The notes below the pieces were generated by a model. It was not told the origin of the DNA. It made no database searches and saw only the letters and a list, made by a program, of their open reading frames with translations. Below, piece by piece: positions 1 through 64,000 of a stretch of DNA of 64,000 nucleotides. How positions within the stretch are numbered: position 1 is the first letter of the stretch; the number at the start of each line of letters is the position of its first letter. The stretch comes from Bacteroidota bacterium. Lineage in GTDB: Bacteria; Bacteroidota; Ignavibacteria; Tepidaquicellales; Tepidaquicellaceae. Location: positions 63,426 to 127,425 of the forward strand of contig JAFDZO010000017.1 of NCBI GenBank assembly GCA_018266845.1. The letters run 5' to 3'. Both the position numbers and the translations under genes were made by a program.

Positions 1-355
1 GCGGTTCAAGCCTGTCCCCTTTCGATACATAATTTAAGAGGAAGATTCCAATAACCGCCGTCATAAAAGTCCAAAGCATGAAACTGCCTTCCTGCCCTGC
101 ATAGAAAGTAGAAATCAAAAGCGGAAGCTGAAGCTCGCCGTTACTATGCTCCCACACATACGCAAACTCATAATGATGGTTTAGTATGAGATATAAAAGA
201 TATATAGTTGCAGATATTACGCTTATTGCGGTTACGTGAAAAAATAACCTTCCGAATTTTAAGTATTTTTCTTTTCCAAGATGCACCATGAAAAATGCCA
301 TCATGGAGATGATTGAAGCAAAAAATGCTGCGTATATTAAAATTTTGCCTGCCAT
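1..355 (-). CDS. ccmF: CcmF-type cytochrome c heme lyase, N-terminal part (cut by window edge)
   Basis: Only the first 118 codons are present; the gene continues beyond base 1. The ATG is at 355-353. The translation shows three hydrophobic segments and the motif AGQEGSFMLW, which corresponds to the conserved G(H/Q)EGS-LLW region of CcmF/CcsA-type heme lyases. CcmF attaches heme to apocytochrome CXXCH motifs on the outer face of the inner membrane in Ccm system I. It is the last visible gene of the ccmB-TPR-ccmC-ccmD-ccmE-ccmF run, 43 bases after ccmE, so it is probably co-transcribed. The family call is firm from the motif and context. The WWD domain itself lies outside the window. Confidence 0.85.
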   Translation of the reverse strand, partial: MAGKILIYAAFFASIISMMAFFMVHLGKEKYLKFGRLFFHVTAISVISATIYLLYLILNHHYEFAYVWEHSNGELQLPLLISTFYAGQEGSFMLWTFMTAVIGIFLLNYVSKGDRLEP

Positions 356-398
356 AATAAATAATTTTTTAGTTCTAAATTTGCTGTAAGGTAAAACA

Positions 399-788
399 TT
401 AGTTCTTTACATCGGTTCCTTTAGCTTCATATTTAGACGGACACTTTGTTAAGATTTCTTTAGCGTGAAAATTGCCGTCTTTTACTTTGCCTTTTACAAC
501 AACAGCTTCTGCGACTTCAAAGTTATTTGGTTTTGCCCCGTCGTAAACAACTTTCATTTCTGTGGCATTATCGTCTTTCATAAAAAATGTAAAAGTATTA
601 GTATTAACATCAAACTTTGCATCTTTATCTTTCACCCACTGTCCTTTTACCTCAACGGTTCTCTGCCTGTTTTGGGCTTCTTTGAAGTTTACATACTCGA
701 TTTTACTGTCCATAAATGACATAAAACCTACTACAAGGAATACTACTACAATAACTATTCCTACGATTATTCTTGCCTTTTTTGACAT
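399..788 (-). CDS. ccmE: Cytochrome c maturation heme chaperone CcmE, Cys variant
   Basis: 129 residues: an N-terminal membrane anchor (about 7-25) followed by a small beta-barrel (OB-fold) domain, the size and layout of CcmE. CcmE takes heme from CcmC at the periplasmic face and hands it to CcmF. Most proteobacterial CcmE proteins bind heme covalently through a His in an HxxxY motif. Here the equivalent place, after the strand FHAKEILTK, reads C116-P-S-K-Y120, so it is the CxxxY type known from archaea and some Desulfovibrio species. It sits between ccmD (18 bases upstream) and ccmF. The identification is firm. That Cys116 carries heme is inferred from that family. Confidence 0.92.
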   Translation of the reverse strand: MSKKARIIVGIVIVVVFLVVGFMSFMDSKIEYVNFKEAQNRQRTVEVKGQWVKDKDAKFDVNTNTFTFFMKDDNATEMKVVYDGAKPNNFEVAEAVVVKGKVKDGNFHAKEILTKCPSKYEAKGTDVKN

Positions 789-806
789 AGCGTATTATTT
801 TAATTT

Positions 807-944
807 TTATTCCTGTTCCTCTAACTTTTGAACTTTCTTGTCCAGTTTCCATAAGTAGCCGAAAATCCCTATCCATATTATCAAAACTACAAGCATTACG
901 AGTATTCTGGAATTATCCAGAAGAAATTTCACAATTGATTCCAT
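807..944 (-). CDS. ccmD: CcmD-like small membrane protein
   Basis: A 45-residue ORF found by reading the gap between ccmC and ccmE. Its ATG (944-942) overlaps the ccmC stop by one base (TAATG), which suggests coupled translation. The protein has one transmembrane helix (about 13-31) followed by a charged tail (YLWKLDKKVQKLEEQE). This is the usual architecture of CcmD, which stabilises the CcmABCD complex that releases heme-loaded CcmE. CcmD proteins are poorly conserved in sequence, so the call rests on size, topology and exact position in the operon. Confidence 0.8.
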   Translation of the reverse strand: MESIVKFLLDNSRILVMLVVLIIWIGIFGYLWKLDKKVQKLEEQE

Positions 945-1633
945 TATATTGCAACACTCCTTAATTTTTTGATTGATAACTTTTCTATTCTAACGCGAAG
1001 ATTATAAATCCATACATACAGCATTACAAATCCTATCGAGGAAGTATAAAAAATAATTCTCATTGTTGTATTCATTTCATTTTTTACAACCGGTCCGCCG
1101 CCGGGACTTTGGGTATCATCGGCAGAGCCAGGATGAAGCCCGGGAAATACTCTCGGCATAATGAAGATAAAAAACGGAACAGTAAGGAAAGCAATAATCA
1201 AATACACTGCCGAAAGCCTCGCCTTTTTTTCTTCTTCGTCAATCGAAGAGCGTAAAATCAGGTAAGCGGCATATATAAGCATAAGCAAAAGAATAGACAT
1301 CATTCTCGGTTCATCAATCTTAAAAAATGTTCCCCAGTCAACCCTTGCCCATATAGTCCCCGTTACATAGCCCAATATACAGAATACTAAACCAATCTCT
1401 GCTGCGCAGTGCGCCTTTATATCAAAATCAATATTCTTTGAAATCAGATAGCGTATTGAAAAAACCATAGACATTAAAAAGGCAACCGAAGCTACCCAGC
1501 TCATAGGCACGTGAAAGAAAAGATTTCTTGCGCGCTCGCCAAGCCCGGGAATAAAATCAATAGGAACAAGCAAACCCGCAACACATACACTGCTGATAAT
1601 AAAAAAGACTAATATTTTATAATAAGCTTTCAT
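944..1633 (-). CDS. ccmC: Heme export/handling protein CcmC (CcsA superfamily)
   Basis: 229 residues with six hydrophobic helices. CcmC presents heme to CcmE. The two expected axial-ligand histidines are visible: H41 in FFHVPMSW and H167 in FPGLHPGS. The WWD loop is recognisable at residues 95-110 (WARVDWGT...DEPRM), but the core normally read as WWxWD is FFKID (103-107), so the three signature tryptophans are replaced. The start overlaps the stop of the upstream TPR lipoprotein gene at base 1633. The fold, histidines and neighbours make CcmC clear; the changed loop is noted as a finding. Confidence 0.9.
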   Translation of the reverse strand: MKAYYKILVFFIISSVCVAGLLVPIDFIPGLGERARNLFFHVPMSWVASVAFLMSMVFSIRYLISKNIDFDIKAHCAAEIGLVFCILGYVTGTIWARVDWGTFFKIDEPRMMSILLLMLIYAAYLILRSSIDEEEKKARLSAVYLIIAFLTVPFFIFIMPRVFPGLHPGSADDTQSPGGGPVVKNEMNTTMRIIFYTSSIGFVMLYVWIYNLRVRIEKLSIKKLRSVAI

Positions 1634-2121
1634 TATTGCGGAACAGGAAGTCCCATTTGATTATAAATTTCCTCAATTTTATTTTTATTAGCAATTGCTT
1701 CCTCATTCTTTGGGTCAAGAGCTAAAACTTTGCGGTAGTATTTCAGCGCCGGACGATATTTTTCTTTCGGAGGAACATTAGCTTCAAACATCATGTAATT
1801 ACCCGCTGTAAGATTTTTTTCTATAGCAAGTTTCTTGCTTGCATCAGATTTATCTTTTTCATATTTAGCATCGGCATCTTCTGCATCTTTTTTCACTTTA
1901 GCTACATTTTCATCTTTGCCGGACTCCGTCTGGCTATCCATCTGTTGAGAATTGTTTTTATCTCCGGTGATAGGCGGGTGATTCGGAGGAAGCTGTCCCT
2001 GCTGCTGCTGGTTTTGATTCATTGGAGAATTTTGTGTAGTTGGAGATTTCTTTTCCTCCATCTTGTCGCAGCCTGCAAAAACAAATACCGCCAGAATAAA
2101 TAAGTAAAAATATTTTTTCAT
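1633..2121 (-). CDS. TPR lipoprotein in the ccm operon
   Basis: 162 residues. The N-terminus is a lipoprotein signal ending FAGC (Cys18). A low-complexity Gln/Asn/Pro linker follows (about 24-55, including LPPNHPPI), then a Lys/Asp-rich helical stretch and a C-terminal TPR-like pair of helices (about 115-160, with YYRKVLALDPKNEEA). The gene lies between ccmB and ccmC and abuts ccmC. In proteobacteria a TPR protein (CcmI/CycH or NrfG type) binds apocytochrome C-termini during maturation. A similar apocytochrome-holding role is inferred from the TPR and location only. No detailed homology to CcmI was recognised. Confidence 0.7.
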   Translation of the reverse strand: MKKYFYLFILAVFVFAGCDKMEEKKSPTTQNSPMNQNQQQQGQLPPNHPPITGDKNNSQQMDSQTESGKDENVAKVKKDAEDADAKYEKDKSDASKKLAIEKNLTAGNYMMFEANVPPKEKYRPALKYYRKVLALDPKNEEAIANKNKIEEIYNQMGLPVPQ

Positions 2122-2152
2122 TATTGTGTTATGTTTAAAACGAAATTATTTG

Positions 2153-2815
2153 CTAATCTTCCCAAATATATTTGAACAAAATAAACGAAGTAATAGTTAC
2201 AACAACGGTATAGGAAAAAAGGAACAAAAACTCTGAATACAAACGCCCCGTTTCCACTCCGGCTGTAGATAATTTTCCCGCCTCAATAAGACTTAAAAGC
2301 AGCGGCAAAAGCACAGGAAAAGAAAGCACAGGGTAAAGTGTTCCTTTTGAGTTCGCTTTGGAAATTATCGCTGCAATGATAGTTGATGCAGAAACAAGAC
2401 CCATATTACCCAGAAAGAAAGTAATTACAAAGCCGGGGAAATTTTTAATCACTATCCCGGTCGCCATTATAAAAAAAACAAAAATTACTGCGTTAATTAA
2501 AAAAGATAAAGCAAAATTAAAAATGAACTTACCTGCGAGCACTTCTGGATGAGAAGTGGAGAGTTTTAACGCAACTGATGTTTCCTTTTCTTCCTCCTTA
2601 ATGAAAACACGGGATAAACCGCTCGATGCTGAAAAGAAAACAACAATCCAAAACAATCCCGATAATATTTCATTATCGGTTTTATCTTCGCCGAGTGAAA
2701 ACTTTATGATTATTATGGTTACAACCACAAACATCAACAGCGAATTAAAAGCAAACTTGGTTCTTAATTCAGACTTAAAATCTTTCCTGAATATCTCAAC
2801 AGAACTTTTTAACAA
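2153..2815 (-). CDS. ccmB: Heme exporter membrane subunit CcmB
   Basis: 220 residues with six hydrophobic helices and the CcmB hallmark region FSASSGLSRVFIKEEEKET near residue 60, followed by PEVLAGKFIFNF. CcmB pairs with the ATPase CcmA and with CcmC/CcmD to release holo-CcmE. It is the first gene of the visible ccm run and lies about 200 bases after the 18-heme cytochrome gene on the same strand. Its partner ccmA is not adjacent; the best candidate is 12.6 kb away at 15453 on the other strand. Gap 2816-3022 contains only a 23-codon ORF (2927-2998) that I do not support as a gene. Confidence 0.9.
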   Translation of the reverse strand: MLKSSVEIFRKDFKSELRTKFAFNSLLMFVVVTIIIIKFSLGEDKTDNEILSGLFWIVVFFSASSGLSRVFIKEEEKETSVALKLSTSHPEVLAGKFIFNFALSFLINAVIFVFFIMATGIVIKNFPGFVITFFLGNMGLVSASTIIAAIISKANSKGTLYPVLSFPVLLPLLLSLIEAGKLSTAGVETGRLYSEFLFLFSYTVVVTITSFILFKYIWED

Positions 2816-3022
2816 AATTATCTTTTCCTGTTAAATTACTTGTGTTTTACAAAAAATTAAAGCCAAAACGTTTATAATAGTTTCTATTGCAACTCTATAA
2901 TTTGGCTCTATAAAACATCTTAATCTTTAATAATCTAAAAATTCTTTATCCTCTTCTGTTTTTTTGGCACCGTTGATAATAATATCTTTTATATTCATCG
3001 CTTGAATTTTGGGTTAAAATTT

Positions 3023-5092
3023 TTATTTTACAAATTCTTTTAACTTTTTCTTTTTCTCTCCAATCAAAGTGCTTATCAAATCATAATTATGAACATAAAT
3101 TGAAGAGTAAGGATTAATCTGATTGTAAAGTTTTTTAGCGTCGGAAACTTCCCGCTTCTGCTCTTCATTCAGGTTCATTCCTTGAGCTTTATTTATAAGG
3201 GTATTTAAGTCATTCTTTAAATTATTGACATCTTTTTTCCAGTCATCCATAGCTGTTTCCATACCGGCTTCGTGGCACTTTAAGCAAATCTTGTTATCAG
3301 GCTTAATTATTTTATCACCTGTAATGTGGCAGTCAATGCAACCGGCGCCCCCAGCCTTCATAATGTCAGGCTGGTTTTTTCCTGCAAAGTTGCCGTTATA
3401 AATTTGAACCTGAAAACTGTGGCAATTTCCGCAGGTTTCATTTGCCTTATTCCCTGAATGGTGGCAGCTATTACAGCTTTGCTTACCTATTATAAGCTCT
3501 CCGTGTTTCTGTTCGTTTGAATGGCAATTGTTGCAGGATATTTTTTCCTTAGCTATATGTTGATTGTGTGAGAAATTCATCCCGAATTTCTTTACAGAAA
3601 TCTCCTGAATTCCTGAATGACAATTGTAGCATTCATTCGGAATATACTCTGAGCTTGATTTGAAATCTGGCAGCCCCGCCGATGAGCCGATTATTGTCAG
3701 GGATTTTTTCATTAAGCCGTAAGCTGCTACAAGAAGCTTATCGGCAAATGCAACATTATGAACACTCTTTCCTACCTCAACAATCTTAATATTATGCTGG
3801 GCTTCATCAAGAACCTGCAAAGCTTCATTCTTCTTTTCAGCTTTGGAATTCTTTACATGATTTTCAACTGTATTGTAGATTGTTTTTATTGTTTTCAGCC
3901 TGCTTACAGCCGCAGTCTCCCATTGTTTTACAAGTTTGTCATATCCAGTGCCGTGGCATTTTTCACAAGAAGAAGGTCCTGCTTTAGATGTTTGAATACT
4001 TTTTTTATCTACTTCATGAAATACATGGCATCCTTTGCAGTTAATGCCGTTCATAAACATTGCGCTCGGAGTTTTTTCCGCATCAAATCCACCCTCGCCC
4101 GTGTAAAGTTTTACCTGTGAAGTATGAGCATTTTCATGGCAGCTATTACAATCCGGTGGAGCGTTAGCATCTATTGTTTGTATCTTATGCGAAATTGCCG
4201 AGTGGCAATTAGTGCAGCGCATACTATGCTTCTTAATATGGGTATCATGAATTAAATGAAGGTCGTTGTATTTTTCAAGTCTTTCATTTTCAAAGTGGCA
4301 TTGGAAGCATCTTTCCTTTCCTACCTCGCCATTTCCTGCTACCATATTGTTATGGCAGCTCTTGCAGTCAATATTATTTTTTGCAACAAGAGTGTGATTA
4401 TATCTATAGCTTGCCATTTGTTCTGGAGTTTTATCTTTCCATGAATGGCATGTAGAACACTCCGATAATTTATCGAATTTATGCTCTTTATCGTCGGATT
4501 TTTTGAAGTGGCAGTTATAACAAGTTGAAGAAGTAACCTCTATGTGAGTACCCTGAACTATTTGTCCGTGACAACTTGTGCATTTTAATGTTTTTCCTCT
4601 TCGCTGCTCCTGAAGATGATTCTTATGGTTAAAACTTATTCCCTTAAAATTATATGTTGAATCATTCAACGCCTGCTTATCATGACAACCTGACCTTGCG
4701 CAGGTGTTATCAGGAATTTCCGCCCATGGTTTTCTTTTCTTATATGATAGAGAAACGTAGTTTACTATCTGAACAAGACCGTTTAGCTTACCCCGTATTG
4801 TCCCGGATATTCCCGGTTCAAAATGGCATTCTACACAGTCAACTTTATTATGAGCAGATGTTCTCCAGCTCTGATAAAAAGTTTCCATATAATGGCACGT
4901 TGGACAGAATGCAGGTCTTGAAGTGTATTCAGCAGAAGATGCTATTAATATCAAAAGAATTAATAAATAAATGCCCGAGAAAAGAAGAAATCTTTTAAAG
5001 CCCGAAATTTTTTTGAAGATTCTTCTTTGTTTCGGAACCGGCTTATGCTCATATTGAGCATCACCGGTTCCTTGTTTTTCTTCATTATCCAT
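3023..5092 (-). CDS. NapC/NirT-headed multiheme cytochrome c (17 CXXCH + 1 CX4CH)
   Basis: 689 residues. A cytoplasmic lead of about 33 residues precedes one transmembrane helix (about 34-52). Immediately after it comes a NapC/NirT-type block beginning CPTCHYM (C63-H67, then Met69), the heme-1 pattern of quinol-oxidising NrfH/NapC proteins, and CVECH. CARSGCH is a CX4CH site. The rest of the protein adds CXXCH motifs to a total of 17, interrupted by a heme-free helical stretch (about 390-470) and ending in a helical tail. It is likely an inner-membrane quinol-linked cytochrome reaching far into the periplasm. It follows the c554-like gene by 37 bases. The substrate or partner is inferred only from context. 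Confidence 0.88.
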   Translation of the reverse strand: MDNEEKQGTGDAQYEHKPVPKQRRIFKKISGFKRFLLFSGIYLLILLILIASSAEYTSRPAFCPTCHYMETFYQSWRTSAHNKVDCVECHFEPGISGTIRGKLNGLVQIVNYVSLSYKKRKPWAEIPDNTCARSGCHDKQALNDSTYNFKGISFNHKNHLQEQRRGKTLKCTSCHGQIVQGTHIEVTSSTCYNCHFKKSDDKEHKFDKLSECSTCHSWKDKTPEQMASYRYNHTLVAKNNIDCKSCHNNMVAGNGEVGKERCFQCHFENERLEKYNDLHLIHDTHIKKHSMRCTNCHSAISHKIQTIDANAPPDCNSCHENAHTSQVKLYTGEGGFDAEKTPSAMFMNGINCKGCHVFHEVDKKSIQTSKAGPSSCEKCHGTGYDKLVKQWETAAVSRLKTIKTIYNTVENHVKNSKAEKKNEALQVLDEAQHNIKIVEVGKSVHNVAFADKLLVAAYGLMKKSLTIIGSSAGLPDFKSSSEYIPNECYNCHSGIQEISVKKFGMNFSHNQHIAKEKISCNNCHSNEQKHGELIIGKQSCNSCHHSGNKANETCGNCHSFQVQIYNGNFAGKNQPDIMKAGGAGCIDCHITGDKIIKPDNKICLKCHEAGMETAMDDWKKDVNNLKNDLNTLINKAQGMNLNEEQKREVSDAKKLYNQINPYSSIYVHNYDLISTLIGEKKKKLKEFVK

Positions 5093-5129
5093 TTAATGCG
5101 AATAAAGGAGTTTAAGCACAAAGCGAAAG

Positions 5130-5690
5130 TTATTGCGGCTTTGAGTGTTTTATTTTTGCCCAGAAAGAATCGTAATCAAAGCTCTTAAATGTAGGGCTGT
5201 TTTCATTGTGGCAGCCCGTGCAGAACATTGCTTTCTCTGTATGTAAAATCAATCCGTTCTCCATAGCTTTCTGCTTATCCTTCATTACTGACATAGATTT
5301 ATACTCTGAGCCGGGTCCATGGCATGTTTCACACTGAACACCGTCCTTAATGCTGAAGGTTTCCAATGTCATTGAAGCATCAGCATTTGTTACGTGGCAT
5401 TTCAAGCAAGCAAGTGTTTCTTTTGCAGGAGTTTTGTATCCTTTTTCGCTTGCAATTTTATCCGCTTCAGCGGTTTCAAGAACTTTATAAGCCTGAGAGT
5501 GCTTGGAGTTTTTCCAAATTTCAAGCTGATTGCCTTGAGCTTCGGTCTTGTGACACGCTCCGGCGCATTTTTCCGCGCCAACATATTTTGGCGTATCGGA
5601 AGGCTTTTCATAACTCATAAACGAATATGAAATTACTCCCGATAAAAAAATGAAAAAGAAAACTGTGTAAATGTAGCTTCTGGTTTTCAT
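5130..5690 (-). CDS. Cytochrome c554-like periplasmic multiheme protein
   Basis: 186 residues with an N-terminal signal anchor (about 7-24). Heme sites are C42-A-G-A-C46-H47 (a CX3CH), CLKCH (95-99), CETCH followed by GPGSEY (120-124) and CTGCH (157-161). The order YVGAEKC..CH, then W-NS-HS, then CxxCHGPGS-H is typical of the cytochrome c554 family (tetraheme electron carriers). It sits between the cytochrome b gene (72 bases upstream) and the 18-heme gene, which suggests a periplasmic shuttle between these modules. Three sites are canonical. Whether the CX3CH site is hemylated cannot be told from sequence. Confidence 0.85.
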   Translation of the reverse strand: MKTRSYIYTVFFFIFLSGVISYSFMSYEKPSDTPKYVGAEKCAGACHKTEAQGNQLEIWKNSKHSQAYKVLETAEADKIASEKGYKTPAKETLACLKCHVTNADASMTLETFSIKDGVQCETCHGPGSEYKSMSVMKDKQKAMENGLILHTEKAMFCTGCHNENSPTFKSFDYDSFWAKIKHSKPQ

Positions 5691-5761
5691 AGTTTTTAGC
5701 TGTTTAATGGTTTTAAAAATATTTTTATAACTTATTTTATATTTCAGACAAAGTAAAAGTA

Positions 5762-6529
5762 TCAGGTTTCTTTTTCCTCTGCTTCTTTTTTTACTTTCTC
5801 TTCTTTTTCAAGTTCCAATGTCTTTTTATACTCTTCCAATTTTTCAAGTTCCAATGGATGCTCTTTTTCCATTTCTTCATGCGTTAGATAACCGAAAAGC
5901 CACGCCTTATTCATCGGGACAACATCAGGATTTAGAAAAACAAAATAAAAGTGCCAGACAAGTATTGCAAGAGTAGCAAGTATCGCTTCGTAAAAATGAA
6001 TAGCCGTAGCGATATTCATTCCGTCGTTATGAATTATCGGCAGAAATTTGTTTTGGAACCAAAGCACTATTCCGGTTCCCCCCATTATTATTGTGCCCCA
6101 TACAACTGCCCAATATTCAGCTTTTTCGATATAGCTGAACCGCCCAAATTTCGGTTTGTTGTGAGATTTAGAAAAGAAGTATTTTATTACCTGTACAACA
6201 TCCAAAATGTCTCTTTTTTTCGGAAGCATATCAAGGAAAAAATGTCTTCCTCTTGCTGTAAAAATCAAATAAAATAAATGATACATACAGCCGGCTATCA
6301 TAATAGCCGAAGCAGTTCTATGAATTATTCCCCGAAGCTCAAATGCGGATTTCCCTATCAAAAACTGAATCCATTTTACCCAAAAAGCATCGGGATACTT
6401 TAGCCAGAAGCCGGTAATCACAAGCACAATAAATGTACTGGCAAGAATAAAATGTTGAATGCGCTCGCTCCGCGTCATTCTCAAATATTTTCCTTCGCCT
6501 AACTCAACAACTAAATTATGCTTTTCCAT
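5762..6529 (-). CDS. Diheme cytochrome b membrane subunit (FdnI/HyaC-like)
   Basis: 255 residues with four main transmembrane helices. Histidines within or at the ends of helices (H26, H70, H84, H178, H193) give the pattern of cytochrome b subunits that move electrons between a periplasmic partner and the quinone pool (formate dehydrogenase gamma and Ni-Fe hydrogenase b types). The C-terminus is a long charged, Glu/Lys-rich tail. Its start lies inside the end of the 19-heme cytochrome gene (14-base overlap), so the two are translationally linked and probably form one complex. No dehydrogenase catalytic subunit is nearby, so electron exchange with multiheme cytochromes is the simplest reading. 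Confidence 0.87.
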   Translation of the reverse strand: MEKHNLVVELGEGKYLRMTRSERIQHFILASTFIVLVITGFWLKYPDAFWVKWIQFLIGKSAFELRGIIHRTASAIMIAGCMYHLFYLIFTARGRHFFLDMLPKKRDILDVVQVIKYFFSKSHNKPKFGRFSYIEKAEYWAVVWGTIIMGGTGIVLWFQNKFLPIIHNDGMNIATAIHFYEAILATLAILVWHFYFVFLNPDVVPMNKAWLFGYLTHEEMEKEHPLELEKLEEYKKTLELEKEEKVKKEAEEKET

Positions 6530-8468
6530 CTTCTGTTGTTTCCTGTTTTTCGGATTCGATTTGGTTTTCTTCTTTTTTCAATTTTTTCTTTTTCAAATAA
6601 TCAAGCAGGTTGTGCAAAGTCATTGCCCCTATGGTTCCAAATATAATTAAAATATAAAATCTGGTTATCCAGTACATCCAAGGGGACTCTGTTTGTGGAT
6701 TTACAATATGAATTTTAGTTTCAAACAATGTCTTGTCTGCCAGTTTATGGCATTGCCCGCAGGTCTTTGTTAAGTTCGCTTTAAAAGTCGAAGAGAGAGA
6801 ATCTTCTGAACTTCTTACATTATGATAACCGTGGCAGCTTTCGCAATTTGCAGCATCTCCTGAACCCCCTCTTACCGCAAGACCATGGAAGCTTTCATTA
6901 AAAGTACGCGTAACATCTCTAAGCTCATTACGCTGAATTATACCGGATGAAGAATGACAGTCAGAGCAGAGCTTTACTATGCTCTTGGAAACTACATTTT
7001 TATCGAGAGTAGAATCACGCTTTGCAACCTGATGGTTACCATGACAATTAATACATGTCGGAGCGTCTTTATTATCTTTGCTTACAGCTGTTTGATGAAT
7101 GCTTCCGGTAAATTGCCCTGCCTGCTTCTGGTGACAATCCGCGGTACCGCAGGTTGCAGCTATATTTTTTTTGTTTGTTTTAGATGCAGCATCGTCAGAA
7201 GGCTTCATCTCGTGAGCCCCATGGCAGTCTGCGCAGGAAGCAGAATTAGTATTGCCGTTTTTTAAAGCAACATAGTGAACGCTTAAATGGTAATTACTTG
7301 CAAGCGAATCCGAATCTTTCTTTGTATCACTTGTAAGTTTTCCGCCCTTGTGGCAGCTAAGACATAAATCTGTAGTGTTTATCTTAGAAAATTTTTCAGA
7401 TGAAACAACGGAAGAAATATCGTGCTCTCCGTGGCACTTTGTGCATGACGGGGCATTGTTATCTCCTTCAAGAAACGCCTTACCATGAGCAGAGTTCTTA
7501 TACTTAATAACTTCATTTTCGTGGCACTTGCTGCACGTCTGGACTAAATTGGCTTTTGTTGTTGCGCTTCCCGGGTTTTTCGGGTCATCAAGCTCATGAT
7601 TTCCATGACAGTCTATACAAGTAGCTGCTTGCTTGTTGTTTTTGCCTGTCAATTTACCGTGAACACTTGTTTTATAGGTAGCTACAAATTTAGCCGAACC
7701 TTTGTTTTCGCCCGGAAATTTCTTTTCATCAAGGTGGCATTTCAGGCAAGCTTGCGTTTGAATATCCAGCTTGCTTGAGAAAGTTTTGTGAACCCCATGG
7801 CAATCTGTGCATACAGGAGCATTTGCGCTGCCATCCCTCATCATTGATTTATTTAAGATATTGTCTAACTTTTCATGCGCGCCTTTATGACACCTATTGC
7901 AAGTTTTTGTAACTTCATTTTTTGAAACACCTGTTACCTTATGACCTGAATTATGGCAATCAGAACATAAAACATTTTTCTGAAAATGAGCTGTTGTTTT
8001 AAATGATTTTATGCTTTTTTGATTGTGGCATTTTGTGCAAAATTCAACCTGTGTAGTTTTAATTTCTTTAGCAGGGCTTGAATAGTGGGGATTATGGCAG
8101 CTCTGGCATTTTACTTTTTCATGTGAATTATGTTCGCCGGATTTAACGTCTCCGTGGCATGACTTGCAATCAACTTCAGATTTCTTAGAAGTGTGCGGAA
8201 GGTCATCAGGGTTATAGTTTAGGTGGCAGTCTTTACAGTCTGCTCCGCTGTGCACGCCTTTTTCATACTTTGCTTTATCAACGAAAAGAGAAACCTTTTT
8301 TTCCTTTACCTCCATCGTTAAATCTTTATCCTCATGGCAGGCAAAGCAATCATCATTAGCTTTTGTAAAGGGAATAGTAGTTTGAATATCCGTGAATAAA
8401 ATCAACCATACTATTCCCGTTACAGCCAGAGAAAATAAAATCAGGTTTTTTGCAAAATCAAGACGCAT
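6516..8468 (-). CDS. Membrane-anchored 19-heme cytochrome c (18 CXXCH + 1 CX4CH)
   Basis: 650 residues. An N-terminal helix (about 8-27) acts as an uncleaved anchor or signal. A heme-rich body contains 18 CXXCH motifs plus CGTADCH (CX4CH). A second transmembrane helix near the C-terminus (about 598-618, WMYWITRFYILIIF...) carries a His and ends in a Lys/Glu-rich cytoplasmic tail. Many sites read CxxCHGxH or CxxCHGAH, supplying the distal ligand close to the heme. Overlap with the cytochrome b gene suggests a cytochrome b/c quinone-interacting complex. The exact redox direction is not visible. Confidence 0.88.
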   Translation of the reverse strand: MRLDFAKNLILFSLAVTGIVWLILFTDIQTTIPFTKANDDCFACHEDKDLTMEVKEKKVSLFVDKAKYEKGVHSGADCKDCHLNYNPDDLPHTSKKSEVDCKSCHGDVKSGEHNSHEKVKCQSCHNPHYSSPAKEIKTTQVEFCTKCHNQKSIKSFKTTAHFQKNVLCSDCHNSGHKVTGVSKNEVTKTCNRCHKGAHEKLDNILNKSMMRDGSANAPVCTDCHGVHKTFSSKLDIQTQACLKCHLDEKKFPGENKGSAKFVATYKTSVHGKLTGKNNKQAATCIDCHGNHELDDPKNPGSATTKANLVQTCSKCHENEVIKYKNSAHGKAFLEGDNNAPSCTKCHGEHDISSVVSSEKFSKINTTDLCLSCHKGGKLTSDTKKDSDSLASNYHLSVHYVALKNGNTNSASCADCHGAHEMKPSDDAASKTNKKNIAATCGTADCHQKQAGQFTGSIHQTAVSKDNKDAPTCINCHGNHQVAKRDSTLDKNVVSKSIVKLCSDCHSSSGIIQRNELRDVTRTFNESFHGLAVRGGSGDAANCESCHGYHNVRSSEDSLSSTFKANLTKTCGQCHKLADKTLFETKIHIVNPQTESPWMYWITRFYILIIFGTIGAMTLHNLLDYLKKKKLKKEENQIESEKQETTEDGKA

Positions 8469-8490
8469 ACAATGTTAACAGGATTTGATT

Positions 8491-9291
8491 TTACTTTACC
8501 AAAACCATTTGTTTTGTTTCAGTAAAATCTTTTGTCTTTAATGAGTAATAATAAATTCCGCCGGCAATATCGCCTGCGTTGAAATCAACTTTATACTGAC
8601 CTCTTTCTTTAAAAGAGTTTACCAATGTAGAAATTAATTTACCCGTATTATCGTAAACTTTCAACTCTGCATTTCCTGCTTCCTTCATAGAATAAACTAT
8701 GCTTGTAACAGGATTGAAAGGATTCGGGAAATTTTGCTTTAGTTCATAGCCGTTGGGCTGGTATTCATTATTATTAATAACGCCTGTCATAGTGTAAACT
8801 TTTACTCTTTTATTGCTCCAGTTCCATTGACCGCCTGTTCCGCCTGTCGAGCTTAAAGCTGTTGAGAAAATTGTATCTGTTGTATTTATATTAGGGGCAG
8901 TGTAGTTAAAAGTAAAACTTACAGAGCCGCCGGAAAAACTTTTACCGGTTGTGTGCACTATTTCACTATTGAGAAGCTGGGTTCCTGTTTGATTTGTTGA
9001 CAGAGTTCCGCTTCTGACAGCAACATCAAGCCCGCCCTTTGAGCCTGTTGCGCTCGTTATTGTAAGAGTATATGATGAACTCATTCCTTTAGCGAGACTA
9101 TCAGGTCCCGTAATTACTACTGATAAACCCGTTGTTGCTCCAGAGCCGTGGCACGAGCCGCAGCCGCTTGTTGAGGTTTTTTGCGTTCTTCCGGTTATAC
9201 CGTTTGGATAATTGTAGAGGTTTTGCGATGTAAACAGAAATACGATTAAAATAAAAATCGAAGCAAAAACGAAAAGCAATTTAGCCTTCAT
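8491..9291 (-). CDS. T9SS-exported protein with choice-of-anchor V-like domain and one CXXCH
   Basis: 266 residues. After an N-terminal signal (about 1-22) comes GRTQKTSTSGCGSCHGSG, with a single heme motif at C44-H48, then a beta-rich domain (about 55-170) resembling the choice-of-anchor V family. The C-terminal 80 residues form a type A sorting domain (QNFPNPFNPVTSIVYSM ... MVLVK). The protein should pass the outer membrane by T9SS and be anchored at or released from the surface. It stands 22 bases before the 19-heme gene in the same transcription direction. A single solvent-exposed heme would fit a terminal or mediator role, but this is inference. Confidence 0.82.
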   Translation of the reverse strand: MKAKLLFVFASIFILIVFLFTSQNLYNYPNGITGRTQKTSTSGCGSCHGSGATTGLSVVITGPDSLAKGMSSSYTLTITSATGSKGGLDVAVRSGTLSTNQTGTQLLNSEIVHTTGKSFSGGSVSFTFNYTAPNINTTDTIFSTALSSTGGTGGQWNWSNKRVKVYTMTGVINNNEYQPNGYELKQNFPNPFNPVTSIVYSMKEAGNAELKVYDNTGKLISTLVNSFKERGQYKVDFNAGDIAGGIYYYSLKTKDFTETKQMVLVK

Positions 9292-9331
9292 ATGAATAAA
9301 TTTGTTTTAATAAATACCGGAAGTAAAGAAA

Positions 9332-9357
9332 CCGGCACGGTTTTAACACCGCGCCGG
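9332..9357 (-). terminator. GC-rich hairpin between two T9SS cytochrome genes
   Basis: Stem CCGGC-a-CGGT / ACCG-c-GCCGG with a 6-base loop, lying between the octaheme gene (ends 9398) and the next gene downstream (starts 9291). On the minus strand it is followed by a short T-rich stretch. It could be a terminator or a partial attenuator that lowers expression of the distal cytochrome genes. Confidence 0.5.
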
Positions 9358-9397
9358 CTAAAAAGCAGGAGAATAACATTATTATATAGAACGAATA

Positions 9398-11479
9398 TTA
9401 TTTTACTAACATCATCTTCTTTACATCTGAGAAATCGCCCGCTGTAATTCTGCAGAAGTAAACACCGCTGCTTACTCCAGAGTTTGCTGCATTCCAGTCA
9501 ACTATGTATTTACCCGGGTTCATTACGGTATTAGCGATAACTGCTACCTGTTTTCCCGTAATGTCATAAACTATCATCTTTACGTTACTTGTCTTCGCAA
9601 TCGCTACATTGAACTTCGTTGTCGGATTGAACGGATTTGGATAGTTTTGTGAAAGCTCATACTTAATAGGAACTTCACTTGATGTAGGAGTTATTCCTGT
9701 TAAGATATTAATAGAAGCTACCAAAGCATCAATTGCATATTTAGGATTGTGCATTCCGCGTTCAGAACCTTCACTAATTGATAAGTAATTGTAGTAAGCT
9801 TTTCTTAAGTTTACATTGTTTGAGTCTGCTGCTATTAACTGCCATGCAACTGAATCAACTCCGACCGGCGGTAATTTTATTCTTAATTTTCTTACCGTAC
9901 CGTCAACCTCAAGTCTCCATGGTTCAATCTGTCCGTCGCCGTCATAATCCTGATCAGCGATAAACTGGTCAAATCGGGTTTTTCCAAAGTGGCAATTTTG
10001 ACATGCTTTCAGGTGGTCATAATCTGTTGCTTCGTTATGCAGATAAAGCGCGTGTCCGCCGACTTTATCCTTGTTTGCTGCCGTTGTATCTGTCGGAGCC
10101 ATGTGGCATGTAACGCAGCCATTTGGCAAGAATGCAAAGTGTTGTGTTTGTCTATATGGAGAACCGCCGAACGTAGCAAGGTTTTGACCTAAGAATAAAT
10201 CTCCCTGACTGTTGTGGTGTGGTCCCCAGGTTGAACTGGTAACTCTTGTTGTAACCGGATACGTAACAGCGCTTCTTCTTGCTTTATGGCAGTCAAGACA
10301 GACAACACTGTTTCCTACGCCTGTATAATGGAAACCGTTAGCCAATGTATCGCTGTTTAAAGGTCTTGTTCTTAAAGTGCCTGTATGAGGGTCGTGGCAT
10401 GAAGCGCATGCAACCATTTCGTGCTGAGCCTGAGTCATTCCGTTTGTATAGGTTGACTTTCCTTTTGTAAAATTAACGTATCCTTGTCCGTCGTGGCATC
10501 TTATGCAGTTTCCTAAATCATTAGGAGTTGCATAATTGTTTTGAGCAAATGAACTTGACCATACAACTTGTGAGTGTCGGGCATTTTTCCATTGTGTAAA
10601 TTGTGAACCTACCAATGGTGAATCGTGGCATTTTCCGCAATTTCCTTCATCAACGCTTTTCATTATTCTTAGTGTATCGCCGCCGTTATAAACGTGCTCG
10701 CTTCCGGGACCGTGGCAGCTTTCGCATCCAACATTAGCAAATGCAACAAGTGAGGAAAATCTGTTTTTCAGTGAGTCCCAGTTTGCAGGTTTCGGAGGTG
10801 AATATGATGTCCAGTTCCAGCCTAATGTTCTGGCTTTATCGTCAAAGCCGTTATTATCTGTAGCGATATAGTGGTCATATCCGAGAGTGTGGACTCTGAA
10901 ATTGTTGATTCCGTAGGTAGTAGGTCCTGCGGTAATCATTGTTTTAAACTTATTGGCATGGTCTGTAGTCTTCCATGAATTAAAAATATTTTGGAATTTT
11001 GGAGTTGAACCGTGGCAGCTCATGCAGTTCGGAAAAGATGCCGCTACGTTATCATATCCGCCAGTACCGACAAATGTTGAAGCATATATTGTTGTCGTAG
11101 TGTCTTTGTTGCCTCCTGCTGTAACTATAGAAACCTTAACTTCATAAACACCCGTCAAATCGGCTTTAAATTTTTGCCACGTTGAAAGACCTGTAACGTT
11201 TGAAAATGCTGCCGTTGAACCTGCCGGTTTTTGATTGAATGTCCATGTAATTCCTGTAATAGGATTTGTATCACCGAAATTCCACGCCCTCAAATATACG
11301 TAAGTGCCTTTGGCTACCGTTCTCAAGCCTGTTGCAACAGTTGAGTCGGCAGTAAAAGCAGAATTGGACGCATACATGTTAGGCGTTACATATTCAGTAA
11401 CAATTTTCACGCGTGGAGCACCAAGCAACGTTCCGGCGCAAAAAACTAATAGCAGTAAAATTGTACTAACCAGTTTCAT
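9398..11479 (-). CDS. T9SS-exported octaheme cytochrome c
   Basis: 693 residues from the ATG at 11479. I prefer this over the upstream in-frame ATG at 11623 because it begins a clean signal peptide (MKLVSTILLLLVFCAGTLLG) and is preceded by AGGAG at 7 bases. A beta-sandwich (Ig/PKD-like) domain covers about 25-140. Eight CXXCH motifs follow, the first at C152-H156 (NCMSCHGS) and the last ACQNCHFGK. Then comes a non-heme stretch and a C-terminal sorting domain (NYPNPFNPTTKFNV ... MMLVK). The protein is therefore predicted to be on the cell surface, the natural position for a terminal electron donor to outside acceptors. No CXXCK site or catalytic signature of nitrite reductase or hydroxylamine oxidoreductase was seen. 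Confidence 0.88.
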   Translation of the reverse strand: MKLVSTILLLLVFCAGTLLGAPRVKIVTEYVTPNMYASNSAFTADSTVATGLRTVAKGTYVYLRAWNFGDTNPITGITWTFNQKPAGSTAAFSNVTGLSTWQKFKADLTGVYEVKVSIVTAGGNKDTTTTIYASTFVGTGGYDNVAASFPNCMSCHGSTPKFQNIFNSWKTTDHANKFKTMITAGPTTYGINNFRVHTLGYDHYIATDNNGFDDKARTLGWNWTSYSPPKPANWDSLKNRFSSLVAFANVGCESCHGPGSEHVYNGGDTLRIMKSVDEGNCGKCHDSPLVGSQFTQWKNARHSQVVWSSSFAQNNYATPNDLGNCIRCHDGQGYVNFTKGKSTYTNGMTQAQHEMVACASCHDPHTGTLRTRPLNSDTLANGFHYTGVGNSVVCLDCHKARRSAVTYPVTTRVTSSTWGPHHNSQGDLFLGQNLATFGGSPYRQTQHFAFLPNGCVTCHMAPTDTTAANKDKVGGHALYLHNEATDYDHLKACQNCHFGKTRFDQFIADQDYDGDGQIEPWRLEVDGTVRKLRIKLPPVGVDSVAWQLIAADSNNVNLRKAYYNYLSISEGSERGMHNPKYAIDALVASINILTGITPTSSEVPIKYELSQNYPNPFNPTTKFNVAIAKTSNVKMIVYDITGKQVAVIANTVMNPGKYIVDWNAANSGVSSGVYFCRITAGDFSDVKKMMLVK

Positions 11480-11782
11480 GGCTATTCTCCTGTTTAATGG
11501 ATTAAAAATTTGAAAGTATTTTATTTCTGTAAACATATTTGAAAAGTTTTTCCGTTCAAGAATCTTATCAAAATTTATATAAAAATAAAAAGTGTTTTCA
11601 TTTTTCGCTATGACTCCCCTCATATAAAAACATGATGTAAATCATTTTTAATATTTCAGGAAATATTTAAGTTGTATGTAGCATTTTGTGTTTTTATTAA
11701 AAAATAGAAAATTTTTAAAATTTTTTCGATTTTTGTGTAATAAAAGCGAGGTTTTGTTTATTCACTCAAACAGATAAACACC
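11480..11782. promoter_or_regulatory. Divergent promoter region of the electron-transfer locus
   Basis: 303 bases without a gene between the start of the octaheme gene (minus) and the porin gene (plus). It contains the octaheme ribosome-binding site (AGGAG, minus strand, 11487-11491), two palindromes (11632-11645 and 11650-11667) and a very A/T-rich stretch (11690-11760). Both operons must start here, so it is the likely control point of the whole locus. Individual promoters were not assigned. Confidence 0.6.
11632..11645. promoter_or_regulatory. CRP/FNR-like palindrome
   Basis: ATGATGTAAATCAT is a palindrome with half-sites TGAT and ATCA separated by 4 bases, the spacing of CRP/FNR-family boxes (TTGAT-N4-ATCAA). 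Five bases further on, at 11650-11667, lies a second perfect palindrome, AATATTT-cagg-AAATATT. Position in the divergent promoter supports a regulatory role. The binding protein is unknown. Confidence 0.5.
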
Positions 11783-13090
11783 ATGAAATCTCATTTACTG
11801 GTTTTAGTTTCACTTCTTTTTATTTCGGTTTTTAATCTCGCCGAAGCCCAATCGCTAAATTTCAGATTTAATAATTATTTTTACAGTTGGCAAAGAATTG
11901 ATAGTCTTTCCGATGCTGAAACGGCAAAGACTACTCATATAAGAGGTTATCAGAATTATCTTCTCGAAGTTAACTCGGGCAAATGGTCGTTAAATACCCT
12001 TGCCCAGACAGAGGAAGATGTGTTAAATAAGGTTGATTCAAAGGGATTTAACTACAGGTTCTATAATCTGTATTTGAAGGGCAGCAACCTGTATAATATG
12101 TTAGATGTAAAAATCGGACGACAAAATTTATTTGCAGGCGCCGGAACAGGAACAATGGACGGACTTTATCTTAAGCTGAAAACAGGCAAAAATAAAGAAT
12201 ACCAGTTCGCTCTTTACGGAGGAACTCCCGCCCCTTACTCTTATGAATTTGAAAACTATTCAGACCTGAGTAAAAATTATCAGTTTGGCGGACAGTTTAC
12301 GTATTACGGTGTAAAAGATTTAATGGCTTCGGTCAGCTACTTAAATAGAAAAAGAACTCCCCAGTCTTATACGGCAGTAAGATTAGACAGCGCATTTAAT
12401 ACTACTATCAGAGAACTCACTTTTGATGGTCCCGCTGAACAGCTTGCCGGTTTTGATTTTAACTACGTTTTCCCGGCAAAACACAATGTCTTTGCAAAAG
12501 CATACTACGATATTGAATTCAAAAAATTATACAAGGCGGAGGTCAATTTAAAGCTGGCATTATCAGATGCTGCCAGAGTTTTCGGAGAGTATATTTACCG
12601 CGAACCGCACTATACATATAACAGCATTTTCTGGGTATTTAATTATACCTCCTATCAGGAACTGTCAGGAGGATTTGATTATACTTTAGATAATGGAATT
12701 AATATTTACGGAAAGACCGGTTTGGTTCAATACAGCAACGATAACTCGGTTAAAATTGATGTCGGATTTACTCATCCGAATTACGGATTTACATACAGCA
12801 GATACTTTGGGTACGCAGGAGAATCCGATGGAGTATCGGGATATTATCAAAGAAATTTTAACGACAATCTTTTTTCAGCTTCCGCTTCAATCAATTATTC
12901 AAGATACCGCCTTGGAAATTCCTATGATACAGATAAAATAAATTCTCTGAATTGGATGCTTGGCTTAACATACAGACCTATTCCTCAGATTTCTATTGAT
13001 GCGCAGGAACAGGTTCTTATAAACAGAATTCACGAATTCGATATAAGAGGTTTAATCGGATTTAGTTATTGGATGTTTAAAAAGTTTTAA
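11783..13090 (+). CDS. Outer-membrane beta-barrel porin of a porin-cytochrome conduit
   Basis: 435 residues. The signal peptide ends AEA-QS (about residue 22). The rest is alternating amphipathic beta-strand sequence rich in Tyr, Phe and Asn, ending in aromatic Phe (WMFKKF), as expected for an outer-membrane barrel. It is followed at 10 bases by a 14-heme cytochrome and then by a heptaheme lipoprotein. This barrel/periplasmic cytochrome/lipoprotein cytochrome order is that of porin-cytochrome complexes described for Geobacter and relatives, where the barrel houses the heme wire across the outer membrane. No detailed similarity to a named porin is claimed; the role rests on topology and operon. 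Confidence 0.78.
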   Translation: MKSHLLVLVSLLFISVFNLAEAQSLNFRFNNYFYSWQRIDSLSDAETAKTTHIRGYQNYLLEVNSGKWSLNTLAQTEEDVLNKVDSKGFNYRFYNLYLKGSNLYNMLDVKIGRQNLFAGAGTGTMDGLYLKLKTGKNKEYQFALYGGTPAPYSYEFENYSDLSKNYQFGGQFTYYGVKDLMASVSYLNRKRTPQSYTAVRLDSAFNTTIRELTFDGPAEQLAGFDFNYVFPAKHNVFAKAYYDIEFKKLYKAEVNLKLALSDAARVFGEYIYREPHYTYNSIFWVFNYTSYQELSGGFDYTLDNGINIYGKTGLVQYSNDNSVKIDVGFTHPNYGFTYSRYFGYAGESDGVSGYYQRNFNDNLFSASASINYSRYRLGNSYDTDKINSLNWMLGLTYRPIPQISIDAQEQVLINRIHEFDIRGLIGFSYWMFKKF

Positions 13091-13100
13091 TATTAAGAGT

Positions 13101-14357
13101 ATGAAAATTGCAAAATTCTATTTACTCATGTTTTCAGGTCTGATTATCTTTCTGGTAACGACTGCTTACTTTTACAAAGATGCCTCCGTAAAATACAGGC
13201 TCGGAAAAGTATTTTCAGCAGCTCAGGATGATAACAGTAAAATAATAAAGTTTAACCACAAGATACATATTGCAGATGCAGGGATTAAATGCGAGGATTG
13301 TCATACCGCATCTGGAAAATCAACTTCCTTAAAGGATAACTTAAATCCTAAAAAAGAAGTCTGCGCTACATGCCATGATGTGAAAGACAAAAAGGATTGC
13401 TCTCTCTGCCACTATGATGGAGTTTTTGCAAAACTGAAACCTGCAAAAAGCGAATTAATCTTTTCGCATAAATATCACATTGAAACCGAAAAGAAAAAAT
13501 GCGCCGACTGCCATCAGGGAATCGAAGCGGTAAAATTTGCAAAAGAAAGCGCTGCAGGAATGCCTTCAATGGAGTCCTGCGTAACCTGCCACGACAATAA
13601 AAAGGCAGCCAATGACTGTGAAGCGTGCCATAGCAATTTGACGAACCTTCATCCGGTTACGCACAGAAGCCCGAACTTCCTTAACGAGCATAAGATAAAT
13701 ACCACTATGGAATCGGGAAAGAATAATTGTATGATGTGCCATAGCGATAATTTCTGTCAGGCATGCCACTCGCCTTCAAAATTTAAAGGAACCAATACAA
13801 AAGATAATTTTTATGCTCCTTATTATACAAAAGAAGGCGCTGTCAGAACAGACAGAACGGCTTTGCAGAAATTAACAAACGCTCACGATTTAAATTATAA
13901 ATTCACTCACGGGCTTGACGCTAACCAGAAAAGTTTTGAATGCAAAACCTGCCACAGTGAACAGACTTTCTGCGCCAATTGCCATCAAAACGGAGGAGAG
14001 TTGATTTCAGGTATTGCCCCTACCAGCCATCAGATTGCGAACTTCACAACGTTTGGAGTAAATACCGGCGGTGGTAAGCACTCTGAGCTTGCAAAGAGGG
14101 ATATTGATGCCTGCTCTTCATGCCATAATACAGAGGGAAGAGACCCGGTATGTATTAGATGCCACTACGATAATGACGGTGTGAAGGGCACTAATGCAAA
14201 AACACATGAATACGGATTTATGAAAGATGAAAAAGGTATCTGGCATAATACACAGGGAGCAGTTTGCTACACATGCCATACGGATGCTAATGCCAAGCCA
14301 AATGGAATCGCCGGCGTAGGATTCTGCGGATATTGCCACGGACAAAAAACGAGATAA
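13101..14357 (+). CDS. Periplasmic 14-heme cytochrome c
   Basis: 418 residues, with an N-terminal hydrophobic signal (about 5-24) and 14 CXXCH motifs, the first CEDCH at 64-68 and the last CGYCH near the C-terminus. Its first heme block (NHKIHI...CEDCH, SHKYHI...CADCH) resembles cytochrome c7/c3-like repeats that supply distal His ligands upstream of each motif. No lipobox or transmembrane tail is seen, so it is probably periplasmic or docks into the barrel. It lies 10 bases after the porin and 22 bases before the heptaheme lipoprotein, one operon. Confidence 0.87.
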   Translation: MKIAKFYLLMFSGLIIFLVTTAYFYKDASVKYRLGKVFSAAQDDNSKIIKFNHKIHIADAGIKCEDCHTASGKSTSLKDNLNPKKEVCATCHDVKDKKDCSLCHYDGVFAKLKPAKSELIFSHKYHIETEKKKCADCHQGIEAVKFAKESAAGMPSMESCVTCHDNKKAANDCEACHSNLTNLHPVTHRSPNFLNEHKINTTMESGKNNCMMCHSDNFCQACHSPSKFKGTNTKDNFYAPYYTKEGAVRTDRTALQKLTNAHDLNYKFTHGLDANQKSFECKTCHSEQTFCANCHQNGGELISGIAPTSHQIANFTTFGVNTGGGKHSELAKRDIDACSSCHNTEGRDPVCIRCHYDNDGVKGTNAKTHEYGFMKDEKGIWHNTQGAVCYTCHTDANAKPNGIAGVGFCGYCHGQKTR

Positions 14358-14379
14358 ACAAAAAAAAATTCTTACTATC

Positions 14380-15234
14380 ATGAAAAAGATTTTCATATTC
14401 TACGGATTGCTCTTAATTCTTTTGACATCACTTATTGTTTATCAGGGATGCGCAAAATTCGATAATACGATTACCTCTGCTCCTGATATTGATACTCATC
14501 CTGACGGCTGGGCAAATCCATCTTCATCAACTTTTCACGGAAAATATATTGTATCTAAGAAGCTTTGGAATCTTAACCAATGTAAAGCGTGCCACGCAGC
14601 AGATTACACAGGCGGTTCAACAGGCTCAAGCTGCCTTGGCTGCCATAATGGAAGCGGCGGTCCTGAAAATTGCCGTCTATGCCACGGAAACAGCGACCAT
14701 GCAAATCCGCCAAAGGGTGTTTTCGGTGATACTCTAACAAGCTACATCGGTGTAGGAGTTCACGCTACTCACGTTAACAATCCGAAGTATTCGGCAGCTT
14801 TACACTGCTCGGATTGCCATGCTTTTGGGGGATTTTCAGACCCGAACCATATAGGAGATAACCCTGACGGAATTGCAGAGATTACTTTTGGAGATTTAGC
14901 TAAAGATACATCTCTGGGCGGCGGAATAAAGCCGAACCCAATCTGGAACAGAACTAATGCAACATGCTCAAGCGTTTACTGTCATGGAACATTCAAGCAG
15001 GGCAATACAAGCGCTTCGGCAACATGGACAGACGCAAACAGCGTAAAGTGCGGTTCCTGCCATGGAAACCCAAGCACGGGAAACCCCACTCCGCAAGTCG
15101 TGGGAGTATTTACATCTCCTCACTTTTCATTTATGACAACAACTACCTGCTACATTTGCCACGGCAGCGTGATAAACGGGCAAGGGGTATTTGTAGATAA
15201 GAGCAAGCATATAAATGGAGAGGTAAATTATTGA
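14380..15234 (+). CDS. Heptaheme lipoprotein cytochrome (6 CXXCH + 1 CX4CH, Geobacter-type repeat)
   Basis: 284 residues. The N-terminus is a lipoprotein-like signal with Cys24 in VYQGC. Heme sites are CKACH, CLGCH, CRLCH, CSDCH, CSSVYCH (CX4CH), CGSCH and CYICH. The pair CSSVYCHG...W...CGSCHGNP matches the C4xCH/C2xCH repeat pattern first noted in Geobacter sulfurreducens multiheme proteins. As a lipidated cytochrome encoded directly behind the porin and the 14-heme protein, it is the likely outer-leaflet end of the conduit. The lipobox is not perfect (Gln at -2), so lipidation is probable rather than certain. Confidence 0.83.
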   Translation: MKKIFIFYGLLLILLTSLIVYQGCAKFDNTITSAPDIDTHPDGWANPSSSTFHGKYIVSKKLWNLNQCKACHAADYTGGSTGSSCLGCHNGSGGPENCRLCHGNSDHANPPKGVFGDTLTSYIGVGVHATHVNNPKYSAALHCSDCHAFGGFSDPNHIGDNPDGIAEITFGDLAKDTSLGGGIKPNPIWNRTNATCSSVYCHGTFKQGNTSASATWTDANSVKCGSCHGNPSTGNPTPQVVGVFTSPHFSFMTTTTCYICHGSVINGQGVFVDKSKHINGEVNY

Positions 15235-15247
15235 TGAGTTTCACAAT

Positions 15248-15343
15248 AGCCGCCTTGCAAGATTACTTTCGGGGCAGAGCTTCGAAAAGAATAGTGCGGG
15301 CGGCTTCACTCACAGAAAATGGCATAGTGGGAATTATGCCATT
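15248..15343 (+). other. Structured 3' region with two stem-loops
   Basis: Between the heptaheme gene and the terminator lie two inverted repeats: AGCCGCC (15248-15254) with GGCGGCT (15299-15305), and AATGGCATA (15318-15326) with TATGCCATT (15335-15343). They are followed by TTACCTATGG (15352-15361), a word also present beside hairpins at 16145 and 56831. It may be a structured 3' untranslated region or a non-coding RNA. No known riboswitch or RNA family was recognised. Confidence 0.4.
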
Positions 15344-15365
15344 GTTTCACCTTACCTATGGATGA

Positions 15366-15397
15366 AAAACCTCCGCGTCCTGCGGAGGTTTTATTTT
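15366..15397 (+). terminator. Rho-independent terminator of the porin-cytochrome operon
   Basis: Stem AAACCTCCGC / GCGGAGGTTT (15367-15376 and 15382-15391) with a 5-base loop, followed by a T-rich run. It ends the plus-strand cytochrome operon before ccmA. Confidence 0.85.
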
Positions 15398-15452
15398 ATA
15401 ATATCAATTCTTACCTTTCAAAATTTTTATTTCTGTTTTAACTTAATGCTCA

Positions 15453-16100
15453 ATGAAAAAATCTGCTTTAGTCTGTTCTGACCTTACAAAATACTTTTCG
15501 CACAGGCTTATTTTCGGCAATTTGAATTTTAGCCTTCGCGAATGCCAGTCAATTGGAATAGTGGGCAAAAACGGCTCGGGAAAATCCACGCTGGTGAAAG
15601 TTATCTCGGGAATAATATGCTCGTCAAAAGGCAGGATTGAATTTTCCATAGAGAATACCCCTATAGATAAAGAAAATTTTTTCCGGCATATAGGGTTGAT
15701 GTCGCCCTACCTGAGCTTATATGACGAGCTTAGCGGATATGAGAACCTTGATTTTTTCATTAATCTTAAATCACACGATAAGCCGCCTAAAGAAAAGGAA
15801 GAGAAAATTAATTTTTTACTGGAAGAAGTAGGGCTTTACAAAAGGAGAAAAGACCTCTATAAAAACTACTCTTCCGGTATGAAGCAGCGGCTGAAGCTTG
15901 CCTTTGCCCTGCTAAACGACCCGCAGCTCCTGCTGCTTGATGAGCCATGCGCCAACCTCGATAAGGAAGGGATAGACGTGGTTTACCGCTTTGCCGAGGA
16001 GCAAAGGAAGCGGGGAATGCTAATTATAGCCACAAATGAGGAATCTGACCTGAAATTGTGCGATTCTCTTATAGATATTGAGAATTTTAAACAAAAATAG
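15453..16100 (+). CDS. ccmA: ABC transporter ATPase, CcmA-like
   Basis: 215 residues, a single nucleotide-binding domain: Walker A GKNGSGKS (38-45), ABC signature YSSGMKQR (139-146), Walker B LLLLDEP (159-165). The short length and SGMKQRLKLA signature fit CcmA, the ATPase that works with CcmB/CcmC to release heme-loaded CcmE. It is the only ABC ATPase gene in the window, and the minus-strand ccm operon (1-2815) has ccmB but no ATPase, so I read it as the displaced ccmA. It is monocistronic, flanked by a terminator upstream and an inverted repeat at its stop codon. Another small ABC function cannot be excluded from the sequence alone. Confidence 0.75.
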   Translation: MKKSALVCSDLTKYFSHRLIFGNLNFSLRECQSIGIVGKNGSGKSTLVKVISGIICSSKGRIEFSIENTPIDKENFFRHIGLMSPYLSLYDELSGYENLDFFINLKSHDKPPKEKEEKINFLLEEVGLYKRRKDLYKNYSSGMKQRLKLAFALLNDPQLLLLDEPCANLDKEGIDVVYRFAEEQRKRGMLIIATNEESDLKLCDSLIDIENFKQK

Positions 16101-16132
16101 CGTTTTCAAAAATTCCGGCTTAAAAACGCTAT
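16097..16132 (+). terminator. Inverted repeat overlapping the ccmA stop codon
   Basis: ATAGCGTTTT (16097-16106) pairs with AAAACGCTAT (16123-16132), perfect over 10 bp with a 16-base loop; the ccmA TAG lies in the left arm. No strong T-run follows directly, so it may be a weak terminator or a transcript-stabilising hairpin. Confidence 0.5.
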
Positions 16133-16144
16133 AAATCACTGTTT

Positions 16145-16184
16145 TTACCTATGGTGAAACTTACGGGGGGTCGTAAGTTTTCAC
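16145..16184 (+). repeat. Intergenic hairpin repeat (TTACCTATGG + ACTTACG stem), copy 1
   Basis: TTACCTATGG (16145-16154) runs into a hairpin with core ACTTACG (16159-16165) and CGTAAGT (16172-16178) around the loop GGGGGT; the stem extends outward to GTGAAA/TTTTCAC with one bulge. A related copy lies inverted at 49288-49321. The two also share a nearby TTAACA/TGTTAA-AATTTTT flank, which suggests one dispersed element. Confidence 0.6.
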
Positions 16185-16326
16185 TTAAAATGCTGTTAAA
16201 ACAATTTTTGATTTTCTCGCGTTTCGCTCCCTAAACTGTAAAATCATATATTTATCCCGCTATTCCGATTTAAATTATTAATAAACAATAGTACCGGGTT
16301 TTTACCTTTTTTAGATTAGAAAAATT

Positions 16327-16365
16327 ATCAAAATTGTATTTGTTCTCATCTAATACAATATTGAT
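16327..16365. promoter_or_regulatory. Candidate operator of the TrmB-like regulator
   Basis: ATCAAAATTGTATT (16327-16340) and AATACAATATTGAT (16352-16365) form a 14-bp inverted repeat with one mismatch and an 11-base spacer. It ends 3 bases before the TTG start of the regulator gene, so binding here would block transcription or initiation. Autoregulation is the simplest guess. Confidence 0.55.
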
Positions 16366-16368
16366 TTA

Positions 16369-17202
16369 TTGATTGACAGACTAAAATATCTTGGGTTCAC
16401 CGATTATGAAGCGAAGGTCTTTATTGCGCTTTTGAAAGGCAGCTTAATGAGCGCATCGGAAGTCGCCGACGATGCCGAGATACGCCGGACAGATGTTTAC
16501 AATATTCTGAAATCATTCGTCGAAAAAGGCTATGCTAACGAAATTGAAACCAATGCCATTTTAAAATACGAACTGATTGACCCCGATATTATTCTTGACA
16601 AACTTCAGCGAAGGATAAACGAAAGCAGACAGAAGGAACTTGAAACGCTGAAAGAAACTTTCAATGAGCTTAAGCCACTTCACAAAACGAAAGAGTCAGA
16701 GTCCATCAAGAGAGTTAACATCGAGCTTGTGCGCGGATACAATCAGCACCGGGAAGCAAAGTTCATTGAGCTTTTTAAAAATGCAAAAAGTGAAGTCCTG
16801 TTTATGGTTAAGCTTGAGCACGCTGTGCTAGGGGAGGTGGATGAAACAGCAAAGAAATTCATTGCCGGAGGTGGTGTAATAAAATCAATTTATCAGGTAA
16901 GCGAGAACTTCAGAATAAAAAAAGAAGGCAAGTGGAGCAAGGGCACAAAAGAGGACTTAATAAAATCGTGTGAAGTATTTGAAAGCTACGGCGAGATACT
17001 CCGCTTAAGTTCAGGCGCAGTGCCAAATATGACTATCTTCGACAGGGAAATCGTATTCTTAAATATCACAGATAAAACTCTGCCAAAGCACAACGAGGCA
17101 GATGTAATAATAAAAAACAAAGAGTTTGCCGAAAATATGATTGTAGTTTTTGAATCTTTATGGGAAAAAGGCAAGAACTTAAAAGAATTTACGGAGAATT
17201 AA
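16369..17202 (+). CDS. TrmB-family transcriptional regulator
   Basis: 277 residues. The N-terminal winged helix (about 1-75, YLGFTDYEAKVFIALLKG and RRTDVYNILKSFVEKGYA) is the TrmB type. A helical linker (about 85-115) leads to a C-terminal domain with a phospholipase D-like alpha/beta pattern (about 125-270), the effector-binding part of TrmB proteins. The start is a TTG at 16369: no in-frame ATG lies between it and the upstream stop at 16351, and the protein then begins exactly at the helix-turn-helix. In archaea TrmB proteins sense sugars; the ligand here is unknown. Two T9SS surface proteins follow on the same strand and may be targets. Confidence 0.82.
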   Translation: MIDRLKYLGFTDYEAKVFIALLKGSLMSASEVADDAEIRRTDVYNILKSFVEKGYANEIETNAILKYELIDPDIILDKLQRRINESRQKELETLKETFNELKPLHKTKESESIKRVNIELVRGYNQHREAKFIELFKNAKSEVLFMVKLEHAVLGEVDETAKKFIAGGGVIKSIYQVSENFRIKKEGKWSKGTKEDLIKSCEVFESYGEILRLSSGAVPNMTIFDREIVFLNITDKTLPKHNEADVIIKNKEFAENMIVVFESLWEKGKNLKEFTEN

Positions 17203-17231
17203 AAACAATTTTTTCAAGCGCAAAGAGAAAA

Positions 17232-19493
17232 ATGAAAAAATTAGTAATACTTTTTCTGTTAATAACAGGCTTTGTGTATTCACAAAATACAAATATAACA
17301 TTTATTCCGACAGGTGGAAAAACTCTTGCTGACTTGCAGTCTCCCGGTACAGCGGTACAGATTATTCAGGATAAAAATAACCCGCAAAATCTCCATGCGG
17401 TTTATATGACTTCACCTTACTCCGATTCGACAACTTTCAATCAGAGAACAGTGAAGTATTATTTCAGTTCTGACTTCGGACAAACATGGAATTTTGTGAG
17501 AGAGCTTAATCAGATAAGCAAGGCGGGTTTTCCTTCTGTTTCTGTATTAAGCAATGGAAGCGCCATTATTTCGCTTCACGGCAATGCTCCTAAAAAGTCA
17601 TATACATTTGCCGATTTATTACCCGGTCTTGGTTCATTTACCGAGTTAGGAACTTCAGATTGTTTCGGAAGAACGCCGCAAGTATTGGGTCTAAACTACA
17701 CAAGCCAGTTAACAAAATTTTACCTGATTAACTCGGCGGGTTTTTCGAGAGGGCTTTCTGTTTCCCAGCCGTCTTTTTCCCCTTGCATGGAAATCAGCGG
17801 ATTAAATCCTGACTCTTATTCTATTGCAGCAGGTTCAGACGGCAGAGTAGGTATAGCTTATATAATTGACCCTGCACAGCTTGAGGGAAACTCCGGTGAT
17901 GTTTTTTTTATGGAATCAACTGATGAAGGCGTTACATTCAGCACTCCGGTAAAACTATACGATGCAGTAATTAATACGGAAGAATCTTTTTTCGTCGGAG
18001 CTTTCAGAGGAATAAGCTTAGTTTACAGCGGCAATACACCCAATGTTGTTTTTGAAATTGCAAAGCAAACCTTAGCTTCAAGCTTTTACCCGAAAGCGCC
18101 GGGAGGTATTGTTTACTGGTCGCCAAACAATCCCGGTGCAAACCCGAATAAGTGCAAATATATAGCAAGAAACGATTCGTGCAGCAGCAGAGCATATATT
18201 CCTTTTTACCCGGCTTACGGTAATGACGTTCTTAGCTCAATTTGCAGACCTTCCATAGGAAGTTTTAGCGATACAAATTTTATGGCTGTTGTTTTTGTGT
18301 CATCAACTCAAAATATAAGAGTTAACAATTTTGACACTATTTGTTACAACGCTTTATATATGACATACTCTCATAACAAAGGAAATACATGGACAAGACC
18401 AAAGAAGATTTCACCCGATGAATTAATGGACTGGGCTTATCCGTCAGTTTCACAATACAATTTTAGTCCGGCTTTTCCGTATAAGGCTAATGTAACTGCA
18501 ACGAGGGACACGATTCCCGGAAGCTATATGAACAATAGTTCTTTCGGAAAATCAATGGCTGAACAGTATTTTTTTAAACTAAATATCGGCTCAACAGCAG
18601 ACTCAAACATTTCAACTTTTGTTTCAGGAAATGTAAGATACAGTGATGACAATCAAGTAGTAACAAACGGTGTGGTAAAAGCAATTAAATTCGATTCCCG
18701 TACCGGAGAAACACTTATAATCTCAACATCACAAATAGATGCTACCGGAAACTACATGCTTGATTTTACCGGACAACACGAAGATTATTATATTGTTGCT
18801 TATCCAAACTCAGAAAAGCAATCAGATTACATTGTTACTTATTTTCCAAGCACTTTAGAATGGGAAAATGCAACGAAAGTAAATTCAGGCGCGAATAATA
18901 CTAATATAAATGTGAGAGTGTTTAGAAAAACCAATGATGCGGGCGAAAGCTCAATTTCAGGAACAACAATTAAAAAAGAGGGAACGCAGACTTCGGTACT
19001 ACCTGATGTTTTCGTAATTTTTAAAAGAGGTAAAAGTTATGCAGGCTTTACGAAAACGGATAAAGAAGGCAAATATTTTTATGAAAATTTAGCTGAGGGT
19101 AATTATGAAATACTTACTACTAAATTGGGATTTTCTTCTATAAAGAAAAACATTTTTATCAAAAGCGGAAAAAATGATTCTGTCAATTTTTCCTTAACTC
19201 AAATTATAAAAGAGCAGACTTCCGTTACAGGCGGGTTCTATCTATACCAGAATTATCCGAATCCGTTTAATCCGGTAACAAATATTAAATTCGATGTTCC
19301 GAAAGCGTCATTTGTAACAGTGAGAATTTACAATTCACTCGGCAGGGAAATAGCCCTGTTAGTGAATGAAGCAAAACAAGCGGGAAGCTACGCCGTTGAT
19401 TTTAATGCGTCTTCCCTTTCTTCGGGAGTGTATTACTATAGATTACAAACAGAGGGATTTACCGAAACAAGAAAAATGGTTTTATTAAAGTAA
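17232..19493 (+). CDS. T9SS-exported Asp-box (BNR) protein with carboxypeptidase-regulatory-like domain
   Basis: 753 residues from the ATG at 17232, chosen over one at 17160 because it begins the signal peptide MKKLVILFLLITGFVYSQ. The first half has Asp-box motifs of sialidase-like propellers (SSDFGQTWNFV, STDEGVTFSTP, HNKGNTWTRP). Two beta-sandwich domains follow, the second reading like a carboxypeptidase regulatory repeat (GNYEILTTKLGFSS), then a sorting domain (NYPNPFNPVTNIKFDV ... KMVLLK). Catalytic sialidase residues were not recognised, so it may be a structural or binding surface protein. Its middle region is paralogous to the next gene. It starts 29 bases after the TrmB-like gene. 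Confidence 0.78.
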   Translation: MKKLVILFLLITGFVYSQNTNITFIPTGGKTLADLQSPGTAVQIIQDKNNPQNLHAVYMTSPYSDSTTFNQRTVKYYFSSDFGQTWNFVRELNQISKAGFPSVSVLSNGSAIISLHGNAPKKSYTFADLLPGLGSFTELGTSDCFGRTPQVLGLNYTSQLTKFYLINSAGFSRGLSVSQPSFSPCMEISGLNPDSYSIAAGSDGRVGIAYIIDPAQLEGNSGDVFFMESTDEGVTFSTPVKLYDAVINTEESFFVGAFRGISLVYSGNTPNVVFEIAKQTLASSFYPKAPGGIVYWSPNNPGANPNKCKYIARNDSCSSRAYIPFYPAYGNDVLSSICRPSIGSFSDTNFMAVVFVSSTQNIRVNNFDTICYNALYMTYSHNKGNTWTRPKKISPDELMDWAYPSVSQYNFSPAFPYKANVTATRDTIPGSYMNNSSFGKSMAEQYFFKLNIGSTADSNISTFVSGNVRYSDDNQVVTNGVVKAIKFDSRTGETLIISTSQIDATGNYMLDFTGQHEDYYIVAYPNSEKQSDYIVTYFPSTLEWENATKVNSGANNTNINVRVFRKTNDAGESSISGTTIKKEGTQTSVLPDVFVIFKRGKSYAGFTKTDKEGKYFYENLAEGNYEILTTKLGFSSIKKNIFIKSGKNDSVNFSLTQIIKEQTSVTGGFYLYQNYPNPFNPVTNIKFDVPKASFVTVRIYNSLGREIALLVNEAKQAGSYAVDFNASSLSSGVYYYRLQTEGFTETRKMVLLK

Positions 19494-19696
19494 AAAATTC
19501 TTTCGATCAACTTGCAGAGGCTTATGAATCATTGAAGAAATTCAAAGATAAAGAAATTTTCAAATTAGCTATGAGAAAATTTATAAGCCTCTGCATTTAT
19601 AAAAAAGTTCTGAAATACACTGCTCCGGCGCAAGAGAAAACCGAATAAATTATTCGGTGAGGTTTCCGGAGAAAAAATAAAAACAAATACCCTGCT
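19494..19696. other. Intergenic region with nested inverted repeats
   Basis: Holds a perfect 13-bp inverted repeat, TGCAGAGGCTTAT (19513-19525) with ATAAGCCTCTGCA (19583-19595), then CTCCGG (19623-19628) with CCGGAG (19666-19671) enclosing the palindrome CCGAATAA-a-TTATTCGG. One plus-strand frame stays open through most of it but has no start codon. It could form a processed leader or terminator for the flanking T9SS genes. Confidence 0.4.
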
Positions 19697-21250
19697 ATGA
19701 GAAAAGTTATTTTTCTTATTTCGTTCATTTCGCTGGTAAGCGGGTGCATCTTCTTATCGGGATGGAAAAGTTTAAGCTCCGGGGCAGGAGCAATAATTCC
19801 CGTAAGCGACGGGACGGACAGAGTAGATACAAATGCAATAAAATATTTTCCTCTGCAAACCGGAAACAGCTGGACGTACAAAGTAATCAGCAGCGCCGGC
19901 GATACAAGTTTTACGAAAATAATCGTTCTTTCAGATACCGTTATAAACGGAACCGCTTATTGCAAACTAAGCTCGCAGCTTCCATTTCTTCCGGGAAAGC
20001 TTGTTACACTGGATTCCATTACAGGCAATATTTTTTCGTATTCGGAAAATCCCGAATGTCCGTTCAGAAATCAGGAAACTCTGCTGGACTCTTTATCCGC
20101 CGGTAATGGAGACAAAATATATAAATGCTCGGGGTCATTACAATACGGACAATGTCTGGATACTTTGAGCGAATTTATCTTCGGTGTAAAAAGAGAAACG
20201 AAGATGATGCTTTCGCCTGCTATGCCGCAGCTAAAACTAATGAACAGATTTGCGGAAGGAGTAGGCATTACATACGCATCAAAGTCAGAGGGCAACATCT
20301 CAACTATTTGTAATCTGACGGGCTGCCTCATTAATGGTGTGGTAACAGGAGATACAAGCACATTAGTTAATATTTCAGGTAAAGTTGTTTACTCTGACAA
20401 CCATCTTCCTGCTGTAAACGGATACGTAAAGGCTCTTAGGCTGAACAGAACATCGGGAGAAATAATAGTTATTGATTCCGCGCAAATAAATTCAGACGGT
20501 ATTTATTCCCTGTTCAGCATACCGACTGATAACTGTTACATTGTGGCATATCCGAACTCAGAAGAGGTCAGCGATTTCGTAGCTACATATTATCCATCAA
20601 CAGTTGACTGGCAGACAGCAGAAAAAGTTACTGTGAATACAAGCTCAAACAATATGATGATATCAGTTTATAGAAAATCCGTGCAGCAAAACGGGTATAG
20701 CATTTCAGGAAAAGTTTATCCGGCACAAAACAATTTCAACGGATTAAAGGATGCGAATATTTACATTAAGCAGGGAAATGTTTACAGGGCATTTTGCAAA
20801 TCAGGCGTGAACGGACTCTATTCCGCTAATCATCTTCTGCCCGGAACATACACGATGGTTGTGAACCGAATCGGCTATTTTGACTTTACTCAGAATATTA
20901 CAATCAGCGGAGGAAATCTGGAAAATATTAACTTCTTTCTTATATCAACTTTTATTAAAGAAGTTAGCGGATACTCAAATCAGCCGAAAAATTTCAAGCT
21001 CGCGCAGAATTTTCCGAATCCGTTTAATCCTGAAACAATTATTAGATTTGAAGTACCGAAACCGGCTTTCGTCTCCCTTAAAGTTTATAACTCCCTGGGA
21101 AAAGAAATAAGCGAATTGGTAAACGAAATGAAACAGCAGGGAATTTATGAAGTAGATTTTAGCTCAAAAAATCTTTCGTCCGGGGTATATTTTTACACTT
21201 TGAGTTCGGAAGATTATATAGAAACAAAAAGAATGGTAATTATAAGATAA
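19697..21250 (+). CDS. T9SS-exported protein with carboxypeptidase-regulatory-like domains
   Basis: 517 residues. The N-terminal signal contains SLVSGC, so lipidation is possible although the protein also has a sorting domain (NFPNPFNPETIIRFEV ... MVIIR). A first domain (about 45-220) begins YFPLQTGNSWTYKV, a pattern common in uncharacterised surface proteins. Residues about 225-420 match the middle of the preceding gene almost domain for domain (VYSD..AVNGYVKALRL, YIVAYPNSEEVSDFVATYYPST). The two genes are therefore tandem paralogues with different N-terminal heads. Function unknown; location at the surface is inferred. Confidence 0.75.
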   Translation: MRKVIFLISFISLVSGCIFLSGWKSLSSGAGAIIPVSDGTDRVDTNAIKYFPLQTGNSWTYKVISSAGDTSFTKIIVLSDTVINGTAYCKLSSQLPFLPGKLVTLDSITGNIFSYSENPECPFRNQETLLDSLSAGNGDKIYKCSGSLQYGQCLDTLSEFIFGVKRETKMMLSPAMPQLKLMNRFAEGVGITYASKSEGNISTICNLTGCLINGVVTGDTSTLVNISGKVVYSDNHLPAVNGYVKALRLNRTSGEIIVIDSAQINSDGIYSLFSIPTDNCYIVAYPNSEEVSDFVATYYPSTVDWQTAEKVTVNTSSNNMMISVYRKSVQQNGYSISGKVYPAQNNFNGLKDANIYIKQGNVYRAFCKSGVNGLYSANHLLPGTYTMVVNRIGYFDFTQNITISGGNLENINFFLISTFIKEVSGYSNQPKNFKLAQNFPNPFNPETIIRFEVPKPAFVSLKVYNSLGKEISELVNEMKQQGIYEVDFSSKNLSSGVYFYTLSSEDYIETKRMVIIR

Positions 21251-21266
21251 GAGTCTCTCTTGCGCT

Positions 21267-21313
21267 GCGGGCTTTATGCCGACTTGCTTTGGAAGTATAA
21301 AGCCCGCTTTTTT
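21267..21313 (+). terminator. Rho-independent terminator after the T9SS pair
   Basis: Stem GCGGGCTTTAT (21267-21277) / ATAAAGCCCGC (21297-21307) followed by TTTTTT. Perfect 11-bp stem. Confidence 0.85.
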
Positions 21314-21338
21314 AAAAAGTTTTTTCTCTAATGCCTCA

Positions 21339-21376
21339 GGGCTTTGTTCAAATTTCGCCAGGTTTGAATAAAGCCC
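21339..21376 (-). terminator. Hairpin at the convergent end with the fcl operon
   Basis: GGGCTTTGTTCAAA (21339-21352) pairs with TTTGAATAAAGCCC (21363-21376) with one internal mismatch. It lies 27 bases past the fcl stop codon on the minus strand and probably ends that transcript. Confidence 0.65.
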
Positions 21377-21402
21377 ACCCTCCTAAAATAAAAAAAATAA
21401 TT

Positions 21403-22341
21403 TTAACTTACATCAAAATTAAAATCTTCTTTCAAGACTGTTTTTAAACCTTCTTCAAAACCTCTTGGATTGTATTCCGGCATTATAGATTTCAGCTTTG
21501 CTATATCGGTTCTTTTTTCAAAAGTGCCATCCGGCTTGGAAGCATCCCATGAAATTTCCCCATCATAATTAAAAACTCTCTCGGCAATATCAATATATTC
21601 TTTTATTGAGTGGTCATAGCCCGTTCCGATATTTACAATTTCGGGAGAGTCATAATTCTGTATAAGATAAATGCAGGCATCTGCGCAGTCATCTGCATAG
21701 AGCGCTTCGCGGCGCGGCTTGCCGCTTCCCCAGAATTGCAGGGGAGTGCCGTTCTTTTTTGCATTCACAAATTTTACAATCATAGCAGCGATGAAGTGGC
21801 TGCTTTCCAAATCGTAGTTATCTTTTATTCCATACAAATTAGTCGGCATTGCGGAAATAGCATTTATGCCATACTGCATTCTATAAAGCTGGCATGCAAC
21901 AATTCCCATTCCCTTTGCAACAGCGTAGCCTTTGTTTGTATCTTCCAGCGGACCAGTCATAAATCTGTTTTCGTTAATCGGCTGCGGGTTTTCCTTAGGA
22001 TAAATACATGTAGAGCCGGTGTATAAAATTTTTGTTTTCGGTGAATAATTTTTAATTGCTTCAAGCACGTTCAAAATCATCATCGAGTTTTGGTAGAGAA
22101 AATCTGCCTGACGCTTATTGTTAGCCTGAATTCCTCCTACAAGTCCCGCCACCAGAAAAACATAATCCGGCTTGTAAACATCAATATAGCTGTCAACTTT
22201 TTCTTTTGAGAGTAAATCAAATCCTTCCTTACGAGAAGGAGCGTTTACATTTTCAAATCCTTTTTTGTTAAACTGCCTTACAATCGCAGAGCCGAGCATA
22301 CCCGTTCCGCCGAAGACAGTTATTTTTGAATCTTTATTCAT
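21403..22341 (-). CDS. fcl: GDP-L-fucose synthase
   Basis: 312 residues of the extended SDR superfamily. The N-terminal nucleotide-binding motif is GGTGMLG (about 10-16). GSTCIYP and the catalytic Tyr-x3-Lys in GYAVAKGMG follow, and the substrate-loop feature FWGSGKPRREALYADD is characteristic of GDP-fucose synthases. It converts GDP-4-keto-6-deoxymannose to GDP-L-fucose for surface polysaccharide. The GDP-mannose dehydratase partner (gmd) is not in the window. It ends the minus-strand run of brnT-brnA, with 2 bases between it and brnA. Confidence 0.9.
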   Translation of the reverse strand: MNKDSKITVFGGTGMLGSAIVRQFNKKGFENVNAPSRKEGFDLLSKEKVDSYIDVYKPDYVFLVAGLVGGIQANNKRQADFLYQNSMMILNVLEAIKNYSPKTKILYTGSTCIYPKENPQPINENRFMTGPLEDTNKGYAVAKGMGIVACQLYRMQYGINAISAMPTNLYGIKDNYDLESSHFIAAMIVKFVNAKKNGTPLQFWGSGKPRREALYADDCADACIYLIQNYDSPEIVNIGTGYDHSIKEYIDIAERVFNYDGEISWDASKPDGTFEKRTDIAKLKSIMPEYNPRGFEEGLKTVLKEDFNFDVS

Positions 22342-22343
22342 TA

Positions 22344-22628
22344 TTAATTTTTTCTTAATTCTTTATCTATTCTTTCCTGAAGATAATATTTTATTAAAGA
22401 CTGGTATGGCATATCTCTTTTATTTGCTTCAGCTTTTATTCTATCCAAAAGAGATTTAGTCATTCTTAACGAGATTGTTTCAGTGGACATTTTTAGATTG
22501 GGAAATTCTACAATTTTTCCATCATTTTTCCAATCAACATAATCAGTCGTATCATGAGTAGCCCAAAACTCTCTTTCTTCATCTTCGTTTTTGAATTTTG
22601 GTATTTGCTTAAATTTCTTTTTCGACAT
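22344..22628 (-). CDS. brnA: BrnA-type antitoxin
   Basis: 94 residues. The N-terminal half has the BrnA signature EREFWATHDTTDYVDW. The C-terminal half is a ribbon-helix-helix-like DNA-binding segment (ISLRMTKSLLDRIKAEANKRDMPYQSLIKYYL). It overlaps the end of the toxin gene by 20 bases, the toxin-first order usual for BrnTA. It should neutralise BrnT and repress the operon, probably at the palindrome 22912-22932. Confidence 0.88.
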   Translation of the reverse strand: MSKKKFKQIPKFKNEDEEREFWATHDTTDYVDWKNDGKIVEFPNLKMSTETISLRMTKSLLDRIKAEANKRDMPYQSLIKYYLQERIDKELRKN

Positions 22629-22908
22629 ACAGCACTCTCTCCTTTTTTGACATATCTCTGGCAGAGATTATTCTAATTTTTTTTAATCTTAATGTAAATG
22701 AAACTGATAATTTTCTTTCGTCATTTGTTTTTCCCAAAGCTAAATACCTGTCTTCATTTTCTGAATGAAATTTATCCTCGAAAATAATTAATGGCTTATT
22801 ATTGAAAATTTCTTCAGATTCTGTATTAGAAACCCGGTGTTTTAAAAAGTTTTTTAGCGAATTGCCTGCATTCCAATCAAAACCGGTTATCTCTTCTAAG
22901 TTAATCAT
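22609..22908 (-). CDS. brnT: BrnT-type ribonuclease toxin
   Basis: 99 residues matching the BrnT pattern: FDWNAGNSLKNFLKHRVS near the N-terminus, FHSENEDRYLALGKT in the middle, and the RIISARDMSKKERVLY ending. BrnT is a RelE-fold endoribonuclease that inhibits translation under stress. It is first in a two-gene operon with brnA. A 21-bp palindrome lies 3 bases upstream of its ATG. Confidence 0.88.
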   Translation of the reverse strand: MINLEEITGFDWNAGNSLKNFLKHRVSNTESEEIFNNKPLIIFEDKFHSENEDRYLALGKTNDERKLSVSFTLRLKKIRIISARDMSKKERVLYVEKEI

Positions 22909-22911
22909 TTA

Positions 22912-22932
22912 TGTATATTTTTAAAATATACA
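22912..22932. promoter_or_regulatory. Palindromic candidate operator of brnTA
   Basis: Arms TGTATATTTT and AAAATATACA flank a single central T, perfect over 10 bp, ending 3 bases before the brnT start codon. It overlaps nothing but the 3' spacer of the preceding gene. The position suits autorepression by BrnA. Confidence 0.6.
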
Positions 22933-22934
22933 AA

Positions 22935-25481
22935 TTATTCACCTTCTTTTTTCTTCCTAAATGTCCCGACCAATCCTACAACAAGTATAAGCCCTACAAC
23001 AATATTAGAAATTAAAGTAATGCTCTTACCTTTGTAATATGTTTCAGGCTGGAATTTTATTTCCACTTTATGTTTTCCTGCCGGAACAACAATCGAACGG
23101 AAGAGATAATCAGTTTTGTATATCTCCGTCTCCTGTCCGTCAATATATGCCTTCCATCCTGCCGGATAATAAATATCACTCATAAACATTAAATTATTTC
23201 CTGTTGCATTTACATCGTACTCGTATGATTCAATGGTCGCCTTTACTAATTTTATTGAAGCTGTAGAGTCAGGCTTATCAATTTTTTTATTAATGTCTTT
23301 TTCAAAAAACGCAGTCTGTCTCGGATTAAAATTCATAGCTTTAATATTGTTCAATATAGTCAGTGGCTGCTCTACCTTATACTCATTCACAAAAAATGCT
23401 CTCGGCAGAAACAATTTGTTTTCAGAAACGGTTTTTCCGCCTTTCATTACAGGTACAAATGAAGTATCTGCTGCCGGATCCTTCGGGTCGGTGAGCACAA
23501 ACTTTACATTTGCCAGCCCAAGCAAAAGCGGATTTCCTCCGCCAACTACATCAATCGCATCCTGATAAATTCTCATCTTTGCTCCCTGATAACCGTTAAT
23601 CGCCTGCAGTCTGTAGAATGCGTAATTGTTTGTGGTTGTCAGTTCTCCCTGCCTTAACTCGGCAATTCTATATTGATAGGTATCGGGGTTTTGCTTTAAA
23701 ATGTAGCTTGTGTAATCTGTTTCTCTAAAGGCGCTTTCAGTATCCGATTTATTATCCCAATGAACAGTTTTATTATTCACGTTCCACAAATCAAACATAC
23801 CTATTAAAATAACGCTGAACATAAACAGCTTGTAGTTTATCATTCGTTTTGAGTATAACAATCCCAATCCCATTACAAGCAAAATTAAAAACGAATGAAG
23901 CTGAAGGTCGCTGGTAATATTACCGTAGGCAATTTCCGCCATCTGCCCAAGCTGCTGGCTTATCTGCTGCTGGGTTGCGCCCATCTTTTTATATTCCTGC
24001 GCCTTTGGTCCGTTCATAACTGAATTTCTATAGCTGTCTTTAAAGCCGATGACTGAAATAATAAAAATGAGTCCGGCTATTCCCATAGTAACATAAGAAA
24101 CTTTCTTAAATTTCTCCGAGTCTGCCAGGCTTCTGACTGAACCGGCTATTGAGTATAATCCGAACCCTGCAAGTATAGCAAGACCGGCATCCATAAAGTT
24201 ATGAATCATTACAGGAGCGCGGAAACTACTGAAGAACGGAAAATTGTAATAAAATATATCAAACAAAAATCCGCCGTTTCTACCGAAAGATAAGAGCAAA
24301 AATACAAATACAATTAATGTTAAAGCCTGAACATAGACATTCCGCCTGAAATTATAAAAAATACCTATCAAGGAAAGCACGAGCACAATTACACCAAAGT
24401 AAACCGGCGCTGTTGTAAACGGCATCTGCCCCCAGTACAAATTTGCTCTTTGACCCTGATACTCTACATCTCCGAAGCCGAAGTAATACGGAGCATAAAA
24501 AGTAAGAACTTCACCCGGACTGAATGACCATCTTGTTGCGTATTCATAATCTAGCGGCTGCGCATCTTTTACTGCCGGATTATTTTGCGCCTGTATTGAA
24601 GGCACTCCGCGCATTGAATATTTATTATATTCTTTCACCGACATAATTACATCTGCATTCATCGCAACTGAAACTCCTGCTCCAAGAATAACGAATACCC
24701 CTGCCATCAAGGCGCTTCTGAAATTTTCTTTTCTTAACAGTTTTGCTATAAACACGTAAAGAACATAAATACCGATGAAAAGGTATGAATAAAATATCAT
24801 CTGCATGTGGTTCGAGGTAAGCTGAATGTGAAACATAATTGTCAGCAAAGCAACATCGAGAATCTTCTGGAAAATATTTTTATAGTTATAATCAATGAGT
24901 CTTTCTATCACAAGAAGTATCAGAGGGAAAAGCATAATCGCAAATACTTTCGTATTATGCCCTGTAACCATTCTTTGAATTAAATCAGTCGCAAATACAG
25001 CCATTAAAGACGTAAACAAAGCGACTAACCTGTTCCTGAATTTATAATTTGTATAGAGGTAAAATCCGATTCCAAAAATGAAATAATATAGTACAATAGA
25101 AAAGATTGGATTGGATTCAGGACTTGCAAAAAGATTAAGTATTGTTCCGAAGCCGTGCCCGAACAAATCATAGACTCTCGGTGAGAATCCGATTAGTCCC
25201 GCAAAGTTAGGCATTCCGAGAAAAATGTAAGGAGTCCAGAGCGCGAAAATCCCGTCTTTCTTTGCATCATCAAAAAATGTTTTGAAACTGTCAAATGCGA
25301 TATGGTCGCCGGAGGCGAAAACTTTTCCTCCGAAAATACCCTCGCGGAAAAAAATCAATAACGCGAGAATTATAACGCCAATATAAATATAGTTATCCCA
25401 TTTTCCGAAATTCAATTCGCTGTCTTTCAGCTCGGAAAATTGTTTAGATTTAGCAGAAACCTGCGTCTTTGTTTTAGACAT
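22935..25481 (-). CDS. YfhO family polytopic membrane protein
   Basis: 848 residues with about a dozen transmembrane helices followed by a periplasmic C-terminal beta-rich domain (about 560-815) and a final helix. The N-terminal region SGDHIAFDSFKTFF and the later PFFSSFRAPVMIHNF are typical of YfhO/GT-C-like proteins. The C-terminal YPAGWKAYIDGQETEIYKTDYLFRSIVVPAGKHKVEIKF block is a hallmark of this family. In Firmicutes YfhO is implicated in glycosylating lipoteichoic acid; in Bacteroidota the acceptor is unknown. Neighbouring sugar genes support an envelope glycan role. Confidence 0.82.
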   Translation of the reverse strand: MSKTKTQVSAKSKQFSELKDSELNFGKWDNYIYIGVIILALLIFFREGIFGGKVFASGDHIAFDSFKTFFDDAKKDGIFALWTPYIFLGMPNFAGLIGFSPRVYDLFGHGFGTILNLFASPESNPIFSIVLYYFIFGIGFYLYTNYKFRNRLVALFTSLMAVFATDLIQRMVTGHNTKVFAIMLFPLILLVIERLIDYNYKNIFQKILDVALLTIMFHIQLTSNHMQMIFYSYLFIGIYVLYVFIAKLLRKENFRSALMAGVFVILGAGVSVAMNADVIMSVKEYNKYSMRGVPSIQAQNNPAVKDAQPLDYEYATRWSFSPGEVLTFYAPYYFGFGDVEYQGQRANLYWGQMPFTTAPVYFGVIVLVLSLIGIFYNFRRNVYVQALTLIVFVFLLLSFGRNGGFLFDIFYYNFPFFSSFRAPVMIHNFMDAGLAILAGFGLYSIAGSVRSLADSEKFKKVSYVTMGIAGLIFIISVIGFKDSYRNSVMNGPKAQEYKKMGATQQQISQQLGQMAEIAYGNITSDLQLHSFLILLVMGLGLLYSKRMINYKLFMFSVILIGMFDLWNVNNKTVHWDNKSDTESAFRETDYTSYILKQNPDTYQYRIAELRQGELTTTNNYAFYRLQAINGYQGAKMRIYQDAIDVVGGGNPLLLGLANVKFVLTDPKDPAADTSFVPVMKGGKTVSENKLFLPRAFFVNEYKVEQPLTILNNIKAMNFNPRQTAFFEKDINKKIDKPDSTASIKLVKATIESYEYDVNATGNNLMFMSDIYYPAGWKAYIDGQETEIYKTDYLFRSIVVPAGKHKVEIKFQPETYYKGKSITLISNIVVGLILVVGLVGTFRKKKEGE

Positions 25482-25657
25482 CAGAAATTCAATTATTTTA
25501 TAGCAAAAAGTAAAATACTTTTATTATAGAAAAGTATAAATGGAAGTTTTTCGGGCTACTAACCCGAACGCAAAGTAAATCATCTCAATTTTTAAATGAA
25601 TTCTTCGCGGACTTGCGCTGTTTTTTTGCGAACTTTGCGTTTAAAGTTATACAATAA
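25482..25657. other. Spacer with two inverted repeats
   Basis: TTCGGG-ctactaa-CCCGAA (25550-25568) is a compact hairpin. AACGCAAAGT (25567-25576) pairs with ACTTTGCGTT (25632-25641) at longer range and shares two bases with it. Both lie in the 176-base gap after the glycosyltransferase gene; neither has an obvious T-run, so I do not assign a direction. Confidence 0.35.
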
Positions 25658-26962
25658 TTATAACGAACGGATGATTTCGGAAAGTTCCTTAGCTTCGGTG
25701 TGTCTTGAAAATTTTTGATAATCTTTATTTCCCGCAGGCAGGTCGAGATTTTTATTCGCTCTCCATTTTGCCGTCAGCTTGCGCAGGAAAGCTGCAAGCT
25801 CAGGTTTCATGCTTCTTTCAAAAGTTTCTCCGGCATCTGCTTCACTTACAATCCATGCAAGGTCAGATGATTTTTTCGTAATGTTGATTATGGGTTTTCT
25901 TGCCGCGAGATATTCATAAACTTTCCCTGGAATAACCATATCTTCATTGGAAACAACAGGATTTATTAATAGAAGCACAGTGGAGTCCATTAAATACTTT
26001 ATGGAATCATCATGCGAAACATATCCAACATCATTAAGAATATCACTCAATCCCATTTCGTGAATTTTACTTTTAATTCCGTCCGATAAAATTCCGACAA
26101 ACCGCAGCTTGAACTTAACATCATTATTTTTTTCTTTCACCTCTTTTAAAGCTTCAAGAAAAACTTCGGGATGATAATAATCCGCAATCGTTCCTGTATA
26201 GGTAATTACAAATTCATCTCTGGGTGGATGAGATTCATAGGTAAAACATCTTTCATCGTAGCCCATTGTGATTATCTCAATTTTATCAGGATTAATCAGC
26301 TTTGACTTCGATAATAATTTCTCTTTATATCCTCTGCCGACAGTAAGCACTCTATCCGCAGTTTCCAATACTTCTTTTTCAAATCCGGCATCTTTTTTCT
26401 TCGCCCAATTTGTGTGATAGAATTTATCGTAGTAAATTACATCCGTCCATACATCGTGAAAGTCGGCAATCCATTTTATATCAGGGAAATGCTTTTTTAT
26501 TTTTAGTCCGATTAAATGTGTTGAATGCGGCGGACCCGCTGTAACAATTGCCTGTATATTGTTCGACTCGATAAGTTCTTTCGCTTTAAGCAAAGCAAAT
26601 TTATTCCACCCGTTACGCGGGTCGGGAATAAAAAAATTGCCTCTTACAAAACGCGCTGCCTTCTGTAAAAAAGTCGGATTGCTTTCATTTGCAAATGCAG
26701 CTGCGGGAACATTGCCTTTACCGATTGTTCCTTTGTACAGCCAGAATAATTCTGCGGTATCAGTTTTGCAAACTTTTAAGTCTTTAGGAATATCGCTTAA
26801 CAAAGACTTATCTATGGAAGGATATGTAGCTTTCTTGTCATCTACAGTGAGAACTATGGGAGTAATTCCATACTCCGGCAGAAACCTGCAGAAGGAAAGC
26901 CAGCGCTGCACAACTGAGCCGCCGCTGGGTGGCCAGTAATAATTTATGATAAGGATATTCAC
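25658..26962 (-). CDS. Family 4 glycosyltransferase
   Basis: 434 residues, GT-B fold. The N-terminal part has the donor/acceptor start motif NYYWPPSGGSVVQRW (8-22) and IADFHDVWTDV near 167. The C-terminal half carries the nucleotide-sugar site features YTGTIADYYHPEVFLEAL and the EDMVIPGKVYEYLAARKPII loop typical of GT4 enzymes. It likely adds a sugar to lipopolysaccharide or a capsular glycan. It stands alone between the YfhO gene and a toxin-antitoxin pair on the same strand. Substrate not predictable. Confidence 0.85.
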   Translation of the reverse strand: MNILIINYYWPPSGGSVVQRWLSFCRFLPEYGITPIVLTVDDKKATYPSIDKSLLSDIPKDLKVCKTDTAELFWLYKGTIGKGNVPAAAFANESNPTFLQKAARFVRGNFFIPDPRNGWNKFALLKAKELIESNNIQAIVTAGPPHSTHLIGLKIKKHFPDIKWIADFHDVWTDVIYYDKFYHTNWAKKKDAGFEKEVLETADRVLTVGRGYKEKLLSKSKLINPDKIEIITMGYDERCFTYESHPPRDEFVITYTGTIADYYHPEVFLEALKEVKEKNNDVKFKLRFVGILSDGIKSKIHEMGLSDILNDVGYVSHDDSIKYLMDSTVLLLINPVVSNEDMVIPGKVYEYLAARKPIINITKKSSDLAWIVSEADAGETFERSMKPELAAFLRKLTAKWRANKNLDLPAGNKDYQKFSRHTEAKELSEIIRSL

Positions 26963-27009
26963 TTTACAAATATCCGAGATAAGATTGACTTATTCAGTGT
27001 AAAAGATTA

Positions 27010-27384
27010 TTACTCCTGAAGTGGTTTAATTCTAATTTTATTCGGTTGAATAACAATAAATTTATTGCTTAAATCTATCTTCTCTTCTTTTATTAAATTC
27101 ATAAGTATTTTGGCAGGCAAATCTCCTTCTTGGTTTGTGAGATTCATTCGAAAGAAAATTAAAGAAGAAGGCAGATTTAATTTGTTCTTATAAATCAAAT
27201 CACTGTAGTCTCTGTCAAAAGTAAGCAAAATTAATTTTTCTATACTGGCAATTGATAAAACTCTTTCATCATCAGTTCCCGGGAATTCTTCTTTAATACT
27301 TTTAACTTTATGTCCTTTATTTCTTAAAAATACAATACTGCTTTTGGGAAAATTTTCGTCCGCAAGAAAATTTAATTGTGTCAT
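27010..27384 (-). CDS. DUF5615 PIN-like toxin
   Basis: 124 residues with the DUF5615/Mut7-C PIN-like pattern: LADENFP (acidic D9, E10), TDDERVLSIA and LLTFDRDYSDL, giving the acidic residues of a PIN nuclease site. These proteins pair with DUF433 antitoxins in a VapBC-like module. Its start overlaps the antitoxin stop by one base (TAATG at 27384), indicating coupled translation. Nuclease activity is inferred from family. Confidence 0.8.
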   Translation of the reverse strand: MTQLNFLADENFPKSSIVFLRNKGHKVKSIKEEFPGTDDERVLSIASIEKLILLTFDRDYSDLIYKNKLNLPSSLIFFRMNLTNQEGDLPAKILMNLIKEEKIDLSNKFIVIQPNKIRIKPLQE

Positions 27385-27635
27385 TAACTTGCTTTGATAT
27401 AGAGAAAATCATTTTTAATGCAGTCTTCCAGATAGGCAAAAACTGCTCTCAATGATTCTCTAGTAAGGTGGTCATATTCATTTAAAATATCTTCTTCTGA
27501 CCAGCCTTGTGAGTAAAGATTTAAAATAAACTCCACAGAAATTCTGGTTCCTTTAATAACAGGTTTTCCTGATAAGATGTTTTTATCCGAGTGTATGAAA
27601 TTTTTCCAATCAATATTTTCGGTAATTTTTTCCAT
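27384..27635 (-). CDS. DUF433 antitoxin
   Basis: 83 residues of the DUF433 helix-turn-helix family: GKPVIKGTRISVEFILNLYSQGWSEEDILNEYDHLTRESLRAVFAYL is nearly the whole conserved core. DUF433 proteins partner DUF5615 PIN-like toxins and probably bind the operon promoter. The spacer to the divergent AAA+ gene (27636-27736) should hold promoters in both directions; no clear palindrome was seen in it. Confidence 0.85.
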   Translation of the reverse strand: MEKITENIDWKNFIHSDKNILSGKPVIKGTRISVEFILNLYSQGWSEEDILNEYDHLTRESLRAVFAYLEDCIKNDFLYIKAS

Positions 27636-27736
27636 AATACAAATTATAAAATATTTGATTAAATAAAAACAATGAGAATAGCGCCAATCTATTTTTAAAC
27701 TAAAAAACTATTGTTTTTTTTATTATTTTCCCTGTT

Positions 27737-30325
27737 ATGACAGATAAATATAAATTCAAAAGCTTAAAAATTCATGGCGAGGATGAATGGCTTTACGGAA
27801 GCCAGAAAAAATACCGCCGCGTTTTAGAGGAGAGCGAAATAACCTATATTTACGTGGAGCTGGCTCTCTTCAATAAACTTTTCGACGAAGAAAACTGGAG
27901 CACAAAAGTAAATTTCAAAGCATATGATTCCAAAGGAAAAATTATGTGCGATGATAACATTGACCGTGATGTCAATAAGGATGAGAACATCGCATACATC
28001 CGCACAAGCTGGGGCGTAAAAACTCCCGGCGGATATTGGAAAAAAGGCAGCTATCGTTGGGAAGCTTGGATTGACGGCGCTCTTCTTGGAACAGAATATT
28101 TTTATATCGAAAATCAGGGAGTAGTTACCGAAGAAAGTAACAATTATTTTAATCTTATGTCAGTAAAGCTTTTTGAAGGACCTGTAGATGAAGTTCCCAT
28201 AAGCGAGCGCAGATACCTGAAAACATTTGATACTAAAAATACACGCTACATTTGGCTCGAAATGAATGCGGAAAACCTTGTGCGGGAAGAGTGGACTTGT
28301 GAGCTTTTCTTTACTTTCAAAAATGAAGCGGGTGAAACAAAGGGGTTAGATAATCAATATAAATTTCTTAAAAAGGATGATGAATTTTTCACCTTCACCG
28401 GAGGCTGGGGAAATGCTTCAGGAACGTCATGGTATCCCGGAAAATACTATCTTGAAATTTCCTTTATGGACTGCATGATTGCGCGCATACCGTTTTATGT
28501 CCGCGATGTAATTGAAGAAGATGAGCAGCAAAACTTATTGCTGACCTCTCCCTCCGAGAAAAATACTTTTTCAAAAAAACCCGTTAAAAATAAAGAACAA
28601 TCCGAAGAAGAAATTCTTTCTGAACTTAACGGACTTATCGGTTTAACAGAAATAAAAACTTCAATAAAGCAGTATTCTGATTACATAAAATTTTTAAAAA
28701 TACGTCAGGAAAAAGGCTTAGATAAAAATGTAAAGATAAGTCTGCATTCAGTTTTCACAGGCAATCCGGGAACCGGTAAAACCACTGTCGCAAATCTTCT
28801 CGGAAAAATTTATAAATCGCTCGGTTTGCTTTCAAAAGGACACGTTTACGAAGTTGACCGCGCTGATTTAGTAGGCGAATACATTGGGCACACTGCTCCG
28901 AAAGTAAAAGCTGCTATTGAAAAAGCGCGCGGAGGAATTTTGTTTATAGACGAAGCTTATTCCCTTGCGCGAAGCGGTGAAGACAGCAAAGATTATGGCA
29001 AAGAAGTAATTGAAATTATTATTAAAGAAATGTCCGATGGACCCGGCGATATTGCTATGATAGTCGCGGGCTACCCCAAGGAAATGAAAGTTTTTATTGA
29101 TTCAAACCCGGGATTAAAATCACGCTTCAATATGTATTACAGTTTCCCTGACTACGTTCCTCAGGAGTTAATGCAAATTGCAGACCATGCCGCTATTAAA
29201 AAGGGAGTAAGCATAGAGCCTCAAGCGAGAAACTACTTGTATGATGCGCTGGTTGAGGGATACAGAACAAGAGATAACTCGTTTGGAAATGCAAGGTATG
29301 TAAATTCTATCATCGAAGAAGCAAAGATGAATATGGGATTAAGATTAATTAAGAATGGAGGTATGGAAAAGTACAATGAGCAGGAGTTGAGCACAATAAA
29401 AACCGAAGACATTCAGAAAATTTTTGCAGAGCATAAAGGAATCAGAGCAGATATTCCCATAGATGAAGAGCTTTTGAAAATCGCTTTGTTTAAACTGCAT
29501 AGCATGATTGGAATTGAAAACGTGAAGAACGAAATAAATGAAATCGTAAAGCTAGTAAGATATTTTAAGGAAATAGGAAAAGATGTAAATCAAAGTATGT
29601 CGCTTCACTCCGTTTTCATGGGAAATCCCGGCACAGGAAAAACCACCGTTGCAAGAATTCTTGCAGATATTTATAAAGCGCTTGGACTTCTTGAGAAAGG
29701 GCATCTTGTAGAGTGCGACAGGGAATCGCTGGTCGGGGGTTATGTAGGTCAGACTGCAATCAAAACCGGAGCTATGATTGACTCCGCAATGGGAGGAGTG
29801 CTTTTCATAGATGAAGCTTATGCTTTATCAAGCGGCGGAAGTGATTTCGGTGCAGAAGCGATTGAAATTATTCTGAAGCGTATGGAAGATTTACGGGGTA
29901 AATTCGTTGTAATAGTTGCCGGTTATACAAAAAATATGCAGGTATTTCTTGAATCGAATCCGGGATTGAAATCACGCTTTGATAAGACTTTTAACTTTGA
30001 AGATTACAACGAAAATGAATTGTACTGGATTGCACTAAAATTGTTAACGGATAACAGACTCACACCCGACGAAGATGCAAAAAATTATCTTTATCAGTAT
30101 TGTATAGAAATGCACAAAAATAAAGATGATTATTTCGGCAACGGAAGAGAAGTAAGAAAAGTTGTTGAGGAAGCCGTGAGAAATCAGAACCTGCGTCTTG
30201 CCGATACTCCGAAAGAGAAACGAACAAAGGAGATGATTGAGACATTAACAAAAGATGATCTTGCTGAATTTAAAATAGATGAATTAAAAAAGGGTAAAAA
30301 AGTTTTCGGATTTGGAAAGGAATAA
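27737..30325 (+). CDS. Tandem AAA+ ATPase (CbbX/SpoVK type) with duplicated N-terminal beta domains
   Basis: 862 residues. Two N-terminal beta-rich domains of about 125 residues each (about 5-128 and 133-257) resemble each other: both have an aromatic strand (YIYVELALFN / YIWLEMNAEN), a W-S/T-K/C strand and a G-Y/W-Y-x-G-x-Y/W-x-E/L ending. Two CbbX/SpoVK-like AAA+ modules follow: Walker A GNPGTGKT at 342-349 and 629-636, Walker B FIDEAY with D405/E406 and D692/E693. Such AAA+ modules remodel partner proteins (for example Rubisco activase CbbX). No rubisco or sporulation gene is near. It is flanked by short hairpins and appears monocistronic. The N-terminal domains are presumed to recognise a substrate; I cannot name it. 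Confidence 0.82.
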   Translation: MTDKYKFKSLKIHGEDEWLYGSQKKYRRVLEESEITYIYVELALFNKLFDEENWSTKVNFKAYDSKGKIMCDDNIDRDVNKDENIAYIRTSWGVKTPGGYWKKGSYRWEAWIDGALLGTEYFYIENQGVVTEESNNYFNLMSVKLFEGPVDEVPISERRYLKTFDTKNTRYIWLEMNAENLVREEWTCELFFTFKNEAGETKGLDNQYKFLKKDDEFFTFTGGWGNASGTSWYPGKYYLEISFMDCMIARIPFYVRDVIEEDEQQNLLLTSPSEKNTFSKKPVKNKEQSEEEILSELNGLIGLTEIKTSIKQYSDYIKFLKIRQEKGLDKNVKISLHSVFTGNPGTGKTTVANLLGKIYKSLGLLSKGHVYEVDRADLVGEYIGHTAPKVKAAIEKARGGILFIDEAYSLARSGEDSKDYGKEVIEIIIKEMSDGPGDIAMIVAGYPKEMKVFIDSNPGLKSRFNMYYSFPDYVPQELMQIADHAAIKKGVSIEPQARNYLYDALVEGYRTRDNSFGNARYVNSIIEEAKMNMGLRLIKNGGMEKYNEQELSTIKTEDIQKIFAEHKGIRADIPIDEELLKIALFKLHSMIGIENVKNEINEIVKLVRYFKEIGKDVNQSMSLHSVFMGNPGTGKTTVARILADIYKALGLLEKGHLVECDRESLVGGYVGQTAIKTGAMIDSAMGGVLFIDEAYALSSGGSDFGAEAIEIILKRMEDLRGKFVVIVAGYTKNMQVFLESNPGLKSRFDKTFNFEDYNENELYWIALKLLTDNRLTPDEDAKNYLYQYCIEMHKNKDDYFGNGREVRKVVEEAVRNQNLRLADTPKEKRTKEMIETLTKDDLAEFKIDELKKGKKVFGFGKE

Positions 30326-30332
30326 TTTCATC

Positions 30333-30366
30333 TCTCCGTTGCGATGAATGAATATCACAACGGAGA
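30333..30366. terminator. Hairpin between convergent genes
   Basis: TCTCCGTTG (30333-30341) pairs with CAACGGAGA (30358-30366), 9 bp, followed on the plus strand by A6T6. It lies between the AAA+ gene and the convergent AHSA1 operon and may end both. Confidence 0.55.
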
Positions 30367-30375
30367 AAAAATTTT

Positions 30376-30861
30376 TTATGCGTTCACCAATTTTAAGCTT
30401 TCCTTTTCCAATCTATCCAGCATCTCAAGCCAGCTTGGATACGCGCCTGTCTTCTTTGCCCATTCTTCCGATACAGTTTGATGTAAAGTAAGTTTTGTTT
30501 TGCCATCAATCTCTTCAAAAGTTACAGTTACTGTTGTTTCATCGGGCCAATCTCTTTGAATTGTAGATGCAGAAATCGAATTTCCATTTTCATCGCAAAA
30601 CCCTAGTGTGTAAACAATTTTTTCATTCTCAACAATTTCTTTATAAACAGCTTTGCAGGTACAGCCCTCACCTGCAGCATTTCTAATTTCATGCTGAAAA
30701 ATTCCGCCGGGCTCAAACTCCAGCTTATATATTGTAACCTCACAGCTACCCGGCGCATACCAGTTTTTCAAGTACTCTGCACTTGTCCATGCCTTAAATA
30801 CAAGTTCCCGTGGAGCATCGAACATTCGAACAATATTTACTTCTTTTTCTTTTGATTCCAT
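30376..30861 (-). CDS. SRPBCC/AHSA1 domain protein, third of three
   Basis: 161 residues, one AHSA1 (START-like) domain: FDAPRELVFKAWTSAEYLKNWYAPGSCEVTIYKLEFEPGG at the start and TVTFEEIDGKTKLTLHQTV...EEWAKKTGAYPSWLEMLDRLE at the end. These small proteins bind hydrophobic ligands or act as co-chaperone-like factors; those next to ArsR-like regulators are often stress or detoxification genes of unknown activity. It is the last gene of the arsR-AHSA1-AHSA1-AHSA1 operon, 12 bases after its closest paralogue. Confidence 0.85.
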   Translation of the reverse strand: MESKEKEVNIVRMFDAPRELVFKAWTSAEYLKNWYAPGSCEVTIYKLEFEPGGIFQHEIRNAAGEGCTCKAVYKEIVENEKIVYTLGFCDENGNSISASTIQRDWPDETTVTVTFEEIDGKTKLTLHQTVSEEWAKKTGAYPSWLEMLDRLEKESLKLVNA

Positions 30862-30873
30862 AATTTTATTAAA

Positions 30874-31350
30874 TTAAAATTTTTTGATTTCTTTTCCCAA
30901 ACCGTCAAGAATCTCAAGCCATCCGAAATATGAACCTTTATTTTTCGCCCATTCTTCTGATATTGACTGATGCAAAGTTAACTTTGTCTTTCCTTCGTAA
31001 TCTTCAAATGTTACCGTTACAGTTGTTTCATCCGGTCCTTCCATATTTGCTTCAGCAGCAGAAATTAAGCTGCCGTTTTCATCACAATAACGAAGAACAT
31101 AAACAATTTTTTCATTTTCTATAATCTCCTGATACCCTGCTTTAAATATACATCCAATACCATCAAGACTTCTTACCTCATGATGAAAAATTCCGCCGGG
31201 TTTAAACTCAAGTTTATAAACCGTTGTCTTGCATCCTTGCGGAACGTACCACGTGGATATGTGTTCAGAACTTGACCACAATTTAAAAACAAGTTCACGC
31301 GGAGCATCAAATATCCTTACTATGCTTAGTTTTTTATCTTTAGCTTCCAT
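30874..31350 (-). CDS. SRPBCC/AHSA1 domain protein, second of three
   Basis: 158 residues from the ATG at 31350. An in-frame ATG at 31410 would add 20 residues but overlap the upstream gene, and the conserved domain begins directly after the chosen start (IVRIFDAPRELVFKLW). It is clearly the closest paralogue of the following gene (both have the KLTLHQ(S/T)(I/V)SEEWAK block), a tandem duplication. It lies 4 bases after the first AHSA1 gene. Confidence 0.83.
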   Translation of the reverse strand: MEAKDKKLSIVRIFDAPRELVFKLWSSSEHISTWYVPQGCKTTVYKLEFKPGGIFHHEVRSLDGIGCIFKAGYQEIIENEKIVYVLRYCDENGSLISAAEANMEGPDETTVTVTFEDYEGKTKLTLHQSISEEWAKNKGSYFGWLEILDGLGKEIKKF

Positions 31351-31354
31351 GATT

Positions 31355-31870
31355 TTATTTAGTTTGCGACAGATGCTCTTCAAGCTTGTCAAATGTTCCG
31401 CCGAAGCCAATCTGCATTGATTTGAAAGTATCTATAAACACATTTACTTCATCTCTCTCCGCATTCACCGGAACCGCTTTAAGGCAAATGGTTGTCTTGC
31501 CGTTTTTTTCGGTGAACGTAACTTCATTAAAAATTTCCATAGGCCATTTGTCATCGAAGAAAGGAGCGCGTGAAAGATGTCCATTCCTATCTGCAAACCC
31601 GCTAATATAAGTAAGCTTATTAGGAGCCGTCATTTCTTTAAAAATAAATTTCCCCCACATTTCAAAACCATTATGAGCTTTCATTCCATAATGAAATTCT
31701 CCTTCCGGCTTAAATTCAAATTTGTAAATGGTCAGGTCAAAATCTTTCGGTCCCCACCATTTAGCCAGATGTTCTGCTTCAGCCCATGCATTCCATACAA
31801 GCTGAATAGGCGCATCGAATTCTCTTGAGAATATAAACTCACTTTCGGGATTTGCGTTTTCTGCTGACAT
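31355..31870 (-). CDS. SRPBCC/AHSA1 domain protein, first of three
   Basis: 171 residues with a full AHSA1 domain (REFDAPIQLVWNAWAEAEHLAKWWGPKDFDLTIYKFEFKPEG), more divergent from the other two and ending FGGTFDKLEEHL. Its start lies 32 bases inside the end of the ArsR-like gene, so it is translationally coupled to the regulator. Ligand and activity are unknown. Confidence 0.85.
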   Translation of the reverse strand: MSAENANPESEFIFSREFDAPIQLVWNAWAEAEHLAKWWGPKDFDLTIYKFEFKPEGEFHYGMKAHNGFEMWGKFIFKEMTAPNKLTYISGFADRNGHLSRAPFFDDKWPMEIFNEVTFTEKNGKTTICLKAVPVNAERDEVNVFIDTFKSMQIGFGGTFDKLEEHLSQTK

Positions 31871-32216
31871 TTTTCTTCTCCTTATTCTGAATTTTATTTG
31901 TTTGAATTTTTTTTAAGTAATCGTCCAATGAATCAAGCTGCGAAGTCCAGTATTTTCTGTACTGTTCAACCCAATCTGAAACTTCGTTTAGTTTTTCTAA
32001 CTTTACTTCACAAAATTTTTCCGCGCCTATCTGCGTTGCCTTCACAAGCCCGCACTCTGAAAGTATCCTTATGTGTTTTGATACAGCGGGACGGCTTATT
32101 TTAAAGTTTAGCGCCACTTCGTTGACAGTAAGTTTTTTTCCTGCAAGCAGCGAAATAATTGCCCTTCGGTTGGGGTCGGCTATTGCCTGAAATACGTCTC
32201 TTCTTGTATAATCCAT
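31839..32216 (-). CDS. ArsR-family winged-helix repressor
   Basis: 125 residues. The core ADPNRRAIISLLAGKKLTVNEVALNFKISRPAVSKHIRILSECGLV is an ArsR-type winged helix of the subgroup that commonly precedes AHSA1 genes. No Cys metal-sensing pair (CXC) is present in helix 3, so it is probably not a metal sensor. The C-terminus is a basic low-complexity tail overlapping the next gene. It very likely binds the twin GTAACC-N4-GGTTAC operators 16-58 bases upstream. Confidence 0.87.
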   Translation of the reverse strand: MDYTRRDVFQAIADPNRRAIISLLAGKKLTVNEVALNFKISRPAVSKHIRILSECGLVKATQIGAEKFCEVKLEKLNEVSDWVEQYRKYWTSQLDSLDDYLKKIQTNKIQNKEKKNVSRKRKSRK

Positions 32217-32231
32217 TTTTAATGTATTGAT

Positions 32232-32277
32232 GTAACCATATGGTTACAAATATAGGCGTAACCGAACGGTTACGCAA
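32232..32277 (-). promoter_or_regulatory. Promoter with twin operators for the ArsR-AHSA1 operon
   Basis: Two palindromes, GTAACCATATGGTTAC (32232-32247) and GTAACCGAACGGTTAC (32258-32273), have centres 26 bp apart. Read on the minus strand, TTGCGT (32277-32272) and TATATT (32254-32249) are separated by 17 bases, and TATATTTG also fits the TAnnTTTG element of Bacteroidota promoters. One operator fills the spacer and the other covers the expected start site, an arrangement suited to repression by the downstream ArsR-like protein. Confidence 0.8.
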
Positions 32278-32355
32278 GTCTTTTTTTTATGATTAAAGTA
32301 AGAATTTATAAAAGGGAGGCAATGTATATTAAATTCAAGAGTCTATTGGACTAGC

Positions 32356-32880
32356 TTATTCAATTTCCACTTTTAATTTTTTCCCTAGTCCGGTTTCAAC
32401 TATTTTCTGAAGTGTGGAAATTTCTATTCCGGACTTATCATTTTCGAGTCTTGAAAGATATGATTTTGTTGTGCCGCTTCTTAGTGCAAGTTCATTTTGT
32501 GAAAGCCCCGCTTTTAAGCGAACTCTTCTAACGAGATTTCCAATGTAAGGAACAAAAGTATCTTTGGCGGGAAAGCTATTTTCATACAAAACTTGAGGAT
32601 CCATTTGATAACTATATTCAGTTGTTTTACCTTCATCATTTTCTAGTTTGACACGCACATTATCCCACGTTAAAGTGTTGTCTGAAATCTTAACTTTCTT
32701 AAATTCTTTCCATTTTAAAAGAGGATATTCAATATCACCTTTCTTTATTTTCCATTTATTAAAAAGAACTTTAAAATCAATTACGCGTTGTTCATTATTA
32801 TTGAAAGTAACAATTAACCTAAGTTCATCTTTCTTATCGTTTATCTTTAATACTCTAGGAAGCTTATTTATTTTTCGCAT
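32356..32880 (-). CDS. DUF2442-HTH antitoxin
   Basis: 174 residues, two domains. The N-terminal DUF2442 domain (about 10-85) reads LPRVLKINDKKDELRLIVTFNNNEQRVIDFKVLF. A C-terminal XRE-type helix-turn-helix (about 112-165) contains LVRRVRLKAGLSQNELALRSGTTKSYLSRLENDKSGIEI. DUF2442 and DUF4160 proteins are recognised as paired toxin-antitoxin candidates; a fused HTH makes this the likely antitoxin and repressor. Its start overlaps the DUF4160 gene by 17 bases. Confidence 0.83.
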   Translation of the reverse strand: MRKINKLPRVLKINDKKDELRLIVTFNNNEQRVIDFKVLFNKWKIKKGDIEYPLLKWKEFKKVKISDNTLTWDNVRVKLENDEGKTTEYSYQMDPQVLYENSFPAKDTFVPYIGNLVRRVRLKAGLSQNELALRSGTTKSYLSRLENDKSGIEISTLQKIVETGLGKKLKVEIE

Positions 32881-33109
32881 AATTTGGATTCAGAATAAAA
32901 AAATTATTTAACAACATTTTTTGATTGCTTGCAGCCCACTTATTGACCTTCTGTAAAGGTTTACCAGGCAGACTTCCTCTTATAATTTTCAGTGAATTTA
33001 TCTCAATCAAAGCCTCGTATTCTGCATAAAGCACATGAAAATGAGGAGGCAGGTGATCCCTGGAATACATGCATATTTTTATAGAGTCAATTAGCTTTAT
33101 ACAAGGCAT
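32864..33109 (-). CDS. DUF4160 putative toxin
   Basis: 81 residues with the DUF4160 core: IKICMYSRDHLPPHFHVLYAEYEALIEI followed by GSLPGKPLQKVNKWAASNQKMLLNNF. The conserved D-H-x-P-P-H-x-H cluster is intact and could form a metal or catalytic site. It is first in the operon, with a near-perfect palindrome 10 bases upstream of its ATG. Activity is not established for the family to my knowledge. Confidence 0.8.
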   Translation of the reverse strand: MPCIKLIDSIKICMYSRDHLPPHFHVLYAEYEALIEINSLKIIRGSLPGKPLQKVNKWAASNQKMLLNNFFILNPNYAKNK

Positions 33110-33119
33110 CGTGAAAAAG

Positions 33120-33137
33120 GTTGTCTAATTAGATAAC
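33120..33137. promoter_or_regulatory. Palindromic candidate operator of the DUF4160/DUF2442 pair
   Basis: GTTGTCTAATTAGATAAC is an 18-bp palindrome with one mismatched pair, 10 bases before the DUF4160 start codon and overlapping the probable promoter (minus-strand TATATG just upstream). The fused HTH antitoxin is the likely binder. Confidence 0.55.
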
Positions 33138-33159
33138 ATATACAATGTAAAAAAGTTTC

Positions 33160-34440
33160 CTACTCTATTATATCAAATTTCGTATAACTTTTTAAACACT
33201 GCGGAATATTTATTGAGCCGTCTGCGTTTTGATTTGCTTCAAGCAATGCAACCATAAGGCGGGATGTTGCAAGCCCTGAGCCGTTAAGCATGTGAACTAG
33301 CTCAGTTTTTGTTTTTCCGTTTTCCAAAACCTTCTTATATCTAATCTGCGCTCTTCTCGATTGAAAGTCTGTGCAGTTACTGACAGAAGAAGCTTCGAGC
33401 CATTTATCCTCTGCGTATGACCACACTTCAATATCGTAGCACTTGCTTGCAGAAAATCCCATATCGCCGGTGCAAAGCTCAATTACTCTATAATGAACAC
33501 CAAGCGCCTCTAAAAGTCCGCATGCGTGCCCGAGCATTTTTTCCAATTCATCATAGGAAGTTTCAGGTGTGCAAAAATTAAACAACTCGACTTTGTTAAA
33601 CTGATGAACGCGCAGAAAACCTTTTGTATCTTTTCCGTAGCTTCCCGCTTCCCTTCTGAAACAGTTAGTAAATCCGCAATACTTTATAGGAAGCTCATCC
33701 TGCTTTATAATTTCGTCTCTGTGAATATTTAAAATGGGAACTTCGGCAGTAGGAATTGCAAACAAATCATCTGCCTGCATGTGATACATATCCTCTTCAA
33801 ACTTCGGCACTTTTTCCGCCGCTTCCATAGAGGCTCTGCTTACAAGAACCGGAGTCATAACCTCGTTGTATCCGTTTTGATTTGTATGCGTATCAAGAAA
33901 GAAATTTATCAATGCTCTTTCAAGCGTTGCGCCTTTACCTTTATAAAGAGGAAAGCCGCTGCCGGAAATTTTTGTTCCGCGTTCAAAATCAAGTATATCT
34001 AAATGCTTTCCAAGCTGGACGTGGTCTTTAACTTCGAAGCTGAAATTCTTCTTTTCACCCCAGATTTTTATTTCAACATTCTGTGAAGCGTCTTTGCCTT
34101 CGGGAACTCCATCAGCAGGCAATGCCGGAATATGGTATAAAATTGATTCAATTTTTGATTCTATACCGCGCAGTTCGTCATCGTATGCTTTTATATCATC
34201 ACCCACTTTTTTCATCTCGGCAATTTTATCTTCAGCGTCAACTTTTTCTTTTTTCATCTTTGCAATTTCAGCCGAGACTTTGTTGCGGGTTTCTTTCAGC
34301 GCTTCAACTTTATGCAGAATTTCAAGGCGGTTTACATCAAGCGAAAGTATTTCATCTATTTTCGCCGTATCTTCATTTCTTAAAGCGAGTTTTGTTTTTA
34401 CAAAATCGGCATTTTCTCTTATTAATTTTATATCGAGCAT
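33160..34440 (-). CDS. serS: Seryl-tRNA synthetase
   Basis: 426 residues, the usual bacterial length. The N-terminal coiled-coil arm that contacts the tRNA long variable arm spans about 28-105. The class II core has motif 2 (FRREAGSYGKDTKGFLRVHQFNKVE) and motif 3 (NGSGLATSRLMVALLEA). It charges tRNA-Ser with serine. It is the clearest housekeeping gene here and shows no abnormality. It is preceded by the repeat-rich spacer 34441-34677. Confidence 0.97.
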   Translation of the reverse strand: MLDIKLIRENADFVKTKLALRNEDTAKIDEILSLDVNRLEILHKVEALKETRNKVSAEIAKMKKEKVDAEDKIAEMKKVGDDIKAYDDELRGIESKIESILYHIPALPADGVPEGKDASQNVEIKIWGEKKNFSFEVKDHVQLGKHLDILDFERGTKISGSGFPLYKGKGATLERALINFFLDTHTNQNGYNEVMTPVLVSRASMEAAEKVPKFEEDMYHMQADDLFAIPTAEVPILNIHRDEIIKQDELPIKYCGFTNCFRREAGSYGKDTKGFLRVHQFNKVELFNFCTPETSYDELEKMLGHACGLLEALGVHYRVIELCTGDMGFSASKCYDIEVWSYAEDKWLEASSVSNCTDFQSRRAQIRYKKVLENGKTKTELVHMLNGSGLATSRLMVALLEANQNADGSINIPQCLKSYTKFDIIE

Positions 34441-34520
34441 TACTTTTTATTAAATGTGGAATTTATAAAAATACCGTTTTTAGGAGGAATTTTCGAGTTA
34501 CAAAAAATGCACACATCTTT

Positions 34521-34671
34521 TAACCACAGAGAACACAGATTACTAAAAGATTATAAGATTTAATAACAATGGTAGATTAAAAAATTTAAAAATCTAACTT
34601 TATAAAATATGCAAACAACGGGGTAGTTTCTCTGTGGTTTCTGTGTTACTAATCTGTGTTCTATGTGGTTA
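34521..34671. repeat. Dispersed CACAGA-type inverted repeat
   Basis: The 22-base arms 34521-34542 (TAACCACAGAGAACACAG...) and 34650-34671 are inverted copies with one mismatch, separated by 107 bases. A second, partial copy of the right-arm sequence (CTCTGTGGTTTCTGTGTTA, 34630-34648) lies directly beside it. Such ACCACAGAGAACACAGA words are familiar non-coding repeats in several bacterial phyla. It lies between serS and the rhamnose reductase gene. Confidence 0.65.
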
Positions 34672-34677
34672 ATATAG

Positions 34678-35571
34678 TTAGTTTCCCAGTTGGGTTTTCA
34701 GCAGGCGGATGGATTCGAGCGAATCCATTGGACTTATACCCAATTGTGATGCGGCTTTCAGGATTACAAGTCCCGAGTTCAGCGGGCGCGGTGCAGGCTG
34801 GTTTAAATCTTTTGTTTTTATTCTGTGAACAAGCGCTTTATTAAATCCGAAGACATCGCAGATTTTCAGAGCGAAATCATAGCGAGAAAGTATATCGCTT
34901 CCGGCTATATTAAAAATTCCCGTTTGCTTTTTTTCTACAACCTTCAGAATTCCCCATGCTAAGTCATCTACCATGGTTGCATTACCAATCTGGTCATCTA
35001 CAATATTAATGTTATCAGCTGCCTTCAGCTTATCAATTATCCAGAGAGCAAAATTAGGTTTGATGTTAATTCCTATTCCAAACAAAACCATAGTGCGTAC
35101 AATTGCGTGATTTACTTCGCTTGTAGTGAGGGCATTTTCAGCGGCAAGTTTAGACCTGCCATAAAATGAAATAGGATTCGGAGTATCTTCTTCTGTATAA
35201 GGTCCGTTTTTTCCGTCGAAAACATAATCGGTTGAAATGTGAATTATTCTGCAATCTTCTTTCCGGGCAGCGATAATTAGATTTTTTACGCCGTCAACGT
35301 TCAGCTTCCAGCAAAGCTCGCGCTCGGTTTCACATGCGTCAACGTTTGTAAATGCGGCACAGTTAACAATCACATCAGGGCGGTGAAGATTTATCACACG
35401 CTTTACTTCTTCTTTGTCGGTGATGTCTAATTTTTCGTATTTATTGCCGTAGTCAAGAAATGATTTATCTTCAACAGAAGAGCAGATTAATTCCCACCCT
35501 GTTTCTCTTGTGAAAATGGATGTAACAGCCTGCCCTAAAAGTCCGTTCGCGCCTGTGATAAAAATTTTCAT
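34678..35571 (-). CDS. rfbD: dTDP-4-dehydrorhamnose reductase
   Basis: 297 residues, extended SDR fold. The NADPH-binding motif is GANGLLGQ (7-14), followed by the Thr in STDYVFDGKNGPY and the catalytic Tyr-x3-Lys in YGRSKLAAE. It catalyses the last step of dTDP-L-rhamnose formation for O-antigen or other glycans. The rfbA, rfbB and rfbC partners are not in the window. Its start overlaps the PfkB-kinase stop by one base, so the two are co-transcribed. Confidence 0.88.
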   Translation of the reverse strand: MKIFITGANGLLGQAVTSIFTRETGWELICSSVEDKSFLDYGNKYEKLDITDKEEVKRVINLHRPDVIVNCAAFTNVDACETERELCWKLNVDGVKNLIIAARKEDCRIIHISTDYVFDGKNGPYTEEDTPNPISFYGRSKLAAENALTTSEVNHAIVRTMVLFGIGINIKPNFALWIIDKLKAADNINIVDDQIGNATMVDDLAWGILKVVEKKQTGIFNIAGSDILSRYDFALKICDVFGFNKALVHRIKTKDLNQPAPRPLNSGLVILKAASQLGISPMDSLESIRLLKTQLGN

Positions 35572-36506
35572 TACTTCAGCTTTATTAATTCATCAATGCC
35601 TTCGAGAGAAGATTTATATGATGCCTTGCGGTTTGCAAAGTGGAGAGCCTTCTCAAAATCACCTGACTGAGAATAGTCAATAGTAAATGAAGCGGCAAAT
35701 ACATCTCCGCAGCCTGTGGAATCCTTAAAGTGGGGATTTTCAATTGAGTTTAAATCGTGTTTATCTATATCGAGAAATTTTTCACCGCCGAAGTTTTTTT
35801 CCTTTTTGGTAAACCCGGAAACACCAAACTTGCCTCTTGTAATAATTAAACCTTTTATTTCGTTAGCGGAGTTTAAAAGTATTTGCTCGGCAATTTCGTA
35901 TTCTTTCTTTTTATCTTCCGTAAGAGTTGCTGCTTCAAATTCGTTCATCTGCACTGTATCGGAGTTGGCAGTCCATTCTTTCCAATCGGGAATTGACTTA
36001 TGAAATCTATGACCTTCTTCATCCATTGCCATTACTATATTATGAATATCAATGTGAATATATTTTTTAAATTCCTCTCTTACTTTCTTAAGAGTGTCGA
36101 GAGAAACATCTACGCCTGAAATCATATTTATTAAAATCGCATCTGCCTGAGGAAGAAAGTTTTTAATCCAGTCGAAAGTAATTTCATAGGTCGGCTCTGT
36201 TGACTGCTCCAGCCTTGCTTTTTTATCTGTATTGTAAAGATTATAATATAGGTTTACCTTACGGGTCGGATGGCTGCATTTTTGAATGCCCGAAATATCA
36301 ACATTCGGATAATTTTTTAAGATACCGGTAATATTTTCGTATTCATCTTCGCCCAGATTCATAACAGGAATGACTTTATCATCCTTCCCGGCAAGCACGG
36401 ACATTGTGATTAGGGAATAGAGTATTCCCCCGTAGCTGTGCAGAATTTCATTATTAATTTTATGTATTACATCAACGCAGGGTTCGCCTATTACGAGATA
36501 ATTCAT
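35571..36506 (-). CDS. PfkB/ribokinase-family sugar kinase
   Basis: 311 residues. The N-terminal segment YLVIGEPCVDVIHKINNE...YGGILYSLI is the substrate-lid side of the family; the C-terminal signature is DSTGCGDVFAASF, where the Asp in GCGD is the catalytic base. Specific substrate cannot be told; coupling to rfbD hints at nucleotide-sugar supply. It ends at base 35571, in the TAATG-like overlap with rfbD. Confidence 0.85.
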   Translation of the reverse strand: MNYLVIGEPCVDVIHKINNEILHSYGGILYSLITMSVLAGKDDKVIPVMNLGEDEYENITGILKNYPNVDISGIQKCSHPTRKVNLYYNLYNTDKKARLEQSTEPTYEITFDWIKNFLPQADAILINMISGVDVSLDTLKKVREEFKKYIHIDIHNIVMAMDEEGHRFHKSIPDWKEWTANSDTVQMNEFEAATLTEDKKKEYEIAEQILLNSANEIKGLIITRGKFGVSGFTKKEKNFGGEKFLDIDKHDLNSIENPHFKDSTGCGDVFAASFTIDYSQSGDFEKALHFANRKASYKSSLEGIDELIKLK

Positions 36507-36742
36507 TTAGAAATTATAAATTCGTTTAGATTTAATAAAGCAGAAGGATTTTAACAAAATAAGAGATTAGAACCGCCAAAAATTTTCTATTTTGAAAATA
36601 TTACTTTGAAACTTTTTCGCAAAATAATACTTTAAATATAGTAATATATTTCAGCGTTTTTAATTAACTAATAAGTGAATTGATTATTGTTTACTATACT
36701 ATAAATTTAACCAAAAAATACTACAATAAATAGTTAGAGAAA
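36507..36742. promoter_or_regulatory. Divergent promoter spacer
   Basis: 236 bases between the PfkB kinase (minus) and the DUF4835 gene (plus), very A/T-rich. It contains the palindrome AAATATA-gtaa-TATATTT (36634-36651). No promoter could be chosen with confidence. Confidence 0.35.
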
Positions 36743-37669
36743 ATGGCTCAAAGATTAAAATTTTTTATTTTTTTGATTGCATGCTTTTTTACTTCGTCTC
36801 TCAGTTCATTCTCACAAGACCTTAAGGTAAACGTTACTATGGATGCTACTTCATTAAGCTCCGGGGACCGCGACCGTCTGAAAAATTTTGTTCAACAGGT
36901 CAGTGATTATCTAAACAGGAATAAATTTCACAACAAAACAATCGAACCCGAATATACGGTTGAAGCTGAATTCAGTTTTTTTTTCCGCTCTGCACCCAGT
37001 GTTGATAACTATGAAGTTCAGTTATTTGTGCACAGCAAAAGAAAAATTGATGATGCTACGCTGAAGACGAATGCGCCGAAATATTCTCCTATGTTTAGAT
37101 TTTTAGATGAGAGAGTAAGTTTTTATTATAATAACTCATTAAGATTTGAAAAAAATGACGCTGTTTTTGTTCCTCTTTTAAGTCTTTTGGATTATTACGC
37201 ATATATCATTCTCGGATATGATGAAGATACTTACTTTGTAAAAGGGGGAACTACCTATTTCCAAAAAGCGCTTGATATTTGCAATAAGCCGATGCAGGAT
37301 AAAAAAGGATGGTCAGAGTCAGGAGGCGGCTCAAAACCGACAAGACTTCAGATTGTGCAGGAATTATTAAACTCACGTTTTGACGGATACAGGAAAGGTC
37401 TTTTTGAATATATGTGGATGGGTTTGGATTCTATGACAGTCAATAAAAGAAACGCATATAAAAATGTGTTAAGCGCACTTGAAAGAATAGACAAAGTGAA
37501 AAAAAACGAAGTGAAATATTACAATATTGATATTTTCTATGACGCAAAGAATAAGGAAATAGCGGATTTGTTTCTTGACTACGGAGACAAGAGCATATAT
37601 GACAAGCTGATAAAATATGATCCGACACACAGAAGCACATATGAAGAAGCGCAGCGGAAAGCGCGGTAA
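36743..37669 (+). CDS. DUF4835/PorD-like T9SS accessory protein
   Basis: 308 residues with a signal peptide (cleavage near FSQ-D, residue 25). The body matches the DUF4835 family: YTVEAEFSFFFRSAPSVDNYEVQLFVHSKRKI, then FKKPL-like central helices with YYAYIILGYDEDTYFVKGG, ending KNKEIADLFLDYG...YDPTHRSTYEEA. The family is present in T9SS-bearing Bacteroidota and is annotated PorD in some resources. That matches a genome with many sorting-domain proteins. The PorD name is from memory of family annotation; the DUF4835 assignment is firmer. Confidence 0.78.
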   Translation: MAQRLKFFIFLIACFFTSSLSSFSQDLKVNVTMDATSLSSGDRDRLKNFVQQVSDYLNRNKFHNKTIEPEYTVEAEFSFFFRSAPSVDNYEVQLFVHSKRKIDDATLKTNAPKYSPMFRFLDERVSFYYNNSLRFEKNDAVFVPLLSLLDYYAYIILGYDEDTYFVKGGTTYFQKALDICNKPMQDKKGWSESGGGSKPTRLQIVQELLNSRFDGYRKGLFEYMWMGLDSMTVNKRNAYKNVLSALERIDKVKKNEVKYYNIDIFYDAKNKEIADLFLDYGDKSIYDKLIKYDPTHRSTYEEAQRKAR

Positions 37670-37808
37670 CTTATCGTTGCCCGTTGTTCGTTAATGGTTG
37701 TTCGATACAACGTTTGACAAAAATTACAAACTTCAATTATTTACTTATGGATACTTGAAGCCCTATATTCCGATTAACGAAAACCTTCTAACCAATAACG
37801 ACCAAAAA

Positions 37809-38096
37809 ATGTTTGTTATACTTATAAATTACACAAAACCTATTGAAGGAGTAAATGAAGTACTTGCATCTCACCGTGCATATCTCGATACTCAATATGC
37901 TGCGGGAAGATTAATCTGTTCAGGAAGAAAAGCCGACCTTTCAGGCGGCGTGCTAATTTCAAATGCAAAGACTAAGGAGGAAGTTGATGAAATCATAAAA
38001 AATGACCCTTATAACTTAAAAGATGTTGCAAACTATGATGTGATAGAGTTTACTCCGGGAAAATTTGACGAAAAATTTAAGCCGTTCATTGACTAA
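37809..38096 (+). CDS. YCII-related protein
   Basis: 95 residues from the ATG at 37809; a longer frame opens at 37698, but the YciI-like fold begins exactly at MFVILINYTKPIEGVNEVLASHRAYLDTQYAAGRLICSGRK. The conserved His (SHRAYL) and the Asp in DPY are those of the YCII family, small proteins of uncertain enzymatic role. It follows the PorD-like gene after 139 bases, of which 37676-37704 is a GTTCGTT-rich simple repeat. Confidence 0.82.
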   Translation: MFVILINYTKPIEGVNEVLASHRAYLDTQYAAGRLICSGRKADLSGGVLISNAKTKEEVDEIIKNDPYNLKDVANYDVIEFTPGKFDEKFKPFID

Positions 38097-38162
38097 AAAA
38101 GCGCTCCCCTCCTAACTTATTTCCATTTTCATCCGTATAACTATCCCATAAATAATACTATA

Positions 38163-40004
38163 ATGAAAAAAATACTCCTTCTGTTAATAGTTGTCCTGCA
38201 CATTCCGTTAGGATATGCGCAGAAAAAAGATAACCCGATAAAATTTAAACTTGACCTGACTAATGTTCAGGATGACAGGCTTATGGTGGAAATGACTGCG
38301 CCAAAGTTTTCCGCAGGTGAAGTTACATACCGGTTTCCAAAAATGATTCCCGGGACATATTCTATTTACGATTTCGGTAGATTTGTGAAAGATTTAAAAG
38401 CTTATGATAAAAATGAAAACGAACTGGATGTAGAGCGTGAAGATGTAAACAGCTGGAAAATTTCAGATGCAAAAAAACTAAGAAAGATTACTTATTGGGT
38501 AGATGATACTTTTGACTCCAAAGATACTGGCAAATTTATTTTTGAACCGGCAGGAACAAATATTTCAAAGGATAATTTTGTAATAAACACTCATGGATTT
38601 TTCGGCTATTTCGATGATATGAAGGATAACGAGTATATTATAGATATTATCAAGCCGCAGGGATTTTACGGAGCCACTCCGCTTGTTGCAGAGTTCAGCG
38701 ATGAAACCAGAGACGAGTATAAAGTTAATTCTTACTTCACGCTTGTAGATTCCCCAATGATGTATAACATTCCCGATACGACAGTGATAAACGTCAGCGG
38801 AACAGATGTATTAATCTCCGTTTTCTCTCCCAATAAAATGGTGAAATCAAAATTTGTAGCAGAGAACTCACAGAAAATATTAGAAGCTTGCGCTAATTAT
38901 TTAGGAGGAGAGCTTCCTGTAAAGAAGTATGCTTTCCTATACTATTTCTTTAGCGGAAATTCCGGTTCGGGAGCTGCGGGGGCTTTAGAGCACAATAACT
39001 CATCCATGTATTCGCTTGGCGAGGGAATGCCTCAAATGGTAATAAACCAGATAAAGCATACCGCGGCGCATGAATTTTTTCATATTGTTACTCCTCTTGG
39101 AATTCACTCAGAAGAAATCGGAAACTTCGACTACAACGTACCTAAGATGTCAAAGCACCTATGGCTTTACGAAGGATGTACGGAATACAATGCTATGATT
39201 GCACTTGCCAGAGGAGGGGTCTATTCGTCTTCTGAGCTTATGGGTGAGATAGGTAAAAAGATAATGACATCCAAGTTTTTTAACGATACACTTCCTTTCA
39301 CTGAAATGAGCTTACAAGCTCTCGGAAAGCACGAGAAACAGTATCAGAACGTTTATGAAAAGGGAGCGTTAATCGGAATGTGTCTTGATATTAAACTAAG
39401 ACAGTTATCAGGTGGAAGCTACGGACTGATAGACCTGCTTAACGGGCTTTCAAAAAAATACGGAGCCGAAAAGCCTTTCGTAGATAACGAACTGTTTGAT
39501 GAAATTGCAGCCATGACCTATCCTGAAATAAGGGAATTTTTTGCAAAGTATGTAGAGGGAAGCTATAAACTCCCGTATAATGAATTTCTCTCGATTGTGG
39601 GCGTAAGTTACGGCAGCGGAACAAAGGAAAAGGGATATTCGCTTGGAAGCCATGCTTTAAATTTTGACATGAAAACGAAAAGGATTTTTATAGACAGCGA
39701 TGATATTGATGACTTTGGAAAAAGCATAGGGCTGCAAAGAGGAGACCAATTTGTAAAATTAAACAAAGAAACGCTGGAGATTTCAAAACTTCAAAGTATA
39801 ATCGAAAACTTTTTTTCAAAAGCGAAGGAAGGCGATGCTATAGAAATTGAAGTTGCAAGAAAAGATGCAGACGGAAATGAAAAACTTGTTACATTAAAAG
39901 GCAAAGTTATGAAAACAGAGAAGGAAGGAAAACCTGAGGTTAAGCTAATTAAAGATCCTACAGATGAGCAGCTGCGATTGAGAAAAGCCTGGATGGGCAG
40001 CTGA
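38163..40004 (+). CDS. M61-family metallopeptidase with PDZ domain
   Basis: 613 residues with a signal peptide (cleavage near YAQ, residue 20). An N-terminal beta-domain (about 25-200) precedes the gluzincin core: zinc motif H303-E304-F-F-H307 and the third ligand E337 in WLYEGCTEY. A C-terminal PDZ-like domain covers about 490-585. M61 peptidases (glycyl aminopeptidases) cleave N-terminal residues from peptides; this one is predicted to be periplasmic or exported and ends without a sorting domain. All zinc-site residues are present. It appears to be monocistronic or co-transcribed with the YCII gene. Confidence 0.9.
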   Translation: MKKILLLLIVVLHIPLGYAQKKDNPIKFKLDLTNVQDDRLMVEMTAPKFSAGEVTYRFPKMIPGTYSIYDFGRFVKDLKAYDKNENELDVEREDVNSWKISDAKKLRKITYWVDDTFDSKDTGKFIFEPAGTNISKDNFVINTHGFFGYFDDMKDNEYIIDIIKPQGFYGATPLVAEFSDETRDEYKVNSYFTLVDSPMMYNIPDTTVINVSGTDVLISVFSPNKMVKSKFVAENSQKILEACANYLGGELPVKKYAFLYYFFSGNSGSGAAGALEHNNSSMYSLGEGMPQMVINQIKHTAAHEFFHIVTPLGIHSEEIGNFDYNVPKMSKHLWLYEGCTEYNAMIALARGGVYSSSELMGEIGKKIMTSKFFNDTLPFTEMSLQALGKHEKQYQNVYEKGALIGMCLDIKLRQLSGGSYGLIDLLNGLSKKYGAEKPFVDNELFDEIAAMTYPEIREFFAKYVEGSYKLPYNEFLSIVGVSYGSGTKEKGYSLGSHALNFDMKTKRIFIDSDDIDDFGKSIGLQRGDQFVKLNKETLEISKLQSIIENFFSKAKEGDAIEIEVARKDADGNEKLVTLKGKVMKTEKEGKPEVKLIKDPTDEQLRLRKAWMGS

Positions 40005-40010
40005 TTAACG

Positions 40011-41183
40011 TTAGTTATTAATGTTGTTCGGTGTTTTCAAAAGAGAGTATTTTTTTATCAGCTCGAGTATTTTATTGAGGTCTATCATATCTATGCACTC
40101 AAGATTATTCGGGCAGCTTTTTTTCCAGCAAGGATGACATTCAAGTCCTTTAGGGGCAAGCTTTTCGCCTCTGCCGTAAAGCTCAATTTCCTGCGGACAG
40201 GAAACACCGAACCAGACAATTATGTTTTTTTTCTGCGCTATGGCAAGGTGCATCCCGAAGCTGTCGCCGGTAACAACGAGATCGCATAAGCTTATAAATG
40301 CAGCGCCCTGACGAAGCCCTAAGTTAGTGGGAGTATATAGAATTTTTTGTTTCTCTTCCTGCGTAAAAGAATCATAAATTTTTAAATTTCTTTCTGTATC
40401 TTCTTTCCCGCCGAGAAGAACTATTTTCAGGTTATCAAATTTCAAAAGTTCAGAAATTATATGAACATGCTGGTCAGTTGTCATTTTCTTATTAGGGAAA
40501 AGGTTTGAGCAGCCGGTATTAAATCCAACGTAAAATTTATTTGTATCGTATTTGTGGTGAGCTTTGAATTTTTCGATAAACTCTTTTTCCTCTAATGTGA
40601 ATTCAAAAACATATTCATCTTTTTGATACTCAAGCTCAAAAGTTTCATGAAGAATATCAATTCCCGTTCTTTGATTTATTCTGAACTTTAGCTCGTCATC
40701 AATTCCCATTTGATAAGAATACATTGCTCCTTTGTTTGCGGGGATTATTTTGCCGTCCTTATTAAGTATAAATCCGAATTTCTCTTTCGCGCTTATTTCA
40801 TTTGCAAAAGCGCAGGCATAGTCAGATTTATCGCCGTTATATAAAATATCAAACTCTATATTTCTCAAAATCATTCTGCTCTCACTTGTCCATGGAAAAA
40901 CCCTGTCAATAAAATTATTATTTGATAAGATTTTTTCCGCATTAGGCATCGTTATCCAATAGATAGTGCATTCTTTAAACCTTCTTCTTACGGCTCTCAA
41001 AATAGGCGTATTGTATAAAACATTCCCCAGCGCGTCGAGAGAAATAATTAAAATTTTCTTACCTATTCTTGTCATGCTGCTATCAAGTTTGCATCCGTCC
41101 TTCAGGCAATTTTCATAGGAAACACAGGGCTTGTAGCCGGAAAAATTTTTGCAGCGCGGAATATTCAGTTCTTCTAAGTTCAT
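40011..41183 (-). CDS. Family 9 glycosyltransferase with N-terminal cysteine cluster
   Basis: 390 residues. The GT9 core (LPS heptosyltransferase type) begins at about 43 (KILIISLDALGNVLYNTPILRAVRRRF) and has the donor-site motifs GFNTGCSNLFPNKK and VVTGDSFGMHLAIAQKKNIIVWFG. Ahead of it lies a short extension with four cysteines (C11, C20, C26, C31; CKNFSGYKPC), and three more sit near the C-terminus (CHPCWKKSC). This layout suggests a metal or Fe-S site not needed by ordinary GT9 enzymes. It is convergent with the M61 gene (6 bases between stops). Substrate unknown. Confidence 0.82.
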   Translation of the reverse strand: MNLEELNIPRCKNFSGYKPCVSYENCLKDGCKLDSSMTRIGKKILIISLDALGNVLYNTPILRAVRRRFKECTIYWITMPNAEKILSNNNFIDRVFPWTSESRMILRNIEFDILYNGDKSDYACAFANEISAKEKFGFILNKDGKIIPANKGAMYSYQMGIDDELKFRINQRTGIDILHETFELEYQKDEYVFEFTLEEKEFIEKFKAHHKYDTNKFYVGFNTGCSNLFPNKKMTTDQHVHIISELLKFDNLKIVLLGGKEDTERNLKIYDSFTQEEKQKILYTPTNLGLRQGAAFISLCDLVVTGDSFGMHLAIAQKKNIIVWFGVSCPQEIELYGRGEKLAPKGLECHPCWKKSCPNNLECIDMIDLNKILELIKKYSLLKTPNNINN

Positions 41184-41230
41184 ACTATCAAAGTAGATAT
41201 AGAATGAATAAAATTAAATGCTAAAAATAA

Positions 41231-41263
41231 AAAGCCCGGAATGAAGTTATCAAACCGGGCTTT
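41231..41263 (-). terminator. Rho-independent terminator of the Ycf48-like cluster
   Basis: Stem AAAGCCCGG (41231-41239) / CCGGGCTTT (41255-41263) followed on the minus strand by TTTTTATTTTT. It closes the transcript of the three propeller genes. Confidence 0.88.
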
Positions 41264-41287
41264 GAGCAAAATTATAATGGTAATAAC

Positions 41288-42520
41288 TTATTTAACCAGC
41301 ATCATTTTTTTCGTTTCTTTGAAATCACTTGCTTGTAGTGTATAGAAATATACTCCTGAAGGCAGGCTTTCGGCATTAAATGAAATTTCATAAGTGCCGG
41401 CATTCATATTTTCATTTACTAATGATTTTATCTCTGAGCCTTGCATGTTATATACTTTCAAACTTACAAAATCACTCTTCTTAACATCAAATTTAATAGA
41501 TGTAACCGGATTAAAAGGATTAGGAAAATTCTGCTTTAGTGAAAAATGTTCGGGAATTTCAGAAGAAATCTGTGAAACAGAAACAAGTCCGCCATTTTGT
41601 GTACTAGAAATAATTGAGTTGCCGGATGCCCAACCTAAATTTTGATTTACAAAACTAATGTCATAATACTTATTGCCTATTTCTGTTGTCTGAATTGTCC
41701 AATTAACCCCTCCATTTAATGTTCTGCAAATTACCCCTCCCGAGCTTCCGTAGCCTGCACACCAGCCAATATTTTCATTAAAAAATTTTATCGCAAAAGG
41801 AGTTTCCATAGGAACCATGTATGTAGCCCAAGTATCACACCCGTTTGTCGTTTTCTTAATTGAATTCGTACCTGTTAGCCATCCGGTCTGTTGATTAATG
41901 AAAGTCATCGCCTGATTCACTCCATCATACAAAACACGAGTCCAAGTTACCCCCCCGTCAATTGATTTTGCAAAATAACTTGGTGCGACAACGTAACCAA
42001 CCATATCGTTAAAAAAATGAATTTGACCGTATGCAAAGTCAGATGCAATAAGTAGATTCCAACTGCTTCCTCCATTTGTTGTTTTATGTATTTTGTTATC
42101 GTGACTTGTAATATACCCTGTTTGAGAGTTTAAGAAGAAAAAATCAGAGGAAAAATCATTCGTCTGTATGGGAGCCGAATACCATGAAATTCCTCCGTTA
42201 GTTGTTTTTTTAACAACGGCATCTTGAGAGCCAATCCAACCCGTATTTTCATCGATGAAATACAAACATGATAGAAAGGATGTAGTTCCTGTGCTCATTG
42301 GAATCCAAGTACCTCCCCCATTTGTCGTTTTAATTAAAGTCCCATTTCCACCGCATGCCCAACCTATTGTTTGATTAACAAACTGAACCCTGCGAAGATA
42401 ATTACCACCTATGTTATTTAGATAATGCGTAGTCCAAACAGATTGTGAATAAGAAACTGTCTGAACAACCAAGAGAAAGCACAAAACCAATAATCCGCAC
42501 AAAAAAAATTTTTTATTCAT
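41288..42520 (-). CDS. T9SS-exported Ycf48-like beta-propeller, copy 3
   Basis: 410 residues: signal peptide (about 1-25), then a propeller of repeated WxxxxxGTLIKTTNGGxTW units of the Ycf48/BNR type (about 30-315), then a sorting domain (NFPNPFNPVTSIKFDV ... MMLVK). It is close to the next copy in nearly every segment (YLNNIGGNYLRRVQFVNQTIGWACGGNG versus YLNNVGGNQLRRVQFVNQNIGWACGGNG). Function unknown; such propellers often mediate binding at the surface. Confidence 0.83.
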   Translation of the reverse strand: MNKKFFLCGLLVLCFLLVVQTVSYSQSVWTTHYLNNIGGNYLRRVQFVNQTIGWACGGNGTLIKTTNGGGTWIPMSTGTTSFLSCLYFIDENTGWIGSQDAVVKKTTNGGISWYSAPIQTNDFSSDFFFLNSQTGYITSHDNKIHKTTNGGSSWNLLIASDFAYGQIHFFNDMVGYVVAPSYFAKSIDGGVTWTRVLYDGVNQAMTFINQQTGWLTGTNSIKKTTNGCDTWATYMVPMETPFAIKFFNENIGWCAGYGSSGGVICRTLNGGVNWTIQTTEIGNKYYDISFVNQNLGWASGNSIISSTQNGGLVSVSQISSEIPEHFSLKQNFPNPFNPVTSIKFDVKKSDFVSLKVYNMQGSEIKSLVNENMNAGTYEISFNAESLPSGVYFYTLQASDFKETKKMMLVK

Positions 42521-42583
42521 GTTATTAAGAATAAAATTATAAAATGTTTGCTGACAACAGAGAGAGCTGCTGTTTTTTTTATG

Positions 42584-43816
42584 CTACTTTACTAACATCA
42601 TTTTTTTTGTTTCTGTAAACTCACTTGTTGTTAATGTATAGAGATAAACTCCGCTGTTAAGTTCATACGCATTAAAGTTTATCTCATACCTTCCTGCTGA
42701 TATGTTTTCATTAACAAGAGTTTTAACTTCTTTACCTGTTACATCAAAAATTTTCAATGAGGCAAAGGTAGAGTTTTTTATATCAAAACTAATCTTTGTG
42801 GATGGGTTGAATGGATTTGGATAATTTTGATTTAATGAAAATTTATTTGGAACAGTTGTTGATATTTGTGAAACAGAAACTAAACCACCGTTCTGAGTAC
42901 TTGAAATTATAGCATTACCTGAAGCCCAGCCTAAGTTTTGGTTTGCAAAACTCATTTCCCAGAAAACGTTACTTGCTTCAGTTGATTGCACTGTCCAGTT
43001 TACTCCACCATTTAAGGTTCTGGCAATAATGCCATTTGCGCCGTTACTTCCTGCGCACCATCCAACATTAGCATTAAAAAATTTCAACGCATAAGGGGTT
43101 TGTATAGGCAATGCATAGCTTGACCAAGTATCACCTCCGTCAGTTGTTTTTCTTATGCCTCCCGTACCTGTTATCCAGCCTGTTAAAGGATTAATAAATG
43201 TCATAGCCTGATTTACTCCATCATATAGAACCCTTGTCCACGTAGCTCCTCCATTAACTGATTTACCAAAATAACTCGGAGCAACAACTACACCTGTGTT
43301 TGCATCAAAAAATTGTATCTGTCCATAAGCATTTGATGAAGCAATTAATAAATTCCATGTTTGGCCGCCATCTGTAGTTTTATGAATTTTAGAATCATGA
43401 CTTGTAACAAATCCCGTTAAACCGTTTAAAAAGAAAAAATCTGAGGAAAAGTCGCTTGTTTGAATTGGAGCAGAATACCATGAGATTCCTCCATTAGTGG
43501 TCTTTTTTATAACTGCTTGTTGTGAGCCTATCCACCCTGTGTTTTCATCTATGAAATAAATACATGTAAGATAAGAAGTAGAACCTGTGCTCATGGGAGT
43601 CCAAGTATCGCCACCGTTAGTTGTTTTTATTAATGTACCGTTTCCGCCGCAAGCCCAGCCAATATTTTGATTTACAAATTGAACTCTTCTGAGTTGATTG
43701 CCTCCAACATTATTCAAATATTGTGTAGTCCAAACTGATTGGGAAAAAATCGCGGACTGAACAAAAAGAAGAGAGCAAAAAAAAGAAACCAGGTGAATAA
43801 AAATTTTTATTTTCAT
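42584..43816 (-). CDS. T9SS-exported Ycf48-like beta-propeller, copy 2
   Basis: 410 residues, the same architecture and length as copy 3, 63 bases away. The sorting domain is more like that of copy 1 (STKISFDIKNSTFASLKIFD...), while the propeller is more like that of copy 3, so the C-terminal domains look exchanged or gene-converted among the three. A signal peptide precedes the first propeller blade. Confidence 0.83.
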   Translation of the reverse strand: MKIKIFIHLVSFFCSLLFVQSAIFSQSVWTTQYLNNVGGNQLRRVQFVNQNIGWACGGNGTLIKTTNGGDTWTPMSTGSTSYLTCIYFIDENTGWIGSQQAVIKKTTNGGISWYSAPIQTSDFSSDFFFLNGLTGFVTSHDSKIHKTTDGGQTWNLLIASSNAYGQIQFFDANTGVVVAPSYFGKSVNGGATWTRVLYDGVNQAMTFINPLTGWITGTGGIRKTTDGGDTWSSYALPIQTPYALKFFNANVGWCAGSNGANGIIARTLNGGVNWTVQSTEASNVFWEMSFANQNLGWASGNAIISSTQNGGLVSVSQISTTVPNKFSLNQNYPNPFNPSTKISFDIKNSTFASLKIFDVTGKEVKTLVNENISAGRYEINFNAYELNSGVYLYTLTTSEFTETKKMMLVK

Positions 43817-43873
43817 AGCTTTATAAATTCAATTGATAAACAATTAAGTAATAGGGAAAATTACCATTTTAAT

Positions 43874-45148
43874 TTATTTTACCAAAATCATTTTTTTTGT
43901 TTCGGTAAACTCATTTGTTTTTAATGTATAGAAATAAACTCCACTGTTAATTCCTCCGGCATTGAAGGTAATTTCATAACTTCCCGGTAATAGGTTTTGG
44001 GTTATCAAGGTTTGAACTTCTTTCCCTGCCATATCAAAAATTTTCAATGAGGCAAAAGTAGAGTTTTTGATATCAAAATTAATTTTTGTAGATGGATTAA
44101 ACGGATTAGGATAATTTTGATATAAAGCAAAACTTTCAGGTACTGCTTGAGAAGATTGTGTAACAGAAACTAAACCACCCGAGTTTGTTCTAACAATACA
44201 TCCGTTTTTTCCAACAGCAATACCATTGTTAATATCCGCAAAGTTTACATAATAAAGAAAATCTCCCGATTGATTTGATTGAATAGTCCAGTTATTCCCG
44301 GCATCATAAGAACGCATAATCACACCATTATTTCCTACAACCGAAATAGTCATAGCATTATGATAAACAGGAATATGAATGGCCGAAGTTGAAAAGTTAG
44401 CAAGTTTTGCTATCCAAGTTTCACCCCCATCTGTAGTTTTCAATATATATCCATTAGTAAATGAAGAGCTTCCTCCACATATAATCCCGGTATTTTCATC
44501 TATAAAACTGACTCCATAGTAATTTATATTATTAAAACCTGTATTTTTAACGGACCATGAATTTCCACCATTCGTAGTTTTAATAACCGTACCATTATAA
44601 CCAACAGCATATCCCGTATTCAAATCAACAAAATTTACTTCAATAAGAATTTGATTTACCCCAGTATTTAATAAAGACCAATTTACTCCTCCATTTGTAC
44701 TTTTATACATGTCACCATTACTGGCCGTAATAAACCCAATATTTGAGGTTTCGCCACCAACTTTTACAAAGGTAACTTCATTTAGGTTGGCGTTTGTTCC
44801 CAAAGTAATAACATTCCAAACAGCCCCTCCATTTGATGTATTTAATAACAAGCCCCCTTCGCCTACAATTGTCCCAATAGATGAGTTAACAAAACAAACT
44901 TTATGAAGATTTGAATTCACACCAATATTTGTTAACATCCAATTTGCCCCTCCATTTGTTGTAGTTCTAACAAGTCCATTGAACCCAACAACAATTGCTT
45001 TGTTAATATCAAACATATAAACTCCACCTATTGTATTAGTAGTATTTGAGGTTTGTTTATACCAGCCATAACCCGCATATATTGGAAATGTATAGGCAAC
45101 TAAAAAAATGAATATTAATTTTTTCATAACTTTAATAGTTATTTTCAT
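43874..45148 (-). CDS. T9SS-exported Ycf48-like beta-propeller, copy 1
   Basis: 424 residues, first of the three genes in the transcript. The propeller blades (VRTTTNGGANW, VIKTTNGGNSW, ILKTTDGGETW) are more divergent than those of copies 2 and 3. The sorting domain shares the string STKINFDIKNSTFASLKIFD with copy 2. The start at 45148 has a second ATG eight codons in (45127) followed directly by the hydrophobic signal (KKLIFIFLVAYTFP); the shorter start is quite possible. Confidence 0.82.
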   Translation of the reverse strand: MKITIKVMKKLIFIFLVAYTFPIYAGYGWYKQTSNTTNTIGGVYMFDINKAIVVGFNGLVRTTTNGGANWMLTNIGVNSNLHKVCFVNSSIGTIVGEGGLLLNTSNGGAVWNVITLGTNANLNEVTFVKVGGETSNIGFITASNGDMYKSTNGGVNWSLLNTGVNQILIEVNFVDLNTGYAVGYNGTVIKTTNGGNSWSVKNTGFNNINYYGVSFIDENTGIICGGSSSFTNGYILKTTDGGETWIAKLANFSTSAIHIPVYHNAMTISVVGNNGVIMRSYDAGNNWTIQSNQSGDFLYYVNFADINNGIAVGKNGCIVRTNSGGLVSVTQSSQAVPESFALYQNYPNPFNPSTKINFDIKNSTFASLKIFDMAGKEVQTLITQNLLPGSYEITFNAGGINSGVYFYTLKTNEFTETKKMILVK

Positions 45149-45310
45149 TATTTTATGTAAAAAAAATTAAAAAATCAAGTAATTATTTTAGAGCGAGGTA
45201 TGAAAAAATGTGTCTTTATTTTTTGCAATTTATATATGGGGGTGATTTCCATTTCTGTTTTTTCTCATTGGTATTATAGATAATTTGTAAATCATTTAAG
45301 ATAGAGATAA

Positions 45311-46249
45311 ATGATTTCTTTTATTTATAACAGTTTTGTAAATTCTTGCAATAAAACCGAATATTGGGATAAGGTAAAAAACGTACTGTTTGGTGGAATT
45401 CGTAAAATTATACTATTTTTTGCAGATCCTTTAGTTACTTATAAACTTTGGAATTATTATGTTAAAATCCCTTTTTCTCATAATTTACCGGTTGTTATTG
45501 TTTCGAACAAAAACTACAACACAAATCTACCAAGAATTTCGACTTATATAGATTCTAAGTACCCTAGTCCTTCTCTAATTGATATAGGGGCAAACATAGG
45601 TGATACCGCAGCGCTCCTAAGAAGTTTTGTAGATTTTCCAATAATGTGCATAGAAGGTGATAATAATTACTATAATTTGCTAAAAATTAATACTTCAAAC
45701 ATAAATGGTATAAAACATATCAAATCATTCCTTGGTGAGCATAACGAAGAAATTAATGCAGTTATACAAACCGAGAGGGGAACCGGAACTATATCTAATA
45801 CAAAAAATTCTTCTATACAAACTAAAAAATTAGACACTATTATTTGCGAGAATTCAGAATTTAAAAACGCAAAACTATTAAAAATAGATACCGATGGTTT
45901 TGATTTTAAAATTATGAAGGGGGCTACTGAACTTTTACAGAATACAAAACCCGTTATCTTCACTGAGTTTGACCAGAATTTAATGAAGCAGATAAATGAA
46001 GATTATAACGATATGTTTGCATTTTTCAAAAAATATAATTATGAATACATTATTTTCTATGATAACTTCGGAGATTATTTACTTTCTATAAATATTAATG
46101 AGACCGAAAAGATAGAGGATATAACGAGTTATTTCGACAACAGAAATACAGATAAATTTTGTGATATATGTGTCTTTCATAAAGACGACAAAGACATATT
46201 TGAACTTACCCGAAAGAAAGAGATAGAATTTTTTTCTAAGAACAGGTGA
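45311..46249 (+). CDS. FkbM-family methyltransferase
   Basis: 312 residues. The central SAM-binding region reads SLIDIGANIGDTAALLRSF...IMCIEGDNNYYNLLKIN, followed by the family's SIQTKKLDTII and KIDTDGFDFKIMKGATELLQ. FkbM enzymes O-methylate sugars or other small acceptors, often in glycan clusters. The GTGA overlap couples it to the following heptosyltransferase-like gene, which suggests joint glycan modification. The 162-base upstream spacer holds the divergent promoters. Confidence 0.85.
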   Translation: MISFIYNSFVNSCNKTEYWDKVKNVLFGGIRKIILFFADPLVTYKLWNYYVKIPFSHNLPVVIVSNKNYNTNLPRISTYIDSKYPSPSLIDIGANIGDTAALLRSFVDFPIMCIEGDNNYYNLLKINTSNINGIKHIKSFLGEHNEEINAVIQTERGTGTISNTKNSSIQTKKLDTIICENSEFKNAKLLKIDTDGFDFKIMKGATELLQNTKPVIFTEFDQNLMKQINEDYNDMFAFFKKYNYEYIIFYDNFGDYLLSININETEKIEDITSYFDNRNTDKFCDICVFHKDDKDIFELTRKKEIEFFSKNR

Positions 46250-47433
46250 AAAAATCTTTCCTAAAAAAATTTATTAATAATCTTCGCGAAGATTTACCAA
46301 TTCAAATTGTAAATCTGTTTGTATTTATTCAAGACCTCTTTTACAAAACCCCTCCTGCCCAAAACAAATCCGAAAAATATATTTTAATAATCCGAACCGA
46401 CTTACTTGGTGATTTTATTATATGGCTAAGAGCTTTAATTCTTATTGCAAAAAAATATCAAAAAGAAAATTACAAGGTAGTGCTAATAGGAAATGAAATT
46501 TGGTTTCCTCTTGCCGATAAGACAAAAGTTTTTGACATACTAATTCCGCTTAACAGAAAAAAATATTTTAAAGATTTTACCTATAGAAAAAACATTCTAA
46601 ACGAAATTAATAAGTTTAGCATTGAATTCGTTTTTCAAACCGCTTACTCCCGTGATTTTGCCGTAGCTGATTCGATTGCTAAAAATGTAAATGCCAAAAA
46701 TAAAATTGCTTTTATAAGAAAACCGGAAGCAGAATTTTCACTTTGGAATTTTATTAGTAACGGATGGTATTCAAAGTTACTCACTCCAAATACTCATAAT
46801 CAGTTTGAGATTTACCGTGTAAAAGAGTTCCTAAATGAAATAAATATTCCGATTGAAAAATACTCAACCGACTTAACAGAATATTTCAAACCTCCGCCTG
46901 GTGAGAAAAATTACTTTGTAATTCTGCCGGGAGCGAATGCTGCCCGAAGATGCCTTGAACCTGAAAAATTTGCAGAAATAATCACAAACATAAAAAATAA
47001 AACGGGATGGGATTGTTACCTATGCGGAAGCAAAAGTGAAATTAGTTTAGGAAATCAGATTCAATCTAAGTTAGGTTTTGAAAGTAATAATTTAATAGGG
47101 AAAACTTCACTTATTGAGTTAGGAGATGTATTAATAAATTCAGAATTGGTAATAGGAAATGAAACTGGCACGCTCCACTACGCAACGGCTTTGAATAAGA
47201 ATTCATTATGTATTTTAGGAGGCGGGCATTTTGGAAGATTTATGCCTTATGAAAAAAGTGTTACTGAAAATTCAATTTTACCTACGGTTGTATTTAAAAA
47301 GATGGAGTGCTTTAACTGTCATTGGCGATGTATTTATACCGATAAAAAAAATTCCATTGCACCATGTATATCACAGTTAACATCTGAAAATATCTTGAAA
47401 GTACTAAGCCCTCTGCTTCCTGTAATGAGTTAA
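46246..47433 (+). CDS. Family 9 glycosyltransferase (heptosyltransferase-like)
   Basis: 395 residues, starting with GTG at 46246, four bases inside the FkbM gene. GT9 features: LIIRTDLLGDFIIWLRALILIAKKY near 48-72, YFVILPGANAARRCLEPEKF (donor site) and LVIGNETGTLHYATALNKNSLCILGGGHFGRF. It probably transfers a sugar in lipopolysaccharide or O-glycan assembly. Cysteines CFNCHWRC near 355-362 parallel those in the other GT9 enzyme here; the CFNCH is not a heme site because the protein has no signal peptide. Confidence 0.83.
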   Translation: MKKSFLKKFINNLREDLPIQIVNLFVFIQDLFYKTPPAQNKSEKYILIIRTDLLGDFIIWLRALILIAKKYQKENYKVVLIGNEIWFPLADKTKVFDILIPLNRKKYFKDFTYRKNILNEINKFSIEFVFQTAYSRDFAVADSIAKNVNAKNKIAFIRKPEAEFSLWNFISNGWYSKLLTPNTHNQFEIYRVKEFLNEINIPIEKYSTDLTEYFKPPPGEKNYFVILPGANAARRCLEPEKFAEIITNIKNKTGWDCYLCGSKSEISLGNQIQSKLGFESNNLIGKTSLIELGDVLINSELVIGNETGTLHYATALNKNSLCILGGGHFGRFMPYEKSVTENSILPTVVFKKMECFNCHWRCIYTDKKNSIAPCISQLTSENILKVLSPLLPVMS

Positions 47434-48146
47434 CTTGCGATGGCTTTTAGTTCAAAAGTGAAAATCTGCGGACTCGGTCTGTGATATGAACTTGCAGTAA
47501 TTTTATTCCAAAAATTCTTTCTTAATCTATAAATCTTTAGCAATATCTTTACAATCGGTTTTTTGAAGGATGAAACTCCGTCTAAACCGTCAGGGTCAAC
47601 AAAATCTATCTTTGTAAATCCTGCAGCTTTTAATACATATAATAGGCTTCCCGAAGTAAATAAATAGTGATGAGTGAAATCTTCAAATCTCCAATACGAA
47701 CCTGTATTTGATTGTGCGTTTGGTACCATTACACAGTATTTTCCTTCCGTGCTTAATAAACTTCGTATAGCTCTTAGGTTATCAATCATTTTATCTTTTT
47801 CTATATGTTCAAGCACATGGCTCATTATTATAAAATCATATTTTTTATCTGAAGATTTTGTATAAGAAATAATATCATCAACCTTAGTTACGTCTAAATT
47901 TATTTCTTTGCATTGTGCAATTGATTCGTCATTTATATCAATGCCTTTCAGATTCTTATAACCTTTATCTCTAAGAGATTTCAGCGTCTGCCCGAAACCG
48001 CATCCTATATCAAGTATTTTAGCATCTTTATTCGAAGGTAAAACTTTCATTAAATAGTTGGGAATATCATAAGTATCATAATATTCTACTCCTATATTTC
48101 TAAATTTAAAATAGTTTTCTTCTTGAATTTTTTCTTCAATTTTCAT
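47430..48146 (-). CDS. Class I SAM-dependent methyltransferase
   Basis: 238 residues. SAM-binding motif I is ILDIGCGFGQTLKSL, followed by GIDINDESIAQC and DFIIMSHVLEHIEKD, the methyltransferase 12/23-like pattern. The C-terminal helical tail mentions no known specificity. It converges on the GT9 gene with a 4-base overlap of the 3' ends. It is likely part of the local glycan set. Confidence 0.85.
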   Translation of the reverse strand: MKIEEKIQEENYFKFRNIGVEYYDTYDIPNYLMKVLPSNKDAKILDIGCGFGQTLKSLRDKGYKNLKGIDINDESIAQCKEINLDVTKVDDIISYTKSSDKKYDFIIMSHVLEHIEKDKMIDNLRAIRSLLSTEGKYCVMVPNAQSNTGSYWRFEDFTHHYLFTSGSLLYVLKAAGFTKIDFVDPDGLDGVSSFKKPIVKILLKIYRLRKNFWNKITASSYHRPSPQIFTFELKAIAS

Positions 48147-48152
48147 TTTATA

Positions 48153-48698
48153 TTAAAATTTTATTTTGAAATTCACCTTACCAGGCTGTAAGGTTACTCC
48201 CACTTTATCGCTTACATCAAAATCATATAAATGAGCATCAACATAGGCATCAACAAGATTTACGACATAAAACACGGTGAAATACAAAATGAACCTGTTT
48301 CGTTCATCCTTGTAAAAATTTCGTGATGTGAGCAGTGCCTGATTTCCTGAGGGATTTTCGGGAGTTTGGGAAGCTATATATTGCTCCTTATAGTCCAGAT
48401 ATTTGTTATTCTGATTAATAATTTCATAACCGAAGTATCCGCCTGCCAATGCCACAAGAGGGAGTTTCCAATACGACTCGTTGTAATATTGTCCCGCGCC
48501 CGGCAAAGCCGCTGAAAGAAGCACAGCTTTCAGGGGAGATTTTTTCATCACAAACTTTACTTCCTGCTTAGTTTTCTTTGCAGTGTCTTTTAGCGCTTCG
48601 TATAAATCCAATTTATGGGATTTTTCATATAATACCTGCCCCCGGATTGGAGAGATAAAAAAGCACAAAACTATAAGTAAAAGGAGAATTTTTCTCAT
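48153..48698 (-). CDS. DUF5683 family membrane protein
   Basis: 181 residues with a signal peptide (about 1-20). The core KSPLKAVLLSAALPGAGQYYNESYWKLPLVALAGGYFGYEI followed by a second hydrophobic region with VDAYVDAHLYDFDV is the DUF5683 pattern, an envelope protein widespread in Bacteroidota with no known function. It is preceded by secG, with a terminator between, and followed by the methyltransferase gene at 6 bases. Confidence 0.8.
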   Translation of the reverse strand: MRKILLLLIVLCFFISPIRGQVLYEKSHKLDLYEALKDTAKKTKQEVKFVMKKSPLKAVLLSAALPGAGQYYNESYWKLPLVALAGGYFGYEIINQNNKYLDYKEQYIASQTPENPSGNQALLTSRNFYKDERNRFILYFTVFYVVNLVDAYVDAHLYDFDVSDKVGVTLQPGKVNFKIKF

Positions 48699-48726
48699 CG
48701 TTTGTAATACTAACTATCTTAAACAA

Positions 48727-48761
48727 AAAAAGCATCTCTAAAATTTTTAGAGATGCTTTTG
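48727..48761 (-). terminator. Rho-independent terminator of secG
   Basis: AGCATCTCTAAAA / TTTTAGAGATGCT (48731-48743 and 48745-48757) with a single-base centre, flanked by A-runs and T-runs on both sides, so it can act in either direction. It lies 25 bases after the secG stop on the minus strand. Confidence 0.85.
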
Positions 48762-48785
48762 TAAAAAAAATCGCTAAGGCAAAAA

Positions 48786-49193
48786 TTATTTTTGCTTGTT
48801 TTCTTCCTGCTGAGTTTCCTGCTTAGGAGTTTCAGTTGGTCCGTTCATCTGAGTGCCCGGGCTGTTCTGCTGCTGCGGAGGAGGTGTCTGCATCGGCGGA
48901 GGCGTTGATTGTTGCTGCGTTCCGGCATTTTTCTGAATGATGCTTTCACTGGTTGATGAACCGCTTTTATTAATAACTATATTTAGAAGCAATGAGCCGA
49001 GTAAAAATATGGCTGCTAAAATTGTAGTTGATTTTGTAAGAAAATCCGATGTTCTGCGGACTCCGAAGGAGGTTGCTATTCCTGAGCCGCCAAAGCTGCC
49101 GGAAAGCCCGCTGCCTTTGGATGACTGGAGCAGAACCACTGCCATTAATAGTATCGCTACAATTACTAAGATTATTATTGAAAATATGACCAT
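48786..49193 (-). CDS. secG: Preprotein translocase subunit SecG
   Basis: 135 residues. Two helices with the SecG core between them (LLMAVVLLQSSKGSGLSGSFGGSG...FLTKSTTILAAIFLLGSLLLNI). A Gln/Pro-rich cytoplasmic tail follows (about 90-135), common in Bacteroidota. SecG assists SecYEG, the route to the periplasm for all exported proteins here. Unremarkable apart from the tail. Confidence 0.92.
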   Translation of the reverse strand: MVIFSIIILVIVAILLMAVVLLQSSKGSGLSGSFGGSGIATSFGVRRTSDFLTKSTTILAAIFLLGSLLLNIVINKSGSSTSESIIQKNAGTQQQSTPPPMQTPPPQQQNSPGTQMNGPTETPKQETQQEENKQK

Positions 49194-49287
49194 TTTTGCG
49201 TTTTTTAAGTAATCTGAAATTTAGAAATTTTAATCGGTTTTCTCAAGTCATTTTTTGAAGGGCTTAAGTTGCTGAAAAAATATATAG

Positions 49288-49321
49288 CGAAACTTACGCC
49301 CCCTCGTAAGTTTTGAGGTAA
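49288..49321 (-). repeat. Intergenic hairpin repeat (ACTTACG stem + TTACCT), copy 2
   Basis: Hairpin ACTTACG (49292-49298) / CGTAAGT (49305-49311) with loop CCCCCT, then AGGTAA (49316-49321). On the minus strand it reads TTACCT ... AAACTTACG-AGGGGG-CGTAAGTTT and aligns with the copy at 16145. A TTTTAACAATTTTT flank (49330-49343) is shared too. Confidence 0.6.
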
Positions 49322-49403
49322 GTTGTTGTTTTAACAATTTTTGAGTATTGAGTCTTGAGTAGTAAGTATTGAGAAAATATATGTTTATTTGTGCTATAAA
49401 AAT

Positions 49404-49423
49404 GGGGCGTAGTAATACGCCCC
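49404..49423 (-). terminator. Terminator / palindromic repeat GGGGCGTA
   Basis: Perfect hairpin GGGGCGTA-gtaa-TACGCCCC 8 bases after the stop of the beta-helix gene on the minus strand, followed there by ATTTTTATAG. Very similar GGGGCGTAT palindromes are familiar dispersed repeats in bacterial genomes, so it may be a repeat recruited as a terminator. Confidence 0.7.
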
Positions 49424-49431
49424 TACTTTGT

Positions 49432-52400
49432 TTATTTCACTAATACCATTCTTTTTGTATCTACAAAGCTGTTTGTCTCCATTCTATAGAAGTAAACTCC
49501 GCTTGCGAACTGAGACCCGTCGAAAGTGATATTGTAACTACCTATTTCCTTATACTCGCTAACTAATTCCTTTACTAATCTTCCTACAACATCATATATC
49601 TTTATAGAAACAAACCCTGCTTTCGGCAGACTGTACTTTATCGTCGTTGCCGGATTGAACGGATTCGGATAATTTTGAGATAGCGAGTACTTTTCAGGAA
49701 TTAAATTTCCTATCACGTCAGTTTCTGTACTAGCGCTTCCGCCTATCAGCATCAAATGTTCTGCCTGAAGATTGATTTTTTCATCTTTTCCTGATGTTTT
49801 AATTCTATTTTTCATTGTCTCAATTTTTGCGTAATCACTTTTCTGCGGAAGTTTTCCTATTTTTCTATCCGATTTTTTGCTTACCGCTTTCTCATTATTT
49901 TTTGTTTCTTTCTTATATATCTCCTTTACTATTTCCTTTACAGGTTTCTGATTTTCATATTCTGTAATTTGCTCTAATTTTTTTAAATCAGAAGCCGTTG
50001 TTATTATTGAAATATGGTTCAGTTCTTTAATTCTGTTAATTTCCGTTTTACTTAGATTAAGTTTCTTTATGCTTTCTTTTTCAATTTTACCGCCAGCATT
50101 TCCTGCGAGCATATTTTCAAGTTCTTCCGCATCCCACGTTGCCAGAAGTCTTGTATTGGGGTTTGGGTGATACATTGCTATCATTTCATACCCTTCTAAA
50201 ACTTGCTCCGTTTGGTCCATATTCGTAAGGCAATACAAAGAGTATTCATACATTGCGTCACTGAATTTATCATCGTAATTTTTTGAAGCAATTTTATTTT
50301 CCAGATAAAGCTTGAAATCTCCCCAAAGAACATTTCTGTCTCCCTGATTAAAAAAAGTGTCTAAAGCCGCATAACCATACAGCATATTGTCTAAAGCAAG
50401 ATACAGATAATCGCTTGATGGAAACGAATCAATTAAGTTTTTTCCTGTTGTAATATCATCAAGGTAATAATAATTATTATAGAAATCACACATTCTTCCG
50501 TACAACCTTTCGTCAGCAGGAACAGTTTGGGAATATATACTTGTTACAGGAACAGTATCGTTTACATCACCTCCTTTATCATTTATCTGCGAGCCGGTTA
50601 CGTTTTCTAAACCGTTATTGCAGTTCATGTTTGGTGTCCAATCTACAGTCATTGGCGGGAATCCGCTGTAATTTAAAATATAACTCTGCGGCGGAGAAGG
50701 CGAAAAACAGTTCTGAAATGATGAATAGACACTGCTGTTTGTTCCGTAATATCCGTAAAAGTGATAACCGCTTGAGTTTGTGATGAAACTATTTATTCCG
50801 TAGTTTGTAAAAAATCTCTGGTCAAGCGCATCAGAAAAAATGTTTCCCTTGAAGTCAGAATTGTTAACATAAGTTTCAAGGGTGTTGTTTCCTCCCTCAT
50901 ACAACAAACTTGTTTCGCCGCTTACCGATGGAGCTAAAATAGGAAAGCCCTTATAACCGGCGTAAATATTATTATATTTGGCTTTCATCACATTTCCGTA
51001 GATTTGAACCAAGCCTTGCGAAAGAAAAATATTTTTTTCTACATTCTGATTGTTAAAAAAGTTATTCTTTATGCTTCCGTCTGCTTTTCGCAATATGACA
51101 TTATAATATTCAGGGCTGCTATTATTGTATGTGGCAAAATTGTTTCCGTAAATATATACTCTTGTTTGCTGATTCAAATATCCCGCAACAATAACCGACG
51201 CTTTTCCGCCGTTGAATGTATTATTCATTATTTTCACATTTTCCTCAACGTAAAAGTTTGCCGCCGCTTCCTCTTCAGAGGGAATATAGTCATTTCTTAT
51301 GTACATCTGAACGTATCCGCCGTTAAATGTATTACCTGTAAACAATCCGTCTATTATATTAAGTCCTACTAAGCCATAACCTGATGCAGGAATATTGAAA
51401 GTATTGTTTGTTATTGCAGAACTAAAATGTGATATTGCGGGATAACTTATCTTCACTCCGTTTTTGGCATTGTTGAACGTACAGTTTATTATAGTATCTT
51501 CACTGCCGGGGCTTTCTAATACAATTCCTTCCCACAGGTTATTATTGCTTGTATTAAATGTAACGTTCTTTGCATTTATTCGTGCGCCGTTTTTGAAGAC
51601 GAGCTTAGAGTTTTGTCCCATTGTAATTTTTGCGCCCATTTTAAGAAGTAAAAAACTTCCTGAGCCGTCAAATGTTACAGTAGAATTTTCGCCTATCTGA
51701 AAATTTGCATTGCTATCTATAACAATAAAGCCCCCGTTATTTATTATTTTATCATTGCCAATCAGTTTAAGAGAAGAATTTTCAAAAACTCTCATACAAG
51801 AAAGCGGGCTCCACATTTGTGTTGCGCTTGAGTCTATTACTACTCCGCCCCTATGCATCATTATTTCTGAATTATTTTCTCTTATTACAGTCGAGCCTGC
51901 CCTAAGAACTAGTGTGTCACCTAAATCAGGACCTGAACCAAACACCCAAAGAACTTTATTTCTTTTTAACACAATAGTATCTCCTGCATTTGCAATAATT
52001 TTTAGAGTTTTGTAAATAAACTCACTTGGATCAAGAACAGCGATTCCAGGTGTCATGTACATATCTCCAGCTCTATAAAATGGTAAATTAGGGTTATCAT
52101 AGTATATATCATTTTGAGTATTGAAACCATCTTTATCAACAAAATTTACAGCGTCTTTATTACGAAATACTGTATCAAGAACTATTTTTGTGCCTATTGC
52201 CAATTCTCTAAATAAACTCCCCGAATACTTTCTACTAATTCCGAACGGAGTTGTACGCACTTTAAATTCTTTTGCCCATGGAGAGTTTCTTCCAAGCATA
52301 AATTCCCACATCTTTATCTCTTTAAATTGTTGATTGAACTTTATAGTGTCTGTCTTTACATTATGATTCGCATCAAAAACAATAAAAGGATTACCGTTAT

Positions 52401-52878
52401 TTTCATAGTACTCAAGCCCCCAGTCAGCATGATATCCGTCACCTCCATTTGTATCAATTCCTAATTTTGAATCTAATGTATTCAGGTAAAACCTTATTGT
52501 TTTACTTGTATCGTTTATGGGTCTGAACGTAATAAGGTATTTTGCAAACCCCCACCTTTTAAAATGATAGCAGCTTGCCTCACTAAAACATGAAGCTAAT
52601 GTCATTATATGTCCGCCTTGAATTGTATCTTTTTGAAACACTATTTGTGAATCAATGACTTCGCTGCCGCATAATCTTCTATGAATTCCCCCATTATAAA
52701 TTTCATATAACCTGTTATTAAGATTTCCGCTTTCCACTCTGTTATATCCTTCAAAAGGGATAGTTACAATTCTCATTTCTACTTCCATAGGAGTTATATC
52801 GCTGCGAAAGGTCAAATCCCAAACCGCAAATAGAGAGTTTACCGATAGGATAAAGAATAAAACTAATAATTTTTTCAT
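49432..52878 (-). CDS. Large T9SS-exported beta-helix protein
   Basis: 1148 residues. Signal peptide about 1-18. An N-terminal beta-rich part (about 20-300) precedes a right-handed beta-helix (about 300-690) with repeated N-NTF-GG / GNNF / NNFF ladders (VKIMNNTFNGGKAS, YIYGNNFATYNN). A helical region (about 800-960) and a Lys/Glu-rich coiled segment (about 975-1050) follow, then the sorting domain (NYPNPFNPATTIKYSL ... MVLVK). It resembles large surface adhesin or glycan-binding proteins; no catalytic motif was recognised. It is 8 bases after the following propeller gene in the same transcription direction. Confidence 0.8.
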   Translation of the reverse strand: MKKLLVLFFILSVNSLFAVWDLTFRSDITPMEVEMRIVTIPFEGYNRVESGNLNNRLYEIYNGGIHRRLCGSEVIDSQIVFQKDTIQGGHIMTLASCFSEASCYHFKRWGFAKYLITFRPINDTSKTIRFYLNTLDSKLGIDTNGGDGYHADWGLEYYENNGNPFIVFDANHNVKTDTIKFNQQFKEIKMWEFMLGRNSPWAKEFKVRTTPFGISRKYSGSLFRELAIGTKIVLDTVFRNKDAVNFVDKDGFNTQNDIYYDNPNLPFYRAGDMYMTPGIAVLDPSEFIYKTLKIIANAGDTIVLKRNKVLWVFGSGPDLGDTLVLRAGSTVIRENNSEIMMHRGGVVIDSSATQMWSPLSCMRVFENSSLKLIGNDKIINNGGFIVIDSNANFQIGENSTVTFDGSGSFLLLKMGAKITMGQNSKLVFKNGARINAKNVTFNTSNNNLWEGIVLESPGSEDTIINCTFNNAKNGVKISYPAISHFSSAITNNTFNIPASGYGLVGLNIIDGLFTGNTFNGGYVQMYIRNDYIPSEEEAAANFYVEENVKIMNNTFNGGKASVIVAGYLNQQTRVYIYGNNFATYNNSSPEYYNVILRKADGSIKNNFFNNQNVEKNIFLSQGLVQIYGNVMKAKYNNIYAGYKGFPILAPSVSGETSLLYEGGNNTLETYVNNSDFKGNIFSDALDQRFFTNYGINSFITNSSGYHFYGYYGTNSSVYSSFQNCFSPSPPQSYILNYSGFPPMTVDWTPNMNCNNGLENVTGSQINDKGGDVNDTVPVTSIYSQTVPADERLYGRMCDFYNNYYYLDDITTGKNLIDSFPSSDYLYLALDNMLYGYAALDTFFNQGDRNVLWGDFKLYLENKIASKNYDDKFSDAMYEYSLYCLTNMDQTEQVLEGYEMIAMYHPNPNTRLLATWDAEELENMLAGNAGGKIEKESIKKLNLSKTEINRIKELNHISIITTASDLKKLEQITEYENQKPVKEIVKEIYKKETKNNEKAVSKKSDRKIGKLPQKSDYAKIETMKNRIKTSGKDEKINLQAEHLMLIGGSASTETDVIGNLIPEKYSLSQNYPNPFNPATTIKYSLPKAGFVSIKIYDVVGRLVKELVSEYKEIGSYNITFDGSQFASGVYFYRMETNSFVDTKRMVLVK

Positions 52879-52885
52879 AAGCCAA

Positions 52886-54130
52886 TTATTTTAAAATTAT
52901 AAATTTCTTTGTCAATGAATAATTATCAGAAGATAAAGTATAAAAATACACTCCGCTTGGAAAGTCATCGGAATTAATATTTACACTATACTCTCCTGTT
53001 AATTTATATTCATTAACTAAGGTTACTATTTCTTTTCCCAGGGTACCAAATATTTTGAGAGTAATATTAGAAGGTTTTCTTATTGTGTAGATTATTTTTG
53101 AAGAGCCATTGAAGGGGTTTGGATAATTTTGTTTTAAGTCAAATTTATTTACAAGATTTATTGAGTTGTTATTAACTCCAACAATTCCGTTTTCGTTGAA
53201 TTCGGCAAGACCTCCTATTGTTCCTATCCACATATTTTTATTACTATCAATAGCTAAACTATATACAGTTTCATTTGGCAGCGGTGAATTTTGAGGATTG
53301 TAAACGGTCCAAACACTATCGTATTTTAATCTAGCAAGCCCCCAAGCGCCAGTTCCGAACCAGCGGTAATTGGAATCCTGAATTAAAATGCTTTCAATTG
53401 AGTTTCCGGGAAGACCAGAATTCAATCGGGTATATACTTTCCAAGTGTTTAATACATAATTATATTTTGCAAGACCGCCAAACTCTGTGCCAATCCAAAG
53501 AAAATCTCCTTCTGATTTAATAGCATTGACCTGTTCAAACGGAAGGCCGGAATTTATTGAGTTATAAACAGTGAAAGTTGTATCATTAAATTTTATTAAA
53601 CCCGAATCTAATGTTCCAAAAAATTTCAATCCTTTATATACTAACAAACTTCTTAATTGATAACTTGGCATACCTGAGTTCGCATAGGTAAAAACTCTCC
53701 AGTTGTATCCATCAAATTTTACAGGCCACAAACTATTAGTCCATTTAATAGTATCTTTTTCAAATCCTATTCCACGAGCTAGATTTGCCGGCATTCCTGA
53801 ATTAGACATGTTATATACAGTCCAGTTAGTTCCATCAAATCTTAATAATCCTCCTCTATAAGTTCCTATCCACTTCACCCCATTTTTGTCAATCTGAATA
53901 TCAAAAATTATCCAATTTGATTTAATTGGAGAGTTTGTTGAATCATAAACAAATAAATTATTTCCGTTTATTTTGTATAGGTACCCCAAACTACCTGCCC
54001 AAATTGTTCCGTTTCTTTCTGAGGCAATACATTGAACATAAGCCTGCGGCAAGTCGGGAATTACCCGCCATTGCTGCGAATGAGCTAAATTTGAAATACA
54101 AAATAATATTATTATGATTAATTTAAGCAT
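52886..54130 (-). CDS. T9SS-exported two-component-regulator-type propeller
   Basis: 414 residues from the ATG at 54130, chosen because the upstream in-frame ATG (54256) adds 42 non-signal residues while this one begins MLKLIIIILFCISNLAHSQ. The body is a Reg_prop-like propeller with repeated W.GT..GGL..F/L units (WIGTYRGGLLRFDGTNWTVYN, WIGTEFGGLAKYN, WIGTIGGLAEFN), normally the sensor part of hybrid two-component proteins. Here it stands alone before a sorting domain (NYPNPFNGSSKIIYTI ... FIILK), so it is a free surface propeller. Confidence 0.82.
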   Translation of the reverse strand: MLKLIIIILFCISNLAHSQQWRVIPDLPQAYVQCIASERNGTIWAGSLGYLYKINGNNLFVYDSTNSPIKSNWIIFDIQIDKNGVKWIGTYRGGLLRFDGTNWTVYNMSNSGMPANLARGIGFEKDTIKWTNSLWPVKFDGYNWRVFTYANSGMPSYQLRSLLVYKGLKFFGTLDSGLIKFNDTTFTVYNSINSGLPFEQVNAIKSEGDFLWIGTEFGGLAKYNYVLNTWKVYTRLNSGLPGNSIESILIQDSNYRWFGTGAWGLARLKYDSVWTVYNPQNSPLPNETVYSLAIDSNKNMWIGTIGGLAEFNENGIVGVNNNSINLVNKFDLKQNYPNPFNGSSKIIYTIRKPSNITLKIFGTLGKEIVTLVNEYKLTGEYSVNINSDDFPSGVYFYTLSSDNYSLTKKFIILK

Positions 54131-54319
54131 AGAAGTATGTTTACTTTTCCCAGGAGTGTAGTGAAACGTACTGACTAATTTATTAAAGAGATAGGTAAAT
54201 ATTGGGTAGGCAAATGGCAACGTAACAACTACTTGCATCATGCCGTACTCTCTCAAGGGGCAGGTTGTTAAGTTATAAGCAAAACCATTTTAAACTATAA
54301 AATTCAGTGATTCAAAAAT

Positions 54320-55045
54320 ATGAAAGACTGGCACACATCATTTTTTAAGATTTGGGAAAAAGTTCAGTTTCGGATTTACACGGAGGAGCAGAATAAAGCG
54401 CAGACAGATTTCATTCAAAAAGCTCTAAAGCTCAAAAAGGGAATGTCCGTTCTCGATGTTCCATGCGGCTTTGGAAGAATATCACACATCCTCGCGCAAA
54501 AAGGAATCAATGTTACAGGAATAGAATTTAATAAACGCGTGCTTAACTATGGAATTGAAAAAGCCAAAGATGAGGGCTTGAAAATAAATTACATAGCAGG
54601 CGACATGAGAAATTTTTCATTCAGAAAAAAATTTGATGCCGCGCTATGCTGGTTCGGCAGCATAGGATATTTTTCCGATGAAGATAATGAGAAATTTATT
54701 AAATCTGTTTCACGCTGCATTAAAAAAGGCGGAAAATTTTTAATTGATACCCATACTCTTGAAACAATTATGGCAATCTTTCAGCCGGTTTCAGAAAACC
54801 GGTACGGAAAAATTCCTATTAAAGAAGAACGCGAGCTTGATTTGGAGACAAGCCGCATCAATGTAAAGTGGACTCTGGGCAAAGAATCAAAAAGAAGCAG
54901 CATAAGATTATACTCATACAAAGAGATGACTGATTTGCTAAAGCGTTACGGATTCGGAAAATTTAAAGGAACGGTGAATTATAAAGGCGATAAGTTCAAA
55001 CATGGCTCTACACGGCTTTTTCTTGTGTGCGAAAAAATAAAATGA
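54320..55045 (+). CDS. Class I SAM-dependent methyltransferase
   Basis: 241 residues. SAM motif I is VLDVPCGFGRISHILAQKG, with GIEFNKRVLNYGIEKA and the acidic/hydrophobic motif FDAALCWFGSIGYFSDED, a methyltransferase 25-like arrangement. No substrate domain is visible. It is 8 bases before an SDR gene on the same strand, so the two form an operon and may act on one small molecule. Confidence 0.85.
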   Translation: MKDWHTSFFKIWEKVQFRIYTEEQNKAQTDFIQKALKLKKGMSVLDVPCGFGRISHILAQKGINVTGIEFNKRVLNYGIEKAKDEGLKINYIAGDMRNFSFRKKFDAALCWFGSIGYFSDEDNEKFIKSVSRCIKKGGKFLIDTHTLETIMAIFQPVSENRYGKIPIKEERELDLETSRINVKWTLGKESKRSSIRLYSYKEMTDLLKRYGFGKFKGTVNYKGDKFKHGSTRLFLVCEKIK

Positions 55046-55053
55046 ATTGACTA

Positions 55054-55830
55054 ATGAAAACAGCATTAATAACAGGAGCATCTTCAGGCATCGGGCTTGA
55101 GTTTGCGCGCATCTTTGCAAGGAATAAATGCGACGTAGTACTTGTTGCGCGCTCTGAAGAAAAATTAACTGCGCTGGCAGATGAGCTGAGGAAAACGCAC
55201 GGCGTAAAAGTAAAAGTGATTGCGAAAGATTTAGCGGATAAAAACGCTCCCGCCGAAATAAAAGCAGAGCTTGATGCGGAAAAAATCGAAATAGAGTACC
55301 TGATAAATAATGCGGGCTTCGGAGGGTATGGACTGTATTATGAGACTGACTGGAAAAAAGAAAATGATATGATACAGGTGAATGTAACTGCGCTTGCAGA
55401 GCTTTCAAAAGTTTTTGTTAAGGAAATGGTAAAAAGAAATTCCGGGAGAATATTAAATGTTGCTTCCACTGCCGCTTTTCAGCCGGGACCTTTGATGAGT
55501 GTTTATTATGCCGGTAAGGCATTTGTGCTCTCACTATCGGAAGCAATGGCTTACGAATTGAAAGATACAAAAGTAACTGTTACGTGCCTTTGCCCGGGAC
55601 CGACGAAATCGAATTTTCAGAACGCCGCAAACATAAATGAATCTGGTCTTGTGAAGGGGAGGAAAATCCCAAGCTCGTATGATGTTGCGCTATTTGGGTA
55701 TAATGAAATGATGAAGGGGAAATATCTTGCTGTAGAGGGATTTATGAATAAGTTTATGGCTTTCTGCGTGCGATTTATGCCGAGAAAAATGGTGCTTGCA
55801 ACTGTGTATAAGATACAGAAGAACAGGTGA
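55054..55830 (+). CDS. Short-chain dehydrogenase/reductase
   Basis: 258 residues, classical SDR. Cofactor motif TGASSGIG (7-14), NNAG near 89-92, and catalytic Ser (VASTAAF), Tyr-x3-Lys (YYAGK). ARSEEKL after strand 2 suggests NADP(H). The C-terminus CLCPGPTKSNF is typical of DltE/YqjQ-like SDRs that reduce a variety of carbonyls. It follows the methyltransferase; its 3' end converges on the first GYF-RDD gene with 2 bases between. Confidence 0.87.
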   Translation: MKTALITGASSGIGLEFARIFARNKCDVVLVARSEEKLTALADELRKTHGVKVKVIAKDLADKNAPAEIKAELDAEKIEIEYLINNAGFGGYGLYYETDWKKENDMIQVNVTALAELSKVFVKEMVKRNSGRILNVASTAAFQPGPLMSVYYAGKAFVLSLSEAMAYELKDTKVTVTCLCPGPTKSNFQNAANINESGLVKGRKIPSSYDVALFGYNEMMKGKYLAVEGFMNKFMAFCVRFMPRKMVLATVYKIQKNR

Positions 55831-55832
55831 GA

Positions 55833-56756
55833 TTACTTTTTTACAAGATAAAACCCAGCAAACTTTTCCATAAGTGTTTGAGTTTTTCCATTTCTAAGAA
55901 AGACATACCATGGAATCATATATTTAAGACTTTTCTTAATAGCCAAAGTCTTATTTGTTTTGAATAATTCTGATAAATCTTCTCCGGTATCAGAGCATAT
56001 TAGTTTTAACCCAACTTTTGAATATTCGTATGAAGCCGAAAAATTTGGAAAAGAAATAAATAAATTGTACAACATTAAAAAGATAAATGTAGCTATGCAA
56101 AAGATAAATAGATAAGTATTTTTGTTCTCAGGGTAAAGAAATTCTATTACATAAAAGGTGATTAATACAAAAATGACAGACGGCACAATAATTACTTTTG
56201 CTCCTTTTTCTCTGTCTTTATTGTCGGCTATTTTGTAGCCAAACACGAAAAAATCGTCATTAATCGGGTTTCTAGTAGTTGATAAGTTCTTATTAACATT
56301 AAACAAATCATTTAATTCATTTAGATTTCCTGCTAATGAAGATGGTTCGTTTATATCAGTCCAAATTTGAGATTTATATGTTACCCCGTTTTTAAATAAT
56401 TCCTCTTTTGTATAAGGACCTTTTTGTATCCCATTTTGTAGTATATAATACTTTTTTTTGCTAGGTACTAACGGTGTGATTTTCGGATTTGCGAAGTTCA
56501 CTTTTTTCTTTTTATCTTGAGCTTCATTTACCGGGGTGTCATAAATTTCAACTTCATTACTCGGGCTCAGATATTCATCGCCCCATCCCGGCACAATAAT
56601 AATGTGTTTTAACTCTGAAAACTGTTCAGCGTCAAACCAATCCCCGTTTTCATCGCTCCAGATCTGAGTTTTCGGATGAATTTTCCTTTCTTTTAATTCA
56701 TATAAGGTATATGGTCCTGCTTTTTTACCATCTTTTAAAACATAAAATTCTTTCAT
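55833..56756 (-). CDS. GYF-GYF membrane protein, member 4 of array
   Basis: 307 residues. Two GYF_2-type domains occupy about 1-50 (FYVLKDGKKAGPYTLYELKERKIHPKTQIW) and 100-150 (YYILQNGIQKGPYTKEELFKNGVTYKSQIW). A degenerate RDD-like membrane part follows (about 172-300, FGYKIADNKDREKGAK...VGLKLICSDTGEDL). It is separated from the other three members by the hairpin-rich spacer 56757-56996. GYF_2-RDD proteins are common in bacteria but have no known function; they may hold partner proteins at the membrane. Confidence 0.8.
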   Translation of the reverse strand: MKEFYVLKDGKKAGPYTLYELKERKIHPKTQIWSDENGDWFDAEQFSELKHIIIVPGWGDEYLSPSNEVEIYDTPVNEAQDKKKKVNFANPKITPLVPSKKKYYILQNGIQKGPYTKEELFKNGVTYKSQIWTDINEPSSLAGNLNELNDLFNVNKNLSTTRNPINDDFFVFGYKIADNKDREKGAKVIIVPSVIFVLITFYVIEFLYPENKNTYLFIFCIATFIFLMLYNLFISFPNFSASYEYSKVGLKLICSDTGEDLSELFKTNKTLAIKKSLKYMIPWYVFLRNGKTQTLMEKFAGFYLVKK

Positions 56757-56876
56757 AATGAGAATCTTTCTGATTTTCCTACTAAAAATTTTTCATTTTT
56801 AGGCACAGTAATTGAACTAATTACTATTGCTTACCTATGGTGAGAAGTATTCGTAAGCATTTGTACCTATAAACTG

Positions 56877-56911
56877 CTTCCCCGCGTCTGCGGGGAAGTT
56901 TAAATTTTTTT
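56877..56911 (+). terminator. Strong GC hairpin followed by T-rich run
   Basis: CTTCCCCGC-gtct-GCGGGGAAG, then TTTAAATTTTTTT on the plus strand. In loop and GC stem it closely resembles the terminator at 15366. It lies between members of a minus-strand array, so it may belong to an unrecognised plus-strand transcript or act in both directions. Confidence 0.6.
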
Positions 56912-56952
56912 GCCCTCTATGGTATGAGGCGGATTTCAAACCCAATAAAACG

Positions 56953-56988
56953 CCTTCCGGTAATGTAGTAAGTTGGAATACCGGGAGG
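56953..56988 (-). terminator. Terminator downstream of the GYF-RDD operon
   Basis: CCTTCCGGTA / TACCGGGAGG with one G-U pair, 8 bases past the stop codon of the gene ending at 56997; on the minus strand it is followed by CGTTTTATT, and T5 follows on the plus strand. Confidence 0.65.
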
Positions 56989-56996
56989 TTTTTATC

Positions 56997-57719
56997 TTAA
57001 CCGAATAAAGTTTCGCTGTAATGTTTTTTTACTACATATGTGTTTGCAGCTTTATCGTATAAATTCTGGTTATCGTTATCCCATAAAATCCAGATGAAAG
57101 GAATTAAAAAGAAACTTAACGCTGATTTTAAAAGCTCACGGATAATTCCCTGAGCTGCTGAGTTATAATCTGAACCGTCTTTTGAAGAGATAACTTTTAA
57201 TCCCAGAAATTGATGCCCAATTGTTCCGGAAAATTTCGGATAAAAAGCAAAGCCGATTAAAACCGCAATACCTATTCCAACATAATTCATAGAATTTTTT
57301 ACATAAAACCCAAGGAACCCGCTAAAGAACCCTTCCTCCAAATCCTGTTTGTCCGATAAAAAGAACAAAGAAAATACTGCCATTAGTATCACGGTTAAAA
57401 ACATTAAATAAATACATGTATTAATTAAGAAAACCATAAACCTTTCTTTTTTAGTGGCAAGCGTATATCCGAAAAATTTATCGGTAATTTCAATTTTTTT
57501 GATGGCGGGTAAAGCTATCGGTATTGTATCTGTATCAGAATCAATTTCATTGGCGGCATTTATATAATCATGCATCCATGGTACATTCTTAGCCCGAAGC
57601 CACTTTGAAAATCCTTCACAATAAATGAAAGTATTATTTGAGATTTTTTTTAAATGCAGGTCATTTAATAAAAAAGGTCCTGCGATTTTCTCTTCCTGAA
57701 AAATGTAAACTTCTTTCAT
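56997..57719 (-). CDS. GYF-RDD membrane protein, member 3 of array
   Basis: 240 residues. One GYF_2-like domain (1-50, VYIFQEEKIAGPFLLNDLHLKKI) and a four-helix RDD domain (about 85-230; FGYTLATKKERFMVFLINTCIYLMF ... GHQFLGLKVISSKDGSDYN ... WDNDNQNLYDKAANTYVVKK). It shares the RDD ending with the next two genes almost word for word. Lies 7 bases after its neighbour on the minus strand. Confidence 0.83.
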   Translation of the reverse strand: MKEVYIFQEEKIAGPFLLNDLHLKKISNNTFIYCEGFSKWLRAKNVPWMHDYINAANEIDSDTDTIPIALPAIKKIEITDKFFGYTLATKKERFMVFLINTCIYLMFLTVILMAVFSLFFLSDKQDLEEGFFSGFLGFYVKNSMNYVGIGIAVLIGFAFYPKFSGTIGHQFLGLKVISSKDGSDYNSAAQGIIRELLKSALSFFLIPFIWILWDNDNQNLYDKAANTYVVKKHYSETLFG

Positions 57720-57726
57720 ATAAAAT

Positions 57727-59346
57727 TTAATCTCGTTTTTTTACAACATACGTATTTGTAATTTTGTCATAGAGGTTTTGGTTATTGTCATCCCACAGCA
57801 GCCAGATAACCGGAATAAACAAATACCCGAAAATCAATTTCAAAACTTCCCGTAATATCCCCTGCCCAAGCTTATTGTAATCTTCACCGGTTTCCGAGGA
57901 AATTACTTTCAGCCCCATTAGCTTGTGCCCGTAGTTTCCGCAGTATTTCGGATATCTAAGATAAACTATTATATAAGAAGTGATCAGGCCTCCATATATA
58001 CAAATTAAATAAAATATTATTCCCGCCGTGCTCAATGTGGATTTTGCAAATAAATATCCTATAAGCATGAAAACTCCATACACAAATAACTGACATACGA
58101 TGCTTGCCAGGTACCCTATTAATCTTGCGCCAACCGATGCAATATGATATCCGAAATACGGTCCTTCTCCTGTATCCTCTCCTTCTATTAATATATGTCT
58201 CAATTCAGGAAACTCATCTGCGCGAATCCAATCGGTATGTTCATCCGACCAGACTTCATCATGAATAAAAATATTTTTTTCTTTTAATTGATAAATTGTG
58301 AATGGTCCTGTCTTTTTCCCATCAATTAAAACATAATATCCTTTTGGGTTTTCATCCGGTGAAACGGTTGTTGGGTTTTCTGTATTTTCCTGCTCTGAAT
58401 TTTCTTCTTCACCGGTATCTCTTCCCTGTATTAAAATTGGTCTCAATTCAGGAAACTCATCTGCGCGAATCCAATCGGTATGTTCATCCGACCAGACTTC
58501 ATCATGAGTAAAAATATTTTTTTCTTTTAATTGGTAAATTGTGAATGGTCCTGTCTTTTTCCCATCAATTAAAACATAATATCCTTTTTGGTTTTCATCC
58601 TGTGAAACGGTTGTTGGACTTTCTATATTTTCCTGCTCTGAATTTTCTTCTTCACCGGTATCTCTTCCCTGTATTAAAATTGGCCTTAGTTCAGGAATTT
58701 TTTCTGCCCTTATCCAGCCATTAAACCTGTCCGACCATATCTCATCATAGGTGAAAATGTTTTTTTCTTTTAAATCATCAAATTTGTAAGGTCCGCTTTT
58801 TTGTCCGTCTATCAAAACATAATATTCTTTTTGCTTTTCATCTGTATTAGCTTCAGATTTAGGTAAATCCTCATGTTCGCTATTATTAATTTTCGATTCG
58901 TTTTTATCTCTCTCATCTTTTTTGAGCAATATGCGCCTTAGAGCGGGAAAATCCTCAGCATTAATCCAGGATTTAGAATCCTCATCCCATACTTTTGTAT
59001 CTGTGTATATTTTTCTTTCTTTAAGTTCGTATATAGAAAACGGTCCGACAGATTTTTGATTAATTAAAATATAATATCCTTCTCCTGCCATTACGGGAGC
59101 CGGAAAATTTACTCCGCCGGAATCTGAGCTTTCTCCTTCGGCTTGATATGGGTCAGAAATATATTCGTCGCCATGCCCTTTTACGATTATTATATGGCGA
59201 AGCTCAGGAAACTCTTCTGCATTAAACCAGTATTGTTCATCTGAATCCCAGACTTTAGTATCCCGTTGAATTTTCTTTTCCTTTAACTCAAAAGTATTAA
59301 AAGGACCTGAACGCTTTCCGTCAACTAATATGTAATAGGTTTTCAT
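57727..59346 (-). CDS. Five-GYF-domain RDD membrane protein, member 2 of array
   Basis: 539 residues with five GYF_2 domains at about 1-52, 89-140, 173-226, 254-307 and 335-388. Each begins YY(I/V)L(V/I)(D/N) and contains GP(F/Y)...(L)KE(K/R). An RDD domain with four helices follows (about 397-535, FGYHIASVGARLIGYLAS ... WDDNNQNLYDKITNTYVVKK). GYF domains 4 and 5 and their linkers are nearly identical because of a 243-bp direct duplication at 58201-58686. The acidic linkers (TGEEENSEQEN) repeat with them. It is the largest array member and starts 2 bases after the stop of the first one. Confidence 0.85.
   Translation of the reverse strand: MKTYYILVDGKRSGPFNTFELKEKKIQRDTKVWDSDEQYWFNAEEFPELRHIIIVKGHGDEYISDPYQAEGESSDSGGVNFPAPVMAGEGYYILINQKSVGPFSIYELKERKIYTDTKVWDEDSKSWINAEDFPALRRILLKKDERDKNESKINNSEHEDLPKSEANTDEKQKEYYVLIDGQKSGPYKFDDLKEKNIFTYDEIWSDRFNGWIRAEKIPELRPILIQGRDTGEEENSEQENIESPTTVSQDENQKGYYVLIDGKKTGPFTIYQLKEKNIFTHDEVWSDEHTDWIRADEFPELRPILIQGRDTGEEENSEQENTENPTTVSPDENPKGYYVLIDGKKTGPFTIYQLKEKNIFIHDEVWSDEHTDWIRADEFPELRHILIEGEDTGEGPYFGYHIASVGARLIGYLASIVCQLFVYGVFMLIGYLFAKSTLSTAGIIFYLICIYGGLITSYIIVYLRYPKYCGNYGHKLMGLKVISSETGEDYNKLGQGILREVLKLIFGYLFIPVIWLLWDDNNQNLYDKITNTYVVKKRD
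58201..58686 (-). repeat. 243-bp tandem duplication encoding two GYF domains
   Basis: Unit 58201-58443 and unit 58444-58686 are in-frame direct repeats (81 codons) differing at about eight or nine positions by my count; the linker half of the second unit also resembles the linker after domain 3. The low divergence shows a recent copy-number change. Confidence 0.88.
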
Positions 59347-59348
59347 TT

Positions 59349-60020
59349 TTATTTTGCTTTTACTACGTAAGTATGAACTATGCGTTCATATAAATTTTGT
59401 CTTTTGGGGCTAAATAATAACCAGATACAAGGGATTATTAAAAATCCTAAAATTTTCTTAAGAACTTCGCGTTTTACCCCATTAATTCTGTCATCATAAT
59501 CACCGCCGTCTTTAGAAGAAATAACTTTTAAGTTGAGAACTTTGTGTCCGATATTACCGCAAAACCTAGGGTAAACAATTAAAGAGATGATTACAATCAC
59601 AATAACATTTTCGATTGTATATTGAATTTCATAATTTAGTAATTCCTCGAAGGTTGAATTTAAAGAAACTTCTGCGCTGTTAAAAGAAAGAATTTTAACT
59701 AAAAGAGTAGTGATGATGGATATGCAAGTTCCGTTTACAAGCGCCGCTAAAAATCTTTGAAGCAAACTTGCATGTTCGTAGCCAAACGAAGTAATTTCTT
59801 TTGTTTCGGTTTTATTTTTGAATTTTTTATCTTCAGGTCTGTCAAATTCAGAACCTTGAGATATAATGTGCAGCAGCTCAGGAATTTCGTCTGCGCATTT
59901 CCAATCTTCTTCCCCTGCTATCTTTATCTTAGTATCGGAATAAATCTTTCCTGCTTTTAACTCATAAACAGAGAATGGACCAATATCCTTCTCGTTTTGT
60001 AAAACATAGTAAGATTTCAC
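59349..60020 (-). CDS. GYF-RDD membrane protein, member 1 of array
   Basis: 223 residues, first gene of the array. One GYF_2 domain (1-50, YYVLQNEKDIGPFSVYELKAGKI) and an RDD domain (about 75-220; FGYEHASLLQRFLAALVNGTCIS ... GHKVLNLKVISSKDGGDYD ... RQNLYERIVHTYVVKAK). The RDD name residues (Arg and Asp) are partly replaced: the helix 1 Asp position is Asn (ALVN). It has the same spacing and length pattern as member 3, so both seem to be the ancestral single-GYF form. Confidence 0.83.
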   Translation of the reverse strand: MKSYYVLQNEKDIGPFSVYELKAGKIYSDTKIKIAGEEDWKCADEIPELLHIISQGSEFDRPEDKKFKNKTETKEITSFGYEHASLLQRFLAALVNGTCISIITTLLVKILSFNSAEVSLNSTFEELLNYEIQYTIENVIVIVIISLIVYPRFCGNIGHKVLNLKVISSKDGGDYDDRINGVKREVLKKILGFLIIPCIWLLFSPKRQNLYERIVHTYVVKAK

Positions 60021-60050
60021 AGGGGGTTATTTAATTCAGATTAATATAAA

Positions 60051-60077
60051 AATAAGTTTTTAAAAATCAAACTTATT
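60051..60077 (-). terminator. Hairpin after the GNAT operon
   Basis: AATAAGTTT (60051-60059) / AAACTTATT (60069-60077), followed on the minus strand by TTTTATATT; 44 bases past the stop of the last GNAT gene. Confidence 0.6.
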
Positions 60078-60121
60078 TATTTATGGTAGTAATAAAGGGG
60101 GGGAATTTATTTCACGATGGG

Positions 60122-60625
60122 TTATAATTTTTTTATCATAATATTATCAACAAACACCGCACCTCTCACTTCAACAACTTCTTCTCTTATTTTTTCCCAG
60201 CCGTGCTTTTCAAAAAATCCTCTTGCAGTATGGCTTACAACTGCATTTATCTCCTTAATATTTTTTTCTTTCGCATATCTCTCAAGCTCAGCCAGCAAAG
60301 CTTTTGCAATGCCTTTTCGCTGGTGGTCTTTGTGAACATACATAAAATCAAGATAGCCGTTATCTTCCACTGAAGCAAAGCCGGTTATCGAATTATTAAT
60401 TACTGCCGCGATAAAATACTGCTCCGTAATTTTCTGCGCAAAGGTTCTGCCGTCCCGTGTGGGAGCTTTTTCATCGTGCCAAGGCTTTATCCATGCTTGA
60501 ATTTGCTCTTCTGAATAGTGCTTTGTGTTCACAGTTGTAACCGTATCAATGTAAAGCTGGCGGAGTTCAGCGAGGTCTTCGGGTATAGCGCGTCTTAATT
60601 TTATTTCAGCCATATTGTAATTCAT
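60122..60625 (-). CDS. GNAT N-acetyltransferase
   Basis: About 167 residues from the ATG at 60625, which makes an ATGA overlap with the upstream stop; ATGs at 60643 and 60613 are alternatives. The GNAT acetyl-CoA motif is visible: VHKDHQRKGIAKALLAELERYAKEK, with NAVVSHTARGFFEKHGW after it (YafP-like). Acceptor unknown. It is the third gene of the VOC-GNAT-GNAT operon on the minus strand. Confidence 0.83.
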   Translation of the reverse strand: MNYNMAEIKLRRAIPEDLAELRQLYIDTVTTVNTKHYSEEQIQAWIKPWHDEKAPTRDGRTFAQKITEQYFIAAVINNSITGFASVEDNGYLDFMYVHKDHQRKGIAKALLAELERYAKEKNIKEINAVVSHTARGFFEKHGWEKIREEVVEVRGAVFVDNIMIKKL

Positions 60626-61101
60626 AATTCCAAAACCATCCATGTATTGCAGCCGCAGTGTCCGGTATTTCCTAATGGGGATGAGATAAATTCAAAGCCG
60701 GATTTCAAATATAGTTTTCTTGCCTCGTTCATATTATCTAAAGTCTCAAGATATATTTTTTCATACCCGAAATTTTTCGCGGCATCCATGCACATTTCCA
60801 TCAGCTTTGAACCGGTTCCTTTTCCGCGCGCTTCTGGAAGAAGAAACATCCTTTGAAGCTCGCAGATATTTTCAGGTGAGCCGTCAAGCCGGCTGATGCC
60901 TGCTCCTCCTAAAATATTTCCGTCTTCCTCGGCAATATAGTAAACGGATTTTTCTTTCTGAAAATTTTCGTACATAGTGTGCACTGTCGGATCTTCGGCG
61001 ATTGTTCCTTTCATGTCGTCCTTGAATTCTTTCATCACGCTTAGAATTACTTCGGTTATAATGGCGCTGTCTTGCGGGACAATTTTTCTGTAGTTTATCA
61101 T
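60622..61101 (-). CDS. GNAT N-acetyltransferase
   Basis: 159 residues. The GNAT core ELQRMFLLPEARGKGTGSKLMEMCMDAAKNFGYEKIYLETLDNMNEARKLYLKSGFEF holds the acetyl-CoA pyrophosphate loop (ARGKGTG). It overlaps both neighbours by 4 bases (ATGA-type), so the three genes are co-translated. Not closely similar to the other GNAT here. Substrate unknown. Confidence 0.85.
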   Translation of the reverse strand: MINYRKIVPQDSAIITEVILSVMKEFKDDMKGTIAEDPTVHTMYENFQKEKSVYYIAEEDGNILGGAGISRLDGSPENICELQRMFLLPEARGKGTGSKLMEMCMDAAKNFGYEKIYLETLDNMNEARKLYLKSGFEFISSPLGNTGHCGCNTWMVLEL

Positions 61102-61472
61102 TTTTTTACTAAGGCAATTATATGCCCGTCTTTATCCGATATATACGCAGCGGTATCGCCCCAGTTTCTTTTTTCCATAGGGCTTATTAGCTGCGCTCCG
61201 TTTGAAACAACCGCCTGCAAAACTTCATCGGCGTTATCAAACACGAGATACAATTCGCATCTGGGAATTCCCGTTCCATTGGAAGGGTGCGGTGTTTTGT
61301 CTCCGAGAATTTTAGCGATTCCGTCATTGGGCATTAAGCCGAGCTTGCAGTTATCGGCAAGTAAAAACTCCGTCATCCCGGGAACATCTAATGACGGCTC
61401 TTTGCCAAACAATGCCTGATAAAAATTTTTGCTTTCGAGCTGATTAGAAACGTATAAGATGAATTCAATCAT
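61098..61472 (-). CDS. VOC (glyoxalase/bleomycin-resistance) superfamily protein
   Basis: 124 residues. Two beta-alpha-beta-beta-beta modules of the VOC fold: IEFILYVSNQLESKNFYQALFGKEP...MTEFLLADNCKLGLMP, then RCELYLVFDNADEVLQAVVSNGAQLISPMEKRNWGDTAAYISDKDGHIIALVKK. Metal-ligand positions include Glu56-like CELY and D-x-D-GH. Role may be a small dioxygenase, isomerase or resistance protein; operon with acetyltransferases hints at detoxification or resistance, which is inference. Confidence 0.83.
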   Translation of the reverse strand: MIEFILYVSNQLESKNFYQALFGKEPSLDVPGMTEFLLADNCKLGLMPNDGIAKILGDKTPHPSNGTGIPRCELYLVFDNADEVLQAVVSNGAQLISPMEKRNWGDTAAYISDKDGHIIALVKK

Positions 61473-61477
61473 ATTTT

Positions 61478-62323
61478 TTAAGTTGTTTTATACAAGTACC
61501 AGCCGTCTCCGATTTCTCTAATCATAATAAAACCACTCTTTTTTATTTTAGGAATTTTATTCTTATCTTTCTCATAGAAAAAACCGAAAGTGTTATCAAG
61601 CATTCCGCCTATCATAAAACAATTTTCCGCTGTCCCACTTTCAAATCTGCTTTCATAAGTAAACATATGAAGATTAAGGGAATCAAGCGCTTTAATTATA
61701 TCAGGATCTTTGCAAAAATTTTCCTGCGCATTTTCGCTTCCTTTAAATTTTTCAAAATATATATTGAGCAGTCTGGTAAACGCCGGCTTATTATCTAAAA
61801 AATATTGTATAAGTTCTTTATCTGAGAAAAGCTCAAGCCTGCATTGCATGATAAATTTCCTTATGTTAATTCTTTTTGATGGCACGGTATCTGTAGCTTT
61901 TAGCATAAGGGAATCCAGTTTTCTTAGACTATCTTCCGAAACGTTTTCATATTGCTCCAAAATTTTTGCTGCAAAACCCGTCATAGCCAGTGCCCTCATA
62001 GCTTGAATTTTCCACTCTGTATCCTTTTTAAAAAAAATATACCAGTTTTCTTTGTGCTTTCCTAATGATAGGTTTACGGCTGTAACAGCTTCTATTGAAT
62101 CCTGATAAAGAACTTCAAATTCCCTCTCTACGCTATCAGGCATTTGCTGCCCTATAGTGGAGTCAGATTTAATATCTTCCTTCATGTCACAGCAAAGATA
62201 TTTATTTTTTTCGGGAAAACCGTCTTTGCCGAAAAATTTTTGTGTTATTTCTAGTGGAGATAAATTCTGCGAATGTAAAACTGACGAGGAAATAAAAAAA
62301 AATATAAAAGTTAAAAATTTCAT
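61478..62323 (-). CDS. Secreted protein of unknown function
   Basis: 281 residues with a signal peptide (about 1-19, ending LHS-Q). No domain is recognised. The mature part is mainly helical, with KRINIRKFIMQCRLELFSDKELIQYFLDNKPAF and a C-terminal beta segment GFIMIREIGDGWYLYKTT, perhaps a ligand-binding fold. Several short motifs (QDSIEAVTAVNLSLGKHKENW) may suggest DUF4829-like lumazine-binding or similar folds, without certainty. It overlaps the upstream secreted gene by 4 bases, so the two function together. Confidence 0.65.
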   Translation of the reverse strand: MKFLTFIFFFISSSVLHSQNLSPLEITQKFFGKDGFPEKNKYLCCDMKEDIKSDSTIGQQMPDSVEREFEVLYQDSIEAVTAVNLSLGKHKENWYIFFKKDTEWKIQAMRALAMTGFAAKILEQYENVSEDSLRKLDSLMLKATDTVPSKRINIRKFIMQCRLELFSDKELIQYFLDNKPAFTRLLNIYFEKFKGSENAQENFCKDPDIIKALDSLNLHMFTYESRFESGTAENCFMIGGMLDNTFGFFYEKDKNKIPKIKKSGFIMIREIGDGWYLYKTT

Positions 62324-62820
62324 TCTTTTTCCTTTTCTAGTTTTTCCCTGATAAATTCATCTAATTTGCCCGTCTTTTCTTTTTCTATGAGTGTATCAAT
62401 TGCATTGTTCTTTTCTATTCCTCCTAAATTATAAAGATTTAAAATTGACTTTAACCCTGCAGCATTAATTTTAACTTCGTTTTCTTTGTCCTTAGTTGCA
62501 AGCTCATATTTTACAGCTCCGGCAATAAATGCCATAAGCAGATATGAATTTGCCTGTGCATAATCATTAAGATATCCGCTAATTTTAATTGTTATGCCAT
62601 GGTACCCTGCCGCGAATCTCAATATATAAAAATTAATTTCTTTTCTTAAAACAGTGTCTTTGGTAACGGGTGTTGTTTCAAGCCATTCGATTCCTTTTAA
62701 TACATTAGGAATCAGTTTCTCATAATCTTCCTGAGTGTATTTATTGTCATTCTGCGCAAATGAATTTTTCTGAAAGAAAAAAGAAATAAGAAGTAAAAAT
62801 AAAACGGCAAGTTTTTTCAC
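62320..62820 (-). CDS. Secreted protein of unknown function
   Basis: 166 residues with a signal peptide (about 1-22, ending SFA-Q). The mature protein is helical, with WLETTPVTKDTVLRKEINFYILRFAAGYHGITIKISGYLNDYAQANSYLLMAFIAGAVKYEL. Not recognised. It is the first gene of the two-gene unit with the preceding entry (62320-62323 overlap) and is divergent from yjbQ. Confidence 0.65.
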   Translation of the reverse strand: MKKLAVLFLLLISFFFQKNSFAQNDNKYTQEDYEKLIPNVLKGIEWLETTPVTKDTVLRKEINFYILRFAAGYHGITIKISGYLNDYAQANSYLLMAFIAGAVKYELATKDKENEVKINAAGLKSILNLYNLGGIEKNNAIDTLIEKEKTGKLDEFIREKLEKEKE

Positions 62821-62944
62821 AGCTATGGTTTTAAAATTAATTTATAAATTAGATGTTGAAATTTCAACTTTAAAAGAAAAAAGGAAACAAAATTTTTATT
62901 TGTATTTTCATATCTCATATAAACCATTTTCTTTATTTTCCCCT

Positions 62945-63367
62945 ATGCTCTTCTTTCAAAAAGAAATAACACTAAAAGAATACTCACGCGGATTTCATTT
63001 AATTACTTCCGAAATTCTCTCTCACATCCCGGAGATAAAAAATATCAAAACGGGTATGTGCAATATTTTTATTCAGCACACTTCGGCGGGACTTACCATA
63101 AACGAAAATGCCGACCCGACTGTGCGAAAAGATTTCGAGTCGCACTTTAACGAAATGGTGCCCGAAGATATGCCGTACTACAGGCATAACTACGAAGGCA
63201 GCGATGATATGCCCGCGCACATAAAATCATCTCTACTTGGCTGCTCGCTGAACATACCTGTAACTGACGGCGATTTGAATCTCGGTACATGGCAGGGAAT
63301 ATATTTATGCGAGCACCGCAATCACGGTGGAAGAAGAAGAATAGTGATAACCCTTTGGGGAATTTGA
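62945..63367 (+). CDS. yjbQ: YjbQ/UPF0047 family protein (secondary thiamine-phosphate synthase type)
   Basis: 140 residues from the ATG at 62945; the frame opens at 62825, but the family starts MLFFQKEITLKEYSRGFHLITSEI. Conserved features are all present: CNIFIQHTSAGLTINENADPTVRKDFE, the His in YRHNYEGSDDMPAHIKSSLLG, and DLNLGTWQGIYLCEHRNHGGRRRI. Some members show weak thiamine-phosphate synthase activity; the physiological role is unsettled. Confidence 0.92.
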   Translation: MLFFQKEITLKEYSRGFHLITSEILSHIPEIKNIKTGMCNIFIQHTSAGLTINENADPTVRKDFESHFNEMVPEDMPYYRHNYEGSDDMPAHIKSSLLGCSLNIPVTDGDLNLGTWQGIYLCEHRNHGGRRRIVITLWGI

Positions 63368-63519
63368 ATCGCTGATTTATAGTGATTTTTTAACACAGAT
63401 TTTTATGATTAATATGATGACACAGAAAAAAAAGTTACGATTAATTTTTTTACGGGTATTTTATAAAAACCACTAATAACGAATAACGAAACACAAACAA
63501 CGACCAACAAAAAACGACA

Positions 63520-64000
63520 ATGAAAAGATTACTTTTAATATTTTTACTTTTAGCTTCCGCTTCATTTGGGCAGACGACTTTATTTCAGATTGTAGAAAGC
63601 GTTCCGAAAGAAACCACTATGGAAAAATCGCGTTTACCGCGAACACAAACGGTTTGGCTTGATATGATTAAACACTCTAAAAACACTCTTGATATAGGAA
63701 TGTTTTACTTTGCAAATAAAAAAGGCGAGGCGCTTGAGCCGGTAATGGATGCAATAAAAAATGCTGCTGCGCGCGGTGTAAAAGTAAGAATATTGGTTGA
63801 CTCATCATTTTACTCCGGTTCGGAAAAATCCGTTGATGAGCTTGCGGGAATCAACAACATTACGATAGCTAAAATTTCCTTCAAAAACTCCGGCGGCGGA
63901 GTGATGCACGCAAAATATATTGTTGCCGATGAAAAGGACGTGTATTCCGGCAGCGCAAATGCCGACTGGCGCGCGCTTGACCACATTCACGAGCTTGGCG
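63520..64000 (+). CDS. Secreted phospholipase D-like protein (3' end beyond window)
   Basis: The ATG at 63520 begins the signal peptide MKRLLLIFLLLASASFG; 160 codons are present. The translation contains a helix-strand start ALEPVMDAIKNAAARGVKVRILVDSSFYSG and one complete HKD motif: MHAKYIVADEKDVYSGSANAD (His-x-Lys, then Asp and GSAN). It belongs to the PLD/nuclease superfamily and is likely periplasmic or exported. A second HKD or sorting domain may lie past the edge. The spacer upstream (63368-63519) holds AACGA/ACAACGA-type simple repeats and no gene. Confidence 0.83.
   Translation, partial: MKRLLLIFLLLASASFGQTTLFQIVESVPKETTMEKSRLPRTQTVWLDMIKHSKNTLDIGMFYFANKKGEALEPVMDAIKNAAARGVKVRILVDSSFYSGSEKSVDELAGINNITIAKISFKNSGGGVMHAKYIVADEKDVYSGSANADWRALDHIHELG

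What the first reader, a model, noticed from the sequence alone, without database searches (positions are those of the whole stretch)
3023..15234. Contiguous quinone-to-surface multiheme electron conduit
Seen directly: seven heme proteins with 67 CXXCH and 4 CX3CH/CX4CH sites, a cytochrome b, a porin and T9SS signals within 12 kb, in two divergent operons next to ccm genes. From family knowledge: cytochrome b and NapC-like modules exchange electrons with quinones, and porin-cytochrome clusters cross the outer membrane. Inference: the whole is one extracellular electron transfer system, with inner-membrane, periplasmic, outer-membrane and surface stations all encoded together. I know of porin-cytochrome clusters reported in this phylum, but not this exact combination with T9SS-exported heme proteins.
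Basis: partly seen in the sequence, partly recalled or inferred. Interest (0 to 1): 0.88.

Follow-up and report, generated by a model that had tools for sequence, protein, structure and literature searches.

The report
Extracellular electron-transfer cytochrome gene cluster
A 12-kb gene cluster in an Ignavibacteria-type bacterium encodes a predicted wire that carries electrons from the inner membrane to the cell surface; most of it is a known kind of porin-cytochrome system, but its outermost cytochrome resembles the surface reductase OcwA of Gram-positive iron reducers and carries a type IX secretion tail.

Summary
In detail: 67 CXXCH plus one CX3CH and three CX4CH sites, a b-type cytochrome, a porin and two T9SS tails lie in 3023-15234, flanked by ccm genes. 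(1) 11783-15234 (porin, 14-heme cytochrome, 6-heme lipoprotein), with the c554-like gene, matches by anatomy the Pcc cluster published for Ignavibacterium album, so that part is known. (2) In relatives D-C-A-B-porin-14h-6h form ONE co-directional operon; the two divergent arms here are a local rearrangement. (3) D plus C is a split version of a fused multiheme/cytochrome b protein found elsewhere in the class (CbcL/MtrH architecture); A is a NrfH/NapC-type module with extra hemes. (4) The T9SS cytochrome F is a PKD domain, an OcwA-like heme domain (closest solved structures by profile and by fold) and a T9SS tail; it has lost heme 2, an active-site heme in OcwA. Its family co-occurs with the porin (75 of 95 porin-positive genomes, 3 of 54 others) but is often encoded elsewhere. 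E is probably not a cytochrome. Function, electron direction and surface location are inferred, not shown. New variant of a known kind.

The parts
3023..5092 (-). A: 689 aa, N-terminal membrane anchor + NrfH/NapC-type module (CPTCHYM) + further hemes; 17 CXXCH + 1 CX4CH; predicted quinol-side inner-membrane/periplasmic cytochrome
   Evidence: Cytochrom_NNT 1.6e-10, NrfH 1.7e-16; CPTCHYM conserved in relatives; 28/149 genomes, 27 of them within 20 kb of the porin
5130..5690 (-). B: 186 aa c554-like cytochrome, 3 CXXCH + 1 CX3CH; predicted periplasmic shuttle; directly upstream of the porin in most relatives
   Evidence: (Cytochrome_C554 1.7e-15)
5762..6529 (-). C: 255 aa diheme-type cytochrome b (FdnI/HydC-like), 4 TM; overlaps D by 14 nt
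6516..8468 (-). D: 650 aa, 18 CXXCH + 1 CX4CH, N- and C-terminal TM; with C equals a split form of the fused multiheme/cytochrome b protein of class relatives
   Evidence: D 31-646 to L043 54-683; C 15-216 to L043 685-888 in one 936-aa ORF
8491..9291 (-). E: 266 aa choice-of-anchor V protein with T9SS type A tail; one non-conserved CXXCH; probably not a cytochrome, but next to F in several relatives
9330..9359 (-). terminator-like hairpin between F and E (12 pairs, 8 GC)
9398..11479 (-). F: 693 aa, signal peptide + PKD-like domain + OcwA-like heme domain (8 hemes, heme 2 lost) + T9SS type A sorting domain; predicted surface terminal reductase
11783..13090 (+). G: 435 aa outer-membrane beta-barrel (Pcc porin)
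13101..14357 (+). H: 418 aa, 14 CXXCH; predicted trans-outer-membrane/periplasmic Pcc cytochrome (cf. IALB_1838, 400 aa, 14 hemes)
14380..15234 (+). I: 284 aa lipoprotein-type cytochrome, 6 CXXCH + 1 CX4CH, Geobacter CxxxxCH domain; predicted outer-membrane/surface Pcc cytochrome
   Evidence: Cys after a short hydrophobic signal conserved in all 18 homologues examined
15366..15392 (+). terminator-like hairpin after I
15453..16100 (+). probable ccmA (ABC ATPase, below the equivalog cut-off) on the far side of the cluster
399..2815 (-). ccmE (399-788), ccmC (944-1633), a TPR lipoprotein (1633-2121) and ccmB (2153-2815); ccmF begins at 355 and runs off the window

Best explanation
A class-conserved extracellular electron transfer module. 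Quinol is oxidised at the inner membrane by two alternative modules: D+C (a split CbcL/MtrH-type multiheme/cytochrome b protein) and A (NrfH/NapC-type with extra hemes). Electrons pass through the periplasm (A and D heme arrays, c554-like B) to the porin-cytochrome complex G-H-I, in which the 14-heme H is seated in the barrel G and meets the lipoprotein I at the outer face. F, loaded with heme in the periplasm by the Ccm system encoded alongside and exported by the type IX system, sits on or near the surface as an additional OcwA-like terminal reductase. Shown here: gene content, domain and fold homology, conserved operon, co-occurrence, presence of SprA and PorU. Inferred: electron flow and direction, localisation, and that F receives electrons from I/H.
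For: Single operon D-C-A-B-G-H-I in nine relatives, with inserted genes in some; co-occurrence of porin with cyt b (Fisher p 1e-28) and with F (p 2e-19), not corrected for phylogeny; A always with the porin; published Pcc with 14-heme partner in I. album; fused D-C homologues; F profile best PDB hits OcwA (1.1e-22) and the C. ferrireducens S-layer cytochrome (2.6e-19), and fold Z 13.7 and 13.4 over about 135-594; T9SS tail in all 20 aligned F homologues; SprA and PorU sortase present in the genome; one cytochrome-c7 profile search finds only two other multiheme loci in the genome.
Against: No expression, localisation or activity data. I. album carries a Pcc cluster but was reported unable to grow on Fe(III) or Mn(IV) oxides (PMC4245776), so the external acceptor is unknown. 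F is frequently encoded away from the cluster and no hit was listed in 20 of 95 porin-positive genomes. One genome (G116) has F, A, B, G, H, I but no cyt b. F has lost one of the two active-site hemes of OcwA.
Confidence: 0.75

Rival explanations
1. The conduit (G-H-I with A/B/C/D) is real, but F is an independent secreted reductase of small molecules (nitrite, hydroxylamine, sulfur or metal oxyanions), not electrically wired to it.
For: F belongs to the NrfA/c554/OcwA superfamily; OcwA itself reduces nitrite and hydroxylamine slowly (PMC6703420); F is often elsewhere in the genome and has its own terminator-like hairpin.
Against: F is nearly confined to porin-positive genomes (75 versus 3) and an extracellular reductase still needs an electron source outside the cell; the genome seems to have a separate NrfAH-like locus (by frame sizes only).
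Confidence: 0.2
2. The system runs inward: oxidation of Fe(II) or a cathode, with electrons delivered to quinone.
For: CbcL/MtrH/MtoC-type proteins are proposed to work both ways (PMC6295460).
Against: No RuBisCO large subunit in the genome (other carbon-fixation routes not tested); F is closest to a terminal reductase; NrfH-type modules are usually quinol oxidases (family knowledge).
Confidence: 0.12
3. The cytochromes serve only a periplasmic respiratory network or electron storage; porin proximity is incidental.
For: Several proteins have periplasmic-type signals and no localisation data exist.
Against: Porin-cytochrome adjacency conserved across the class, lipoprotein signal on I, T9SS tail on F.
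Confidence: 0.07

Closest known systems
Pcc of Ignavibacterium album (IALB_1837-1840; Shi et al. 2014, PMC4245776)
   Same: porin, 14-heme 400-aa partner, outer-membrane cytochrome with an atypical heme motif, neighbouring periplasmic cytochrome; same class
   Different: the passages read do not mention genes like A, C/D, E, F or a T9SS tail; no direct sequence comparison with IALB proteins was possible here
Geobacter OmbB-OmaB-OmcB Pcc
   Same: barrel plus inner and outer multiheme cytochromes; CxxxxCH domain first defined in Geobacter found in the outer cytochrome
   Different: Geobacter inner partner has 8 hemes, outer 12 (PMC4245776); here 14 and 6
CbcL/MtrH/MtoC (Geobacter, Rhodoferax, Dechloromonas)
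   Same: multiheme N-terminal half followed by FdnI/HydC-like cytochrome b; fused in class relatives with 13-18 hemes
   Different: split into two overlapping genes D and C here and in the order-level relatives
OcwA of Thermincola potens (6I5B) and S-layer undecaheme cytochrome of Carboxydothermus ferrireducens (6QVM)
   Same: best sequence-profile and fold matches of the F heme domain; cell-surface cytochromes of iron reducers
   Different: F has an added PKD domain and a T9SS tail, is from a diderm, and has lost heme 2 (8 rather than 9 hemes)

Membership tests
Porin-cytochrome complex (Pcc) | outer-membrane beta-barrel encoded next to multiheme cytochromes | tested here: met
   barrel model; porin-14h-6h adjacency conserved
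Porin-cytochrome complex (Pcc) | periplasmic/trans-membrane multiheme partner and outer-membrane lipoprotein cytochrome | tested here: met
   H 14 hemes; I lipoprotein-type signal and 6-7 heme sites; gene-level only
Porin-cytochrome complex (Pcc) | homology to IALB_1837-1839 or OmbB/OmaB/OmcB | not tested
   reference sequences not held; match is by size, heme number and order from PMC4245776
Porin-cytochrome complex (Pcc) | trans-outer-membrane electron transfer | not testable with these tools
   needs proteoliposome or whole-cell assay
CbcL/MtrH/MtoC | single polypeptide with multiheme N-half and cytochrome b C-half | tested here: not met
   D and C are separate overlapping ORFs here, though collinear with a single 936-aa ORF in a relative; works like, not a formal member
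NapC/NrfH quinol dehydrogenase | N-terminal anchor and first heme motif CXXCHxM with NapC/NirT domain | tested here: met
   CPTCHYM, PF03264, TIGR03153 (below its equivalog cut-off)
OcwA-like nonaheme cytochromes | heme domain fold of c554 (hemes 1-4) + NrfA (5-9) with C-terminal helices | tested here: met
OcwA-like nonaheme cytochromes | nine hemes | tested here: not met
   heme 2 cysteines lost in the window copy; nine in most homologues
T9SS type A substrate | C-terminal TIGR04183/PF18962 domain and T9SS machinery in the genome | tested here: met
   SprA; PorU over cut-off; C-terminal domain resembles the PorU CTD
T9SS type A substrate | actual export | not testable with these tools
   needs fractionation

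The most novel reading that the evidence does not exclude
Type IX secretion is a route by which diderm bacteria place a fully heme-loaded OcwA-type terminal reductase on their surface, paired with a porin-cytochrome conduit; the same reductase domain recurs in other T9SS phyla (KSB1, Calditrichota, Bacteroidetes) with the tail and in several phyla without it, so the export tag is swapped while the reductase is kept.
Probability: 0.5. Interest if true: 0.7.

Novelty: new variant of a known kind. Interest (0 to 1): 0.52.

Why it matters
It gives a complete, testable parts list from quinone to surface for electron transfer in Ignavibacteria, which are found on anodes and in iron-rich sediments but lack a worked-out pathway. 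It also links Gram-positive surface reductases (OcwA) to diderm conduits and suggests the type IX system exports holo-cytochromes, which searches of the held literature did not turn up.

Tried and rejected
Plain chance or a low-complexity artefact for the CXXCH sites: rejected (one CXXCH in ORFs outside the cluster). Viral origin: scan of viral contigs with the F profile found no relative. E as a cytochrome: weakened, motif not conserved. F as a plain nitrite reductase: nitrite reductases are lower-ranking sequence hits, though tied within about 1 Z of OcwA in fold. Literature searches combining type IX/T9SS/C-terminal sorting domain with multiheme or c-type cytochrome terms returned no paper; the library lacks most subscription papers, so this is weak evidence of novelty. 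The Melioribacter proteome paper (PMC5492636) gave no mention of multiheme proteins, porins or secretion in the term searches run. Foldseek alone gave no match below E 0.001 for F; the OcwA match rests on the profile search and VIA-align. MtrB was not among the listed porin fold matches, which says nothing against relatedness. Promoter scans found no excess over shuffles.

Full report
Observation. The gene order is, on the minus strand from 11479 down, F, E, D, C, B, A, and on the plus strand G (porin), H, I. The region is flanked by ccmB/ccmC/ccmE/ccmF on one side and a probable ccmA on the other. F most likely starts at 11479, where a signal peptide begins. Gaps are short within each arm (D and C overlap by 14 nt); terminator-like hairpins follow F and I, so F may be a separate transcription unit from E-D-C-B-A.

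Parts. A combines an N-terminal anchor, a NrfH/NapC module with the CXXCHxM signature and a further heme array, 17 CXXCH in all. C is an FdnI/HydC-like cytochrome b, D an 18-heme protein with a TM at each end. In class relatives a single ORF of 731-936 aa is collinear with D followed by C (D 31-646 on 54-683 and C 15-216 on 685-888 of the 936-aa ORF in L043), with 13-18 hemes, one N-terminal and five C-terminal hydrophobic segments, close to the architecture described for CbcL/MtrH/MtoC (PMC6295460). So D+C is a split version of that type. B is c554-like. G has no family hit but models as a 22-24-strand barrel. H has 14 hemes in 418 aa; I has a lipoprotein-type signal conserved across 18 homologues and the Geobacter CxxxxCH domain. 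The published Pcc of Ignavibacterium album has a porin, a 400-aa 14-heme partner, an outer cytochrome with an atypical motif and a neighbouring periplasmic cytochrome (PMC4245776); by anatomy B-G-H-I is the same thing. OmbB-like Pcc clusters in Ignavibacteria have been reported again since (PMC7399161).

Synteny. In order-level relatives (L030, L031, L033, L034, L036, L037, L039, L040, L041) the seven genes D-C-A-B-G-H-I are one co-directional operon, with extra genes inserted in some; the window's divergent layout is a local rearrangement. Across 149 genomes of the class the porin and cyt b hits co-occur (91 both, 4 and 5 single, 49 neither), and the porin and the F heme domain likewise (75, 20, 3, 51); Fisher p 1e-28 and 2e-19, not corrected for phylogeny, and the F list was truncated in the output so F may be undercounted. 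Of 89 genomes with both places listed, porin and cyt b lie within 20 kb in 52; many of the others are fragmented assemblies. A is rarer (28 genomes at E 1e-40) but every one has the porin, 27 within 20 kb (counted by eye from the listed positions). G116 has no cyt b hit, yet keeps A-B-G-H-I and F, so A can presumably serve as the quinone entry alone.

F. All 20 aligned homologues keep the T9SS tail, and the own genome has SprA and a PorU sortase over its cut-off. The heme-domain profile finds OcwA of Thermincola potens (1.1e-22) and the C. ferrireducens S-layer cytochrome (2.6e-19) before nitrite reductases. The AlphaFold model (pLDDT 82.9) aligns best with the same two (Z 13.7 over 333 residues at 4.2 A; Z 13.4), with NrfA-type enzymes within about 1 Z, a PKD domain at the N-terminus and a PorU-type domain at the C-terminus. 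OcwA is a cell-surface terminal reductase built as c554 (hemes 1-4) plus NrfA (hemes 5-9), with hemes 2 and 5 as open active sites, and its authors suggest octahemes arose by loss of heme 2 or 5 (PMC6703420). In the window copy and three relatives heme 2's cysteines are replaced (SCFKCHTxGYD to NNFRVHTLGYD and similar), and in a second lineage by a different sequence. The equivalence with OcwA heme 2 rests on order and on the c554-like arrangement, not on a direct residue alignment. Outside Ignavibacteria the family occurs with the tail in KSB1, Calditrichota, Bacteroidetes and Glassbacteria, and without it in Verrucomicrobia, Acidobacteria, Chloroflexi and others. The E-F pair is kept in several relatives, so E may be a surface partner, but T9SS tails are very common here (over 200 first-look candidates in this genome) and E's heme motif is not conserved.

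Mechanism. Best supported: quinol to D/C or A, through B and the large heme arrays, to H in barrel G, to I, with F as an additional exported terminal reductase. Domain content, operon conservation and co-occurrence are shown; direction, localisation and the I/H to F step are inferred. Outward flow is favoured by the reductase-type F and the absence of RuBisCO, but not proven. The natural acceptor is unknown; I. album has the Pcc yet was reported not to grow on Fe(III) or Mn(IV) oxides (PMC4245776).

Novelty. The conduit is a known kind and partly published for this class. What I did not find described is the pairing with a T9SS-tailed OcwA-like reductase. I rate it a new variant of a known kind.

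Noticed in passing
9398-11479 (F); L024, L029, L035, L057: Heme 2 of the OcwA-like domain is lost in the window copy, G036, G116 and G046, and with a different replacement in both G054 paralogues. On the tree the four order-level heme-2-less copies are not a clade: heme-2-bearing copies nest among them, so repeated loss, or loss and recombination, is implied.
   Followed up: partly
L032:7371-10556, L039:9327-12534: Two relatives carry an extra module inside the operon: a 15-heme cytochrome, and in L032 by HMM (in L039 by size only) a 4Fe-4S protein and an NrfD-type membrane protein, a possible third quinone entry.
   Followed up: partly
L034:5492-6838, L065:8817-10163: A sigma-54 response regulator of about 448 aa lies divergently beside F in these relatives; ORFs of like size sit near the cluster in others. 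A candidate regulator of the system.
   Followed up: partly
L096:5499-9491: A Sumerlaeota ORF of 1330 aa holds two copies of the F-type heme domain in tandem (16 CXXCH), without a T9SS tail.
   Followed up: no
399-2815 and 15453-16100: The cluster sits between ccmB/C/E/F and a probable ccmA, as if inserted into a ccm locus; ccmC and the TPR lipoprotein gene also follow the operon in L038-L040.
   Followed up: partly
17160-21250: Two further large ORFs with T9SS-like C-termini (NPFNP motif) follow a TrmB-type regulator.
   Followed up: no
L082, L083, L086, L089, L116: Verrucomicrobia-type relatives of F end in a different shared C-terminal segment in place of the T9SS tail, possibly another surface-sorting signal.
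   Followed up: no
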